Positions 1 through 64,000 of a stretch of DNA of 64,000 bases are shown here, in pieces. Position numbers and translations under genes: made by a program. Each line of letters starts with the position of its first letter. Within the stretch, counting starts at the first letter, position 1. The DNA is from Ampullaceana balthica (taxonomy: Eukaryota; Mollusca; Gastropoda; Lymnaeidae). Where the stretch lies: contig CALYLW010000566.1 in the NCBI GenBank assembly GCA_944989445.1, positions 674,641 to 738,640 on the forward strand, given 5' to 3'. The notes below the pieces were generated by a model. That model saw only the letters and a program-made list of their open reading frames with translations. It had not been told where the DNA came from and made no database searches.

Positions 1-16
1 CCTATACAAGCCCGAA

Positions 17-330
17 TTGATTAAAAACTGGCCGTTCTCTGTTACAACTTCTTTTCTGACTCATGCCCTTCCTATCTTACTAAGCTTCTGTTGGTCTACT
101 CACCAAGTCGTCAGCTACGCTATTCTGCAGACACACGCATTCTCTGTGTTCCTAAGACACGAACTAAAACATTTGGCGAAAGGTCATTCTCTTTTTGTGC
201 AGCCAAACAATGGAATTTTCTATAACATTACACATCCGAGTATTTCATCTACCAAGTCCTTCAAGACTGCACTTAAAACGCATCTTTTCACAATTTATTT
301 TCAAAATTAAAGAAACACCATTTATTTTTA
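17..330 (+). pseudogene. L2/CR1-like LINE reverse transcriptase, C-terminal remnant
   Basis: This is the decayed 3' end of a non-LTR retrotransposon ORF2. The useful reading shifts frame: the frame through about 30-220 gives the tail hallmarks LCYNFFSDSCPSYLTKLL, SPSRQLRYSADTRI and TKTFGERSFSFCAAKQWNFL and then hits a stop. A second frame then gives SFKTALKTHLF at about 260-290. In L2/CR1-type LINEs these blocks occur in this order after the RT domain. The frameshift and stop show it is dead. The 5' part lies outside the window. The A+T-rich stretch to about 470 is probably the element's 3' UTR; nothing else is seen there. Confidence 0.7.
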
Positions 331-1687
331 ATGATTAACGTAGCTTATGTGTATTGTACTGTTATTTATGTGGTTAATATCAACTAATGACTATACGCTG
401 GTAAAATAAGTTCGGGCGTCATTGACATCATAAAGTACATGTTTTCAAATAAATCTACATTAATAAAAACCAAAGCCCCAACTCACTGACTTACTGACTG
501 ACTCTCTCATCACTAATTCTCAAACTTCCCGTGTAGGTGCATGCAACTTTGGGAAGTTGTTCAGCACACTCTCGTGATAATAAATGAAAATGTGTTGTTT
601 TTTTTTAAATATTACTCATTTGGGGCCAGGGGTCGCCAAAAATGTTATTTTTAAAAAATTATACAAGGTATGTAAAAATTGTTTAAACTTTGCCTACTGT
701 TTAAATGGATGAATCTTAACTAAACTTGGTAATAAATATTTGGTGACCCATATTAAAATACCATATGGCAATAAACTAAAAATAATAATTATTTTGAGCC
801 TGGGGCCCGAATTTGTTTTCGTTAACATTGAACTATTTATTTACCATTGCATTTTACCTGATTTGACCAATCTTGACAAATAAATCCACCACGATCCAGA
901 TTGAAATCAAAAGGTGTTTTGAACGTTACATCTTACACCAATGGGGCCTGCTGGCCTTCATGTCATTTTTTAAAATTATGTAAGCTGTATAAATAATGTT
1001 GTATTCATCCAATCGCCATGAAACTTAAGGAAGTTTTTGAGTGCGTTGCCACAAAGTTTTTCTGGAATAAAAAGTTTTTAAAATACCACTTAAGAGGAAC
1101 CGGAGGCCAACAATGTCAATTTTTTAAACAATGAGTTATGTAAAAGGTATTTTAACACGGTTGGTATTGGGTAATACTCGTAGATGGATCTTTATCAAAC
1201 TTGGTATGTACAAATTCAATGACCCCATATTAAAGCTCTATAAGGTATTAAAACGATGATGTCCATTCTTTTGGGGCTGGGGGCCCAAACCATTTATTTT
1301 GTACATTTTAAAGCTTTATTTCCCAAAACTTTAAAAAAAAATCTTGACAAATATTGACACATCTCTCCATCATGATCCAGATTGAAATTAACAAGTGTTT
1401 TGAAATTTACATTTTACACCAATTGGGGGGGCTTTAATGGCATTTTTTTTCCCTAATGTAAGCTGTATATATAATATTGTATTCATCCGATCGCAATGAA
1501 ACTTTAGAATAGTATTGAGTACGTACCCACAAAATTTCTGGCATAAAAGTTTTTGTAATACCACTTATTAGGGGCCAGGGGTCCGAGATGTATTTTAAAC
1601 AGTGGCTGCAAGATAAATGGATGGATCTTGACCAAACTAGGTATATAAAATATGATATTACAATTCTGAAGGGTACTTAAGTCCTAA

Positions 1688-1963
1688 GGGGCCGTCCATA
1701 AAGTACGTCACGCTATTTTTGACCATTTTTAACTCCCCCCTCTCCCCTGTCACAAACTGTCACACATCTCGGACCCCCCCCCCGTAAAGTACGTCACACA
1801 TTCGAACAAAAATGTTGTTTTTTATTAACAAAATAATCAAAATTTAATATAAAACAGCGTGGCGTCACACATGGCCGGACCCCCCTCCCCCTGTCACAAA
1901 CTGTCACACTTTCTTACACCCCCTCTCCCCCTCTGGAGCGTGACGTACTTTATGGACGGCCCC
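1688..1963. mobile_element. MITE with GGGGCCGTCCATAAAG inverted termini
   Basis: The left end GGGGCCGTCCATAAAG and the right end CTTTATGGACGGCCCC are exact inverted repeats. The match continues through 'tacgtcacgc' to about 26 bases. The 276-bp interior contains C-rich tracts and further copies of 'aagtacgtcacac', and has no ORF. The structure is that of a cut-and-paste MITE. No clear target duplication was found. A weakly related decayed copy may lie at about 29280-29410 ('gttacgtcatttatggaaggtccc'). Confidence 0.75.
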
Positions 1964-2696
1964 CAATGTCAACTCCTTGGATGAGGGGAGGGGATACATC
2001 TTTCTTGCTGTACTCTTATACAGCTTTATTCCCCATTAAATTTTAAACAATTTTGAGAAATTTTGACACATATCTCCATCATGATCCCTATAGAAATGTT
2101 TAGGCCTTTTGAACTTGACATCTTGCAACGTTTTTGCTGGGGGACCTTAATGTCATTTGTTCCTAATTTAATTTACGTGACCTTGGCAAATATTGACAAA
2201 CAACGGGTGTTTTGAAATTTACATCCTGCACAATTTAGGCCCGGGATCCCTTAATTTCATTTTTAACGCAATTTCCCTTGGGAGAAATTGCGTTAATATA
2301 TTTGAAATGTCTGGCCTGTCTTTTCGAGCTTTGAACAGCAATTCCTCCTCAACCATACCAGATAGAGGGTTCGGGTCTTGCAAATATGTTAAGAAGGTCC
2401 CAAGGATGTGCACGGGCAAAAAAAATTCCCGAAAAGGTTTACTGGATTTCCTGGAAAATCACGAAAAAATATCAGTATTTTGTCAATTTCTCGCCAAAAA
2501 TAACATTAATCGGGTTGAAACAAGCGCCAAACGGTAGCTAATAATATTTAGAACAATGTTGGAGAAGGAATTTTTGAAAAATCTCTTTTGGTTCGACTCC
2601 CGTAATTTTAGCAGCAATTTGTAGATAGCAATTGTTTTGTTTAGTTTCAGAATTATTGATGTGAAATGACTTTTAATGTAATCTAGAATGATAGTT

Positions 2697-3310
2697 GACC
2701 ATGTCGGAACAGTCAGCATCGGAGGGAGAATTATAACCAACTTACGCTTCGCCGATGACATAGACGGCCTAGCTTGTAGCGAGGACGAACTAAAAGAATT
2801 CCTTGCAAAGCTAGAGAAAACAGCAAAGGCGTATGGCATGGAAATCAATGCAGAAAAGACCAAGGTCATGGCCAATAGAAAATTCACAAGAGAGATTCGG
2901 ATAAACGGGCAAAAACTCGAAGAGGTCTCCACCTTCAAATATCTAGGGGCCATAATATCCGACGAAGGCTCAAAGCCAGAAATTCTTGCCAGAGTGGCCC
3001 AAACAATGGCAGCATTGAGTAAACTAAAGCACATCTGGCAAAGCAAAAAACTCTCACTGAGATCAAAGATCCGACTAATGCGCTCTCTTGCGATGTCGGT
3101 CTTCTTGTATGGTTGTGAGGCTTGGACGCTCACTGCAGACCTCCAAAGAAGAATCAATGCGCTAGAGATGAGATGTTTCAGAATGACCGACCTGTCATTC
3201 AGCGACTCTCAAAAGGCAGCACAGGACCGGGATAAATGGCGTGAGATAGTGAGCAGTTCACGATGGTGCCCCAAGGACCCAACGACGGGTTAAGGAATAG
3301 TTCAAGTTCA
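2697..3310 (+). pseudogene. 5'-truncated RTE/jockey-like LINE, internally deleted RT C-terminus
   Basis: The element encodes the end of a reverse transcriptase. FADDIDGLA is the catalytic box C (FADD), followed by GMEINAEKTKVM, FKYLGAIISDEGSK, RSLAMSVFLYGCEAWTL and LQRRINALEMRCFR. The frame then jumps straight to FSDSQKAAQDRDKWREIV, omitting the roughly 60-70 residues that relatives have (the GHV...ILQGTVEGGRRRGRQRK block, present at 28846-29254). So this copy has an in-frame internal deletion. It is flanked by a 12-bp duplication, AGAATGATAGTT, at 2685-2696 and 3311-3322. Its 3' end is a short tandem GTTCAA tail. The apparent start codon lies in the target duplication, so it is not a true start. 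Confidence 0.85.
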
Positions 3311-3709
3311 AGAATGATAGTTAATGGGGCTTTCCCGCTTTGTGAACGTTAATGTTAGACTATTGCGCGGTGTGCATTAGATTGACACAGACTTAATGTG
3401 ACTCTAGAATGATTTCCCTTGAATAAAAAATCAAAAATTCTTTGTTGGAAATTGCGTTTAAATAGTCATTCGAGTTTTTTATTACTTGTTTAAATATTTA
3501 TATAGGCTGTATAATTATTATTGTAGTTACTGATCGTCATGAAACTTTAGAAAGTTGTTGATTACACTCCTGCAAAGGGTTCTGGATATAATGGATTTAA
3601 AAAATCGAAACTGGTACATAAGATTTTGATGGATCATATTTAGAAACTATATGACATTGTAACCCTGATGTACAAAAGTTAAGCTGGTTTTATTTCTAAA
3701 TTCTACTAG

Positions 3710-3966
3710 TAATGGTCTTAACGATCAACAAAGTTTGCCATGTAAATCTTTCTTATTTATGGCCTTATCTTCATGAAATTTGGTAGGCGGCTTCCCTGTT
3801 CTCACTGACATCGATAAACGTACTTATTTCATTGGTATGATGCCAATGTCAGGTGCCATTTCTAACGGTCTTTGTTACTTATGGTACCATCTTCAAGACT
3901 TTTGGTACGCGGCATTCCATCGCTTACTGAATCCTAATTTCAGTTTCGCAGCACGGTATTTTGCTA
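3710..3966. other. No gene recognised
   Basis: This is A+T-rich sequence with phrases such as 'tcatgaaatttggtaggcgg' that resemble the modular repeats on either side. A 113-codon frame here runs into the neighbouring TA array and is not credible. Confidence 0.4.
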
Positions 3967-4080
<114 letters not shown>

Positions 4081-4519
4081 TAGGGCTGCGGAAATTGACG
4101 ATTAAAATTCTTAAAGATTAATTTTTTTGACGATTAATCGACCCCCCACTTATAAATGTACTGGATGTCAAAAAGTAAGATATTTCGGCCGATAAATATA
4201 AACTAATTTCAGGACGATTACACGAACATTTTTTTTTCAACTATTCACTGAGGATATTGTTCAAAATGTTGATAAAAGTTTTTTCCAGTGAGAAAAATCG
4301 TTTGTCTACCAATGCAATGTTCCCTCTAAGTCGAAGCTCGTCAATTCGTGTGCAAAGTTTTTTAAAAACTCGTGTGCAAAGTTGCACAACGTCCATTTTT
4401 TGTGCTAATTTTTACAAAACTCTCTGCGCGTGATTCTAATCTCCTGTGTAGCGATTAATAAATCGTTAATTTTTCAAAAGTTAACGATTAATTTTAAATA
4501 AATCGATAATAGCCTTAAT
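4081..4519. mobile_element. Short hAT-like element (TAGGGCTG ends) in TA array
   Basis: The left end reads 'tagggctgcggaaattgacg', continuing into 'gattaa'; the right end reads 'cgataatagccttaatat'. These are inverted relatives of each other and of the 13449-14237 element. The interior at about 4310-4440 ('aatgttccctctaag', 'cgtgtgcaaag') resembles the small hAT MITE at 33933. No transposase remains in this copy. Confidence 0.55.
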
Positions 4520-4528
4520 ATATATATA

Positions 4529-4603
<75 letters not shown>

Positions 4604-4612
4604 ATCTCTATA
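4520..4612. repeat. (TA)n microsatellite
   Basis: TA array between the hAT-like element and the first (GTT)n-bearing Helitron-like element. Confidence 0.9.
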
Positions 4613-5454
4613 TCTCTATATATATAAGCCGCATTTGTTGTCTGTCTGTCTGTTCCCTAATAACTCAAGATCCAGACAACCAAATAACGTGAAATTTGGT
4701 ACACGTACACAAAATTATACCGGAAAGGTTATTAAACGGGTTTCGTTCCATATATATAAGATACTGGGGCCCGGGGGCCCAAAATGTAGTTTTTCCCTAT
4801 ATGAGCTATATAAAATAAAAATTATTGAAAATTAAGACGTAAAATAATGACGCAAATTAATAAACATTTTGGTGTCGAGATTAACAAGAAGGCGATTATC
4901 GCCATAAAATAATTTTTTTTGTTGTTGTTGCTTTGTTGTTGCTTTTGTTATTGTAGTTGTTGCTTTGTTGTTGTTGCTGTTGTTGTTGTAGTTGTTGTTT
5001 TGTTGTTGTTTTGTTGTTGATGTTTTTGTTGTTGTTTTGTTTTTGTTGTTGTTGCTGTTGTTGTTTTTGTTGTTGTTGCTGTTGTTGTTGCTGTTGTTGC
5101 TTTTGTGTTGTTTTTGCTGTTGTTGTTGTTGTCCACATCCCTTGCCCTGCGACGACAATGTCCTTCATGTTGTTGTTGCTTTGTTGTTGTTGCTGTTGTA
5201 TTTGTTGTTTTGTTGTTGTTGCTGTTGTTGTTGTTGTTGTAGTAGTTGTTGTTTTGTTTGTTGTTTTGTTTTTGTTTTGTTGTTGTTTTTGTTGTTGTTT
5301 TGTTGTTGTTTTTGTTGTTTTGTTGTTGTTTTGTTTTTGTTGTTTTGTTGTTTTTTTTGTTGTTTTGTTTTTGTTGTTTTGTTGTTGTTTTTGTTGGTTT
5401 TGTTTTGTTGCTGTTGTTGTTAAACCCGGGCGGGAGCCGGGTACTTGCCCCTAG
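4613..5454 (+). mobile_element. Helitron-like element D1 with (GTT)n array
   Basis: The 5' end is TCTCTATATATATAAG after an A. The 3' end has a hairpin (CCCGGG...CCGGG) and finishes TTGCCCCTAG before a T, which is the Helitron arrangement. The first 300 bp are conserved among copies (tandem GTCT, 'gtgaaatttggtacacg', 'ggcgattatcgccataaaat'). From about 4918 to 5420 it is a (GTT)n-rich array. Within the array at about 5131-5168 lies a non-repetitive block containing ACATCCCTTGCCCTGCGACG. Long apparent ORFs of Cys/Leu/Val or Gln/Asn are translations of the array and are not genes. It is non-autonomous. Confidence 0.65.
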
Positions 5455-6045
5455 TATATAAGACGCATTTGTTGTCTGTCTGTCTGTCTGTTCCCTAATA
5501 ACTCAAGATCCAGACAACCAAATAAAGTGAAATTTGGTACACGTACACAAAATTATACCGGAAGGGTTATTAAACAGGTTTCGTTCCATATATATAAGAT
5601 ACTGGGGGCCGGGGGCCCAAAATGTAGTTTTTCCTTATATGAGCTATATAAAATAAAAATTATTGAAAATTAAGACGTAAAATAATGACGCAAAATAATA
5701 AACATTTTGGTGTCGAGATTAACAAGAAGGCGATTATCGCCATAAAATAATTTTTTTGTTATTAATTTGTTGTTGTTGCTTTTGTTGTTGCTTTTGTTGT
5801 TGTAGTTGTTGTTTTATTGTTCTTTTCTGGTTGATTTTGTTGTTTTGTTTTTGTTTTTTTTGTTGTTGTTTTGTTGCTGTTTCTGTTGTTGGTTTTGTCG
5901 TTGTTGCTGTTGTTGTTGCTGTTGTTGTTGTAGTATGTTGTTGTTTTGTTTTTGTTGTTTGTTTTTGTTGTTTTGTTGCTGTTGTTGTTTTTGTTGTTGT
6001 TGCTGTTGTTGTTAAACCCGGGAGAAGCCGGGTACTTGCCCCTAG
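5455..6045 (+). mobile_element. Helitron-like element D2 (head-to-tail with D1)
   Basis: It abuts the CTAG of D1 directly and repeats its organisation: a shortened 5' end, the GTCTGTCTGTC tract, the conserved 'ggcgattatcgccataaaat' boundary, a (GTT)n array from about 5755 to 6012, and the 3' hairpin with CTAG at 6042-6045. The G/C block found inside the D1 array is absent. Head-to-tail insertion at a Helitron 3' end is common for this superfamily. Confidence 0.6.
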
Positions 6046-6063
6046 TATATATATATATATATA

Positions 6064-6860
6064 CTAGGGGCAAGTACCCGGCTTTCCCGAATTTAACAAC
6101 AACAGCAACAAAAACAAAAACGAAACAACAAAAACAAAACAACAAAAACTAAACAACAACAAAAACAACAACAAAACAACAAAAACAAAACATCAACAAA
6201 AACAACAACAAACAACAAAAACAAAACAACAACAAAACAACAACTACAACAACAACAACAACAAAGCAACAACAGCAACAACAATAAAGCAACAACAACA
6301 TGAAGGACTTTGTCGCCGCAGGGCAAGGGATGTGGACAACAACAACAGCAAAAACAACACAAAAACAACAACAGCAACAACAGCAACAATAAAAACAACA
6401 ACAACTTCAACAACAACAAAAACAAAACAACAACAAAAACAACAACTACAACAACAACAGCAACAACAACAAAGCAACAACAACAAAGCAACAACAACAA
6501 AACAACAACTACAACAACAATAGCAACAACAACAAAGCAACAACAACAAAACATTTATTTTATGGCGATAGTCGCCTTCTTATTAATCTCGACACCAAAA
6601 TGTTTATTATTTTGTGTCATTATTTTACGTCTTAATTTTCAATAATTTTTATTTTATAAAGCTCATATAAGGAAAAACTACATTTTGGGCCCCCGGCCCC
6701 CAGTATCTTATATATATGGAACGAAACCTGTTTAATAACCTTTCCGGTATAATTTTGTGTACGTGTACCAAATTTCACGTTATTTGGTTGTCTGGATCTT
6801 GAGTTATTAGGGAACAGACAGACAGACAGACAACAAATGCTTCTTATATATATATAGAGA
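6064..6860 (-). mobile_element. Helitron-like element D3, inverted
   Basis: On the minus strand it runs from TCTCTATATATATATAAG (6860 inward) to the CTAG terminus at 6064. The array appears on the plus strand as (AAC)n at about 6095-6550. The internal G/C block is present at about 6300-6335. Only a short TA run separates its 3' end from that of D2, so D2 and D3 stand tail to tail. Confidence 0.6.
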
Positions 6861-7384
6861 CTAGGGGCAAGTACCCGGCTATGCCCGGGTTTAACAACAA
6901 CAGCAACAACATCAAAAACAACAACAGCAACAAAACAACAAAAACAAACAACAAAAACAAAACAACAACAAACAACAACTACAACAACAAAGCAACAACA
7001 ACAAAACAACAACAACAACAGCAACAACAACAGCAACAACGACAAAAACAACAACAGAAACAGCAACAAAAACTAAACAACAACAAAAACAACAAAAACA
7101 AAACAACAACAAAAACATCAACAACAAAACAACAACAGCAACAACAACAAAGCAACAACAACAAAACAACAACTACAACAACAAAAGCAACAACAAAAGC
7201 AACAACAACAAAGCAACAACAATAGCAAAACAATTATTTTATGGCGATAGTTGCCTTCTTGTTAATCTTGACACCAAAATGTTTATTATTTTGCGTCATT
7301 ATTTTACGTCTTAATTCTCAATAATTTTTATTTTATATAGCTCATATAAGGAAAAACTACATTTTGGGCCCCCGGCCCCCAGTA

Positions 7385-9932
7385 TCTAATATATAAAGCT
7401 CAAATGTTTGTATGTTTGTATGTTTGTATGTTTGTATGTTTGTATGTTTCACTTTTCGACTTTCTGTTAGACAATCACGGAAAAACCAAATGACGGACGG
7501 GGACCAAATTTTGCAGGACGGTTCCTTTTACCCAGAAGGTGGTTTTAAGTTAGTTTTTGTAATCGTCCCTTTTGCCCGAATGCCGTAAATTAAATAATCA
7601 GAAAATGCAGAGACAAAGAATAAAAAATGTAACCTCATTTCTCTATTGAACAAATTTACGCGGACGTTCAAATGCCGTTCAAAGCGAGTTACTTTTGGTG
7701 ACGTTTTTTTCCCCCCAATGCCAATACTTTATTTTCAGCCGTGCGCATTTGAAAAAATATTATAATGTCTAATTACGGTGCGCACATTTTCGTGTACGCT
7801 TCATAATTTGAGCTGTGTAGTACAAATAATTGTCATTTTCTTTACTGTTACTTTCTATATATTAGATAGACACGTAAACATATTTAATTACAACTGCCCT
7901 ACGATGCATAAGATTTAATTGTTTACACGTTTAAATTTAATTGCGAATTTGTTTTAATTATTTTCTGTTCCATAAATCGACATTTAATGAAAAACCTAAT
8001 TATGTAATAATTGTGTCAGTATTTTTTTCAAGGCTTCATTTTTAGCGGTGCACGTTTTAAAATCTTTTATCGCCTGATTACTGTGCGCACATTTTCGTGT
8101 ACGCATCATAAATTTAGCTGTGTCCTATTAATATAACATTTATATTTTGTTTGTCTTTTACATAAGCTGTTGTCTTTTACATAACCTATACACTCATACT
8201 ATTTAAACTTAGGCTACCGACTTATTAACATAAGTAGATTAAACTAAATAAAGTGATCCTGAAAACGCTTAATTATTTTGTATTGCGAATTGAATATGTT
8301 ATGTCCATTCCTTTGATGATGAATTAACATAGTCCATTTTTAAAATCGAGTATTGTGATGGTTTCACATGCATTTTTAACATAAAATTGATTTGTTTTTT
8401 TTTGTTTTTTTAAAATTAGGAGTATAGCCTAATTTTTTTTATTTATCTTTATTATCTTTATCTCATAGACGCTGTTGCAAATATTGTATTAATTACAATT
8501 GTGTTACATTGCAGTGTCGTAAATATATAAGAGCTTTTTTAGTGACGACAGTGGCAGAGATCTTTTGGACAAATGTCAACAAAGCAGTGGCCTTTTTTTA
8601 ATGGATACAAACAAACAAACATAAAAATATCAACTGAGCTTTATATATTACATATGCGTTTAAATTATTTTATTTCAATTATTTTCACGATGCATTGTAT
8701 TAATATTTTACATGCAATGAATAAAATTGGGATTTTTTAAAATTTAATTCATAACTCGACATTTAATTTAAAACCATAGATGTAGCGAGTTTATTTTATG
8801 TTGAAGGTGATGGCCTATGTCAAATAAACGTACACTTTAAAACTGTTTACTTAAGCTTTATATACACTATACATTATAAACTTTCACTACCGAACGTATT
8901 AACAAAAGTTGACTAAATTTAATGAAGTGATCCTGAAAACGCTTAATTAATATGAATTGCGAATTGAATATGTTTTTATGTTCATGCCTCTGTATTCAGA
9001 ATAGCATAGGACATTTCTAAAATTGCCTTTTAATTATTTTTAAGATGCACATAGTAACAGACGGTTGAATCTTCTTTTTTAATGTATTTTTTTTTCAGAT
9101 ATAAAATCTGGTGTGTGTGTGTGCATTGAATATAATTTACAAAATGTGATGCCTTATCCGAAATAGGGAACAAAAAAAAAGATTCCTTTTTGAAATTATA
9201 CACATTGCTTATAAACCGTAAATATAAATCGTAAAATATAGAGACATAAAAATGTTCAATATTATTTCCCTGTTTAGACGATTACGAATACGTCAAAATG
9301 AAGAGTTATTTTGGTCCAGTACATTTACTTTATAACAAGACTTTACTTTATGCGGCCAGCTTTCTATATGTCTAAATATGGTGTGCACATTTTTTTATAT
9401 CATTTTAATACGACCGTTTTTTTTAAAAATAGTATTTTAGAAAGTACATTTATAATTTTGTTTATTTGCGCTATGAGTCAATTAGCTTTTGCCTTTTAAA
9501 GGGATAGTGCAACATGTTCTTTATCTCATAGACGTGGTTACAAATATATAACTTACAATTGTGATACGATGCAATTTCGTAATTATATATTAAATTTTTG
9601 AGTGACGAGGGTGGTAGAGCTCTTTCGGAAAACATATAAGTTATGTTAATTTGGTACAAGTGGGAATGAAATTGTAAATTTAGTTATTATGGTCGGCAAG
9701 AATCATTATTTAATAAGTCATATCTTTTGAATAGTAAGGTTATGTTAAAAGGCACTGCATTAAGTGAAAACAACTCACGCGGTAAAATGGCATATCTCTG
9801 TTTCTCATAAGATTTTAACTAAATAGTTGAATCTGAAATTTAACTTGGCAAAAAAAAATTGTAATAACCATCACCTAATACTTGGATAAAGGGTTAGCAC
9901 ACTTCCGCTACAAAGTGTGGGTATTTTTCAAG

Positions 9933-9938
<6 letters not shown>
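7385..9938 (+). mobile_element. Non-autonomous Helitron-like element A
   Basis: It begins TCTAATATATAAAGCTC after an A, followed by tandem ATGTTTGT, and ends with the hairpin-bearing 'gctacaaagtgtgggtattt' and a mutated terminus (CAAG for CTAG). A diverged inverted copy lies at 14300-16677. The body has internal duplications: 'gtgcgcacattttcgtgtac' occurs near 7780 and 8090, 'gtgatcctgaaaacgcttaa' near 8255 and 8930, and 'ctcatagacg' segments near 8465 and 9525. No Rep/helicase reading frame is visible, so it would depend on another element. Confidence 0.6.
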
Positions 9939-9964
<26 letters not shown>

Positions 9965-11390
9965 TTTAAATATGTTTGTGTGTGTATGAATGTCCTTTAT
10001 AGCTGTCTAAACCATTCACCCGATCATAATGAAACTTTTCAAGACTGTTGAGTATGCTCCCGGGATGGTAACTATCACTTTTTTCAAAATTTAACACTCA
10101 TGGGGCGCCGGGGGCCCATATCGTCATGTTTTGCTTATACGAGCTATATAAAAATTAGTTTAGGCTTTAGCTACTGTGTAAATTATTGGATCTTAACCAA
10201 AATGTGTATATGACAACTTGATAGCCAATATTAAAATACTATAGGGCACTAAACTGCTAATATTCATTCCTTTGGGGCTGGGGGCCCAAAAATTCACATT
10301 TTTTAAGCGTTTAAGATTTTATTCACCATTCAGTCATTAACAATCTTGACAAATTATGACACATGTATCAATTATTATACTAATTGAAATGAACAGATGT
10401 TTTGAACTTTATATCTTGCCCAGAATGGGCTCTGGGACCCTTAATGTCGTTTTTATCTTATATGAGCTATATAAAAAATAGTTTCTACGTTAGCTACTTA
10501 GTAAATGAATAGATCTTCACCAAACTTTGCACACAAAAACTTGGTAGCCTATATTAAAATACTATAGACACTGCACTTCTAATGCCAATATCTTCGTGGC
10601 CGGGGCCCCAAATATCTTTTTTCGTATATGTTTAAGATATTTTTCCTATTTACTTTTTAAAGAGCTTGAGAAATATAGCCACAATAAAAATGAACTAAAA
10701 TGAACAGGTTTTTGAAATTGACCTCTTGCACCGAATGGGCCAGGGCCCCTTAATGCTATTTTCCCCCTATTGTAGGTATATAAAAAGTAGTTTAAGAGTT
10801 AGATATTGAGAAAAAAACTGGATTTTGACAAAACTTAGAATATAAAAACTTAAGAGCCTATATTACTATAGGGCACTCAACTCTTAATTTCCATTCCTTC
10901 GAAAAAGTCTTTTTACTGAACTTTAATCATTGTATTCCCTATTCAATTTTACACGATATTGAGGAATATATATTGAGTACAATAGATAAAAACAACATTA
11001 AGGGCCCCAGGGCCCATTCTGGGCAAGATATAAAGTTCAAAACACCTGTTAATTTCAATTTGTATAATAATGGATACATATGTCATTCTTTGTCAAGATT
11101 GTTAATGACTGAATAGTGAATAAAATCTTAAACGTTTAAAAAATGAGTACAATGGCAATAAAAAAAACTATAATATCACTCATTTTTGGGGCCGGGGCCC
11201 TTAATATCGTTTCTTCTTTCGTACGCTATTTAATTATTAATTTGTTTATCCGTTTGCTATGAAACTTGGATTTTTTTTTCACACTTCCACGAAGATTTCT
11301 TCAGAATTATTTTTAAACATACCACTCATTGGTTTCTTTAAATTTATTCCTTTTTACTTTGATCGTTGCAACGCACGACGGGTCTACTAG
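9939..11390 (+). mobile_element. Helitron-like element F with GGGGCC modules
   Basis: After a short TA array it contains at least three diverged GGGGCC modules like those at 470-3700. The last segment (about 10980-11140) is in opposite orientation to the earlier ones. It ends 'gacgggtctactag' before a T at 11391. Its right end is the exact right border of the insertion that splits D4, so elements A and F either arrived together or one inserted beside the other. No coding sequence is seen. Confidence 0.5.
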
Positions 11391-11543
11391 TCTTATATAT
11401 ATGGAACGAAACCTGTTTAATAACCCTTCCGGTATAATTTTGTGTACGTGTACCAAATTTCACGTTATTTGGTTGTCTGGATCTTGAGTTATTAGGGAAC
11501 AGACAGACAGACAGACAACAAATGCGTCTTATATATATAGAGA

Positions 11544-12542
11544 CTAGGGGCAAGTACCCGGCTTCGCCCAGGTTTAACAACAACAGCAACAACAACAAAA
11601 ACAACAACAGCAACAAAACAACAAAAACAAACAACAAAAACAAAACAACAATAACTACAACAACAAAAAAGCAACAACAACAAAACAAAAACTACAAAAC
11701 AACAACAGCAACAACAACAGCAACAGCAACAACAACAGCAACAACGACAAAACCAACAACAGAAACAGCAACAGCAACAAAACAACAAAAACAAAACAAC
11801 AACAAAAACAACAAAATCAACAACAAAATCAACAACAAAACAACTACAACAACAGCAGCAACAACAACAAAGCAACAACAACAAAACAACAACTACAACA
11901 GCAACAACAACAAAGCAATAACAACATGAAGGACATTGTCGTCGCAGGGCAAGGGATGTGGACAACAACAACAACAGCAAAAACAACACAAAAGCAACAA
12001 CAGCAACAACAACAACAACAGCAACAACAACAGCAACAACAACACAACAACAACAACAGCAACAACAACAAAAACAACAACAACAACAACAAAACATCAA
12101 CAAAACATCAACAACAAAACAACAACAAAACAACAACACAACAGCAACAACAACAAAGCAACAACAACAAAACAACAACTACAACAACAAAAGCAACAAC
12201 AAAAGCAACAACAACAAATCAACAACAATAGCAAAACAATTATTTTATGGCGATAGTCGCCTTCTTGTTAATCTCGACACCAAAATGTTTATTATTTTGC
12301 GTCATTATTTTACGTCTTAATTTTCAATAATTTTTATTTTATATAGCTCATATAGGGAAAAACTACATTTTGGGCCCCCGGCCCCCAGTATCTTATATAT
12401 ATGGAACGAAACCTGTTTAATAACCTTTCCGGTATAATTTTGTGTACGTGTACCAAATTTCACGTTATTTGGTTGTCTGGATCTTGAGTTATTAGGGAAC
12501 AGACAGACAGACAGACAACAAATGCGTCTTATATATAGAGAG
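11544..12542 (-). mobile_element. Helitron-like element D5, inverted, longest array
   Basis: It has the same termini as D1-D4, read on the minus strand. An (AAC)n array occupies about 11576-12235, with the G/C block at about 11925-11957. The conserved 5' third (12236-12540) is nearly identical to that of the neighbouring copies, whereas array length varies widely between copies. Confidence 0.6.
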
Positions 12543-12551
12543 ATATATATA

Positions 12552-13427
12552 CTAGGGGCATGTACCCGGCTCCCGCCCGGGTTTAACGACAACAGCAACA
12601 AAACAAAAACAACAAAAACAACAACAAAACAACAAAAACAAAACAACAACAAAAACAACAAAACAACAAAAACAAAACAACAACAAAAACAACAAAAACA
12701 ACAACAAAACAACAAAAACAAAACAACAACAAAAACAACAACAAAACTAAAACAAAACAACAACAAAACAACAACTACAACAACAACAAAACAACAACTA
12801 CAACAACAACAGCAACAACAACAAAACAACAAATACAACAGCAACAACAACAAAGCAACAACAACATGAAGGACATTGTCGTCGCAGGGCAAGGGATGTG
12901 TACAACAACAACAACAGCAAAAACAACACAAAAGCAACAACAGCAACAACAACAGCAACAACAACAAAAACAACAACAGCAACAACAACAAAAACAAAAC
13001 AACAACAAAAACATCAACAACAAAACAACAACAAAACAACAACTACAACAACAACAGCAACACAAACAAAGCAACAACAACAAAACAACAACCACAACAA
13101 CAAAGCAACAACAACAACAAAAATTATTTTATGGCGATAATCGCCTTCTTGTTAATCTCGACACCAAAATGTTTATTAATTTGCGTCATTATTTTACGTC
13201 TTAATTTTCAATAATTTTTATTTTATATAGCTCATATAGGGAAAAACTACATTTTGGGCCCCCGGCCCCCAGTATCTTATATATATGGAACGAAACCTGT
13301 TTAATAACCTTTCCGGTATAATTTTGTGTACGTGTACCAAATTTCACGTTATTTGGTTGTCTGGATCTTGAGTTATTAGGGAACAGACAGACAGACAGAC
13401 AACAAATGCGTCTTATATATATAGAGA
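12552..13427 (-). mobile_element. Helitron-like element D6, inverted
   Basis: The 3' end is CTAG at 12552 with the CCCGG/CCGGG hairpin. An (AAC)n array spans about 12588-13120, with the G/C block at about 12866-12902. The 5' end is TC at 13427, next to an A on the minus strand. It is non-coding. Confidence 0.65.
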
Positions 13428-13448
13428 TATGTATATATATATATATAT

Positions 13449-14233
13449 ATGAGGGCTGCTGAAATTGACGATTAATTTCTCGATTCATCATTAACATTTT
13501 TAACGATTAAATTATTTTTTTACGATTAATCGACTCATCACTTACAAATTATTGGAAGTAAAAAAGTAAAAAAATAAAATAATATAAAATAGCGGGAATA
13601 AATAATAACCTATTTCCTGACAATTAAACGGACATTTTGGTTTCAAACTATTGACTGACGGGAATGTGCAAAAAGTTGATAAATTTTGTGAGAAATCGTT
13701 TTGCATACCATGGTTCTAACACTTCGCCTACTTATCAAACCAAAAAGCGTATTAGGCCTAAGCTAATGGCAGTAATGCATTTACTCAGAGACAGAAAATG
13801 ACGACAGCTTTTCTGATGAAAAACTGCGTTACAAAATGGAGATGAAAGTTCCTAAATCCATTAACCCTTTACAATGGCGGAAACTTAGTGAACACCGATA
13901 TCCGATAATTTCATTCCTTGCCAAGACCATTTTGTACATACCAGTTACCTCAGTTCCATGTGAATGATCGTTCAGCTCGGCTGGTTATGTTTTCAATTAG
14001 ACCCGCTCATTAATTGAACCAAATAATGTAAACACACTTGTCTTTTTGCGTAGTTGGTTAAAAGATGACATATAAAGGAGACATGCCAGTGTTATTTCGA
14101 TTTTCGACACGTACGTTTAATAAATGGTATTTATGACACCATAAATTTCAATGTTTGGCTCTAATCGAAATTAACGATTAATGATTAATTTGTCAAGAGT
14201 TAACCATTAAATTTAAATTAATAGTTAACAGCC

Positions 14234-14237
<4 letters not shown>
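13449..14237 (+). mobile_element. hAT-like element with transposase remnant
   Basis: The ends are 'gagggctgctgaaattgacg' on the left and 'agttaacagccctaatatat' on the right, inverted relatives of the termini of the 4081-4519 element. It sits in a TA array. It retains part of a hAT transposase, annotated separately. Confidence 0.6.
13801..14064 (+). pseudogene. hAT transposase C-terminal dimerisation domain, broken
   Basis: One frame reads PLQWRKLSEHRYPIISFLAK, then ILYIPVTSVPCE, a TGA stop, SFSSAGYVFN, a TAG stop, and EPNNVNTLVFLRSWL. This is the conserved C-terminal hAT dimerisation domain. The family normally has PxTSxxxERxFSxAG at this position, and both stops can arise from single substitutions of Arg/Lys codons. 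The catalytic core upstream is not recognisable. The copy is dead. Confidence 0.8.

Positions 14238-14299
<62 letters not shown>
14238..14299. repeat. (TA)n microsatellite
   Basis: Pure TA array between the hAT-like element and the 3' terminus of Helitron-like element B. Confidence 0.9.
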
Positions 14300-14300
<1 letters not shown>

Positions 14301-16677
14301 TAGAAAAATACCCGCACTATGTAGCGGGAGTGTGTTGACCCTTTATCCAAGTATTTGTTGCTGGTTATTACAATTTTTATTTGCCAAGTTAAATTTCAGA
14401 TTCATCCATTTAGTTAAAATCTTATGAGAAACAGAGATATGCCATTTAACCGCGTGAGTTGTTTTCAGTGCCTTTTAACATAACCTTACTATTTAAAAGA
14501 TATGATTTATTAAATAATGATTCTTGCCGACCGCCGACCATAATACCTAATCTTACAATTTCATTCCCACTTGTACAAAATTAACATAACTTATAGGTTT
14601 TCCGAAAGAGCTCTACCACCCTCGTCACTCAAAAATTTAATATATAATTACGAAACTGCATCGTATCACAATTGTAAGTTATATAATATTTGTAACCACG
14701 TCTATGAGATAAAGAACATGTGGCACTATCCCTTTAAAAGGCAAAAGCTAAGTGACTCATAGGGCAAATAAACAAAATTATAAATGTACTTTCTAAAATA
14801 CTTTTTTAAAAAAATTGGTCGTATTAAAATGATATAAAAAAATGTGCACATCATATTTAGACAATATAGAAAGCTGGCCGCATAAAATAAAGTCTTGTTA
14901 AAAAGTAAATGTACTGGACCAAAATAACTCCTCCCTTTGACGTATTTATAATTACTTTCACAGGGAAATAATATTTAAAAAATTTTTATGTCTCTATATT
15001 TTAAGATTTATATTTACGGTTTATCAGCAATGTGTATAATTTCAAAAAGGAATCTTTTTTTTTCTGTTCCCTATTTCGGAAAAGGCATCATATTTTGTAA
15101 ATTATATTCAATGCACACACACACACCAGATTTTATATCTGAAAAATAAAATATAAATGAAAAAAAAAGATTCAACCGTCTGTTAATAAGTGCATCTTAA
15201 AAATGATTAAAAGACAATTTTAGAAATGGCCTATGCTATTCTGAATACAAAGGAATGAACATAAAAACATATTCAATTCGCAATTCATATTAATTAAGCG
15301 TTTTCAGGATCACTTCATTAAATTTAGTCATCTTTTGTTAATACGTTCGGTAGCGAAAGTTTATAATGTATAGTGTATATAAAGCTTAAGTAAACTGTTT
15401 TAAAGTGTAAGTTTATTTGACATTGGCCATCACTTTCAATAAAATAAACTCGCTACATCTATGGTTTTTAATTAAATGTCGAGTTATGAATTAATTTTTT
15501 AAAAATCCCAATTTTATACATTGCATGTCAAATATTAATACAATGCATCGTGAAAATAATTGAAATAAAATAATTTAAACGCATATGTAATATATAAAGC
15601 TCATTTGATATTTTTATGTTTGTTTGTTTGTTTGTATCCATTACAAAAAGGCCACTGCTTTGTTGACATTTTTCCAAAACATCTCTGCCACTGTCGTCAC
15701 TAAAAAAGCTCTTATATATTTACGACACTGCATCGTAACACAATTGTTATTGATACAATATTTTCTACAGCGTCTATGAGATAAAGATAATAAAGATAAA
15801 TAAAGAAATTAAGCTATATTCCTAATTTAAAAAAAAACAAAAAACAACAAATCAATTGTATGTTAAAAATGCATGTGAAACCATGACAATAATTGATATT
15901 AAAAATGACCTATGTTAATCCATCATCAAAGGAATGAACATATCAAATTAAATTTGCAATACAAAATAATTAAGCGCTTTTCAGGATAACTTTATTTAGT
16001 TTAATCTACTTATGTTTATAGGTCCGGTAGCCTAAATTTAAATAGTTTGAAAAACATACTGACACAATTATTACATAAATAGGTTTTTATTAAATGTCGA
16101 GTTATGGAACAGAAAATAATTAAAACAAATTCGCAATTAAATTTAAACGTGTAAACAATTAAATCTAATGCATCGTGTGGCAGTTGTAATAAAATATGTT
16201 TACGTGTCAATCTAACATATAGAAAGTAACAGTAAAGAAAATGACAATTCTTTGTACTACACAGCTCAAATTATGAAGCGTACACGAAAATGTGCGCACC
16301 GTAATTAGACATTATAAAATTTTTTGAATGCGCACCGCTGAAAATAAAGTATTGGGGAAAAAAACGTCACCAAAAGCAACTCGCTTTGCACGGCATTTGA
16401 ACGTCCGCGTAAATTTGTTCAATACAGAAATTAGGTTAAATTTTTTATTGTTTGTCTCTGCATTTTCTGATTATTTAATTTACGGCATTCGGGCAAAAGG
16501 GACAATTACAAAAACTAACTTAAAACCACCTTCAGGGTAAAAGGAAACGTCCTGACAAATTTGGTCCCCGTCCATCATTTTGTTTTTCCGTTATTGTCTA
16601 ACAGAAAGTCGAAAAGTGAAACATACAAACATACAAACATACAAAGATACAAACACCAACTGAGCTTTATATATTAT
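14300..16677 (-). mobile_element. Helitron-like element B, inverted copy of A
   Basis: On the minus strand it ends with a hairpin (CCCGCTACATAGTGCGGG) followed by TATTTTTCTAG and a T. This is a textbook Helitron 3' end and clarifies the decayed end of element A. The 5' end is TAATATATAAAGCTC at about 16677. The whole body matches 7385-9938 in reverse, with many substitutions and indels. The small frames scattered through it are not conserved between A and B, which argues against coding function. Confidence 0.65.
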
Positions 16678-16682
16678 ATATA

Positions 16683-16767
<85 letters not shown>

Positions 16768-16812
16768 ATATATAATATATATATTTATTTATTTATTTAT
16801 TTATTTATATAT
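16678..16812. repeat. (TA)n / (TTTA)n microsatellite
   Basis: TA array with a central TTTA run. Confidence 0.9.
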
Positions 16813-17049
16813 ATACATATATGAATTTTTAAAACAAACTTCACTGTGTTAGCAAAGTTCCACTGACTGTTCGTGTGTTTAGTTTTTCGTCCGCCTATCA
16901 AATTTTCTATGGCTTTTGAAATATTATAAAATGCCTCCTTGGTATATTAACTTTTTAAATCCTAAAGTCTATTACATAGCGTACATCTACTTCTTCATAT
17001 AGGTTACAGACGCACCTTCTATATAGAAGACTATTGCGTCCTATGCTTA

Positions 17050-17830
17050 TTCGTGGTTTATGTCTAGTCTTGCATTTTTATCACAGTTTAAATGTTGTTT
17101 TTTCTTGTTTCTTCGGGCAACACAATCCACGTCCGAATTCCGGATGGGAAGGACGAGAATTTGTATGTGTAAGCTGTTGGATACGGAATAAGAAAAGTGT
17201 TTTTATCCCGCCGATGTCTATCAGAGGGTTGTATTAGATTATCTTTGTGTTGTATTTTCACGTTAGAATTAATTGCCTTATGTGTCATATCTATTTTGCA
17301 CCTGGTTTTCCTATCCTCTAGTGTTTCAAGGTTTAATGATTAACTAATGGTGTTACTTAGTCAGTTTGGAATATTATGCAGGAATGAATCTGGAAGCTCT
17401 TTTTTTTAATGAGTTCTAGTTTATCAATGTTTTCTTTGGTGGATGGTTCCCATAAAGAAGATGTATATTTTAGAACAGGTCTCACCAATTTAAGGTGGCA
17501 TTTCAGTTTTATATACTTATTACGTCTGTAAAAGTGGGTTGTCATCAAGTAGATCTTTTCAATGACCTGTAGACACGCAAAAGAATGCTTTACAGCGTTC
17601 TAGTTTACTTAAAATATTAAGATAGTTCGTTTTTGTTGGATCAGCATTTAAACAAATAATAATTAATAAACTATTTTAGGGATATTTGATTTTGAGATTT
17701 AAGTCATTTTAATCTTTCTTGAACTCCTGCATAATGTGCAGGCATGAAGATGTATTAACACACATTGTGTCTTTGCAGTCCATTTTTTTAAGACCAGCAG
17801 ATTGAAACTTATGTAAATCATTTAAAAAAT
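17050..17830 (-). pseudogene. Decayed LINE reverse transcriptase C-terminus
   Basis: Two minus-strand frames carry pieces of one ORF2 tail. At about 17357-17548 the frame reads LKLVRPVLKYTSSLWEPSTK and NIDKLELIKKKSF, the 'LVRPxLEYAxxVWdP...iekLE.vQ' segment after the RT domain. At about 17088-17288 another frame reads LIQPSDRHRRDKNTF, YTYKFSSFPSGIRTW and LPEE, the usual extreme C-terminal block. Between them are frameshifts and stops. Sequence towards 17830 may be more of the element but is too decayed to prove. Confidence 0.7.
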
Positions 17831-18424
17831 GACGTAAGCAGATTTTTTTTCAATGAATTCTTTCGAATATTCTACGTCTACTTTCTTATTTTCAGTCTTT
17901 ACATAACACACAGCTGGAGTTGTTTGATCCTTATGTGAAATATACGGAGAAGTATCGAATACAATGGAATATTATCTTGTATCTTGTATCTTGTATGAGA
18001 AAGATAATTTTATGGGAACTGTATCTCCTAAAAATGCAATGAGTTCATTTTGAATTTGAAGTGACATGTTTTTAACTCCCTTTCACACGATGTTCTTGAA
18101 GCATTGGATCGTACTTTGTTAGAAGAAGGATCAGTTCCATAATACTTCCAGTTGTTGCCTATTCCTGTCCTCCCTGTGTTCGCTAAAAGACAAAGTCTTT
18201 TTAGTCAGCAATTTTTATAGTCAAAATTTCTAACAAGAACTTCTAACCATTTTGTTTAGTTTTCTTTTACAGCAAGGTATTGTTTTTATTTTTTTATTAG
18301 GCTATTATTTTGTTGTCCTATTTATGATTTCTTTCATTTGCACAAACATTAGTAATTTTACCATTAAGTTACGCCAAAAATTTTCCCAGGAATTACTTAT
18401 GTTAAAATCATTATCGTCTCATGT
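17831..18424. other. No gene recognised
   Basis: A+T-rich sequence, possibly upstream remains of the LINE on the minus strand. No convincing domain or repeat is seen. Confidence 0.4.
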
Positions 18425-18486
18425 CTCAGGTCCAGGGGCGGATTAAGACTGCACGGGGCCCCTGGCTGCAATTCAAACTGGGGCCC

Positions 18487-18610
18487 TATTATTATTATTA
18501 TTATTATTTGTTCACTTATATAGCGCAATACCCCAGCCTACAGCTGGGCTCAGAGCGCTTTACAAACATGCTCAACAACTACATAAAACACATTGCACTC
18601 TAAATCTTCC
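18487..18610 (-). mobile_element. Short retroposon with (AAT)n tail
   Basis: A run of ATT triplets is followed by 'atagcgcaataccccagcct' and 'gctgggctcagagcgcttta'. Read on the minus strand, this is a short body ending in (AAT)n, consistent with a SINE-like retroposon. It lies inside the hAT-like element. Confidence 0.4.
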
Positions 18611-18924
18611 TAAACATAGTTACACACACAAAATCATATAAATGTTCAGAAATGGACGCATCACTGCCATAGACTGTTAATTTGATGGAGCAATCCTTAG
18701 CGAAAAAGGAATCCATGACGAAGATCCTGATCCAGAAATAATAACAAGACAAATACACACAAATAAAGCATGAGTTCAAGGCTGTGCTTGCCTGTTAGGC
18801 GTAGCCTCGTTCTCAAGATTCCACCAAGAAGTTTAATCGCAATGGTCGTCCCGTGGTTCGTTGTAGTCTGTATCACTTCCATCAGGTTGAATCGAGTCAC
18901 TTTGTAGCGAGGGTTCAGTCTTTT

Positions 18925-19345
18925 TAAATCCCTTATATTAACTTCACCGCCGTCTCATTCGTCGTTCTTTCGTTCGTCAGAAAAACAAAAGTCGAAAATG
19001 CCCACTTCCAGTAAAGCCATCGAGCTGAAATTTGGCCCACGGGCCCGTGTTACCTAACAATGCATCGTATCAAAATTTCAGATCGATCGAACGTACCGTA
19101 ATTAAATTAATGCATTTTTAGTTTATCTATATAAATCACTATTTAGAAAGTCGTCTGCTAGAGTGTTGACCTAGCACCTATATTTAGCGACAGGGGAGAT
19201 AATTTAGGATTTTTGGAACCGTCTCTCTCTGTCGTTCGTCGTGCCCGTCCGCGACGCCCGACGCGGTGACAAGACCTTTCCCCTCTCCAACTCCCCGGGT
19301 TAATCAATACTTTTAGTTATGTCTCATATATAAGGGATTTATAGT
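18925..19345. repeat. Family R copy (0.4 kb)
   Basis: It starts 'aaatcccttatattaacttc' and ends 'catatataagggatttatag', so its ends contain the short inverted repeat AAATCCCTTATAT. The conserved core includes 'tttcagatcgatcgaacgta'. It is one of at least seven copies in the window; see 27405, 27882, 35985, 37850 and 59873. Confidence 0.65.
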
Positions 19346-19924
19346 CAACAACTCTGTTTTTACGGGGTTGTTTATTTCCACTTTGTTAATAAGTTACACA
19401 CGTCTAGACAACGCTCAAGTCAACGAAAGAACGCGCTCTACTTGAGATGACGTTGTTCGATTGTAACTTCCGGATTAATAGTAATACAATTATATTAAAC
19501 AGCCACAAGATGACAAGTCCAAGTAAAATCACAACACCAGACGGGCATAGAGCGAATTCAATTCGATGATCGATTCCATTGATATCTTTAATTTCCTCAT
19601 TTTACATTTGTACGTTGTAAATTTATTGTTTATTCTTGTATTTCTAGACAGCAGAGAAATTTAGGTTCCACCATTTTGATAAACTTCCGGTGTAACTTTT
19701 TTAGATAGCCCTATCCAGCTAGCTTCCCTGTAAAATGATTGCTAGCAGCTAATATAAGACTGTAACTTGTAACTAGATAGTCCATTGGTTCCTTGTTCAT
19801 AATGTGTCTGTACTCCGGGATCGGATTCATAAAAAAAACGAACACAAAGAAATAACTGTTTGCCTGGAAATTAAAATTTAGTGTAAAAAGATCATTTTAA
19901 AAAAAAAGACAAATGAAAAAAAAA

Positions 19925-20010
19925 CATATGCCCGCGCCGGGAATCGAACCCGCTACCGCTGGCACCACCTGACAACACGTTGCCTCAAGACCACAAGATC
20001 CTGATGTTAG
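19925..20010 (-). repeat. tRNA-like sequence (SINE head or tRNA pseudogene)
   Basis: The minus strand contains a perfect RNA polymerase III B box (GGTTCGATTCC) in 'agcgggttcgattcccggcg', with an A-box-like 'gtggtcttgaggc' about 45 bases upstream. The 3' half GGCGCGGGC has no matching 5' acceptor strand, so a functional tRNA is unlikely. Confidence 0.4.
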
Positions 20011-20289
20011 AACAAAATTTAAAAGATATAAATAGTATTCATTAATATGTTCTCTTATTGAGCCAATCAAATTAAGCTTTTCGATAATGGGGCTACCGGT
20101 CGAATAGCGATCAGATTAATAGATAAGATTTTATTAATTTATTTAATTCATGATATTTTTAGGGATTCATGCAAACATTTGTCCACCTTTATTATAAATT
20201 ATACTAAATTTGGGGGCCCAAAAAATCATCGGGGGCCCCAGGCTTTAGCCCGTTCAGCCCCCCCCCCTTATTCCGCCATAGATCAGGTC

Positions 20290-21110
20290 TATTTTGGTGT
20301 AAGGTCCGTCTCTGATTTGAAGAAGCTAATGTTAATATGTGGGACAAAATCCCAATACTCCTGTTCTTATAGTAATCGTAAATTTTAATCTGTACCTAAG
20401 GACAAATTGGTTATATCAATTAATTTCATTTATTTTGTTGACATTTTATTGTTTTTAGTTAGAATTTAACGGATATTGAAATTGAGCGGCTGAACAAATT
20501 TGAATCATTTATAGGTACCAGCCTATCAGTGTCATATTTTATGCTACTTCAGATCCTTGGTTTTTAAGTTCAGTAGCATTAATATCAAAAGACTTTAGAT
20601 TCATTATTGAGTTTTAAGTTTTGACATTAGAAACGATCACATATTTTAATATGATTAATTACTTCCTTTTAAACAATTTTTCCATGTTTTAATAGTGAGG
20701 AATTTGCCGCCCTCCAATAAAGTTCCGCCTGTAAAAATTAATGGGCTCATGTTTGAAATTGATCATTGCTAGCGATCAGTCGTTTTGGCTTCTAAAACAC
20801 GAGTGGCTTTCAAATTTAAACAATCATTTTCTCAATTTTTATTATTTTGATAAAAATTTACACTGTTTTCAGAAGTTAAATAAAATCGAGGAGTTTGCCG
20901 CCTCTAAGAATGTACCGCCCGGGGAATTTTCCAATCCTTGCAAACGGCCCACATCGCTACGCCAATTTTCTGCTTGCAACTGGTAAATTGTTTTCCTGCT
21001 TGTAAATAAATACTCTTGAATTGTGGAACCGTGTTCTCAAATTTCTGTCAATCGTAATAAAAACTATAATATATATATTTAAAAACTTGCTATTTTTAAC
21101 CACATTTTAT
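20290..21110. other. No gene; GCCGCC-type hAT-derived fragments
   Basis: Two similar short pieces ('gaatttgccgccctccaata' at about 20701 and 'gagtttgccgcctctaagaa' at about 20890) resemble sub-terminal parts of Zaphod-like hAT elements. An 81-codon frame spans them but matches nothing I recognise. The rest is unremarkable A+T-rich DNA. Confidence 0.35.
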
Positions 21111-21111
21111 T

Positions 21112-21510
21112 AACTCGCTTTCGTTCCTGTGGATTTGTTTGTTTGTCTGTCAACAATTTTCAAATCTGCCAAGGTAAAATTAAACCACTTCTGATAGTTC
21201 TAGAGATCTCAAAATTTTACCACAGATAAATCTTGGATGCCAATGCATTGTGTCAAAATTGCATTGATCGATCGAATGTACCGTTTTTAAATTATTGAAC
21301 TTTTTAGTTTATCTATATTTTATTATATAGTTGCTTTCGTGTCTTTCTGTCCGCAATTTTTCAAATTCGCCAACGTAAAATTAAACCACTTCTGAGGGTC
21401 CTAGAGAGCTCAAAAATTTACCACAGATAGATCTGGGATGACAATAAATTGTGTCAAAACTTCAGATCGATCGAATGTACCGTAATCAAATTAATGCATT
21501 TCTTAGTTTA
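21112..21510. repeat. Family R, two partial units in tandem
   Basis: Two consecutive units each contain 'taaaattaaaccacttctga' and a 'gatcgatcgaatgtaccgt' core, as in the family copies near 18925 and 59873. The terminal inverted motif is incomplete. Confidence 0.5.
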
Positions 21511-21710
21511 TCTTAATATAAGCACCTCATCGCTTTGTTATTAAACGTTGGGCGGGCGCTGATGAGGTGTTTGGTAAAATAAATAGAGGTAAAAAAATAT
21601 TTTTAAAAACCACGTTTTTATTAGTGGACTAAAAAGAATAAAATAAATAAAGGTAAGAAAATGATTTTTAAAAACCACGTTTTCATAAGTGGACTAAAAA
21701 GAAGAAAATA

Positions 21711-21928
21711 ATTTAAAACTTATAAGTTCAAGTACTTCGATTTAATATGACTAAAAACGTGGTGCGGGTGTTTGGTATAAAAATTAAAAGATTTCTAATT
21801 ATTTAGAAGGCAAAAGAGAGATCTAAAAGTGAGAGAATGAGTGAACCGCATATGTTAAACCTCATAAGCGCCCGCCCCACGTTTTTAGTCATATTAAATC
21901 GAAGTACTTGAACTTATAAGTTTTAAAT
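21711..21928. repeat. Perfect 52-bp inverted repeat, 114-bp loop
   Basis: 21711-21762 (starting 'atttaaaacttataagttca') is exactly inverted at 21877-21928. Immediately outside, GGGCGGGCGCTGATGAGG near 21549 is mirrored by 'cctcataagcgcccgccc' next to the right arm, suggesting a larger degraded foldback element. Direct copies of 'aaaaaccacgtttt' lie at about 21605 and 21671. It lies just downstream of the STELLO-like exon, probably in its intron. Confidence 0.8.
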
Positions 21929-21955
21929 TATTATATCAATTTTTAAAGATAACTT

Positions 21956-23939
21956 ACAGGAAGCTCTCATAAACATCCATAAATATTTTGCAGTAGAAAT
22001 CATTGCCGTCCTTCTCCTGTGCGTGTGATAATAATTTAAAGGGATGGATGAAAATACTTTCAGATGCGTTGAAAAAATTCCAAGGTTTTGCTCTGTCTCC
22101 GCCCCATAGCCTATGACCTTTAATGTACTCGATGCTGTCATTTTTCACTAGGCCCAAGTGCAGGACGGGCACGGCTATTTCCGTCATAACTTTGTGTTTT
22201 CGGAAAAGTTCGGAAGCTATGATGTAGTCGGCACGCAAAATGTCCGGTATGTAAAAAATATCCGTCCCCCCGTAGAGAATAAAATTTGAGTCAAAGTTGT
22301 ACGAGTAATTTTCTAAAAATCTTTTGGCGAAATGATAAAATTTGTTGTTTGTTTGTTCTGAAAGAGCCAAGGTAGACGCGTTCTTTAGTTCAGAAAATAC
22401 ATTGACTATTGCTTCCTGGCCATAATAGGGATTCCAGTGAAGCCAGGGATAATTGGGTTTTCTCTCGTACAAGTGGAGTTTGGTGAACTGTTTCGGAAAC
22501 CAAAAGTGGTCACGTGGTAGCCTGTGGAGATTCCAAGAATTGAGAAGAACGTCTTCACCAATCTGTAGGTAGCCTCTCACAGGTAGCATCAGTTTCATGG
22601 CATGCGTCACACACTCGTACATGTAGTACCAGCTGTCGGTCATGCCTTCAATATAGGTTACGTAGGTCAGACCTAAGCTGTCAGCGTACTTAACTAATTG
22701 GTCCATTGAAGGACCGCAGTAAACTATATGTTTGAAATACTGTCTGTGTATAAACTCCATATATGGGAGTGTTTTAAACAGACTTTCATAATTTATGACA
22801 ATGACCAGTAGGATGTCTGTTATCTTAGGATTGGACCAATATTTGAGGTACTGGGCGAATGACCAGTTGCTCTGACCACACAGAGACCTGAAACTACCCA
22901 TAACACTTTCGTTGACCGCTTGCTGTGACGCTAGGTTCAAAGTCAAATTGGGAACTCCGTAACGTATTTTGAAAATGTTCTTTTTTTGTGGGCTTCGATC
23001 AAGTCTTGGCGAGGCCCCAAGTTTAACGAGATCACTCTTCCAAGCTTGAATTATTTCAGTAATGTTCATTTCGTCTTTGGGACTCAGTGTGTCGTTATCC
23101 ATACATCTTAGCACTTCCTGAGCTAAAGCGAAAGAGCAGTCGATAAAATCTACCCCGTTTGGGCATTTTAGGTCTGGTAAACATTGATGATAATTGTAAA
23201 GGACAGTTTTGGATGATCTCGAGTTAAATGGAGCGCAAACTTCATTTCCCGGTTTCAGATCACGTGATGTCCGGGATGTCAAGTCGTAGTAAGATAAAGT
23301 CACTAATGACAATTTGCTGAGCTGATGAAGCCACAGGGTCTGGAAAATTTGCGTTACTTATGTGTTGATATCTGGTGGTAGGAACATCCACATGAAAGAG
23401 TTCTTGTAAAAGAGAGTTGGGCCAGTATTCAGTGGAGCAAGGGTCTTAGGGCCAATAATAACTGGCGACCCGTGGGAGATTAAGTTATCGGCCCCTTGCC
23501 TATTCTGGTCACTTTGATGGCAAGTAGTTTTTGACAGCATTACACCTTGGCGTATGCATACGTTATCTATATCGATTACGGAATAGTTGTCAGTGTTTGA
23601 CAAAGATTGAAGCTGTTGTTGATTTGTTAAGTTAAAAAATTGTTGTGGATAAGCGTTCTTGTATCCCCAGTGGTGAAAGGGATTAAATAGTTTTGATCCA
23701 TCGTACAATAGTCCTGATTGGTTTAATTGAGATGCAAAGAATCTGCTGGAAATATTTTCTATGTCTGTGTTACAGTCTGCATCCAAGATGACGTCAGCAC
23801 CTCTCTCTATGGCCAGGAGGTAACCCAATAGTTTAGACGGCACAAGAAGGGCGCTAACTGTGGCTAAATGACTTAGTTTTGCTTGACAGTCCCTCCAGGT
23901 CAGCTGACGGCAATTGTGTTGGCTGTGGAATGTATGCAT
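21956..23939 (-). pseudogene. STELLO/DUF288-like glycosyltransferase exon with one in-frame stop
   Basis: A single minus-strand frame of about 660 codons is interrupted once, by a TAA at 23358-23360. The first part (193 codons from 23939) has KLLGYLLAIERGADVILDAD, FNPFHHWGYKNAYPQQF, IRQGV and GPKTLAPLNTGPTLFYKNSF. These match the order in STELLO/DUF288 Golgi glycosyltransferases (GYLxAIxxGAxxIxDxD, NPxxHxG, P.nsqnTLf). After the stop the frame continues IFQTLWLHQLSKLS, then HRQYFKHIVYCGP and YLQIGEDVLLNSWNL, the second acidic motif region. Many NxS/T sites suit a lumenal enzyme. The end at 21958 is CCT followed by GTAAGT, a consensus splice donor, and AG at 23923-23924 could be an acceptor, so this looks like one large exon of a longer gene. 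Conservation on both sides of the stop suggests a recent pseudogene, an allele or a base error. Substrate is unknown. Confidence 0.65.
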
Positions 23940-23987
23940 TGAATATGAAATTTAAATGGAATTTTTTGAATGCTTAAATTTAGTAAA

Positions 23988-24191
23988 AGTAGGGCCGCGG
24001 TGGTCTAACGGTAGCGAGCTGGACTGCCGAACCAAGACTGAAGAGTCACGGGTTCTGTTTTCGGTTCTGGCAAGGCCCCCGGGGCATTGTGCTGGCCACA
24101 CAACACCCTGCTCATTAGTGGTGGCTAAATAAAAACTTGTGAACGCTACTTCACATGCCCTATAGTTCCTCATGGACTGGAAAGGGGTTAT
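23988..24191 (+). mobile_element. tRNA-derived SINE with 12-bp target duplication
   Basis: The head 'gggccgcggtggtctaacgg' carries an A box (TGGTCTAACGG), and 'cacgggttctg' lies at the B-box position. The body ends in 'catggactggaaaggggtta'. It is flanked by AAATTTAGTAAA at 23976-23987 and 24192-24203. It inserted just upstream of the STELLO-like exon. Confidence 0.8.
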
Positions 24192-24309
24192 AAATTTAGT
24201 AAACATAAAATTTAAGTGACGAGCGTGTTAAAAGTGGTTTTAGAGCTCCATATTATTTAGCTATGTTTTATATTTTGATTTAGTTTAACAATTCAGTCAC
24301 TGTTAAAAC

Positions 24310-25426
24310 TAGGCCTGTTAAATGGTCCCCTGGAACCCGGGTATCCGTTGCCGTGCAATTACTCAAGTAGTAATATTGCTAACGGCTACCCATGAAAATG
24401 TCGCTGCAATGTCTATACCAACGGTGGCTTAAGTGCGGCTCTTTTATGTTCACATTGAGGCTCCGGAAAAATTAATCAAACTAAAATCTTTCTGTTGAAA
24501 TATTTATTGAATAATACGTGTAAAACACGAAATCGCTTACAAAGTTAACTGTCAGCATCACTGCAGAACTACACAGTATTTTATAACACATTTTTTTCTT
24601 GGAACATGAAAAAAAAATTGTTTAACACAAAAAGATTTTGGTTCTTTGAATGAATCAATGACAAGAAGCTAACTTGTCTTTGAAATACACCGACAACATT
24701 GAGTTTCCGGCTCAGACGATCCTATGTTGTTAATCTAACCCCACCCTCTTTCCTCCACTTACCCATATCCCCACGATAAGTACCTCACCTATTATCGTTT
24801 AAAAAAATATATTTCAATTTCAGTCGTTCAAGGATATTTACTGCAAGAAAAAAAAAGTTTTTCTAAAATTTAAGGTGTTGTCATGCACGTCGCAGCTGCT
24901 GACAATATTACAAACCCGCGCCTTTTCTATTCACTTGTGTTTCTTGTGTTCGTTAACATGTGTAGACTGTGTAGATTGTAGACCTAGCACAAAAAATGAT
25001 TTTAAATGACGTACAAAGTTATCAGTCTTCAGTATTTAGAGTTAATAAATTTCAAAGTTACTGCCGCCGCCTAGCGGACATTATTATTCGATCTACTGGG
25101 CCCGCATGACCAGACTAAACGTTACGTCATTGTTGTTTGACATTTTGTTGGAATGTTCAGTTTACTGTAGTTTTAGTTTCGGAGTATGATGAATGCATTT
25201 ACAGCAGGAATAAAAGTTTGTATTGTATTAAAATTCACAATAGTATGTTATTGGAAGCATGCTGTTGGCTACCGTGTAGCATGAGTTGCATGGATGGTGG
25301 CTAGGTTGCATTGTATAGCTGAAATGACGGCAAAATTTATGCGGGGTTTTGAACGAGTATCCGGGTACCTATTCAAAATTTGTGTGGTTACCCGGGCAGC
25401 TTTTTTCAACAATATTGTCAGCCCTA
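24310..25426. mobile_element. hAT-like element (TAGGCCTG...CAGCCCTA)
   Basis: The left end TAGGCCTGTTAAATGG continues into 'aacccgggtatccg'. The right end 'acccgggcagc...aatattgtcagcccta' is its diverged inverse. Flanks are GTTAAAAC and GTTGTGAC, a weak 8-bp duplication. The 1.1-kb interior has no recognisable transposase. Confidence 0.55.
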
Positions 25427-25671
25427 GTTGTGACGAGATATTTCAATTTTTTTCAAATTTAAATTTAACAACAATAACATGGCTGCGTATTTTAGTGCTC
25501 ACTCTGATTATTTAATCTTTGCTTCAATTTCTCTTTCTCCCTCCTCCACCGCTTACTACCAACAATCTCCTTTTCTTGCTCTCTCTGGGTATTTCTTTCT
25601 CTAGCTCTCTCGTCATACCTCTCTTTAAGGTTTACCTCAAGCCATTTAAAAAAAAATTTCCTTGTCTCACT
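25427..25671. other. No gene recognised
   Basis: A+T-rich spacer with a pyrimidine-rich run (CTCTCT-type) before the minisatellite. Confidence 0.4.
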
Positions 25672-26161
25672 TGAGTATAAAACTAAATGTCCGAATCATA
25701 AACTTGTAGCGAGAGTATAAAACTAAATGTCCGAATCATAACCTTGTAGCGAGAGTATAAAACTAAATGTCCGAATCATAACCTTGTAATGAGAGTATGA
25801 AGCTAAATGTCCAAATCACAACCTTGTAATGAGAGTATGAAGCTAAATGTCCGAATCATAGCCTTGTAATGAGAGTATGAAACTAAATGTCCGAATCTTA
25901 ACCTTGTAACGAGAGTATAAAATAAATGTCCGAATCATAACCTTGTAATGAGAGTATGAAACTAAATGTCCGAATCATAACCTTGTAATGAGAGTATGAA
26001 GCTAAATGTCCGAATCATAGCCTTGTAATGAGAGTATGAAACTAAATGTCCGAATCATAACCTTGTAATGAGAGTATGAAACTAAATGTCCGAATCATAA
26101 CCTTGTAATGAGAGTATGAAACTAAATGTCCGAATCATAACCTTGTAACGAGAGTATGAAA
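25672..26161. repeat. 40-bp minisatellite, about 12 copies
   Basis: The unit reads roughly 'gagagtatgaaactaaatgt' followed by 'ccgaatcataaccttgtaac'. Variants (GTAGC/GTAAT/GTAAC; AAAC/AAGC) are distributed in blocks, suggesting expansion by segmental duplication. Confidence 0.95.
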
Positions 26162-26256
26162 CATTGCCTTGCCGCATACTCACTGGCATCCTGCTACGTT
26201 AATATAGTCAACCACAACAATCAATACCATCCAGTCGCGCTGGCTGGTCAAACTCG

Positions 26257-26280
26257 TGACGTCATCACATGGTGACGTCA
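26257..26280. promoter_or_regulatory. Two CRE-type sites (TGACGTCA)
   Basis: Perfect palindromic CREB/ATF sites occur at 26257-26264 and 26273-26280, 8 bp apart, in otherwise unique sequence about 240 bp before the candidate exon. Promoter function is inferred only. Confidence 0.3.
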
Positions 26281-26506
26281 AAGCATCCACGACTATCCAC
26301 ATTGATCGTACCCTGCAATAGACAACAACAAGAAAAAAGATGAACTAGTTTCCAAAGAGTCGATCGATCGACATTGTCAGAGATTGTGCTAACACTGTAT
26401 CTTATTTTCAACACTACTTCAGAAATTTCTTTTAAAATTAGCAATCAGCTGTGTTGTCATTGTCTTATTGTAATTTATTTTTGTGTTTCCAAAATTTATT
26501 ACAGAG

Positions 26507-26739
26507 GTGGGGCCTTTGGAGTTAATGGCACTTGTTCATTGAGACTGTCTCCTATACCTGCGCCATCCCCCCACACATCGGACAGGAGAAAAAGAGATTT
26601 TTTTCATGTAGAAAGTGGCACATGTTACCAATCTAATATCATGTCCTGGAGAGCTAGGGATTACTCTCCAAGCTTTGGTTGTTTACACGGGAACAGCTGC
26701 TGCATCCGCTGTCCAGTGCCACACAGTATTGTCTGACCG
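26507..26739 (+). CDS. Candidate terminal exon, Cys-rich, unrecognised
   Basis: After a plausible acceptor ('ccaaaatttattacag' at about 26505), the plus frame reads GVNGTCSLRLSPIPAPSPHT, then RKRDFFHVESGTCYQSN and FGCLHGNSCCIRCPVPH to a stop at 26737-26739. Its G+C content is higher than the flanks and Cys residues cluster near the end, including a dibasic RRKR-like site before DFFHV. That could suit a secreted, processed product. I do not recognise the family. No upstream exon was identified, and the frame to the left of the acceptor is A+T-rich and non-coding in character. Confidence 0.25.
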
Positions 26740-27404
26740 TTGGACTCACTAGCTATCTTATGCCAAACCACCCGGGTGTGTCCGGCGTGGGACGAGAAGT
26801 TGACAGGCGAACCACCTGGTCCGTCTGTCATTAAATGACTTCTGTAACGTCATTTTAACGTCCATATGAAACAAGGGAATTAACCCTTTTATTAGATATG
26901 TGGTGACTTGCACAAATACTCAAAGAGTTATGCGGTCCGACAAGACCTTATAAACATACATATTTAATTCATCTAATTTTTTGAAAGGTCTACGAAGCCC
27001 CTAATAAGTTCTAATGTAAACATTAGGACTTCTACGGCCATCGGTTATGGGACTTTTAAAAAATAATAATAATAATTAAGAGGATTCTGCTTTAATTACT
27101 ACACATTTTGGTATTTCCAAAAAAACATTTCTTGATGAAAGATTTTATTCAAATACGATTTTAAAAGCATACAAAAGTTGTATAAATATTTCAAATTTCT
27201 CAATATGTGTTTTACAAAAGAAGCCTATTCAAAAGCAGTTGTGCGTGTAATCAAATGGTTGATATGTGGACCAAACTAAAAGATGACTCGCTCTCATATA
27301 CTTTGAATAGATTGTATGTACATTAATTTTTTACGTATTGAATTTCAATTATAATTTTAAAAAAATTTATAATGCGTTTAAAAAAGTGTACTTGTTTTCT
27401 TTTT
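26740..27404. other. No gene recognised
   Basis: Apart from a short G+C-rich piece to about 26830 that might be 3' UTR of the candidate exon, this is A+T-rich and featureless. Confidence 0.4.
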
Positions 27405-27850
27405 AAATCCTTTATATTAACGCATGGTGTCTGGTTGCACTCTTGCTTGTCGCCAAAACTTTGGATCAATTTTTAACTAACTTCCTCGTAAGCTAGCAAG
27501 CAGGCAGTTTCATACCAATTATAAAAACAATGTATCAAAATTTCAGATCAATCGCATGTACTGTAATTAAATTATTGATTTTTTAGATTATTTTATTTAT
27601 TCCTATCTATCATGTTATTTTTTTAGATAGAGTGTAAGGGTGCGCATTATATTGAACAACCTTTATGTCGCGCAATAAGGTGCATATTTTATTGAAAACA
27701 CTTTTCATAAACATATTCCTGATCGGTGCGCATTATATTAAACCTATTTTACGACACAACTACAATTTTGTATTTTTTGGATGGTCTTGCGCTGCGTATT
27801 ATAATGAACATTCTTTTAGTTACATCTAGTACATAAAAGATTTAGTCAAA
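27405..27850. repeat. Family R copy
   Basis: It starts 'taaatcctttatattaacgc' and ends 'tacataaaagatttagtc'. The interior holds three or four phrases of the type 'gtgcgcattatattgaac' about 50 bases apart, with short variable inserts. Confidence 0.65.
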
Positions 27851-27881
27851 AACTTGGTTTTTTACGTTTTTAAAAAATTTT

Positions 27882-28350
27882 AAATCCTTTATATTAACTC
27901 GTGGTGTATCGTTGATTGTTTGTCGAAAAAACTTTAGATCGATTTTTAACCCACCTCCACGTAAGCTAGCGACCTGAAATTTTGCAGACAGACTTGTACC
28001 GATGATAAAAACGATGTATCAAAATTTCAGATCGATCGCATGTACTGTAATTAAATTATTGAATTTTTAGATTATTTTATTTATCTCTATGTATCATGTT
28101 ATTTTTTAGATAGAGTGTCGCTGTGTGTATTATATTGAACGACATTTTTTAATACTTTCCTGTTGCGCGATTCGGTGCGTATTATATGGACGATAATTTT
28201 TAAAAAAATATATTCCCAATCGCCGCGCACTATATTAAACATGTTTTACGAGACATAACTAAAATTTTGGATTTTTGGATTGTCGTGCGCTGCGTATTAT
28301 AATGAACATTCTTTTATTTATGTCTCGTATATAAAGGATTTATAGTCAAA
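27882..28350. repeat. Family R copy, tandem to the previous one
   Basis: It has the same organisation: 'taaatcctttatattaactc' at the start, the 'tttcagatcgatcgcatgta' core, the 'gcgtattatattgaac' phrases, and 'tcgtatataaaggatttata' at the end. The two copies stand in the same orientation with about 30 bp between them. Confidence 0.7.
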
Positions 28351-28574
28351 AACTTGTTTTTTTACGTTTTTTTGTTGTTGTTTAGAATTATTTTTATGAC
28401 TTTTAAAAAATACAACACATATTCTACAGCTACACAGGTAATTATTGTCTTCTACGTTAAAAAAATATTTACATTGTTAACATTTTTTGTACATATAATG
28501 TTAGTATTCTTTAAACATTTATTGTACGTATTATTGGTACATTAATACAGTGTAAGTATTATTTATGTCATATA

Positions 28575-28788
28575 TTGTAAGTGGATCGTACAGACAGTGC
28601 GTGGGTTCACGCGGTGATTGTCTATCACAATGTCTAGCCCCCTTTATTTACCCCTAATTCTGTCAGGCCAGGGTTAACTCAGGCTCATCCTCGGGCGTAG
28701 GGAGCGGGTCCCTGACTTCATTGAGACTCGAACCCGCGACTCTTGGTACGCGCACTTCGCTCGTGCACAGTGCCTCCCGCTTACATAT
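28575..28788 (-). mobile_element. tRNA-derived SINE
   Basis: The minus strand has a head ('gcgaagtgcgcgtaccaaga') and a B box in 'gtcgcgggttcgagtctcaa', followed by a unique body ('ccctacgcccgaggatgagc'). The length of about 210 bp fits a SINE. A full tRNA cloverleaf is not seen. Confidence 0.55.
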
Positions 28789-28845
28789 CATATTAAATGC
28801 ATACTTAAATTACAAAAAAGTAATTTGAAACACGCTAAGTTTCAA

Positions 28846-29254
28846 CCAATGAAAGCAAGCTGCAGCCATTTGAAAAAAAAACATGACGAAAATTCTCCAG
28901 ATCTCCTATTTTGAACACAAGACCAATGAATATGTCTGGGACAAAATAAACTCCATTGCGGGTCATCAAGAAACCATCATAACAACAATTAAGAGACGCA
29001 AGATGGCATGGTTCGGTCATGTACAGCGACATGATACTCTGACAAAAATTATCCTTCAAGGCACTGTAGAAGGGGGCCGGCGAAGAAGTCGACAGCGGAA
29101 AGGCTGGCTTGACAACATAAAGGAATGAACAGGGATGAGATTGAATGAATTATTGGCCGCCGCTCAAGATAGTCAAATGCGGAGATCGTTATCTGTTGAT
29201 GTGTCCATGCGCTCCCCCCAAACGACCTACCTCACGTGACTGATGATGATGATG
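28846..29254 (+). pseudogene. 5'-truncated LINE RT C-terminus with (TGA)n tail
   Basis: After KLQPFEKK and a one-base frameshift, the frame reads TKILQISYFEHKTNEYVWDK, KRRKMAWFGHVQRHDTLTK, IILQGTVEGGRRRSRQRKGW and LDNIKE. It then meets TGA where relatives have Trp, and continues TGMRLNELLAAAQDS. This is the segment missing from the 2697 copy, with the CX-less GHV...R and Arg-rich block. The 3' end is TGATGATGATGATGA. AAGTTTCAA at 28837-28845 and 29255-29263 is a possible target duplication. Confidence 0.75.
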
Positions 29255-29539
29255 AAGTTTCAATGAGAAAATATGGCTTTTAGGGGGGGGGGTTTCAAAG
29301 CTTTGTGACGTCGTATTGGAGGGGGGCCTAAGCTTTTGTGAGGAGTGTGACGTGGAGGGAGTAAAATCGGCTCAAATCGCGTTACGTCATTTATGGAAGG
29401 TCCCTTGGTGTTCAATAATTATCAAAATTAATAGTGATGAGTGTAATTTTAAGATTTCTTGTTTTACGACTCAAGGACTTTTTTTACAAGCAATATCGCG
29501 ATTCTTAAGATAACTCTAAATGCTATGAGATTTTAAATA

Positions 29540-30520
29540 GTAGCAACAAAGCCCGTCCAAGGACGGGAATAAGTGTAGGGTGACCTGTGAAGTTCGTGGT
29601 AGCATATCACAACATCCACGTCAACTGACTCCAAAATGAAAATGAAGCGTCACCAGTCGTCGTTTCAACCAGAGACTTTGTACAGAGACTCTACCTCCCC
29701 ACGCCGCGGTCTGTCCAGAGACCATATCTCCCCCAACCCCGTCTGATGAGAGACCCTACCTCCCCCCCTCCACACAACGGTCTGTCCAGAGACCCTACCT
29801 TCTCACACCACACCGTGGTCTGTCCAGAGACCCTACCTCCTCCCTACACACCACGGTCTGTGAAGAGACCCTACCTCCCTCCCCACACCGCGGTCTGTCC
29901 AGAGACCTTACCTCCCCCCCAAACAGCGGTCTGTCAAGAGAACCTACCTCCCCCCCACACCGTGGTCTGTCCAGAGACCCTACCTCCTCCCTGAACACCA
30001 CGGTCTGTCAAGAGGACCTACCTCCCCCACACCGTGGTCTGTCCAGAGACCTTACCTCCCCCCCAAACAGCGGTCTGTCAAGAGACCCTAACTCCCCCCC
30101 TCACACCGTGGTCTGTCCAGAGACCCTACCTCCCCCCCCCCACACCGTGGTCTGTCCAGAGACCCTACCCCCCCCTCCTCACACCGAGGTCTATTGAGAG
30201 ACCCTACCTTCCCACCACTGCCGTTTGTCGAGAGACCCGCCGTCTCGACCGGCCATAAATGTGTATCACGTCAAAAATACTATACATTATAGTAAACAAA
30301 GTTTTTGACTATATATCCCAACGCGCACCGCTCAAAATAAAGTTTTGGAAAAAATACTGAACCAAAAATAAATCGTTTTGAACGTCCGGATAAATTTGTT
30401 CAATATGGAAATGAGATTTTATTTTTCTCCACTAGTGATTGGTTGTAGGAGTTTGTAGGAGTTTGAGGGACCAATCGGCTATCGAGGTACGCACAGACAA
30501 CTTCCTTTTATTATTATAGA
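29540..30520 (-). mobile_element. Helitron-like element G, carrying a minisatellite
   Basis: On the minus strand the 5' end is 'tctataataataaaaggaag' and the 3' end is a hairpin 'cccgtccttggacggg' then CTTTGTTGCTA. Both ends match the element at 52828-53639 ('tcctatataataaaaggcaag', 'cccgtccttgggcggg', CTTTGTTACTAG). Between the shared ends, this copy has a minisatellite where the other has a (GTT)n array. Confidence 0.65.
29690..30255. repeat. Minisatellite, 36-41 bp unit, C-rich
   Basis: The unit reads approximately 'cacaccgtggtctgtccaga' followed by 'gaccctacctcccccc', about 14 copies with length variation in the C-run. The opposite strand has repeated GGTAGGG and G-runs, so quadruplex formation is possible. 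Apparent ORFs on both strands are translations of the repeat. Confidence 0.9.
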
Positions 30521-30639
30521 AAGATATGAAATACTACTACTACTACTACTACTGCTAATAATAATTATTATTATAATAATAAATATCTTTGAATAAATTT
30601 ACTATAAATCAGTCTGATTTTTTAAGCTAATTTAAAAAG

Positions 30640-30860
30640 AATACCCTTGGGTTTCATTTAAATGTCATCAGGCCTTATGTGTCATTTCAATGTCATTAGA
30701 CCGTGTGTCATTTAAATATCAGGTGCCCATGTGTGTCATTTTAATGTCAGGTGCCCATGTGTGTCATTAAAATGCCCTGCGCAAATGAGTGTCATTTAAA
30801 TATCACTTTTTCATGTGTGTCATTTAACTAACATCTGCCCATGTGTTGCATTCAGTGTCA
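30640..30860. repeat. Degenerate minisatellite (TGTGTCATTT)
   Basis: About seven diverged units of some 30 bp share 'catgtgtgtcatttaaatat' and 'caggtgcc'. Confidence 0.75.
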
Positions 30861-31436
30861 AGGGGCGGCTTTTTAAAGGTCTAAACTAGCAACGCCACTG
30901 CATAAAGGCACCAAAACTGTTTAATAGATGCACCAAAACTGTTTCATAGATGCAACCTAACTGTAGCGGAGATGCATACACCAAAATCCTATTTCCTTGG
31001 TGCTTACAAAACGCAAACTTGCTCATACAATAAATCACCTTTTGGATAACGTTAGATTTATATTCACAATGCAAATCACATCTATCAACAATTCTCCTAA
31101 ATGTAACACATTGGCTGGCGTTAATCGTATTGATTTTGGTCGATGAACAAGGCGATTACATCTTTCGTTGTTGTTACCCTATATGTCAGCATGTTTCCGG
31201 CTTAACCGGTGCTCTAGGAAATGTTGAAACATGAAACATGCTCACGGCTTTGAAAGTTATTATTGAAACAACAAATTTGGCAAGAGAAGCAATACATGTT
31301 CCGGGCACCATTCGCTGATTGGTGTGGGTAGCGAGTAGAGTTTGCTACAGTTCCATTGGCTCGTACAAATGTTTTCCTAATCACCCTCTATTACCTTTGA
31401 GTGGTGAAGGTCTTACTTATATAAAGCGTCACTAGC
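30861..31436. other. No gene; TATA-like motif near the right end
   Basis: Unique sequence. 'ccaccaaaactgttt'-type short repeats lie at 30905-30960. 'cttatataaagcg' at about 31416 resembles a TATA box, but no transcript can be inferred. Confidence 0.3.
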
Positions 31437-31500
31437 AGTGGCGTAGCAAGGGATTTGGTGGCCCGGGGGGCTTGGCCTCTTCGGCGTCCCCTGGATTTTG
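31437..31500 (+). mobile_element. Single hAT-type terminus (CAGTGGCGTAGCAAGG)
   Basis: CAGTGGCGTAGCAAGG, followed by GGCCCGGGGGGC-type sequence, is a common hAT terminal motif. No partner end was found within several kilobases, so it is probably a solo or truncated end. Confidence 0.4.
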
Positions 31501-32035
31501 ATCGGTAGCGTAATATTTAATACTTAAGGGGAGGGACGTGGCGGCAAAGAGTGACATTTACCCGTGGCGAACTTCAATTTACAAAGAAGGGAGTATAATA
31601 AAAACTTGGTTTTTATGGGTTAGTTTGTTTAAATGCGAAATACTTATTCTTTATCACAGCATTTGCCTAGTTTTATTTGTTTTGTCATTTGTTTATTACC
31701 ATAGAAAAGTTTTTGAAGAGAAACTCAGAAATATTCTCGTTTAGGTGTTCTACATTGTATGTGTGTGTGTGATAGAGAGAGAGAGAGAGAAAGAGGGAAG
31801 GAGAGAGAGTGTAGGGCAAAGAAACGGTATAGGTGTTGTCCCCACGTTTTTAGACTAAAATAGAAAGTGTCTAGTTTAATTACATGTTGTTGTTGTTTTT
31901 CCCCCTCAAATGGTAACTACTAATTTTTTGTTAAACCCGAAGTATGTCAACCCCACAATGCTGAACAAACGTTGCAAACAAATAAATTTACAATAATTCA
32001 CCACGGAAAAATTGAAAGCATTACTTGCTAATGTT
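31501..32035. other. No gene; GA-rich microsatellite
   Basis: (GA)n with GT lies at about 31757-31810. No coding sequence is supported. Confidence 0.5.
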
Positions 32036-32200
32036 AGTGTGATATCCTGGCTGGCTTCCTCGGATGGTATGTTCGGACTCAATGCTCGAGTTCCACCTTA
32101 AAGGCAGGACGGCTGTCTTGGGAGCTGGATCAAAGGTCAGCCAATAGAATGTCCAGCCCAGCATGGAGCAACCCATGACGACAAACAACCTTCTGATGCC
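32036..32200 (-). CDS. Candidate exon with signal-anchor-like segment
   Basis: The minus-strand frame reads GIRRLFVVMGCSMLGWTFYW, then LTFDPAPKTAVLPLRWNSSI and ESEHTIRGSQPGYHTN before a stop. CTCACAG before GGCATC is a plausible acceptor; alternatively translation starts at the ATG at 32174-32176, which has G at +4. A short basic run followed by about 15 hydrophobic residues looks like the anchor of a type II Golgi membrane protein. The exon lies upstream of, and on the same strand as, the STELLO-like exon at 21956-23939, so it could be that gene's N-terminus. This is inference; at least 8 kb separates them and a connecting exon would be needed. Confidence 0.35.
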
Positions 32201-32324
32201 TGTGAGATTGAGGGTTAAGAAACGTGAATGAAATATTTATAAAATAGATTCATTATAACTACATGCGGTCTTGCACAGTCTTGTATTATTTAGGGTTCAG
32301 TATTTTCACTGCTGACTTGTTTTA

Positions 32325-33000
32325 AAATCATGGATGGCATCAAAGAAATTGAAGTTGAACGCTTATAAAACAGAAGTAATTAGTTGTGGCTCTGAAGCCA
32401 ATTTCCGGAAAGTAGCCATATCGTCGACTGAAGGTTGCACGTCTGACATCCCTTTGTCCAACACCGTCAGGATCTAGGTTTACATGTCGACAGTCAACTC
32501 ACGATGGGCTGTTAAATAAGTTTTATTATGATGGCTTGTTGTTTTGTTTTTTTTATCTTCGTGGCCTGAGTCAGTTGTTCTCAACTAAATAAGAGAACAG
32601 CAAATGCCGTAGCAGTTAACACCGTTGAGACTGGATTACTGCTATTACTGGGGACTGCTTCAAAACTAGCTGCATATAGAATCCAAAAAGTATAAAACAC
32701 TTCACCGCGCAAAGTTTTGAGGATGAGAAAGTCAGACCACAATAAAACAGGCACTTAAGAATTTACAATCGCTTACTCTGGCTAAGCACACAGATCACAT
32801 GTTGTGTGGGAGTATAACCTTATACGCTGTATTTGAAGCAATTAACAGCGGAACATGTATTTATATAGAAGCTGCTTTTCTCTATGTAGTCCCATCTAAA
32901 AATTCCTGGAGTGTATGAAACAGACGGAAGTTTTTTTTAGCGAGCTCTGCTTTTAAATCGCGACACAAAAATTGTGGAACTGTCTTCCGAAATTTTATAA
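32325..33000 (+). pseudogene. Decayed L2/CR1-like LINE reverse transcriptase
   Basis: Pieces in shifting frames follow the RT order. WMASKKLKLNAYKTEVISCG matches the 'NKLKLNxxKTEvi.fGs' block, then GCTSDIPLSNTVRI and a degraded 'lGVyxDs' block. GTASKLAAYRIQKVQNTS matches 'LAxLQRVQNxAAR', and WNCLPKF at about 32975 matches 'LWNSLP'. Many frameshifts and stops are present. The 3' segment corresponds to that seen at 17-330. Confidence 0.7.
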
Positions 33001-33924
33001 ATTTTTTGACAACAAACACAATATTTAAGAAAAATGTAAAGACTTTTTTTTATATGAGAGTGTTTTTGAAAATAATTTCAACTGATGAAATTTTGTTGGC
33101 TGGGAAAGTACATGAAATAATTTAAAAGTTGTTTTTTTAATGACGAGAAACTACTTTTATTACGAAGAGAGAAATCGTTTTAAAATTATTGAACACTAAA
33201 TAATAACAAGCGTTAAAAAATGACGACACATTTTTATTTAATTTTCATTATTAAACATTATCCATCCAAATATACCTCTAATCGACATTTCTTTAGTTCA
33301 ACACATCTTTAGCTTATGTCTCTCGTCAAAGGAAACCACGGGGTGGAATGAGTGTCAAACAAACCCACCCACGACAAGCACTTTCTTGATCATTGATCTG
33401 TTGAACAGCTGACAAGTGTGTGTCGTCTGTCACTACGACATTCACCACGTGGGGAAACAAAACGACACAAATGGATTCTTTTGTTGCGCTGAAACCAGGT
33501 GTGAAAAAGGAAGTAATCGCGAAAAGCCGAAAACAATCTAATGGACCGAAAGTGGCCATGTTATCATCACCTTACTATCATTTATTGTTATCAAGGCTTT
33601 GCAAACAAAAAAAAATTTTAAAAATAAACCAAAGAACTTGTTTAATTGTTTCAGTTTGCTCAGCACAATTTCAATACAAAGCGGGTCCGAACGTTGTGTC
33701 ACTGCTGGGATTGAAAGGGTTGGTTAGTATTTCTGTTATTAAAGACAACATGAACGCTAAAACTGACGTCAGAATTTCCAACACGAATGTAGAAACAGTC
33801 CCACTCCACACAGCCAAATATCCTGAATATGAAAGGGCAAAACACACCATCACTGACGAGGGCAAGCGATAACATGTAACAAGAGCAAACAGATGCAGTT
33901 ATCGCAAGGAAATGCTGGGGATGG
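33001..33924. other. No gene assigned; long frames of doubtful status
   Basis: A 150-codon plus frame (33420-33872) and overlapping minus frames occupy this stretch. 'tttaattgtttcag' at about 33655 could be an acceptor, with the plus frame continuing to a stop at 33870. I see no domain, and codon character does not separate the strands, so no CDS is called. Confidence 0.3.
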
Positions 33925-33932
33925 GTAGGGCT

Positions 33933-34101
33933 CAATGTTCCCTTTAAGCTGCGCAGAAATCTGACCGACGCCGCGCAGCAGTTTAGGATTACCGCACAGC
34001 AAATTTTGTAAAATATTGCGGGAAAAAAGATGCTGCGCAACTTTACACACGAGTTTTTTTTTACTTTGCACACGGAGCGACGAACCTTAAAGGGAACATT
34101 G
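33933..34101. mobile_element. hAT MITE with exact 8-bp target duplication
   Basis: Ends CAATGTTCCCTTTAAG and CTTAAAGGGAACATTG are perfect inverted repeats. GTAGGGCT flanks both sides (33925-33932 and 34102-34109). The interior has G+C-rich 'gctgcgcag' motifs. A truncated relative lies inside the 4081-4519 element. Confidence 0.9.
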
Positions 34102-34319
34102 GTAGGGCTTGCTCTCTATATCACAACACAAGCCCTAACGCATGGAAAAACGCATAGGTAGTCCTGCTCAAGAGGACTCGGTGTCGAGACCTATAGGCAG
34201 ACAAAAGATAGTATGGCGTTCACATGCAAGTTCTAGGCAGACACTATAAAGATGGCATACAACTAGATGCTAGAGTCAAACACACGGTATAGAATACACC
34301 GGGAAGATAGAGGCCGGCA

Positions 34320-34645
34320 AAGTTTGGGTCACATCAGGAAACTAGAGACAGACACACAAGGAATATGACACACCTGGAACCTATAGACATACACTCAAAG
34401 TTTAGTTGGAAGCTAGAGACAGACTCACAAAGTATGGATCACATTATAAATATAGAGACAGACACACAAATTATGGGTCACAATAGAAAGCTAGAGACAG
34501 ACAATCAAAGTATGGGTCACAGTAGGACGTTAGAGACAGACACACAAGGTATGGGTCACATTAGGATGCTAGAGAAGGACACACAAAGTATAGATCACAT
34601 TAGGATGCTAGAGACGGACACACAAAGTATAGTAAACACCTAGAA
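34320..34645. repeat. Minisatellite, about 38-bp unit
   Basis: Eight to nine units read approximately 'gctagagacagacacacaaa' followed by 'gtatgggtcacattagga'. Confidence 0.9.
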
Positions 34646-34668
34646 GCAAAAGAAAAAAGACGTTAAGG

Positions 34669-34871
34669 CAGTGTTTCTCAATTATTTTTCTGTCATGCCC
34701 CCCCCCCTTAGGAAGAAAGAAAACATTTCGCACCCCCGCGCGACTGTAAATAGTATCATTTGTCTATAAAATTGTTATAAGTGCACCTCTGCATAAAGGT
34801 CAAACGAGCCCCCCTTTACGGACCCTCACACCCCCCCCCCGGGGGCGGTCCCCACTTTTTGAGAAACACTG
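34669..34871. mobile_element. hAT MITE (CAGTGTTTCTCAA) with exact 8-bp duplication
   Basis: Left end CAGTGTTTCTCAA and right end TTTGAGAAACACTG are inverted repeats. CGTTAAGG flanks both sides (34661-34668 and 34872-34879). The 203-bp interior is C- and G-run rich. CAGTGTTTCTCAA is a widespread Charlie-type hAT terminus. Confidence 0.9.
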
Positions 34872-34879
34872 CGTTAAGG

Positions 34880-35389
34880 TAATATCGGGCTTGTTTCTTT
34901 GAGGTGCGGTATAAATGGCTGATTTTGGGTTGTTGTTTTTTAAATTTTTATTATTATTATTTTTAAAACTTTCAAATGGAATTTCGCGTACAAGAACACA
35001 AGAAATGTTATACTTTATACACATTTTACTGACAGGAAAAAGAAAGTTAAACATTTTTAGGAAGCACAATGTAATCGCGGTGCGTTTTTAAAAAGAGATT
35101 CTCTCAGAAGATAAGCTATAACGTAGAATGAAATACAGAACTAATATCGTTGGAGTCAAGTAACGAATAGAAATGCGTGGATTAATCATTGAAAAAAGCT
35201 GTGGATCAAATGCCATGCGGAGATTATCTAAGTGTTTTTATAGTCCGGGAGAGCAAAACCCATGGATCAGAAGACAAAAAAATGACATTTGGTCTGTGAG
35301 GACGAAGAAATTTGGTTTGAAGGGCTGTACAAATAAATCTTTAAGTGGCACGAAATTTTATCTTTAAGAACAAGGATCCTTTTTTGGTA
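34880..35389. other. No gene recognised
   Basis: A+T-rich. The last part grades into the minisatellite that follows ('gaagaaatttggtttgaagg' at about 35300). Confidence 0.4.
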
Positions 35390-35830
35390 AGGAGTGGGAA
35401 ATTCAATCTATAAGAACAGGGTAATCTGAATTATAATGAAAGGGAAATTTGGTTTGTAATGACGGGACAGTTTAGATCTGCAAAACAGGTAATTTTGGTT
35501 TGTAATGACGGGACAGTTTAGATCTGCAAAACAGAGAAATTTGGTTTGTAATGACGGGACAGTTTAGATCTCCAAAACAGGGAAATTTGGTTTGTAATGA
35601 CGGGACAGTTAAGATCTTCAAAACAGAGAAATTTGGTTTGTAATGACGGGACAGTTTAGATCTGCAAAACAGGGAAATTTGGTTTGTAATGACGGGACAG
35701 TTTAGATCTGCAAAGCAGAGAAATTTGGTTTGTAATGACGGGACAGTTTAGATCTGCAAAACAGGGAAATTTGGTTTGTAATGACGGGACAGTTTAGATC
35801 TGCAAAACAGGGAACTTTGGTCGTCTGTAA
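35390..35830. repeat. 46-bp minisatellite, about 9 copies
   Basis: The unit reads 'ttggtttgtaatgacgggac' then 'agtttagatctgcaaaacag' then 'rgaaat'. Copies are nearly identical in the centre and diverge at the left edge. Confidence 0.95.
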
Positions 35831-35984
35831 GTTCAAACAATTTTTGTCGGTATGGTTTGGGCTATTGGGTGTTTGTCTTGAAAACACTACTAGCTCAGTA
35901 TTTAGTTAACCATACCGTTTATATTGACTTAAGGACAATAACTTAATGGCATAACAGCAAAATTTGTTTTGGCCTTAAATGTTT

Positions 35985-37020
35985 ACCATGTTTTTTAAAT
36001 CATTTATAACAAAACGTGGAGTCTGCTTGATTGTTTGATTACTTGTCGCAAAAACTTTGGATCTACATTCAACCCAGTTGAATGACATGACCCATGGGCG
36101 TCGATGACATGTCTGTCACCGCCTTGGTTTCCTGTACAAACACACCCGGCCGGGTCAGTCTGGAGAATAGACTAATCCATGAGTATGGGACTCTTACACC
36201 ACACGGGATCAACGTTGTGTTCGCACTGACAAGCTGATTGATTGGCCACACCCACCCTATCCCGTCCTATATAAGCTCTTACTTTTCTCTCCTTACTTTA
36301 TCCCTACTGGACTGCTTGGATTTCACCGCAGCTAAGTGTTTTTTTATTATTATTTCGTGTTATTCGTTTCATGTGTGTACTATTTGTCCGTTGAGGAAGG
36401 CTCTTTGCCGAAACGTTCGCTGTTGTGTTACGTCTTGTCAGGCCTACTAATACCCTGTTTTTAATATTATAAATTTACCTAACCCAGTTCCCAGTATGCT
36501 AGCGATATGAAATTTTCCATGCAGACTCGTGGCAACGATAAAAATGATCTATCAAAATTTCACATCGATCGAATGTACTGTAATTAAATTAATTAGTTTT
36601 TAGATTATCTCAATATATCTCTATGTAGCATGTAAATTTTGGTGCTAGACTGTCGCTGTTCATATTATATTGAACAGCATTTTTAATATTTTCCTATCTC
36701 GCGATATCACGCGTATTATATTGACGATACTTTTAAAAAAATATATTCCCGATCTGTAAATGTTTATGCTAGTCTGGCGCGCAGTGCGCATTATGTCAAA
36801 CTTGTTTTATAACACTTTTCCCGTGATTAAATCTAGCTGAAATTTAGCAGTCAAACTGTAGTGGGTTTTTTTCCCATTGCTATAAATCCTTTATATATGA
36901 GGCATAACAAAAATTTTGGATCTTAGGATTGTCGTGCGATGCGCATTATAATGAACATAATTTTAGTAATGTCTAGTATATATAATAAGGATATATAGTC
37001 GAAAACTTTGTTTTTTTCGG
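35985..37020. repeat. Family R copy, split by a 401-bp insertion
   Basis: Left part to 36079, right part from 36490. After the insertion the family core resumes ('agtatgctagcgatatgaaa', 'cgatcgaatgtactgtaatt', 'catattatattgaac'). A second terminal-like motif, 'aaatcctttatatatgagg', lies at about 36884, so part of another copy may be fused at the right. Confidence 0.6.
36080..36480 (+). mobile_element. 401-bp insertion with 9-bp duplication and TATA-like promoter
   Basis: AACCCAGTT lies at 36071-36079 and again at 36481-36489, flanking 401 bp. Inside are CACACCCACCC and 'cctatataagctc' (TATA-like) and, near 36392, 'gttgaggaaggctctttgcc' followed by 'gaaacgttcgc'. The last phrase is common in the repeats that end Penelope-like retroelements and has the form of a hammerhead ribozyme core (TTGAGGA, a GGC/GCC stem, GAAAC). 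I see no reverse transcriptase. Assignment to Penelope-like pseudo-LTRs is inference. Confidence 0.45.
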
Positions 37021-37044
37021 GTTTTTAATCATTTTGTTTTATTC

Positions 37045-37485
37045 CATTGACAGATTGACCAGTCTTAGTACACATTGACCAGTATGACGACACACTGACC
37101 AATATCTAAGCAAATGAACCAAATCATTGCAAACTGACCAATTTCATGGCAGATAGACTAATGTCATGTGGAATACCATGGCATATTGCCCAGTATCTCG
37201 ACAGACTGACTACTGTCCCGACAGATTCACTACTGTCCCGACAGGTTGACTACTGTCCCGACAGATTGACTAGTTTTACGACAGATTGACTACTGTCCCG
37301 ACAGACTGACTAGTTTTACGACAGATTGACTACTGTCCCGACAGACTGACTAGTTTTACGACAGATTGACTACTGTCCCGACAGACTGACTAGTTTTACG
37401 ACAGATTGACTACTGTCCCGACAGACTGACTAGTTTTACGACAGATTGACTACTGTCCCGACAGACTGACTAGTTTCCATGCCAA
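37045..37485. repeat. 20-bp minisatellite with 40-bp higher-order unit
   Basis: Two 20-mers alternate: 'cgacagattgactactgtcc' and 'cgacagactgactagtttta'. Five strictly alternating 40-bp pairs occupy about 37265-37480; the left part contains single diverged units ('tgaccagtatgacgacacac'). Confidence 0.95.
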
Positions 37486-37849
37486 TCAATATTTATTTTA
37501 GTTATGAACTGCTAATGTACATGATTGTGCATCAAAAATAGCTCGAAGAATCGAAACTTTAATTTCGCATTCCCTTTTCAAATTTTCTTAAATCTGCACT
37601 TACATATTTTTATTGGTCGACAGATGTTACAAGAGGATAAGCATTGTAATTACGTATTTCAAGCGTTGCCTGCTTATTTCTATTGATATTCTTTTCACAC
37701 TCACTGACTGGCGTTTTCTTTCCTAAATCGCGATGAGAATATCTTTTGTAGATTTTTATTAGCGTTTCTTACTTTCTGGTCTTGCAGCTTGGTGTTGAAA
37801 AGACGTGTAAATAAATTTTATTTTAGTCAGTCTATGCTTTTAAATATTG

Positions 37850-38330
37850 TTTTTAAATTATTTATATTAACTCGTGCTGTCTGCTTGAGACGATGCCGAA
37901 AAAACTTTGGATCGATTTTAACCCACTTCATCGTAAGCTAGCGATCTGAAATTTTCCAGGCAGACTCGTGATGATGATAAAAATGATGTATATAAATTTC
38001 AGATAAATCGAATGCACCATAATTAAATTAATGAAATTTTAGACTATCTTTGTTTATCTCTATGTAACATGTTACATTTTTTTGCTGTAGTGTCGTGGTG
38101 CGTATTATATTGAACAACCTTTCCTATCGAGCAATAAGGTGCGTACTTTATTGACAATACTTTTTATAAACATATTACTGATCGGTGCGCATTATATTAA
38201 ACATGTTTTACGACACATAACTACAATTTTGTATTTTTGGATTGTCTTGCGCTGCGTATTATAATGAACATTCTTTTAGTTATGTCTCGTACATAAAGGA
38301 TTTGTAGTCAAAAACTTGTTGTTTTTTTAC
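37850..38330. repeat. Family R copy
   Basis: It starts 'aaattatttatattaactcg' and ends 'gtacataaaggatttgtag'. The interior contains 'gtgcgtattatattgaac', 'gtgcgcattatattaaac' and 'ctgcgtattataatgaac' as in the 27405 and 27882 copies. Confidence 0.7.
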
Positions 38331-38493
38331 GTTTTTTTAAAGTTTCCTACTTGATTATGTATGGATACCTAAGAAATTCGTCAAATCAAATGTTTAAACT
38401 TCATTTGTTAGCCACTTTTCGTTGTACGCTTATAAGGTTGATAATAACCATTTTGGTAATCTCACTTTTTGTCCATTTGTAACACTGCAATTA

Positions 38494-38499
38494 ATCCTA
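38494..38499. repeat. Left target-site duplication ATCCTA
   Basis: ATCCTA immediately precedes the AGTAGTTAGGG terminus and recurs at 52827-52832 immediately after the opposite terminus. Bases 2-6 (TCCTA) are the 5' end of a Helitron-like element whose remainder lies at 52828-53639. Confidence 0.85.
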
Positions 38500-41400
38500 A
38501 GTAGTTAGGGTTGGACGTTTCAATTATCATTTTGGTGGCGCGCCACCGTGCCGCCACCACAGCTGTTGCCTTTGCCGGTGGCGGTAATTATGTTAATTAG
38601 AGGTGTCATGTTGTTATACAACATGTTAATTAGTGTTAGACAAGTTAATTAGGGTGTCATGTTGTTACACAACATGTTTATTAGAGGTGTCATAAGTGTC
38701 ATGTTGTTGTACAACATTGTTGTTAATTATGTTAATTAGGATATCATGTTCATTAGAACATGTGGCGGGAAATTCAAATTTTCTGGTGGTTAAAGGGGGA
38801 TACTCGTGTATTTCTATTTAATGGTTACTTCCCCTTTTTAATTTTTTTTTCAATGTATTCAATTATTTAATTGTTAACTTTTTATTTAATTATTTCATAA
38901 TTGAGTGTTCCTCAAATTATTTTTATTTAATTATTGATTGATTCTCAAATTATTTTATTTTATGTATTAAGTGGTCCTAAAATTATATTTTTATATATAT
39001 TTAAAATGACGACACCAAGACCACTAAGACAGGACAAGGTAAAACATAAACAAGTATCGTACAATTTTACTGTTTATTTTTCATATAAATTTTCCGTTTC
39101 AAATTCTGTTTACATGTTATAAATAATACATTTCAGTACAAGTCAGATTTAAGTACAATGCATATAAAATATTTACATCTCATTTAAGTACATTTATGTT
39201 AATTAGACAAGTTAATTAGACGTGTCATGTTGTCATACAACATGTTAATTAGTGTTAGACATGTTCATTAGAGGTGTCATGTTGTTATACAGTATTGTTG
39301 TTAATTAATTATGTTAATTAGGATATCCTATTGTTATATGTAGGCTGTATGGCGGGAAATTCAAATTTTCTAGTGTTTAAAGGGGGATAATCGTGTATTT
39401 AATGGTTACTTCCCCTTTTTTAACTTTTTTCAAAATGTATTCAATTACTTAATTTTTAACTTTTTATTCAATTATTTCATAATTGAGTGTTCCTCAAATT
39501 ATTTTTATTTAATTATTGAGTGGTCTTAAAAAAATTTTTTTAAATTTATTTAAGTATTAAGTGGTTCTCAAGCTATTTTTTTTTAAATTGTATTTTATTT
39601 GTTGAATAGTAGTATTTTAAGGTTCTCAAGGTATTTTATTATTATTTTTTTAAATTGTATTTTATTTGTTGAATGGTCGTATTTAAAAGTTCTCAACCTA
39701 TTTCTATTTATTTTTCATTTAATTATTAAGTGGTTCTCAAGCTATTTTACTATTTTTAACTGTATTTTATTTTTCTAATGGTCATGTTTAAGGGTTTTAA
39801 GCACGGTTTTTATGTGTTTCAGGTTGTTAGGGATGTATTTTATTTGGGGTACTCTGCTGGACAGATGTTGTTGGTGGGGAATTTAATTCAAATAACATAG
39901 TGGGGGCAGTCGATGGTATAAGTTACAATTAGGAAGGGTTTAGTATATTTTATAATTAATTAGACAACTTTCGGAGGGGTGGAAAAAACCGCGGGTTTGG
40001 CTGTTGATCTGATGTTAGCATAGGTGTGGTAGTATACAGTATGTACTAAAACTGACGAAGTGGATTTAGAAGGCGTGGGTTTAGGTTAAAATCAATAGTA
40101 CAGACGACGAGAGGGTTTGGATGGACAGATGTTACCACTGGCTGTATGACCGTTTTAATAAGTTAGTGGGGGTATGGAATGTGGTCCAGGACAAGTAATG
40201 CGTTGTTTTAGGTTAAAATCAATAGTACAAATGAGGAGAGGGGTATGGGCGGGGGCAATTGCAGATGTTGGTGGTTAATTTAAGGTTGTTTTCTTTGTAA
40301 ATTTAAATAATTGTAGTAGTAGTTTTATAGGATTTTGTAAGCTAAAGCAACAGTTTTCATCTTAGTGTGGGGATCTATGTTATGAAAAGGTCTTTTTTTT
40401 TGTTCGTAGTATTTCTTAATTCTAGGATTTCCACTAAGTTTATTCGACAGCTTCAGCCATGCTTCTTATCTTAGTATTGGAATATTTTCTAAGTTTAACG
40501 GTGTTTCCTTTCTTCCTTGTAATAGTTTTTATTGGATTCATAGTTTAAGTCAAGAGGTCTTTTATGTTTCTTTTCTTAACTAGATGTAATCAGCTAGTAG
40601 TAGTAATATTTTATAAGGTTAACCGAGTCATTTTCTTCATGTTTTTATTATTCATTAGAGGTGCTTATCTTAATATCACGGACAGTTTTATAAAGTTCAA
40701 TGGTCTTTTTGGTTGTATTTTTTCATAATTAGATGTGCTCATCTACCCTTGACAATATTTTCTAAGTTGAAGGGTCTTGTTTTTTGTTGTTTCGTAACTA
40801 GAGATTCTCCTCTTAGGGACAGGGACATATTTTTTACTTTCAATGGTCGTTTTGTTTTTGTTACTTACGCATTCTCCTCTTAGGGACAGAGACAGATGTC
40901 TAGTTTCAAGGGGACTCGAGTTTGTTTCTTTTCTTAACTAGAGATTCTCATCTTAGTGTCGGAAATAGTGTTGAAGATCAATGGTCTTTTTTGTTTTTGT
41001 TATTTACATATTCTAATCTTAAGATCGAACACAGTTTTCTAAGTTACATTGTCTTTTTTGATAAGACTATTTTCTTAACTAGAGATTCTCCTCTTAGCGC
41101 AGATCACGATTCTATTAGTTCAATGGTCTTTTTGTTTTTGTTTTTTTGTTACTTACTCATTCTCCTCTTAGAGACAGCGACAGATTTCTAGTTACAAGGG
41201 AGTCATTTTCTTAGTGTTTTTATTTATTTATAAGAGTTAGTTATCTTAATGACGCGGACAGTTTTTATAAAGTTAAACAGTGTTTGTTTGTTTTTCTTTC
41301 TCCATATACTATCGGTACCAAATTTGGTAATTTTTAAAAGGTTGCTTGGCGTATTTTTGCGATAGATATTTTAGTTTGGTTGATCAATATTATTTAAACT

Positions 41401-42726
41401 TGAAGAAATTTTTAATAGTGTCAGGTAGACTTTGATAAAGTGGGTAGGGCTTTATAATTCAACCATTCAACAGGTGTTGTAAATATTTTTTAACTGAGGT
41501 TTTTTTTTATTCGTAAGAGTAGCTTTTTAAAAGTAATTTATTATTCTGTAAATTAATTTTAATTTTTGTAAACAAAGTTATCTGACTATTGTATTTTGTT
41601 GTCTAGTTTTAAGCGAAATTCAAGTGTAAAATAAGTGATCTCTTGTAAATTTTTTGTAAGGAAGGTTATAATTTATGGTTTTGGTTAAGACTTCAAAAAA
41701 TTTAAGTCAGTAGTTGTCAAATTGGTAGGTAATTTTTGAGGAAGGGAAAATATGTGAAAATAGGTGATCGTTGTAGCGAAAGTTTAGGAAGCTATGGTGT
41801 ATCACTAGGGGTTATTACAAGTGATTGGTAAAGATTTACAGGTTTATGTTTATACTTGGAACACTAACGATTAGAGGATGTGGTATCTAGTTCGTCACCA
41901 CATGTTAATAGACGAGAGTGTCTTATTGATCAGGGAAGGGAAACAGATGGGTTAAGCTACAGGCGAAAAGATGCAGGCTTGTGAAATATAAAATAGGTCA
42001 ACTACTCGGTGAGATTCCTATATACAGGTGGTTGTGAAAACTTATTTGTTTGAAGGACAGTAAAGAATTAGAGTGGTTGCAGTAGTTTGTTCGTTTCATC
42101 AAGTCCCTAGGGTTGCTGTTGTATGTTCATTATATGTCTTTCACATGTATACAACAAACCGGTACAATAATCCAAAAAGTTAGCTCCTCGTTTTCCATCT
42201 GTAAGGTCCCATACGCGGGATGGTTTAAACTATTTTTGTTTAAGTAATGTAAGCTTTGAGTTTTAGAGTTATGTTTTACAAATAGGAACTCACACTGTCA
42301 CATGACACGAGTTTTTACAATAAGGCTCTAAGTTTCTCCCCTTTTAGTCTCGTCTTGTTAATAGGTGTGATAGAAAGTCTGCGGTAAAGACTAGTTGTAT
42401 TTAGCTTTATGTGCACAGTCTCCTAGTTCACGCGTTTTCTATGTGAATGCAATTTGTATCTAGCCTCGTATACTAGATTTTATGACTCAAAAACCCAAAT
42501 GTCCAACCCCAGTAGCTAAGTGATAGCCTCCGAGACTTGAATTTACAAAGGCAAGAAAGTCTAAACAGAGTTTATTGATACATAAGACTATAACTATAAT
42601 TTATAAATATAACAAATCAATGTTGTTTATTTTTCCTATTTAATCATATTATGTAGTAGGTCCACAATACTTTGGTTTGATAATTATAAAAACGAACTTT
42701 TAAATAAATTATTAATGAGTTTCTCT

Positions 42727-43656
42727 TTATCTTGACGCAACTACGGTGGCAACGGCACCAAGACCAATAGCAGTAAATAATACACCTTTCCATATCTTCC
42801 CCGCTAAGTCCCCGTGGTCTTGGAAGTACTCAACAAATGTATCCTGAAATTTAGAAATAATACATGTTGTTTGTTGTATTTTAAAAAGGCACCTTAACTT
42901 TATTGTAACTAGCATGGAATGAGCGGCAACTCCTCAATACATGTCAAATTAGGTAGTAAAGAGAAAATAGTGATGATAAGTGAACTCTGTCTTATGACCG
43001 GTCAACTGTTAACATAAATAACTAAAACTATTTAGACACCCCCTCACCTAATTAATTAAAATAATAAAGATAATTACCCATCCACCATTGTCGAGAATCC
43101 ATATACCAAGTTTGTTAGCAACATATTTTCCAACAAATAATCCAATTTTCTTTTGATATTGTTTTGACCTCAAAGAATATGAGTCACTGATTTTATCAGA
43201 TTCTGATTCATCTTTTACGATATTGTCAACGTAGTACTTAGCAAGTCTAGCTCCAAAGGCATAAACAGCAACAATTCTTCCCCACGTAACTTGTCCATCT
43301 TCAAAGATTTCATCAGCAACAATAACAAAAGTTGGAAATGTATTGGTTTCATTAGGTTTTAGTCTACTGACCATGCCTTTAAAAACTAAATCATAACGAT
43401 CTGACAACTCTTTAACAGTTCGCCTTAATGTGCTACAATATCTATTGGGAGGTTTTTTAGAATTTGTTTGGTTAAAATTCAGAACTAAATCTTCTCCCAT
43501 AGACTCTGCATCATGACGAACTTGATCCAACGATGAGTTAGAAAATGTTTGTCTACGATCTTCTCTCACTCGGCCAATATCATTTAGTCCACGGGCTGAT
43601 AAAACACCAAAGCGTTGAGTTACTTGGACAAATAAATTTTTGTTGGAACCGGCCAT
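42727..43656 (-). CDS. Bcl-2 family apoptosis regulator, left-arm copy (2 exons)
   Basis: Exon 1 is 43656-43078 (193 codons) and exon 2 is 42843-42727 (38 codons plus stop), a 231-residue protein. That is close to Bcl-xL in length. The intron has GT (GTAATT) and AG (TTTCAG) borders and is phase 0. Residues 77-90 (LRRTVKELSDRYDL) look like BH3. Residues 116-135 (EIFEDGQVTWGRIVAVYAFG) are BH1, with the key WGR. Exon 1 ends WILDNGGW and exon 2 begins DTFVEYF, so BH2 is split exactly after the Trp, the position of the conserved intron in animal BCL2 and BCL2L1. About 20 C-terminal residues (VLFTAIGLGAVATVVAS, basic ends) form a tail anchor, as used for mitochondrial or ER membranes. The fold and motif set suggest a multidomain family member. 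Pro-survival function is inferred, since Bax-like proteins share BH1-BH3. The gene points outward, away from the loop. Confidence 0.85.
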
Positions 43657-44840
43657 TACTTTATGTTCTATTTCATCAAATGTATTATGTTCTGTGGTTG
43701 AGAAAACCAGACTATTGTGTTCGCGTCCGCTGCTCGTCCGTGGAGTTGGTTTCCCTAGCTAACCGATGGTAATGTTGTGGAGCAACCACCATAACTTGGA
43801 ACGATTTCTGTCTGTGACTCTAGCTTGCTTGAAAAATTGAGAAGAGTGGAAATGCTAATTTATAGTATAATATAGGGGTCGGGAAACATGGCTCCCGAGG
43901 AAGATGTGGATCGACAAAGTCAGTAAGGGTGGTAGAAGATATTCTTGTTAGGGTGATGACAGTTGTGTGCATGGAAGAAGTGCTCAGGTTGTCGACAAGG
44001 GAGAACACATGTATGCCGTTGGAGTAATAGTAACAGACTTGGAATTTGTCGGGGGTGTTTGTAAAAGAGAGTAAGGGAAACGGTATTGTCACGGTCATGA
44101 ACTAAGTAGGAAGGGAGAGCAAAGATACACAGCTCGAGTAAAAGTAAACTTGTAGAAAGACAAACGGTCGTGATAAATAAAACGAGGGTCATGTTTTCCT
44201 TTAAGGGAGGGTTATAATTTTTTTTTCTTTCTAGAACCACATTTAACAACATCACTGTTCCCTCTTTCTTCCTTCGTTCATTTGTGGTTGTAACTCTGTT
44301 TAATTTTGTTGATGTCGTAGACTTCAAGAGGTCTTTCTAAGCATTTTAGAAATCTTATTTTGTCTTGATAATCATTTTTTCGACATGTTGAGATTTCATT
44401 TTTTCTTCTGAGGGTTTTCTTTTAGTTTCCAGAGGAATGATTTTTGAGGAGATGAGACGTAACCGTTTGAATACCAGACATAAGCGCACAGTTCAACGAG
44501 ACATGGATCGCGCAATTTACATGATCGATTTGAGCTATCGTGTATCCACTATGTCCGATTAGAAACCTATCACAGGAGGTACGGTGGGCGCAACCTACCA
44601 GACTAGAAGAATTTTTCGTTCGACTAGTGAAACGGATAAACAAGAACGATGATGATGATGATGATGATGATGAACTTGTCATGTTTTTTAGTTGTAACAC
44701 ATAGGGTCTAACGATGGTTATAAGACATTAACGATAGATGATAATAAGACTGAGGATACACCGTCACTTAGAGAAATTTTGACTTGACTACCCCTCTGGA
44801 TCGGTCACTACGTTGTAGCAAGGGGTTGACTAAAAACAAC
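43657..44840. other. Inner part of left arm; small frames of uncertain status
   Basis: Upstream of the Bcl-2 ATG lies presumed promoter/5' UTR. Minus frames of 135 codons (43920-44327) and 92 codons (44422-44700) have mirror partners of 168 and 93 codons. The first differs because of a small indel near 44010 that changes frame, which argues against conserved coding. On the plus strand, 44437-44562 is a 41-codon frame starting MIFEEMRRNRLNTRHKRTVQ, with regular codon use. An overlapping frame to 44704 ends in an Asp run and ELVMFFSCNT. Neither is recognised. Confidence 0.35.
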
Positions 44841-46481
44841 ACCAACCCCATTTACCTTCTCTTCCACTTTAGATTCAGATATAACCTACATCTTTTTTTC
44901 TTTTCATGCGAAACTTAACCTTGAAATTCCGATTTTCCAAAACACTTTAACCAACAAACATGTCCACATTAAACTTCCCCTCTGTACCAAACCTCTTATC
45001 ATCTTGTAACTCTACCGACTTATAATTCAAGACATCCCTCCTTACGCTGACACCTAACCCTTCTCATCTATTTTCCCTCCCTGCTATTAATTCACAACCT
45101 CCATCCTCATGTTGTCTCCTAACCCTTCTCGTCTCTAGTAATAATGTACAACATCCCTCCTCACATTGAGTCCTAAAGTTTCTCGTGTTGTTACACTCCC
45201 ACCCAAAAATTTACAAACTCTTCACGTTGACTCCTAACCCCTCTCGTGTTGTTCCACTCCCACCCAAAAATTTACAAACTCTTCACGTTGACTCCTAAAC
45301 CGTCTCGTGTTGTTACACTCACTGTTAAAAATTTACAACCTCCATCTTCACGTTGACTCCTAACACGTCTCGTGTTGTTACACTCAACCTCCTTCCTCGC
45401 GTTGACTCCTAATTCTTGTCGTGTTGTTACACTCATTGTTAATAATTTACAAACTCCCTCTTCACGGTGCCTCCTAACCCGTCTCGTGTTGTTACACTCA
45501 ACCACTATCTTCACATTGACTCCTAAACCGTCGCGTGTTGTTACACTCACAGTTAATAATTTATAACCACCCTCCTGAACTTGACTCCTAGTCTTTCACG
45601 ACAAATTTGCTGCTACTTTTAACAAACATCCTTATTCGTATCTACGTATCTCACTCCATCGCTTGATTTCTAAAAAGTTCACCTAGCCCTTAAGTTTTTA
45701 CTTCATCTGTTTTAAACAGATTGAACTTTCCAAAGTTAAACATAAACAGTAACCATACCCTTATCTGTTTGCTTCACTCTTTGACTCTAAAACTCACCCT
45801 ATGTCATTAATTAAAACCCGCCCCACACCTTTCCACTTCCCTAATGCTATTGATTTCCCTCATTCCACTGTCAAGTTAAACAGCTGCGATACCAGCTCAC
45901 CATCTCCGTTAACTTTCTAAATTTCCATACCTCGCTTTTACCACACATTCCATTTATTTACAATTTCAACCAAAACAAAAGGTCATAACTATGCCTCCTT
46001 GTAAGACTGATTCCTTACCCGGACATCACCCAACTACTGTTTTCTCTCTATCTCTCCCAACTACAAAGTGATCCCCTACCTAACCATCACACTTTGTTTT
46101 CTTCCTATCTTTTATCACAACGTTTGCCCTAGTCAAACTAACATCTCACCCTACTACTGTTTTCTCTCTCTCTCTCTCTACCTCTCTGCTAGATATGTTA
46201 TACCTACATCTCACACAAGTTACTTCCCACCTTGTATCATCCTACTACAACCTCCATTTAGTTTTCACCGTACGTCGTACTCCTAAACACCTAACTTTCA
46301 AGACACATTTATTGTTCTATTAAAATCAACCCAACAACTCATCTTCAAATAACTTCACCCATCACGGCTTTGACTTCTTTACATCCAACTCATTTGCTCT
46401 TTTACTTATCCCTACCCCAGCAAAACCCATCCCCTCTAAGGAAATTTATTGTTGACAATACTCTAACTTTTCCCCCACCGT
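44841..46481. other. Unique loop of the palindrome
   Basis: Arm homology stops at 44840 ('gactaaaaacaac') and 46482. The 1641-bp loop has no inverted partner. It contains a tandem array, pyrimidine-rich plus-strand sequence (CTCTCT at about 46166) and short frames without recognised domains. A Maverick core gene would be expected here or in the arms if the element were autonomous; none is seen. Confidence 0.8.
45030..45595. repeat. Degenerate 61-bp tandem repeat in the loop
   Basis: About nine units read 'cttcacgttgactcctaacc' then 'gtctcgtgttgttacactca' then a variable 'aaaatttacaac' end. The 92-codon minus frame over it (SVTTRDGLGVNVK repeated) is a translation of the repeat. Confidence 0.85.
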
Positions 46482-46644
46482 TGTTTTTAGTCAACCCCTT
46501 GCTACAACGTAGTGACCGATCCAGAGGGGTAGTCAAGTCAAAATTTCTCTAAGTGACGGTGTATCCTCAGTCTTATTATCATCTATCGTTAATGTCTTAT
46601 AACCATCGTTAGACCCTATGTGTTACAACTAAAAAACATGACAA

Positions 46645-46675
<31 letters not shown>

Positions 46676-49600
46676 GTTCTTGTTTATCCGTTTCACTAGT
46701 CGAACGAAAAATTCTTCTAGTCTGGTAGGTTGCGCCCACCGTACCTCCTGTGATAGGTTTCTAATCGGACATAGTGGATACACGATAGCTCAAATCGATC
46801 ATGTAAATTGCGCGATCCATGTCTCGTTGAACTGTGCGCTTATGTCTGGTATTCAAACGGTTACGTCTCATCTCCTCAAAAATCATTCCTCTGGAAACTA
46901 AAAGAAAACCCTCAGAAGAAAAAATGAAATCTCAACATGTCGAAAAAATGATTATCAAGACAAAATAAGATTTCTAAAATGCTTAGAAAGACCTCTTGAA
47001 GTCTACGACATCAACAAAATTAAACAGAGTTACAACCACAAATGAACGAAGGAAGAAAGAGGGAACAGTGATGTTGTTAAATGTGGTTCTAGAAAGAAAA
47101 AAAAATTATAACCCTCCCTTAAAGGAAAACATGACCCTCGTTTTATTTATCACGACCGTTTGTCTTTCTACAAGTTTACTTTTACTCGAGCTGTGTATCT
47201 TTGCTCTCCCTTCCTACTTAGTTCATGACCGTGACAATACCGTTTCCCTTACTCTCTTTTACAAACACCCCCGACAAATTCCAAGTCTGTTACTATTACT
47301 CCAACGGCATACATTGTTCTCCCTTGTCGACAACCTGAGCACTTCTTCCATGCACACAACTGTCATCACCCTAACAAGAATATCTTCTACCACCCTTACT
47401 GACTTTGTCGATCCACATCTTCCTCGGGAGCCATGTTTCCCGACCCCTATATTATACTATAAATTAGCATTTCCACTCTTCTCAATTTTTCAAGCAAGCT
47501 AGAGTCACAGACAGAAATCGTTCCAAGTTATGGTGGTTGCTCCACAACATTACCATCGGTTAGCTAGGGAAACCAACTCCACGGACGAGCAGCGGACGCG
47601 AACACAATAGTCTGGTTTTCTCAACCACAGAACATAATACATTTGATGAAATAGAACATAAAGTAATGGCCGGTTCCAACAAAAATTTATTTGTCCAAGT
47701 AACTCAACGCTTTGGTGTTTTATCAGCCCGTGGACTAAATGATATTGGCCGAGTGAGAGAAGATCGTAGACAAACATTTTCTAACTCATCGTTGGATCAA
47801 GTTCGTCATGATGCAGAGTCTATGGGAGAAGATTTAGTTCTGAATTTTAACCAAACAAATTCTAAAAAACCTCCCAATAGATATTGTAGCACATTAAGGC
47901 GAACTGTTAAAGAGTTGTCAGATCGTTATGATTTAGTTTTTAAAGGCATGGTCAGTAGACTAAAACCTAATGAAACCAATACATTTCCAACTTTTGTTAT
48001 TGTTGCTGATGAAATCTTTGAAGATGGACAAGTTACGTGGGGAAGAATTGTTGCTGTTTATGCCTTTGGAGCTAGACTTGCTAAGTACTACGTTGACAAT
48101 ATCGTAAAAGATGAATCAGAATCTGATAAAATCAGTGACTCATATTCTTTGAGGTCAAAACAATATCAAAAGAAAATTGGATTATTTGTTGGAAAATATG
48201 TTGCTAACAAACTTGGTATATGGATTCTCGACAATGGTGGATGGGTAATTATCTTTATTATTTTAATTAATTAGGTGAGGGGGTGTCTAAATAGTTTTAG
48301 TTATTTATGTTAACAGTTGACCGGTCATAAGACAGAGTTCACTTATCATCACTATTTTCTCTTTACTACCTAATTTGACATGTATTGAGGAGTTGCCGCT
48401 CATTCCATGCTAGTTACAATAAAGTTAAGGTGCCTTTTTAAAATACAACAAACAACATGTATTATTTCTAAATTTCAGGATACATTTGTTGAGTACTTCC
48501 AAGACCACGGGGACTTAGCGGGGAAGATATGGAAAGGTGTATTATTTACTGCTATTGGCCTTGGTGCCGTTGCCACCGTAGTTGCGTCAAGATAAAGAGA
48601 AACTCATTAATAATTTATTTAAAAGTTCGTTTTTATAATTATCAAACCAAAGTATTGTGGACCTACTACATAATATGATTAAATAGGAAAAATAAACAAC
48701 ATTGATTTGTTATATTTATAAATTATAGTTATAGTCTTATGTATCAATAAACTCTGTTTAGACTTTCTTGCCTTTGTAAATTCAAGTCTCGGAGGCTATC
48801 ACTTAGCTACTGGGGTTGGACATTTGGGTTTTTGAGTCATAAAATCTAGTATACGAGGCTAGATACAAATTGCATTCACATAGAAAACGCGTGAACTAGG
48901 AGACTGTGCACATAAAGCTAAATACAACTAGTCTTTACCGCAGACTTTCTATCACACCTATTAACAAGACGAGACTAAAAGGGGAGAAACTTAGAGCCTT
49001 ATTGTAAAAACTCGTGTCATGTGACAGTGTGAGTTCCTATTTGTAAAACATAACTCTAAAACTCAAAGCTTACATTACTTAAACAAAAATAGTTTAAACC
49101 ATCCCGCGTATGGACCTTACAGATGGAAAACGAGGCGCTAACTTTTTGGATTATTGTACCGGTTTGTTGTATACATGTGAAAGACATATAATGAACATAC
49201 AACAGCAACCCTAGGGACTTGATGAAACGAACAAACTACTGCAACCACTCTAATTCTTAACTGTCCTTCAAACAAATAAGTTTTCACAACCACCTGTATA
49301 TAGGAATCTCACCGAGTAGTTGACCTATTTTATATTTCACAAGCCTGCATATTTTCGCCTGTAGCTTAACCCATCTGTTTCCCTTCCCTGATCAATAAGA
49401 CACTCTCGTCTATTAACATGTGGTGACGAACTAGATACCACATCCTCTAATCGTTAGTGTTCCAAGTATAAACATAAACCTGTAAATCTCTACCAATCAC
49501 TTGTAATAACCCTCTAGTGATACACTATAGCTTCCTAAACTTTCGCTACAACGATCACCTATTTTCACATATTTTCCCTTCCTCAAAAATTACCTACCAA

Positions 49601-52600
49601 TTTGACAATTACTGACTTAAAATGTTTTGAAGTCTTAACCAAAACCATAAATTATAACCTTCCTTACAAAAAATTTACAAGAGATCACTTATTTTACACT
49701 TGAATTTCGCTTAAAACTAGACAACAAAATACAATAGTCAGATAACTTGTTTACAAAAATTAAAATTAATTTACAGAATAATAAATTACTTTTAAAAAAG
49801 CTACTCTTACGAATAAAAAAAAACCTCAGTTAAAAAATATTTACAACACCTGTTGAATGGTTGAATTATAAAGCCCTACCCACTTTATCAAAGTCTACCT
49901 GACACTATTAAAAATTTCTTCAAGTTTAAATAATATTGATCAACCAAACTAAAATATCTATCGCAAAAATACGCCAAGCAACCTTTTAAAAATTACCAAA
50001 TTTGGTACCGATAGTATATGGAGAAAGAAAAACAAACAAACACTGTTTAACTTTATAAAAACTGTCCGCGTCATTAAGATAACTAACTCTTATAAATAAA
50101 TAAAAACACTAAGAAAATGACTCCCTTGTAACTAGAAATCTGTCGCTGTCTCTAAGAGGAGAATGAGTAAGTAGCAAAAAACAAAAACAAAAAGACCATT
50201 GAACTAATAGAATCGTGATCTGTGCTAAAAGGAGAATCTCTAGTTAAGAAAATAGTCTTATCAAAAAAGACAATGTAACTTAGAAAACTGTGTTCGATCT
50301 TTAAGATTAGAATATGTAAATAACAAAAACACAAAAAGACCATTGATCTTCAACACTATTTCCGACACTAAGATGAGAATCTCTAGTTAAGAAAAGAAAC
50401 AAACTCGAGTCCCCTTGAAACTAGACATCTGTCTCTGTCCCTAAGAGGAGAATGCGTAAGTAACAAAAACAAAACGACCATTGAAAGTAAAAAATATGTC
50501 CCTGTCCCTAAGAGGAGAATCTCTAGTTACGAAACAACAAAAAACAAGACCCTTCAACTTAGAAAATATTGTCAAGGGTAGATGAGCACATCTAATTATG
50601 AAAAAATACAACCAAAAAGACCATTGAACTTTATAAAACTGTCCGTGATATTAAGATAAGCACCTCTAATGAATAATAAAAACATGAAGAAAATGACTCG
50701 GTTAACCTTATAAAATATTACTACAACTAGCTGATCACATCTAGTTAAGAAAAGAAACATAAAAGACCTCTTGACTTAAACTATGAATCCAATAAAAACT
50801 ATTACAAGGAAGAAAGGAAACACCGTTAAACTTAGAAAATATTCCAATACTAAGATAAGAAGCATGGCTGAAGCTGTCGAATAAACTTAGGGGAAATCCT
50901 AGAATTAAGAAATACTACGAACAAAAAAAAAGACCTTTTCATAACATAGATCCCCACACTAAGATGAAAACTGTTGTTTTAGCTTACAAAATCCTATAAA
51001 ACTACTACTACAATTATTTAAATTTACAAAGAAAACAACCTTAAATTAACAACCAACATCTGCAATTGCCCCCGCCCATACCCCTCTCCTCATTTGTACT
51101 ATTGATTTTAACCTAAAACAACGCATTACTTGTCCTGGACCACATTCCATACCCCCACTAACTTATTAAAACGGTCATACAGCCAGTGGTAACATCTGTC
51201 CATCCAAACCCTCTCGTCGTCTGTACTATTGATTTTAACCTAAACCCACGCCTTCTAAATCCACTTCGTCAGTTTTAGTACATACTTTATACTACCACAC
51301 CTATGCTAACATCAGATCAACAGCCAAACCCGCGGTTTTTTCCACCCCTCCGAAAGTTGTCTAATTAATTATAAAATATACTAAACCCTTCCTAATTGTA
51401 ACTTATACCATCGACTGCCCCCACTATGTTATTTGAATTAAATTCCCCACCAACAACATCTGTCCAGCAGAGTACCCCAAATAAAATACATCCCTAACAA
51501 CCTGAAACACATAAAAACCGTGCTTAAAACCCTTAAACATGACCATTAGAAAAATAAAATACAGTTAAAAATAGTAAAATAGCTTGAGAACCACTTAATA
51601 ATTAAATGAAAAATAAATAGAAATAGGTTGAGAACTTTTAAATACGACCATTCAACAAATAAAATACAATTTAAAAAAATAATAATAAAATACCTTGAGA
51701 ACCTTAAAATACTACCATTCAACAAATAAAATACAATTTAAAAAAAAATAGCTTGAGAACCACTTAATACTTAAATAAATTAAAAAAAATATTTTTTAAG
51801 ACCACTCAATAATTAAATAAAAATAATTTGAGGAACACTCAATTATGAAATAATTGAATAAAAAGTTAAAAATTAAGTAATTGAATACATTTTGAAAAAA
51901 GTTAAAAAAGGGGAAGTAACCATTAAATACACGATTATCCCCCTTTAAACACTAGAAAATTTGAATTTCCCGCCATACAGCCTACATATAACAATAGGAT
52001 ATCCTAATTAACATAATTAATTAACAACAATGTTGTATAACAACATGACACCTCTAATGAACATGTCTAACACTAATTAACATGTTGTATGACAACATGA
52101 CACGTCTAATTAACTTGTCTAATTAACAAAAATGTACTTAAATGAGATGTAAATATTTTATATGCATTGTACTTAAATCTGACTTGTACTGAAATGTATT
52201 ATTTATAACATGTAAACAGAATTTGAAACGGAAAATTTATATGAAAAATAAACAGTAAAATTGTACGATACTTGTTTATGTTTTACCTTGTCCTGTCTTA
52301 GTGGTCTTGGTGTCGTCATTTTAAATATATATAAAAATATAATTTTAGGACCACTTAATACATAAAATAAAATAATTTGAGAATCAATCAATAATTAAAT
52401 AAAAATAATTTGAGGAACACTCAATTATGAAATAATTAAATAAAAAGTTAACAATTAAATAATTGAATACATTGAAAAAAAAATTTAAAAAGGGGAAGTA
52501 ACCATTAAATAGAAATACACGAGTATCCCCCTTTAACCACCAGAAAATTTGAATTTCCCGCCACATGTTCTAATGAACATGATATCCTAATTAACATAAT

Positions 52601-52826
52601 TAACAACAATGTTGTACAACAACATGACACTTATGACACCTCTAATGAACATGTTGTGTAACAACATGACACCCTAATTAACTTGTCTAACACTAATTAA
52701 CATGTTGTATAACAACATGACACCTCTAATTAACATAATTACCGCCACCGGCAAAGGCAACAGCTGTGGTGGCGGCACGGTGGCGCGCCACCAAAATGAT
52801 AATCGAAACGTCCAACCCTAACTACT
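46482..52826 (-). repeat. Right arm of the palindrome
   Basis: Inverse of 38500-44840, with the same order of Bcl-2 gene, degenerate tandem zones, A+T-rich zone and 'atgttgtataacaacatgac' hairpins up to the CT-3' terminus. Sampled stretches show scattered differences between arms (single substitutions and homopolymer or short indels), while the Bcl-2 coding region and its intron appear identical. Confidence 0.9.
47666..48595 (+). CDS. Bcl-2 family apoptosis regulator, right-arm copy (2 exons)
   Basis: Exon 1 is 47666-48244 and exon 2 is 48479-48595. The encoded protein is identical to that of the left-arm copy at every residue, with the same BH3-like (77-90), BH1 (116-135), split BH2 (186 onward) and tail anchor. 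The donor is TGG followed by GTAATT and the acceptor 'ctaaatttcag'. If the intron is retained, translation stops after nine extra residues and yields a 202-residue form lacking the second half of BH2 and the anchor. The ATG has G at -3 and +4. The in-frame sequence upstream is open for a stretch without another ATG, so an upstream 5' exon cannot be excluded ('ctcaaccacag' at about 47628 could be an acceptor). It points outward, diverging from the left copy across the loop. Confidence 0.85.
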
Positions 52827-52832
52827 ATCCTA
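52827..52832. repeat. Right target-site duplication ATCCTA
   Basis: Exact copy of 38494-38499 directly after the ACTACT terminus. It continues into 'tataataaaaggcaag' of the interrupted Helitron-like element. Confidence 0.85.
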
Positions 52833-53097
52833 TATAATAAAAGGCAAGTTTCTGTCCCTTCTGTCCCGTTATCTATAGCGAATGGTCCCTCAAACACATA
52901 TGACTCCTACAGCCAATCACTAGCGGAGAATAATTTACATATTACGCGGAGGTTCAAAACGAGTTATTTTTGGTGCAGTTTTTTTGTCATAATTCATTAT
53001 GTTGTTCCCATCTTGAAGTGATGCCTGCCGCTTATTCCAATGACAATTCTGCTTTTTCCTCGATGGTCCTGGGGGGTAGTGGCAAGAGTTTTAAGTG

Positions 53098-53510
53098 TTG
53101 TTTGTTTTTTGTTGCTGTTATTATTGTTGTTGTTTTGTTGTTGTTTTTTGTTGTTGTTTTGTTGTTGTTGTTTTGTGGTTGTTGTTATTGTTGTTGTTTT
53201 GTTGTTGTTGTTTTGTTGTTTTTGTGTTGTTGTTGTTTTATTGTTGTTGTTGTTTTGCTGTTGTTCTTGTTTTTGTTTTGTTGTTGTTGTTTTGTTGTTG
53301 TTGCTGTTGTTGTTGCTGTTGTTGTTGTAGTTGTTGTTTTGTTGTTTTGTTGTTTTTGTTTTGTTGTTGTTGCTGTTGTTGTTTTGTTGTTGTTGTTTTG
53401 CTGTTGATGTTGTTTTTGTTTTGTTGTTGTTTTCTTTTTGTTGCTGTTGTTGTTTTGTTGTTGTTGTTGCTGTTTTTGTTGTTTTTGCTGTTTTTGTTGT
53501 TGTTGTTTTC
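53098..53510. repeat. (GTT)n-rich array
   Basis: Array of GTTGTT with TTTTG interruptions inside Helitron-like element C. Cys/Val/Leu and Asn/Thr/Lys frames here are array translations and are not annotated as genes. Confidence 0.95.
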
Positions 53511-53639
53511 CACATCCCTTGCCCTGCGACAACAATGTCCTGCAAACGCTTCACCATAACAACTACCAAAACATAGCGTCCATGAACTTCACAGGTCACC
53601 CTACATTTATTCCCGTCCTTGGGCGGGCTTTGTTACTAG

Positions 53640-54205
53640 TAAGGAATACTAGTAATGCCGACCTAAACATTTTATACGAATATCATTCTTATATTCACGT
53701 GTTATAATCAAACTGGGTGTAACATTATGTGAATGTTGTGAAAGAAACAAATGGTATCATATTTTTCGCCCATGTCAAATGTGAAAGAAAATTTTCATTA
53801 TTTAAAAAAAAATTAAAAAATAATACAACTCTTAAAACATGTTTTCAAAAAACATTTTTATTTCTATTCATGTTTTTCCACCCAGTAGGGTAACCTGACT
53901 AATCGCTTCCAAGGGCGAACTCTCATATTTTCAACACGACTTTTGTATTGCACGTGTAGACAATACTGGTGGTATTAACGTCTAAGGAGTTCCCCCTCCC
54001 CGTTTGACCATTCTCAGTTACGCCAATTGTTTCCATTTCAACTATGACATTTCTGATCAGCTTTATCGTTCATACAACCCGTAATTTAAAAATTAAATTG
54101 AGATAACAGGTCTGGTTATGAATTACTCATTGCAACATATGGCAAGGAATGCTTATTGTTTATGATTACATTGAAATATACTGTTCATTGGTGGTCTAAT
54201 GAAGA
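53640..54205. other. No gene recognised
   Basis: A+T-rich unique sequence between the Helitron-like element and a minisatellite. Confidence 0.4.
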
Positions 54206-54748
54206 TGAAGAGTAAAAATCTATAGGACAACGGTTAACTATGTTATCCCTAGGACAACGGTTAACTATGATATCTATAGGACAATGGTTAACTATGCAAT
54301 CTATAGGACAATGGTTAACTATGCAATCTATAGGACAATGGTTAACTATGTTATCCCTAGAACAATACTGAGCTGTGCTATCCCTAATACAATTGTTATC
54401 TATGCAATCTCTAGGACAATGCAATCCTTAAGACAATTGTTAACTATGCAATTCCTAGGACAATTCTCAACTATGCAATACCTAGAACAAAAGCGAGCTA
54501 TGTAATCTCTAGGACAATGGTGAACTATACTATCTCTAGGACAATGTATAACTATGCTATCCCTCGGGCGATGGTTAACTATGCCATCCCTAGGACAATA
54601 GCAAGATATGCAATCTCAAGGATAATGGTGAACTATACTATCTCTAGTACAATTTATAAGTATTCTATTCCTAGGACAGGGGTTAATTATATTATCCCTA
54701 GCACAATGTTTAACTATGCAATCGCAAGGAAAATGGTTAACTACGTGT
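54206..54748. repeat. 27-bp minisatellite, about 20 copies
   Basis: The unit reads 'aactatgcaatctctaggac' then 'aatggtt'. Because 27 is a multiple of three, frames run open on both strands (MVNYAIYRT repeated on plus, IVNHCPIDC on minus). There are no coding signals beyond that. Confidence 0.9.
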
Positions 54749-56070
54749 GGCAAGACACGTACCCCTAAAACAGAACCAGGTGATAAAAGCCGGTTTCGGA
54801 CTGTAACCGCCATTTTTTTGTGTGAATCGTCTGCCAAGTCGTTATTATCGTGTACACAAAAAAATGAAATCCTGATATGGCTTGGAAAGATGTTTGCCCT
54901 AAACTAATCTGTAAAACGCCTTGTCCTTTACTAACCTAACAGAACAAGTCCAAATGAAATCTTGAACACACGTCTGATTAAAGGAATAACAGGTCTAGTC
55001 AAAATGTAGTTTTAACACATTTAGTCCAGAATTCATTTTCAATGCGCTTAGAGCCGAAACAATTCATCTGTACGTAAAATCTGTTTTTAAACCAATTAAT
55101 CGGGAAACCTCTTGGTTTGAGGCTAATGCTGTCCCAAACTTGAGATGTCTATAATTTAGCATAAGGAATCGATCGTGTTTGTGCACCTCACCCACATATA
55201 CACATCTAAACAACTCATGCGGTAAACTGACTACCATTACTACTAATGACTATACTGTTTACGGTAAAACCAGATTTTTTTCTACCGCAGAGAGGAGACG
55301 AAAACATGGCAAAAGTGCGGCTGAATTACTGATTGTTTGGTTGGAACAAATTTAGTTCACCTATCGATGTAAACTGTTGTGAGTTGTGTTTTTTTAGGTC
55401 ACATGATGGGTAGCTATTTTTTTTTATAGGCTAATAAATATGAGTTAGTCGATGTTTTAAAAAAGTTCCAAAGTAACATAAGTGCGTTCTAATATTGTAT
55501 GGTCTTGTCGGGAATATTTTGCCCTATAACGGTAAAGATAAGATTAACAAGAAATATGTTCGCTCGTGGTAACAACTTCTATTTCCTATATCTAATAAAT
55601 AACTTCTGTTTTGTAAAACCATGAACAAACCAATTGAAATCCCAAAAATGTAATAACGAGTCAGATGTAACAACAATTTTTATTGCCGCAATGTACTATT
55701 AAATCGATGTAACAACTATGTTCTTCCAGTAAGGTAATACCCAATCAGATATAATAACCATTTCTTCTCTCATCCCGCCCTCTTTGTGGCACAATAGACA
55801 TATCGTATTTTGATTTCAAATGAATCATTGAGCAATAGAAGAAATCAAAACGCGTACGAGCTCTACTAAACTTTCTCGTAAATTCATAAATAGCAGTAAA
55901 GCTTTGTGCTCCTTCATTGGAATATGATATAAAACAAGTCCGATAACCGACGCTTTGCTACGGGTTATACACAATAAAGCAAGTAGCCTTTACCTTGGGT
56001 CTCAACTTCCATTCAAATTCAGTGAATAATGCAGAGGCAGAAGTAGATTTCTTAAAAATAGGCCGACAGG
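54749..56070. other. No gene recognised
   Basis: Unique A+T-rich sequence. 'acgctttgctacgggttata' at about 55950 resembles the hairpin phrase 'cccgtgctttgctacgggt' at about 59706, perhaps solo element ends. Confidence 0.35.
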
Positions 56071-56170
56071 CACACACACACACACACACACACTCTCTCT
56101 CTCTCTCTCTCTCCCTCTCTCTCTCTCTCTCTCACATACACACACACGCTCGCGCACACACACACATACA
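56071..56170. repeat. (CA)n(CT)n(CA)n microsatellite
   Basis: CA, then CT, then CA dinucleotide runs. The 64- and 70-codon frames across it are artefacts. Confidence 0.95.
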
Positions 56171-56424
56171 AAAAAATATGCGGTGGTCCAGAACAATGAC
56201 AGCCTGATGTATCTAGTGGTGGGTACTAGTTATGAAACACCATGTGGGCTCATAAGAATTATGTGTCAATCATTGTGAACATATAAACATACGTCAAGCA
56301 TATACAGCATGTCTCCGAAACACACTGATTGAGAGTACACAAGAAAATGTTACCTGCAGGGCAAATCTTCATTGTGTTGAAATCCCACTGAACAATCCTA
56401 AAATTTGCAGGATTTAATCTCGAC

Positions 56425-57973
56425 AGCCAATATGCTTTTGGCATAACGTAAGGTTTACCTTTCGGTTACATTTTAAGTTCACTCCTGGCGATTCAAACAT
56501 ACGAATCACATAAGTACAGACGAATAATCCAATCTTCGTTTTGATAGAGGACTTGGTATAACGAGGTATGTTATCGCATCTAGGTTCAGAGAAGTGTGTC
56601 TTCTGTAGAAAAACCTCTAACAACACTATTCAAGTTCAAGATAGCAATTTTTTTAGACCAATTTTATACAGCGGTAATACACACTGATTACTACATCTGA
56701 GAAATTGCATCATTTAAGTTTAATATTTTTGGCATGTCACATTGAGATAATATTATAAAAAATTAAATAAAAAGTTGGGCATGTTCTTACCAATAATAAT
56801 ATACATACAATTAAATTTATAAATATAAAAATGAACAAGGACATTTGATCAATGTAGCAAGTAATTAGTATTATTAGTGATGAAAACAATGGCTAATGTT
56901 TGTTAGGTGGCAGACCGTTGTATTTCCCTTACATGCTTCAATAGTACACGGGATTGTTCTATAAACTTACCCCCAAAATAAATAAGGATTGAAAAGAAAC
57001 GATGGGGCTTTCAAAGAAGAAAATGGATTATGTATATGAATCATATGGATTGGCGTAAGATTAAGGCTAATAGGCTTCCGCGTAGTTTGTCTTTCTTATC
57101 TAAAGGGGCAGCTGTGTGACCTTATAAAGTGTACTTTCCATTGATAAGGGCAGGTGTCAATAATATCGCCCAACCCTGGGTGGCCTTAACCCTATAGCTT
57201 AGCCACTGTTAATATGCTTTTGACATACATTACGCTAAACCTGCACAGTATATTTTAAGTCCAATCCATGGATTCAACAGATCTTTTACACAAATAAACC
57301 CAATTCACTTTTTGCAATAAATATTCACCTAAATATTATGAATCTTCTCAATAAAAATCATATCAAATTCGTCCTTAATTTAGGTCATGTATAGACTGAA
57401 TATATACATTGTATATTGTATTAAAATGGCTGGTTTGGAGAGCTAAAGGAATATTATCAAAAGTTATTTAAGGGCAGAAATATGAACTGACTTACATTTT
57501 AAAATTATATTTGGTATGTTTCTAGAACAATGTGGTGGCATGACACATGTTTCGGGTTTAAATTGTAGAGCTGTATTAACTGCATGTTATACGATATTGA
57601 AGTGTCCGTATAAAGACTGATTTTTCAGGTAGTTGACGAAAAGGTAGTGGTCTTTGAAATCGTATAATTTTGATTAAAAATTGCAGCTTTAATCATCATG
57701 ATTTGAAATTTGATGCCATCTTAGTTTATGTTTTTAAGCACTAACAAGTAGCTAAAAATATAAAATAATAATAATTAATTAAGATTCATTATGAATACAA
57801 ATAAAAAATTATCAATTTATTTTAGTGACACAAGTATCTCCCAATGCTTTGCTTCCTCACCACTTGAAAGAAAGATAATAGAAACTTCTTTAATGACACA
57901 AGTATATCTGCCAATGCGTGACTTCGTCACCACTTGAAGAAAAGATAATGGGATCTCCTTTAAAGTATGACTT
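56425..57973 (+). repeat. Left arm of second inverted repeat (1.5 kb)
   Basis: It matches 60580-62125 in reverse with visible substitutions and indels, more diverged than the Bcl-2 palindrome. Shared landmarks include 'tcattaaagaagtttctatt' / its inverse, 'ggtcacacagctgcccctt', 'ccacccagggttgggcgata', and a 70-codon frame (minus at 56414-56626, plus at 61929-62144) whose two versions are similar but not identical. The frame LLEVFLQKTHFSEPRCDN has no recognised family. Two tandem 'gacacaagtat' units occur at the inner end. Confidence 0.85.
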
Positions 57974-57986
57974 ATCATCTGGCCCC

Positions 57987-58269
57987 TTGAACTTGAACTT
58001 GAACTAACCCTTACCCCATCGTTGGGTCGTTGGGGCACCATCGTGAACTGCACACTATCTCACGCCATTTGTTCCGGTCCTGTGCTGCCTTTTGAGAGTC
58101 GCTGAATGACCACCCGGTCCACTCTTTGATATCGTCTTCCCATCTCTTCTTTTGTCTGCCTCTTTTCCTTCCTCCCTATACTTTGCCTTGCAATATAGTC
58201 TTTGCGAGACATCCAGATCTTGTCACGTGTCCGTACCATCGTAGTTTCCACTTAGTTACATCGTAGTTA
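57987..58269 (-). pseudogene. 5'-truncated RTE/jockey-like LINE tail
   Basis: On the minus strand, one frame gives KWKLRWYGHVTRSGCLAKTI, then GGRKRGRQKKRWEDDIKEWT and FSDSQKAAQDRNKWREIVCS, ending with a GTTCAA tandem tail. This is the same family as the 2697 copy and here includes the GHV block. The frame is broken by a stop in the LQGKV region and by frameshift. CATCTGGCCCC at 57976-57986 and 58270-58280 is its target duplication. It inserted at the inner edge of the left arm of the second inverted repeat. Confidence 0.8.
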
Positions 58270-58280
58270 CATCTGGCCCC

Positions 58281-59872
58281 TGGAGACCTTTTAATCTAAA
58301 AAAAGATACTATTTTACTTGTAGTTTACCACAACACTGTGTGTAATCGGCCCACAAACTGCTGTTTGACAGTTAATGCCGCCCTCCGGCAGAAAATGTTT
58401 GGAGACCCGTGGTCTACATTAACATTAGTTTTCCGTATTATTTGTATTATTGAATCACAAGGATTGGGCTTAAAATTTAGCCTACAGTTTTTGTTTAATT
58501 TAAGGGTATTAACAGTGGAAAGCCGCAGAGTTTATGCCAGACAGCGTTAGGAGATATTACTGACGCCTGCACCAAACAATAGAAAGTACCTTTAAAAAAT
58601 TATAAACATGTGTCCCATATTGACCTCACTATTACGCAAGTGCTTATTAGTATAACTCGTGTTTATAATCAATTTCCTTCTTTGAAAGCTTTGATAATTT
58701 CTTTTCAATGCATCCTTTCCTTATGAAAGAATCCTTCCATAACATTCGCGTGTTCTCTTGAAGCACAAAAGCTGCTTTACACTATTTCATAATGGTTTAA
58801 ACGGTATTCTAAAGCGATTTCAGTAACTAAGAGGTTTGAAAGAAAATTGATCTGTCTTTCCTTTAAAGCATAATCATTTTTCGATTTATGATATACATCT
58901 ACAAAAAATTGCCATACGTTTTTGCTTCAAACAAATATAAATATCTGAAAAAGAAAAAAATACTCGCTGTCTTGTTAGAGGCCCACAATTTGCAGTCATA
59001 AAAAGATTCTTCTTCTTCGTTCTCAATTTGAGTTTTGCGTGCCAACGAGTTTTGCGCCAATTGGCCCTTGGTCTCCGACTTCAGCCTGCTGTTTTTTCTG
59101 GATGTGCTTCCATAGCCTTTGGTCAGCCAAAACCATCTGCAAGGCAGCAGTGGATTTTGGCAAGTGATGCAGCGTTCACAGGCCACGGCTATAAGGGTTC
59201 CATGCATTATCCCGTCGCCTTTTATTCCCCTAAAATCATCACTCGGTTACACACACACATACACAAACACACACACACACCAACAAATAGCGGAACATCA
59301 CATAAAAATAAACTTCATTAAATAAGCATTGGGTCTTTTTACATCGTTAGTTTTTCACAAAGTAATATATGCTGACATTTCAAAAGTAAACGAGCAAAAG
59401 TTATTTTCCTTAAATATCGCTAAAGCTCGGCTGTAGTAATGAGTGTGTCTTTTAATACTATACATTATATTTTGCTATTATTTTAAGTTTTAGAAGTTCC
59501 CACATTTATGTTAAACAAAATCAACTCCGAATAATTCACGATACAAAATATTTGGTAATGATCACGTTGCGTTATTCTCGACGCCAACATTTTATTTATT
59601 TTCCGTTTAATTTTCAAATTTTGTTTTATCGAGAGTGGCCCCGCATAGCGAGCACTGACTTAAGGAAATGGTTTTGGGTCCTTTTGTATTAGACGAGCAC
59701 AATACCCGTGCTTTGCTACGGGTAGCCACATTAAAAAATTATATTTCGTTAAAAAATTTAGAGATAAGTTATAACTCATCACGAAAGTGGATAGAAAGAA
59801 CGCAACACTCCGTTAAATAAAATAATAATATGGGAGAAAAGGATTCCTGAATTTTAATGATGTCCATTAACT
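58281..59872. other. Spacer of second inverted repeat; no gene recognised
   Basis: Short frames at 58338-58550 and 59028-59321 have no recognised domain. The latter overlaps a (CA)n stretch at about 59250-59280, and its antisense resembles a LINE C-terminal tail only vaguely. 'cccgtgctttgctacgggt' at about 59706 could be an element-end hairpin. Confidence 0.35.
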
Positions 59873-60385
59873 TGTTTTTAAAATCCCTTATATTAACTTC
59901 ACCACCGTCTCTCTCCTTCTGTCTTGGGCGGGCACCGCGGAAAAACAGAAGTAAACAATTACCCACTTCCCGTCATGCCATCAAGCTGAAATTTGGCACA
60001 CGGACCCGTGTCACCTAAAAATGCATCGTATCAAAAATTCAGATCGATCGAACGTACAGTTATTAAATTAATGCATTTTAGTTTATCTATATAAACTAAA
60101 TGTAGCGGTCGCTATCGTTTACATTTTACGGGTCACTTGACTTCACCCCAGCCATAGGTGAACACATCTCGTGTTTTAACCAGGTGTACCGGCGTGCTTT
60201 TGTTTACATTTTGCGTGTCACGCTGAGCTCGGTCCAGCGATCGGTCACAAGACCTTTCCCCTCTCCCACCTACCCCCCGGGTTAAAAGCAAAGGGGAGTT
60301 AATACAGATTCAGTCTGTAAATATTTGTAAATACTTTTAGTTATGTCTCATATATAAGGGATTTATAGTCAAAAACTTTGTTTTT
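59873..60385. repeat. Family R copy
   Basis: It starts 'aaatcccttatattaacttc' and ends 'catatataagggatttatag'. Close to the 18925 copy throughout the first 200 bp ('catcaagctgaaatttggca', 'cagatcgatcgaacgtac'). Confidence 0.7.
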
Positions 60386-60579
60386 ACGGGTTTGTTTTAT
60401 CTCTGTTTTAATAACGTCGGCGTTTTTCTAAAACCTGTACCAGATTAACAAAGGTCCGCTACAGTTTCATGACGCCCATGTGCAAAGACTCATTTTATTA
60501 TCACATGAATCATAATATAAAAGCCATATCTCAAAAACAATGATGAGAGATTGATCCTATATTGAACTTTATTTAAGTC

Positions 60580-62125
60580 AAACTTTAAAGGAGTTCCCAT
60601 TATCTTTTCTTCAAGTGGTGACGAAGTCACGCATTGGCAGATATACTTGTGTCATTAAAGAAGTTTCTATTATCTTTCTTTCAAGTGGTGAGGAAGCAAA
60701 GCATTGGGAGATACTTGTGTCACTAAAATAAATTGATAATTTTTTATTTGTATTCATAATGAATCTTAATTAATTATTATTATTTTATATTTTTAGCTAC
60801 TTGTTAGTGCTTAAAAACATAAACTAAGATGGCATCAAATTTCAAATAATTATGATTAAAGCTACAATTTTCAATCAAAATTATACAATTTCAAAGAACA
60901 CCACCATTTCGTCAACTACCTGAAAAATCAGTCTTTATACGGACACTTCAATATCGCATGTTGTGCACTTAATGCAGCTCTACAATCTAAACCCGAAGCA
61001 TGTGTCATGCCACCACATTGTTCTAGAAACTTACCAAATATAATTTGAAAATGTAAGGCAGGTCATATTTCTGCCCTTAAATAACTTTTCATATGATTAC
61101 TTTAGCTCTCCAAACCAGCCATTTTAATACAATATACAATGTATATATTCAGTCTATACATAACCTAAATTAAGGACGAATTGGATATGATTTTTATTGA
61201 GATTCATAATATTTAGGTGAATATTTATCGCAAAAAAAGGGGGGGGATGGGTTTATTTGTGTAAAAGATTCATTGAATCCATGGATTGGACTTAAAATAG
61301 ACTGTGCAGGTTTAGCGTAATGTATGTCAAAAGCATATTAACAGTGGCTAAGCTATAGGGTTAAGGCCACCCAGGGTTGGGCGATATTATTGACACCTGC
61401 CCCTATCAATGGAAAGTACACTTTATAAGGTCACACAGCTGCCCCTTTAGATAAAAAAGACAAACTAGGTGGAAACCTATTAGCCTTAATCTTACGCCAT
61501 TCCATATGACTCATATACATAATCCATTTTCTTCTTTGAAAGCCCCATCATTTCTTTTCAATCCTTATTTTCTTTTGGGTGAGTTTATAGAACAATCCCG
61601 TGTACTATTGAAGCATGTAAGGGAAATACAACTGTCTGCCACCTAACAAACATTAGCCATTGTTTTCATCACTAATATTACTAATTACTTGGTGCATTCA
61701 TCAAATGTACCTGTTCATTTTTATATTTATAAATTTAATTGTTTGTATATTATTATTGGTAAGAACCTGCCCGACTTTTAAATTAATTTTTATAATATTA
61801 TCTTAATGTGACATGCCAAACATACTAGTTAAACTTAAATGCTGCGATTTCTCAGATGTAGTAATCAGTGTGTATTATCGCTGTATAAAATTGATCTTAA
61901 AAAAATCTAGCTATCTTGAAATTGAATAGTGTTGCTAGAGGTTTTTCTACAGAAGACACACTTCTCTGAACCTAGATGCGATAACATACATCGTTATACC
62001 AAGTCCTCTATCAAAACGAAGGTTGGATTATTCGTCTGTACTTATGTGATTCGTATGTTTGAATCGCCAGGAGTGAACTTAAAATGTAACCGAAAGGTAA
62101 ACCTTACGTTATACCAAAAGGATAT
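60580..62125 (-). repeat. Right arm of second inverted repeat (1.5 kb)
   Basis: Inverse of 56425-57973. It has a run of eight G at about 61240 where the left arm reads differently, and a slightly different end of the 71-codon plus frame. No target duplication or terminal motif is evident at the outer edges, so the biological boundaries may be further out. Confidence 0.85.
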
Positions 62126-63358
62126 TAGCCTAGGCCGGAATTAGAGCCCCCCCCCACCCCTAGGTTTTATCGATATCATTGAAGCCTGCTCATACCTATG
62201 ATAAGTACCCTTTAAAATTTACAGAGGTGCCTCCTCTCTATAGAAAAATAACCTGTTTTAGCCATAGCCCCACTCTTACGCAATTGCATACCAATCATAT
62301 ACATGATCTTCTTTTTTTTTATCGGGCGTGGTACCGCATAGCGAGACCTGACTGACAGACGGATGTTGTTACTGAGCACCTTATATATCAGAAGATTGTA
62401 AAACTCTGAAGGTTTCAGAGAAACCGTAAATAGAGTGAAGTAACATTTCCGTAAACAAAATGTAAAAAATTTAAATTAAAGTTTAAATAAACAATGAGTG
62501 CATCCCTGCAAAGGTTATTGGGAAGCTATTTTGAAAAATACCTTTCAACTTGGACCAAACAGTAGACTTGGGGTAAATACTATTTCCGCTCACCGGAACC
62601 GTTCAAAAGTTGATGAAAACCAACGTATAGGATCTCATACGTATATATTAAATTTAGTCCACCAAACTGAAGAGGTACTCAAGCTATCATGTTTACACAT
62701 AAACACACACAAACACATACACACAAGATTGCAAAACTTGGGTTTTCCGACTCAGGAATGCGTAAAACGTCTCAAAAGGTTTTAGCTTGTCATTTAAAAA
62801 AAAATTGAACTAAAACTAACTTGACGGTGCTTTTGATAATTAATTAAATTCTCAATGGTTTTAAATTTTTTGTTGAATATTGTTCCTAATATAGATAACA
62901 GGAATCTACTTAACACAAAAAGAGGATCGGGGGCTCTATCAGGAAGTGTCCTAATATATTTTTAGTCAGTTTTTTCCCCCACGTCAGGTTATCACGACCT
63001 GTCAAGTTAGCAAATATAGCTGCTTTACAAGATACAAAGGTTTATGTAGTATTTATTCTGCAACAGGACTTCCGGAATCGGCAGAGGTGAGACGTCCATG
63101 ACCTTTAATGCATTTGGCTGGGGGGGGTTGTCAGTCTGTGTGTCAATCTCATGTATGACACAAACTATTTTTTCTCGGGGATGGGTTTATAAAAAAAATT
63201 TTAAATAAGAAGACCTACTCTTTCTTTCTTTCCAAAACAAGTATCATAAAGAGAGATTTCAATGCCCGGTAAGCAGGTTATTTCGAATTATATTTTTTTC
63301 GAATCAAGGTTTTCCTGGTTTACATAACCTAGTAGATTATAGCAAAAAGTTGAGTTGT
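62126..63358. other. No gene recognised
   Basis: 'cgggcgtggtaccgcatagc' at about 62324 is echoed by 'gagtggccccgcatagcgag' at about 59632, suggesting a shared degenerate repeat. The 95-codon frame at 62498-62785 has no recognised domain. Confidence 0.35.
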
Positions 63359-64000
63359 TAAAATTTCTATTTCGATTGTTTTTGCACGATTACAATACTT
63401 TCAAATTTACTCCTCATACAAGAAATTAAAAAAGGTGTAAGACTCAAGAACGCATTTAAAGTTAAATTTCTATTTCGATTGTTTTGCACGATTACAATAC
63501 TTTCCAATTTACTCCTCATACAAGAAATTAAAAAAGGTGTAAGACTCAAGAACGCATTTAAAGTTAAATTTCTATTTCGATAGTTTTTGCACGATTACAA
63601 TACTTTCCAATTTACTTCTCATACAAGAAATTAAAAAAAGGTGTAAAACTCAAGAACGCATTTAAAGTTAAATTTCTATTTCGATAGTTTTTGCACGATT
63701 ACAATACTTTCCAATTTACTCCTCATACAAGAAATTAAAAAAAGGTGTAAGACTCAAGAACGCATTTAAAGTAAAAGTTCTATTTCGATAGTTTTTGCAC
63801 GATTACAATACTTTCCAATTTACTCCTCATACAAGAAATTTAAAAAAGGTGTAAGACTCAAGAACGCATTTAAAGTTAAATTTCTATTTCGATAATTTTT
63901 GCACGATTACAATACTTTCCAATTTACTCCTCATACAAGAAATTAAAAAAAGGTGTAAGACTCAAGAACGCATTTAAAGTTAAATTTCTATCTCGATAGT
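63359..64000. repeat. About 105-bp tandem repeat, runs off the window
   Basis: At least six units read 'aaatttctatttcgattgtt', 'tttgcacgattacaatactt', 'tactcctcatacaagaaatt', 'aaaaaaggtgtaagactcaa' and 'gaacgcatttaaagtt'. Units are more than 95% alike. The array is still open at 64000, so it could be the edge of a satellite block. Confidence 0.95.

What the first reader, a model, noticed from the sequence alone, without database searches (positions are those of the whole stretch)
38500..52826. A 14.3-kb palindromic Maverick/Polinton-like element whose cargo is a Bcl-2 family gene
Seen: 5'-AG...CT-3' ends, an exact 6-bp flanking duplication (ATCCTA), 6.3-kb inverted arms, a 1.64-kb unique loop and one intact two-exon Bcl-2 gene per arm. 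Known: Mavericks/Polintons make 6-bp duplications and have AG/CT-type termini, and several animal DNA viruses carry Bcl-2-like apoptosis inhibitors. Inference: this is a non-autonomous relative of Mavericks/adintoviruses in which the terminal repeats have grown to cover almost the whole element and carry an apoptosis regulator. I know of no described element with this architecture.
Basis: partly seen in the sequence, partly recalled or inferred. Interest (0 to 1): 0.93.

Follow-up and report, generated by a model that had tools for sequence, protein, structure and literature searches.

The report
Palindromic Maverick satellites carrying snail Bcl-2
A snail genome holds a family of long mirror-image mobile elements with the ends of virus-like Maverick transposons, and one branch of that family has taken up and multiplied a copy of the snail's own Bcl-2 cell-death gene.

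Summary
Confirmed. Window 38500-52826 is a 14,327-bp element with 99.4%-identical inverted arms, a 1,639-bp loop, an exact ATCCTA duplication and an intact two-exon Bcl-2 gene in each arm. Its ends read AGTAGT...ACTACT, the commonest end motif published for vertebrate Mavericks. In the same 1.1-Gb assembly: 39 further places match the arm end and 39 further places match the loop (capped searches); 10 of 13 elements whose two ends I read have exact 6-bp duplications; an element with related ends encodes integrase-chromodomain, adenovirus-type protease, A32-like ATPase and family-B polymerase; ten more inverted Bcl-2 pairs exist (some broken); and C554 holds the likely donor gene. The cargo is host genomic DNA (intron kept) plus a relic of a Maverick gene, replacing about 380 bp present in seven relatives: one capture, then amplification. 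Best reading: a satellite family mobilised by Mavericks, its palindromes made by snap-back during protein-primed replication. Ends, candidate helper, capture and amplification are shown; mobilisation in trans and snap-back are inferred. Selection on the cargo was not detected among element copies, so an anti-apoptotic benefit is unproven.

The parts
38494..38499 (.). left target-site duplication ATCCTA
38500..44840 (+). left arm; starts AGTAGT
   Evidence: self-BLAST 99.40% to 46480-52826 inverted
38535..39548 (+). outer arm, similar to the end of the gene-bearing Maverick C2252 (38535-39192 and 39203-39548)
   Evidence: 84.7% over 659 and 79.2% over 346 columns to L018
42413..43912 (-). captured cassette, left arm (1,500 bp in place of 377-383 bp)
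   Evidence: break points against 7 of 9 half-elements queried
42452..42570 (+). relic of a Maverick gene start inside the cassette
   Evidence: 119 columns, 80%, E 1e-24, to L019:5621-5504
42727..42843 (-). Bcl-2 exon 2, left arm
43078..43656 (-). Bcl-2 exon 1, left arm
   Evidence: PF00452 E 9.3e-21; coordinates
44841..46479 (+). loop, with 61/114-bp tandem repeats
   Evidence: matches at 40 places of the genome, this one included
46480..52826 (-). right arm; ends ACTACT
47410..48909 (+). captured cassette, right arm (mirrored from the left-arm break points)
47666..48244 (+). Bcl-2 exon 1, right arm
48479..48595 (+). Bcl-2 exon 2, right arm, with stop
52827..52832 (.). right target-site duplication ATCCTA

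Best explanation
The element belongs to a non-autonomous, palindromic Maverick/Polinton satellite family in a pulmonate snail. SHOWN: the family has Maverick ends (AGTAGT) and 6-bp duplications; a Maverick with related ends and genes for integrase, protease, ATPase and polymerase lies in the same genome; one branch holds a genomic fragment with the host's Bcl-2 gene, intron included; the copies read share the same junctions; the gene lies as an inverted pair in eleven elements. INFERRED: proteins of such Mavericks mobilise the satellites in trans by recognising the ends. The palindrome forms when protein-primed strand-displacement synthesis folds back and copies the strand just made, so one arm is a copy of the other and the loop is what lay between the fold-back points. 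The Bcl-2 gene was first carried in a full-length Maverick (a Maverick gene start lies beside it) and then moved into a satellite arm. Its likeliest role was to keep the cell that replicates the element alive; this is the least certain step.
For: Ends and duplications: 10 of 13 elements (9, C1013); motif as in PMC8097293 (passages). Variable number of end triplets (C823 two and three; C2252 three and three), as expected if ends are remade by jumping back (adenovirus case, PMC4974454, passages). Candidate helper C2252: rve, Chromo, Peptidase_C5 and Pox_A32 above Pfam cut-offs; polymerase piece with 1,727 homologues, many listed ones with PF03175. Capture. Amplification: 49 exon-1 matches with 11 inverted pairs; the loop between the genes in 5 of these 11. 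Arms alike within elements: 7 of 7 for the inner 927 bp, 7 of 9 for a 1.4-kb outer stretch. Other palindrome centres in C2981, C976, C734 and C967.
Against: C2252, C174 and C976 lack a 6-bp duplication, so the helper copy itself is not a clean insertion, and its polymerase frame is interrupted. In the young Bcl-2 group only 6 of 11 pairs are sisters in the gene tree. In the outer arm C1013 and C823 do not fit. No element carrying both Maverick genes and Bcl-2 was found; the searches for all integrases and polymerases did not complete. Among intact element copies omega below 1 is not supported (2 x dlnL 0.46). No capsid match for C2252.
Confidence: 0.75

Rival explanations
1. The family is made by Mavericks, but the palindromes arose by ordinary chromosomal recombination (inverted insertion of one element beside another) followed by gene conversion between arms, not by snap-back replication.
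For: The six loop-bearing relatives share the window's loop, as a once-formed palindrome passed on would. The inner 2,077 bp of the window's arms hold 2 of 35 difference events, 1 of 2,000 permutations as extreme, which looks like local conversion. Only 6 of 11 Bcl-2 pairs are sisters.
Against: Several elements have other palindrome centres (C2981, C976, C734, C967), which suggests repeated re-formation, although a later deletion across the centre could give the same.
Confidence: 0.35
2. The Bcl-2 gene is a passenger: captured by chance, amplified with the element, and of no use to it.
For: Among intact element copies omega below 1 is not supported; pooled pairwise ratio 0.75. The protein tree puts nearly all change on the element branch. 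5 of 20 element copies with full-length exon 1 are broken, and 9 further partial or broken loci were not tested for it.
Against: 15 of 20 such copies have an intact CDS and splice sites. Neutral simulation to 37 amino-acid changes gives P(no stop) 0.09, and no gap against P0001. Host comparison ratio 0.49.
Confidence: 0.45
3. A foldback-type or other cut-and-paste DNA transposon unrelated to Mavericks, with convergent ends.
For: The palindromes hold no Maverick gene beyond the 119-bp relic, and long inverted repeats are the mark of foldback elements (recalled).
Against: (AGT)2 ends, 6-bp duplications and 79-85% identity of the outer kilobase to a gene-bearing Maverick.
Confidence: 0.06
4. Assembly artefact or a simple chromosomal inverted duplication of the host Bcl-2 locus.
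For: Inverted haplotype joins can mimic palindromes; no reads were available. C174's repeat runs about 140 bp beyond its ends.
Against: The arms stop exactly at a 6-bp duplication, the structure recurs on many contigs, and the host gene lies elsewhere (C554).
Confidence: 0.03

Closest known systems
Mavericks/Polintons (adintoviruses)
   Same: (AGT)2/(ACT)2 ends, 6-bp duplications (PMC8097293, passages), outer arm similar to a gene-bearing Maverick of the same genome, length 14.3 kb within the 12.7-24.6 kb quoted for intact vertebrate elements
   Different: No Maverick genes beyond a 119-bp relic; inverted arms of 6.3 kb against quoted repeats of 46-1,447 bp; a host Bcl-2 gene with intron in both arms
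Mavericks with host-derived cargo in nematodes (Widen and colleagues; seen only as a passage of a meeting report, PMC10680173)
   Same: A Maverick-type element picks up and multiplies host genes
   Different: There, proteases and kinases in Mavericks; here Bcl-2 in palindromic gene-less satellites
Burro giant retrotransposons of planarians with a BCL2-like motif (PMC6431247, passages)
   Same: Mobile element carrying a Bcl-2-like domain
   Different: LTR retrotransposon polyprotein; here a complete two-exon gene in a DNA element
Defective palindromic genomes of protein-primed viruses such as adenovirus (recalled; not found)
   Same: Both ends kept, middle lost, one end duplicated in inverse orientation
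   Different: Here fixed in the germline as a family with 6-bp duplications
Foldback elements and gene-capturing DNA transposons (recalled)
   Same: Long inverted repeats; captured host DNA
   Different: Maverick ends and a complete intact gene

Membership tests
Maverick/Polinton | (AGT)2 or similar ends in inverted repeats | tested here: met
   AGTAGT at both ends of the window element
Maverick/Polinton | 6-bp target-site duplication | tested here: met
   ATCCTA here; 10 of 13 elements overall
Maverick/Polinton | Family-B polymerase, integrase, protease, ATPase encoded in the element | tested here: not met
   10 ORFs scanned of the 24 listed plus one right-arm ORF: none above a Pfam cut-off; only a 119-bp gene relic. 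So not an autonomous Maverick
Maverick/Polinton | Capsid genes | tested here: not met
   None found in the window element
Non-autonomous Maverick derivative | Ends shared with a gene-bearing Maverick of the same genome | tested here: met
   C2252: 84.7% over 659 and 79.2% over 346 columns; genes
Non-autonomous Maverick derivative | Multi-copy with coinciding borders | tested here: met
   41 end matches, two of them the window's own; 10 of 13 with duplications
Non-autonomous Maverick derivative | Mobilised in trans by Maverick proteins | not testable with these tools
   Needs an integrase assay
Protein-primed defective palindrome | Arms copied from one another at each replication | tested here: inconclusive
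   7 of 7 (inner arm) and 7 of 9 (outer stretch) fit; 6 of 11 Bcl-2 pairs are sisters
Bcl-2 family (cargo) | Bcl-2 domain with BH1/BH2 and tail segment | tested here: met
   PF00452 E 9.3e-21; fold match to A1, Bak and NRZ, mean pLDDT 73.5; BH1 reads TWGR where the other 72 relatives with this stretch mostly read NWGR
Bcl-2 family (cargo) | Survival activity | not testable with these tools
   Needs a cell assay

The most novel reading that the evidence does not exclude
These are germline-fixed defective forms of a Maverick virus of snails: snap-back palindromes made by protein-primed replication, perhaps packaged with a helper, which took the host's Bcl-2 by way of a full-length Maverick and carry two copies of it per element to keep the infected cell alive. 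That would be a satellite of an animal polintovirus with its own host-derived survival gene.
Probability: 0.3. Interest if true: 0.95.

Novelty: new variant of a known kind. Interest (0 to 1): 0.86.

Why it matters
It makes three questions testable in one genome. How Mavericks take up host genes: the likely donor, the junctions, the replaced stretch and a Maverick gene relic can all be read. Whether Mavericks have gene-less satellites: a family with the same ends and a gene-bearing candidate helper lie side by side. Whether animal Mavericks replicate by protein priming with fold-back errors: doubled and tripled AGT ends and arms nearly identical within most elements fit that. The Bcl-2 cargo allows a direct test of whether such an element profits from keeping its cell alive.

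Tried and rejected
IMG/VR searches with the Bcl-2 protein, a 12-row gastropod-led Bcl-2 alignment, the terminal 17-mer and the C2252 integrase: no relative. Phage records by tblastn: no match. The terminal 17-mer hit 7 contigs of genome contigs, no more than chance would give in 257 Gb by my estimate (about 30); set aside. Rfam and tRNA scans: none. Capsid candidate ORF of C2252 against PDB (only antibody matches at E 0.23 and above) and PHROGs: nothing. Ends of other Bcl-2 elements: 20 short pieces taken at predicted places; both ends found for C2981 and C976, one for C260, none for the other seven; a second try for C1503 missed again. Codon models: omega below 1 not supported among element copies; other model settings were run, but no omega value was printed, and I did not check separately that the brace notation fixed omega at 1. 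Literature: 10 answered searches; no listed title or abstract start describes palindromic Mavericks or Bcl-2 in Mavericks or adintoviruses. The library is open-access only; two papers sought by DOI, meant as the original Polinton and adintovirus papers, are not held.
Full report
OBSERVATION. The window has 34.7% G+C. Self-comparison gives an inverted repeat 38500-44840 / 52826-46480 of 6,351 columns at 99.40% identity with 24 mismatches, around a 1,639-bp loop, with ATCCTA on both sides. Of 35 arm-to-arm difference events, 2 fall in the inner 2,077 bp; 1 of 2,000 permutations is as extreme. Each arm has a two-exon Bcl-2 gene (PF00452, E 9.3e-21) with a 234-bp GT-AG intron after the GGW of BH2 (the intron site of vertebrate Bcl-2, recalled) and a 231-aa product. 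The two copies differ at one synonymous base. Ten other ORFs were scanned: no hit above a Pfam cut-off (one search lists 24 ORFs of 55 aa or more for left arm and loop; one of the ten is from the right arm).

HOST. The protein search returned 73 Bcl-2 relatives; the nearest named ones are gastropod (Physella acuta 71%, Biomphalaria glabrata 71%), and two unnamed ones are nearer (P0001 84%; P0002 99% over 84% of the query, running into the same intron). In a tree of 74 proteins the window and P0002 sit on a stem of 0.25 beside P0001, whose own branch is 0: the element copy changed fast, the P0001-type gene hardly. The window is G000:C566:674641-738640 of a 1.097-Gb assembly.

FAMILY. The terminal 401 bp match 41 places, two of them the window's own ends (40 of 325 candidates scored). 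That list holds 12 other inverted pairs; I fetched 10 whole, later only the ends of C2981, and never C843. Six of the ten (C35, C13, C823, C174, C123, C338) have inverted arms of about 5.0-6.1 kb at 96.8-99.8% (in two aligned pieces in C823 and C123) and match the window's loop. C552, C1013 and C570 are shorter or lack the loop; C2252 has a 481-bp repeat. None of the ten has Bcl-2 by tblastn at E 1e-3 (all). The loop matches 45 rows, which I count as 40 places including the window (40 of 93 candidates scored).

ENDS. Of 13 elements read at both ends (window, the ten, C976, C2981), an automatic scan found exact 6-bp duplications beside AGTAGT ends in 9, and C1013, which the scan's motif missed, has GACATC: 10 of 13. 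C2252, C174 and C976 have none. C823 has two AGT at one end and three at the other; C2252 three at both. Vertebrate Mavericks most often end in (AGT)2//(ACT)2, have perfect 6-bp duplications when intact, and repeats of 46-1,447 bp (PMC8097293, passages). In adenovirus the doubled end triplet serves the jumping-back step of protein priming (PMC4974454, passages).

CANDIDATE HELPER. C2252 (L018, L019) encodes an integrase with chromodomain, an adenovirus-type protease and an A32-like ATPase, each above the Pfam cut-off. Two abutting ORFs in one frame form the polymerase, so that frame is interrupted in this copy. Pfam, PDB and PHROGs showed only zinc fingers in the long piece and Pfam and PHROGs nothing in the short one, but residues 480-1078 have 1,727 homologues at E 1e-3 or better; many of the 120 listed bear PF03175 and the named ones are gastropod. 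The palindromes match C2252 only over the outer kilobase (84.7% over 659 columns, 79.2% over 346, and shorter repeats of these) and in the relic below.

CAPTURE. Of nine half-elements queried, seven, one from each of seven elements, could be read on both sides: the window departs at 42412 and resumes at 43913 (six) or 43914 (one), and they hold 377-383 bp there. The 1,500-bp cassette aligns from position 246 to 1226 with the host locus C554 at 81.9% over 1,073 columns, through the intron, with two short further matches downstream. So it was taken as genomic DNA. Its first 245 bp, upstream of the gene, find no convincing match in the 1.5 kb of host DNA held. Beyond the gene, window 42452-42570 is 80% identical to the start of the C2252 gene that precedes the integrase (E 1e-24). 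I read this as a trace of an earlier stay in a full-length Maverick (inference).

AMPLIFICATION. Exon 1 matches 49 places; counting the window there are 11 inverted pairs, all with genes pointing outward, some copies broken or in pieces. Of the 30 loci held, one is the host gene; of the other 29 (two are the window's arms) all 29 run across the 42412 junction and 28 across 43912 (C1771 is cut short): one capture. The loop lies between the genes in 5 of the 11 pairs (C566, C559, C66, C1503, C265) as far as the capped loop search shows. C2981 has AGTAGT ends and a TCCGCG duplication. C559 has a long unrelated insert, about 11 kb, in one arm. C2981, C976, C734 and C967 have other palindrome centres.

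MECHANISM. In the inner 927 bp, 7 of 7 elements with both arms have arms 0-0.9% apart, the nearest other element being 0.1-4.4% away; in a 1.4-kb outer stretch 7 of 9 fit, and C1013 and C823 do not, perhaps through my extraction. In the young Bcl-2 group 6 of 11 pairs are sisters in the gene tree; the window, C1503, C260, C265 and C937 are not, mostly on very short branches. The loop's base skew runs on into the right arm, not the left, as if loop plus right arm were the original. I take snap-back during protein-primed synthesis as likeliest, with recombination plus gene conversion as a serious rival.

CARGO. Host to window copy, exon 1: dS 0.133, dN 0.065, ratio 0.49. As the tree puts nearly all protein change on the element branch, the ratio there may approach 1 if silent changes are shared evenly. 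Among intact element copies omega below 1 is not supported (2 x dlnL 0.46; with the host 7.2); the pooled pairwise ratio is 0.75. Of 20 element copies chosen for full-length exon 1, 15 have an intact CDS and splice sites; 9 other partial or broken loci were not tested. A neutral simulation to 37 amino-acid changes gives P(no stop) 0.09. The model of residues 1-193 (mean pLDDT 73.5; residues 1-38 low) matches A1, Bak and NRZ structures. A Bcl-2 fold is likely; a benefit to the element is not shown.

VERDICT. The finding is real and its main interpretation holds. It is a new variant of a known kind: a palindromic Maverick satellite with a captured and amplified host Bcl-2 gene. My ten literature searches, in an open-access library, listed no such element.

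Noticed in passing
G000:C174:393900-406700 (L030, L031): The inverted repeat runs about 140 bp beyond the AGTAGT ends into both flanks, and the 6-bp flanks are inverse, not direct, copies (TACATA / TATGTA). Palindrome growth into host DNA, or an assembly join.
   Followed up: partly
G000:C823:273300-287300 (L026, L027): (AGT)2 at one end and (AGT)3 at the other beside the same AGTAAT duplication.
   Followed up: partly
G000:C976 ends (L080, L081): The two ends differ from one another inside the first 40 bp and lack a shared duplication, as if recombinant.
   Followed up: no
G000:C2252:39800-54400 (L018, L019): The flanks share 17 bp in direct orientation instead of a 6-bp duplication.
   Followed up: no
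P0022, P0023 (unnamed proteins, nearest Physella acuta P0003): Bcl-2 copies with exon 1 and exon 2 joined, an altered tail and FGARLAKYY, which the window copy also has where most relatives read FAARLAKYY. Second, separate copying of Bcl-2, or transcripts.
   Followed up: no
window 7383-9973 and 14259-16680: Another pair of inverted copies (92-93%) around TTG-rich repeats.
   Followed up: no
window 56426-57974 and 60574-62129: Inverted copies of about 1.55 kb at 94%.
   Followed up: no
window 2682-3290 (+): Open frame that looks like a reverse-transcriptase fragment by eye; not tested.
   Followed up: no
window 21957-23951 (-): Two long open frames (467 and 197 aa) that look like a STELLO/DUF288-type host protein from memory; not tested.
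   Followed up: no
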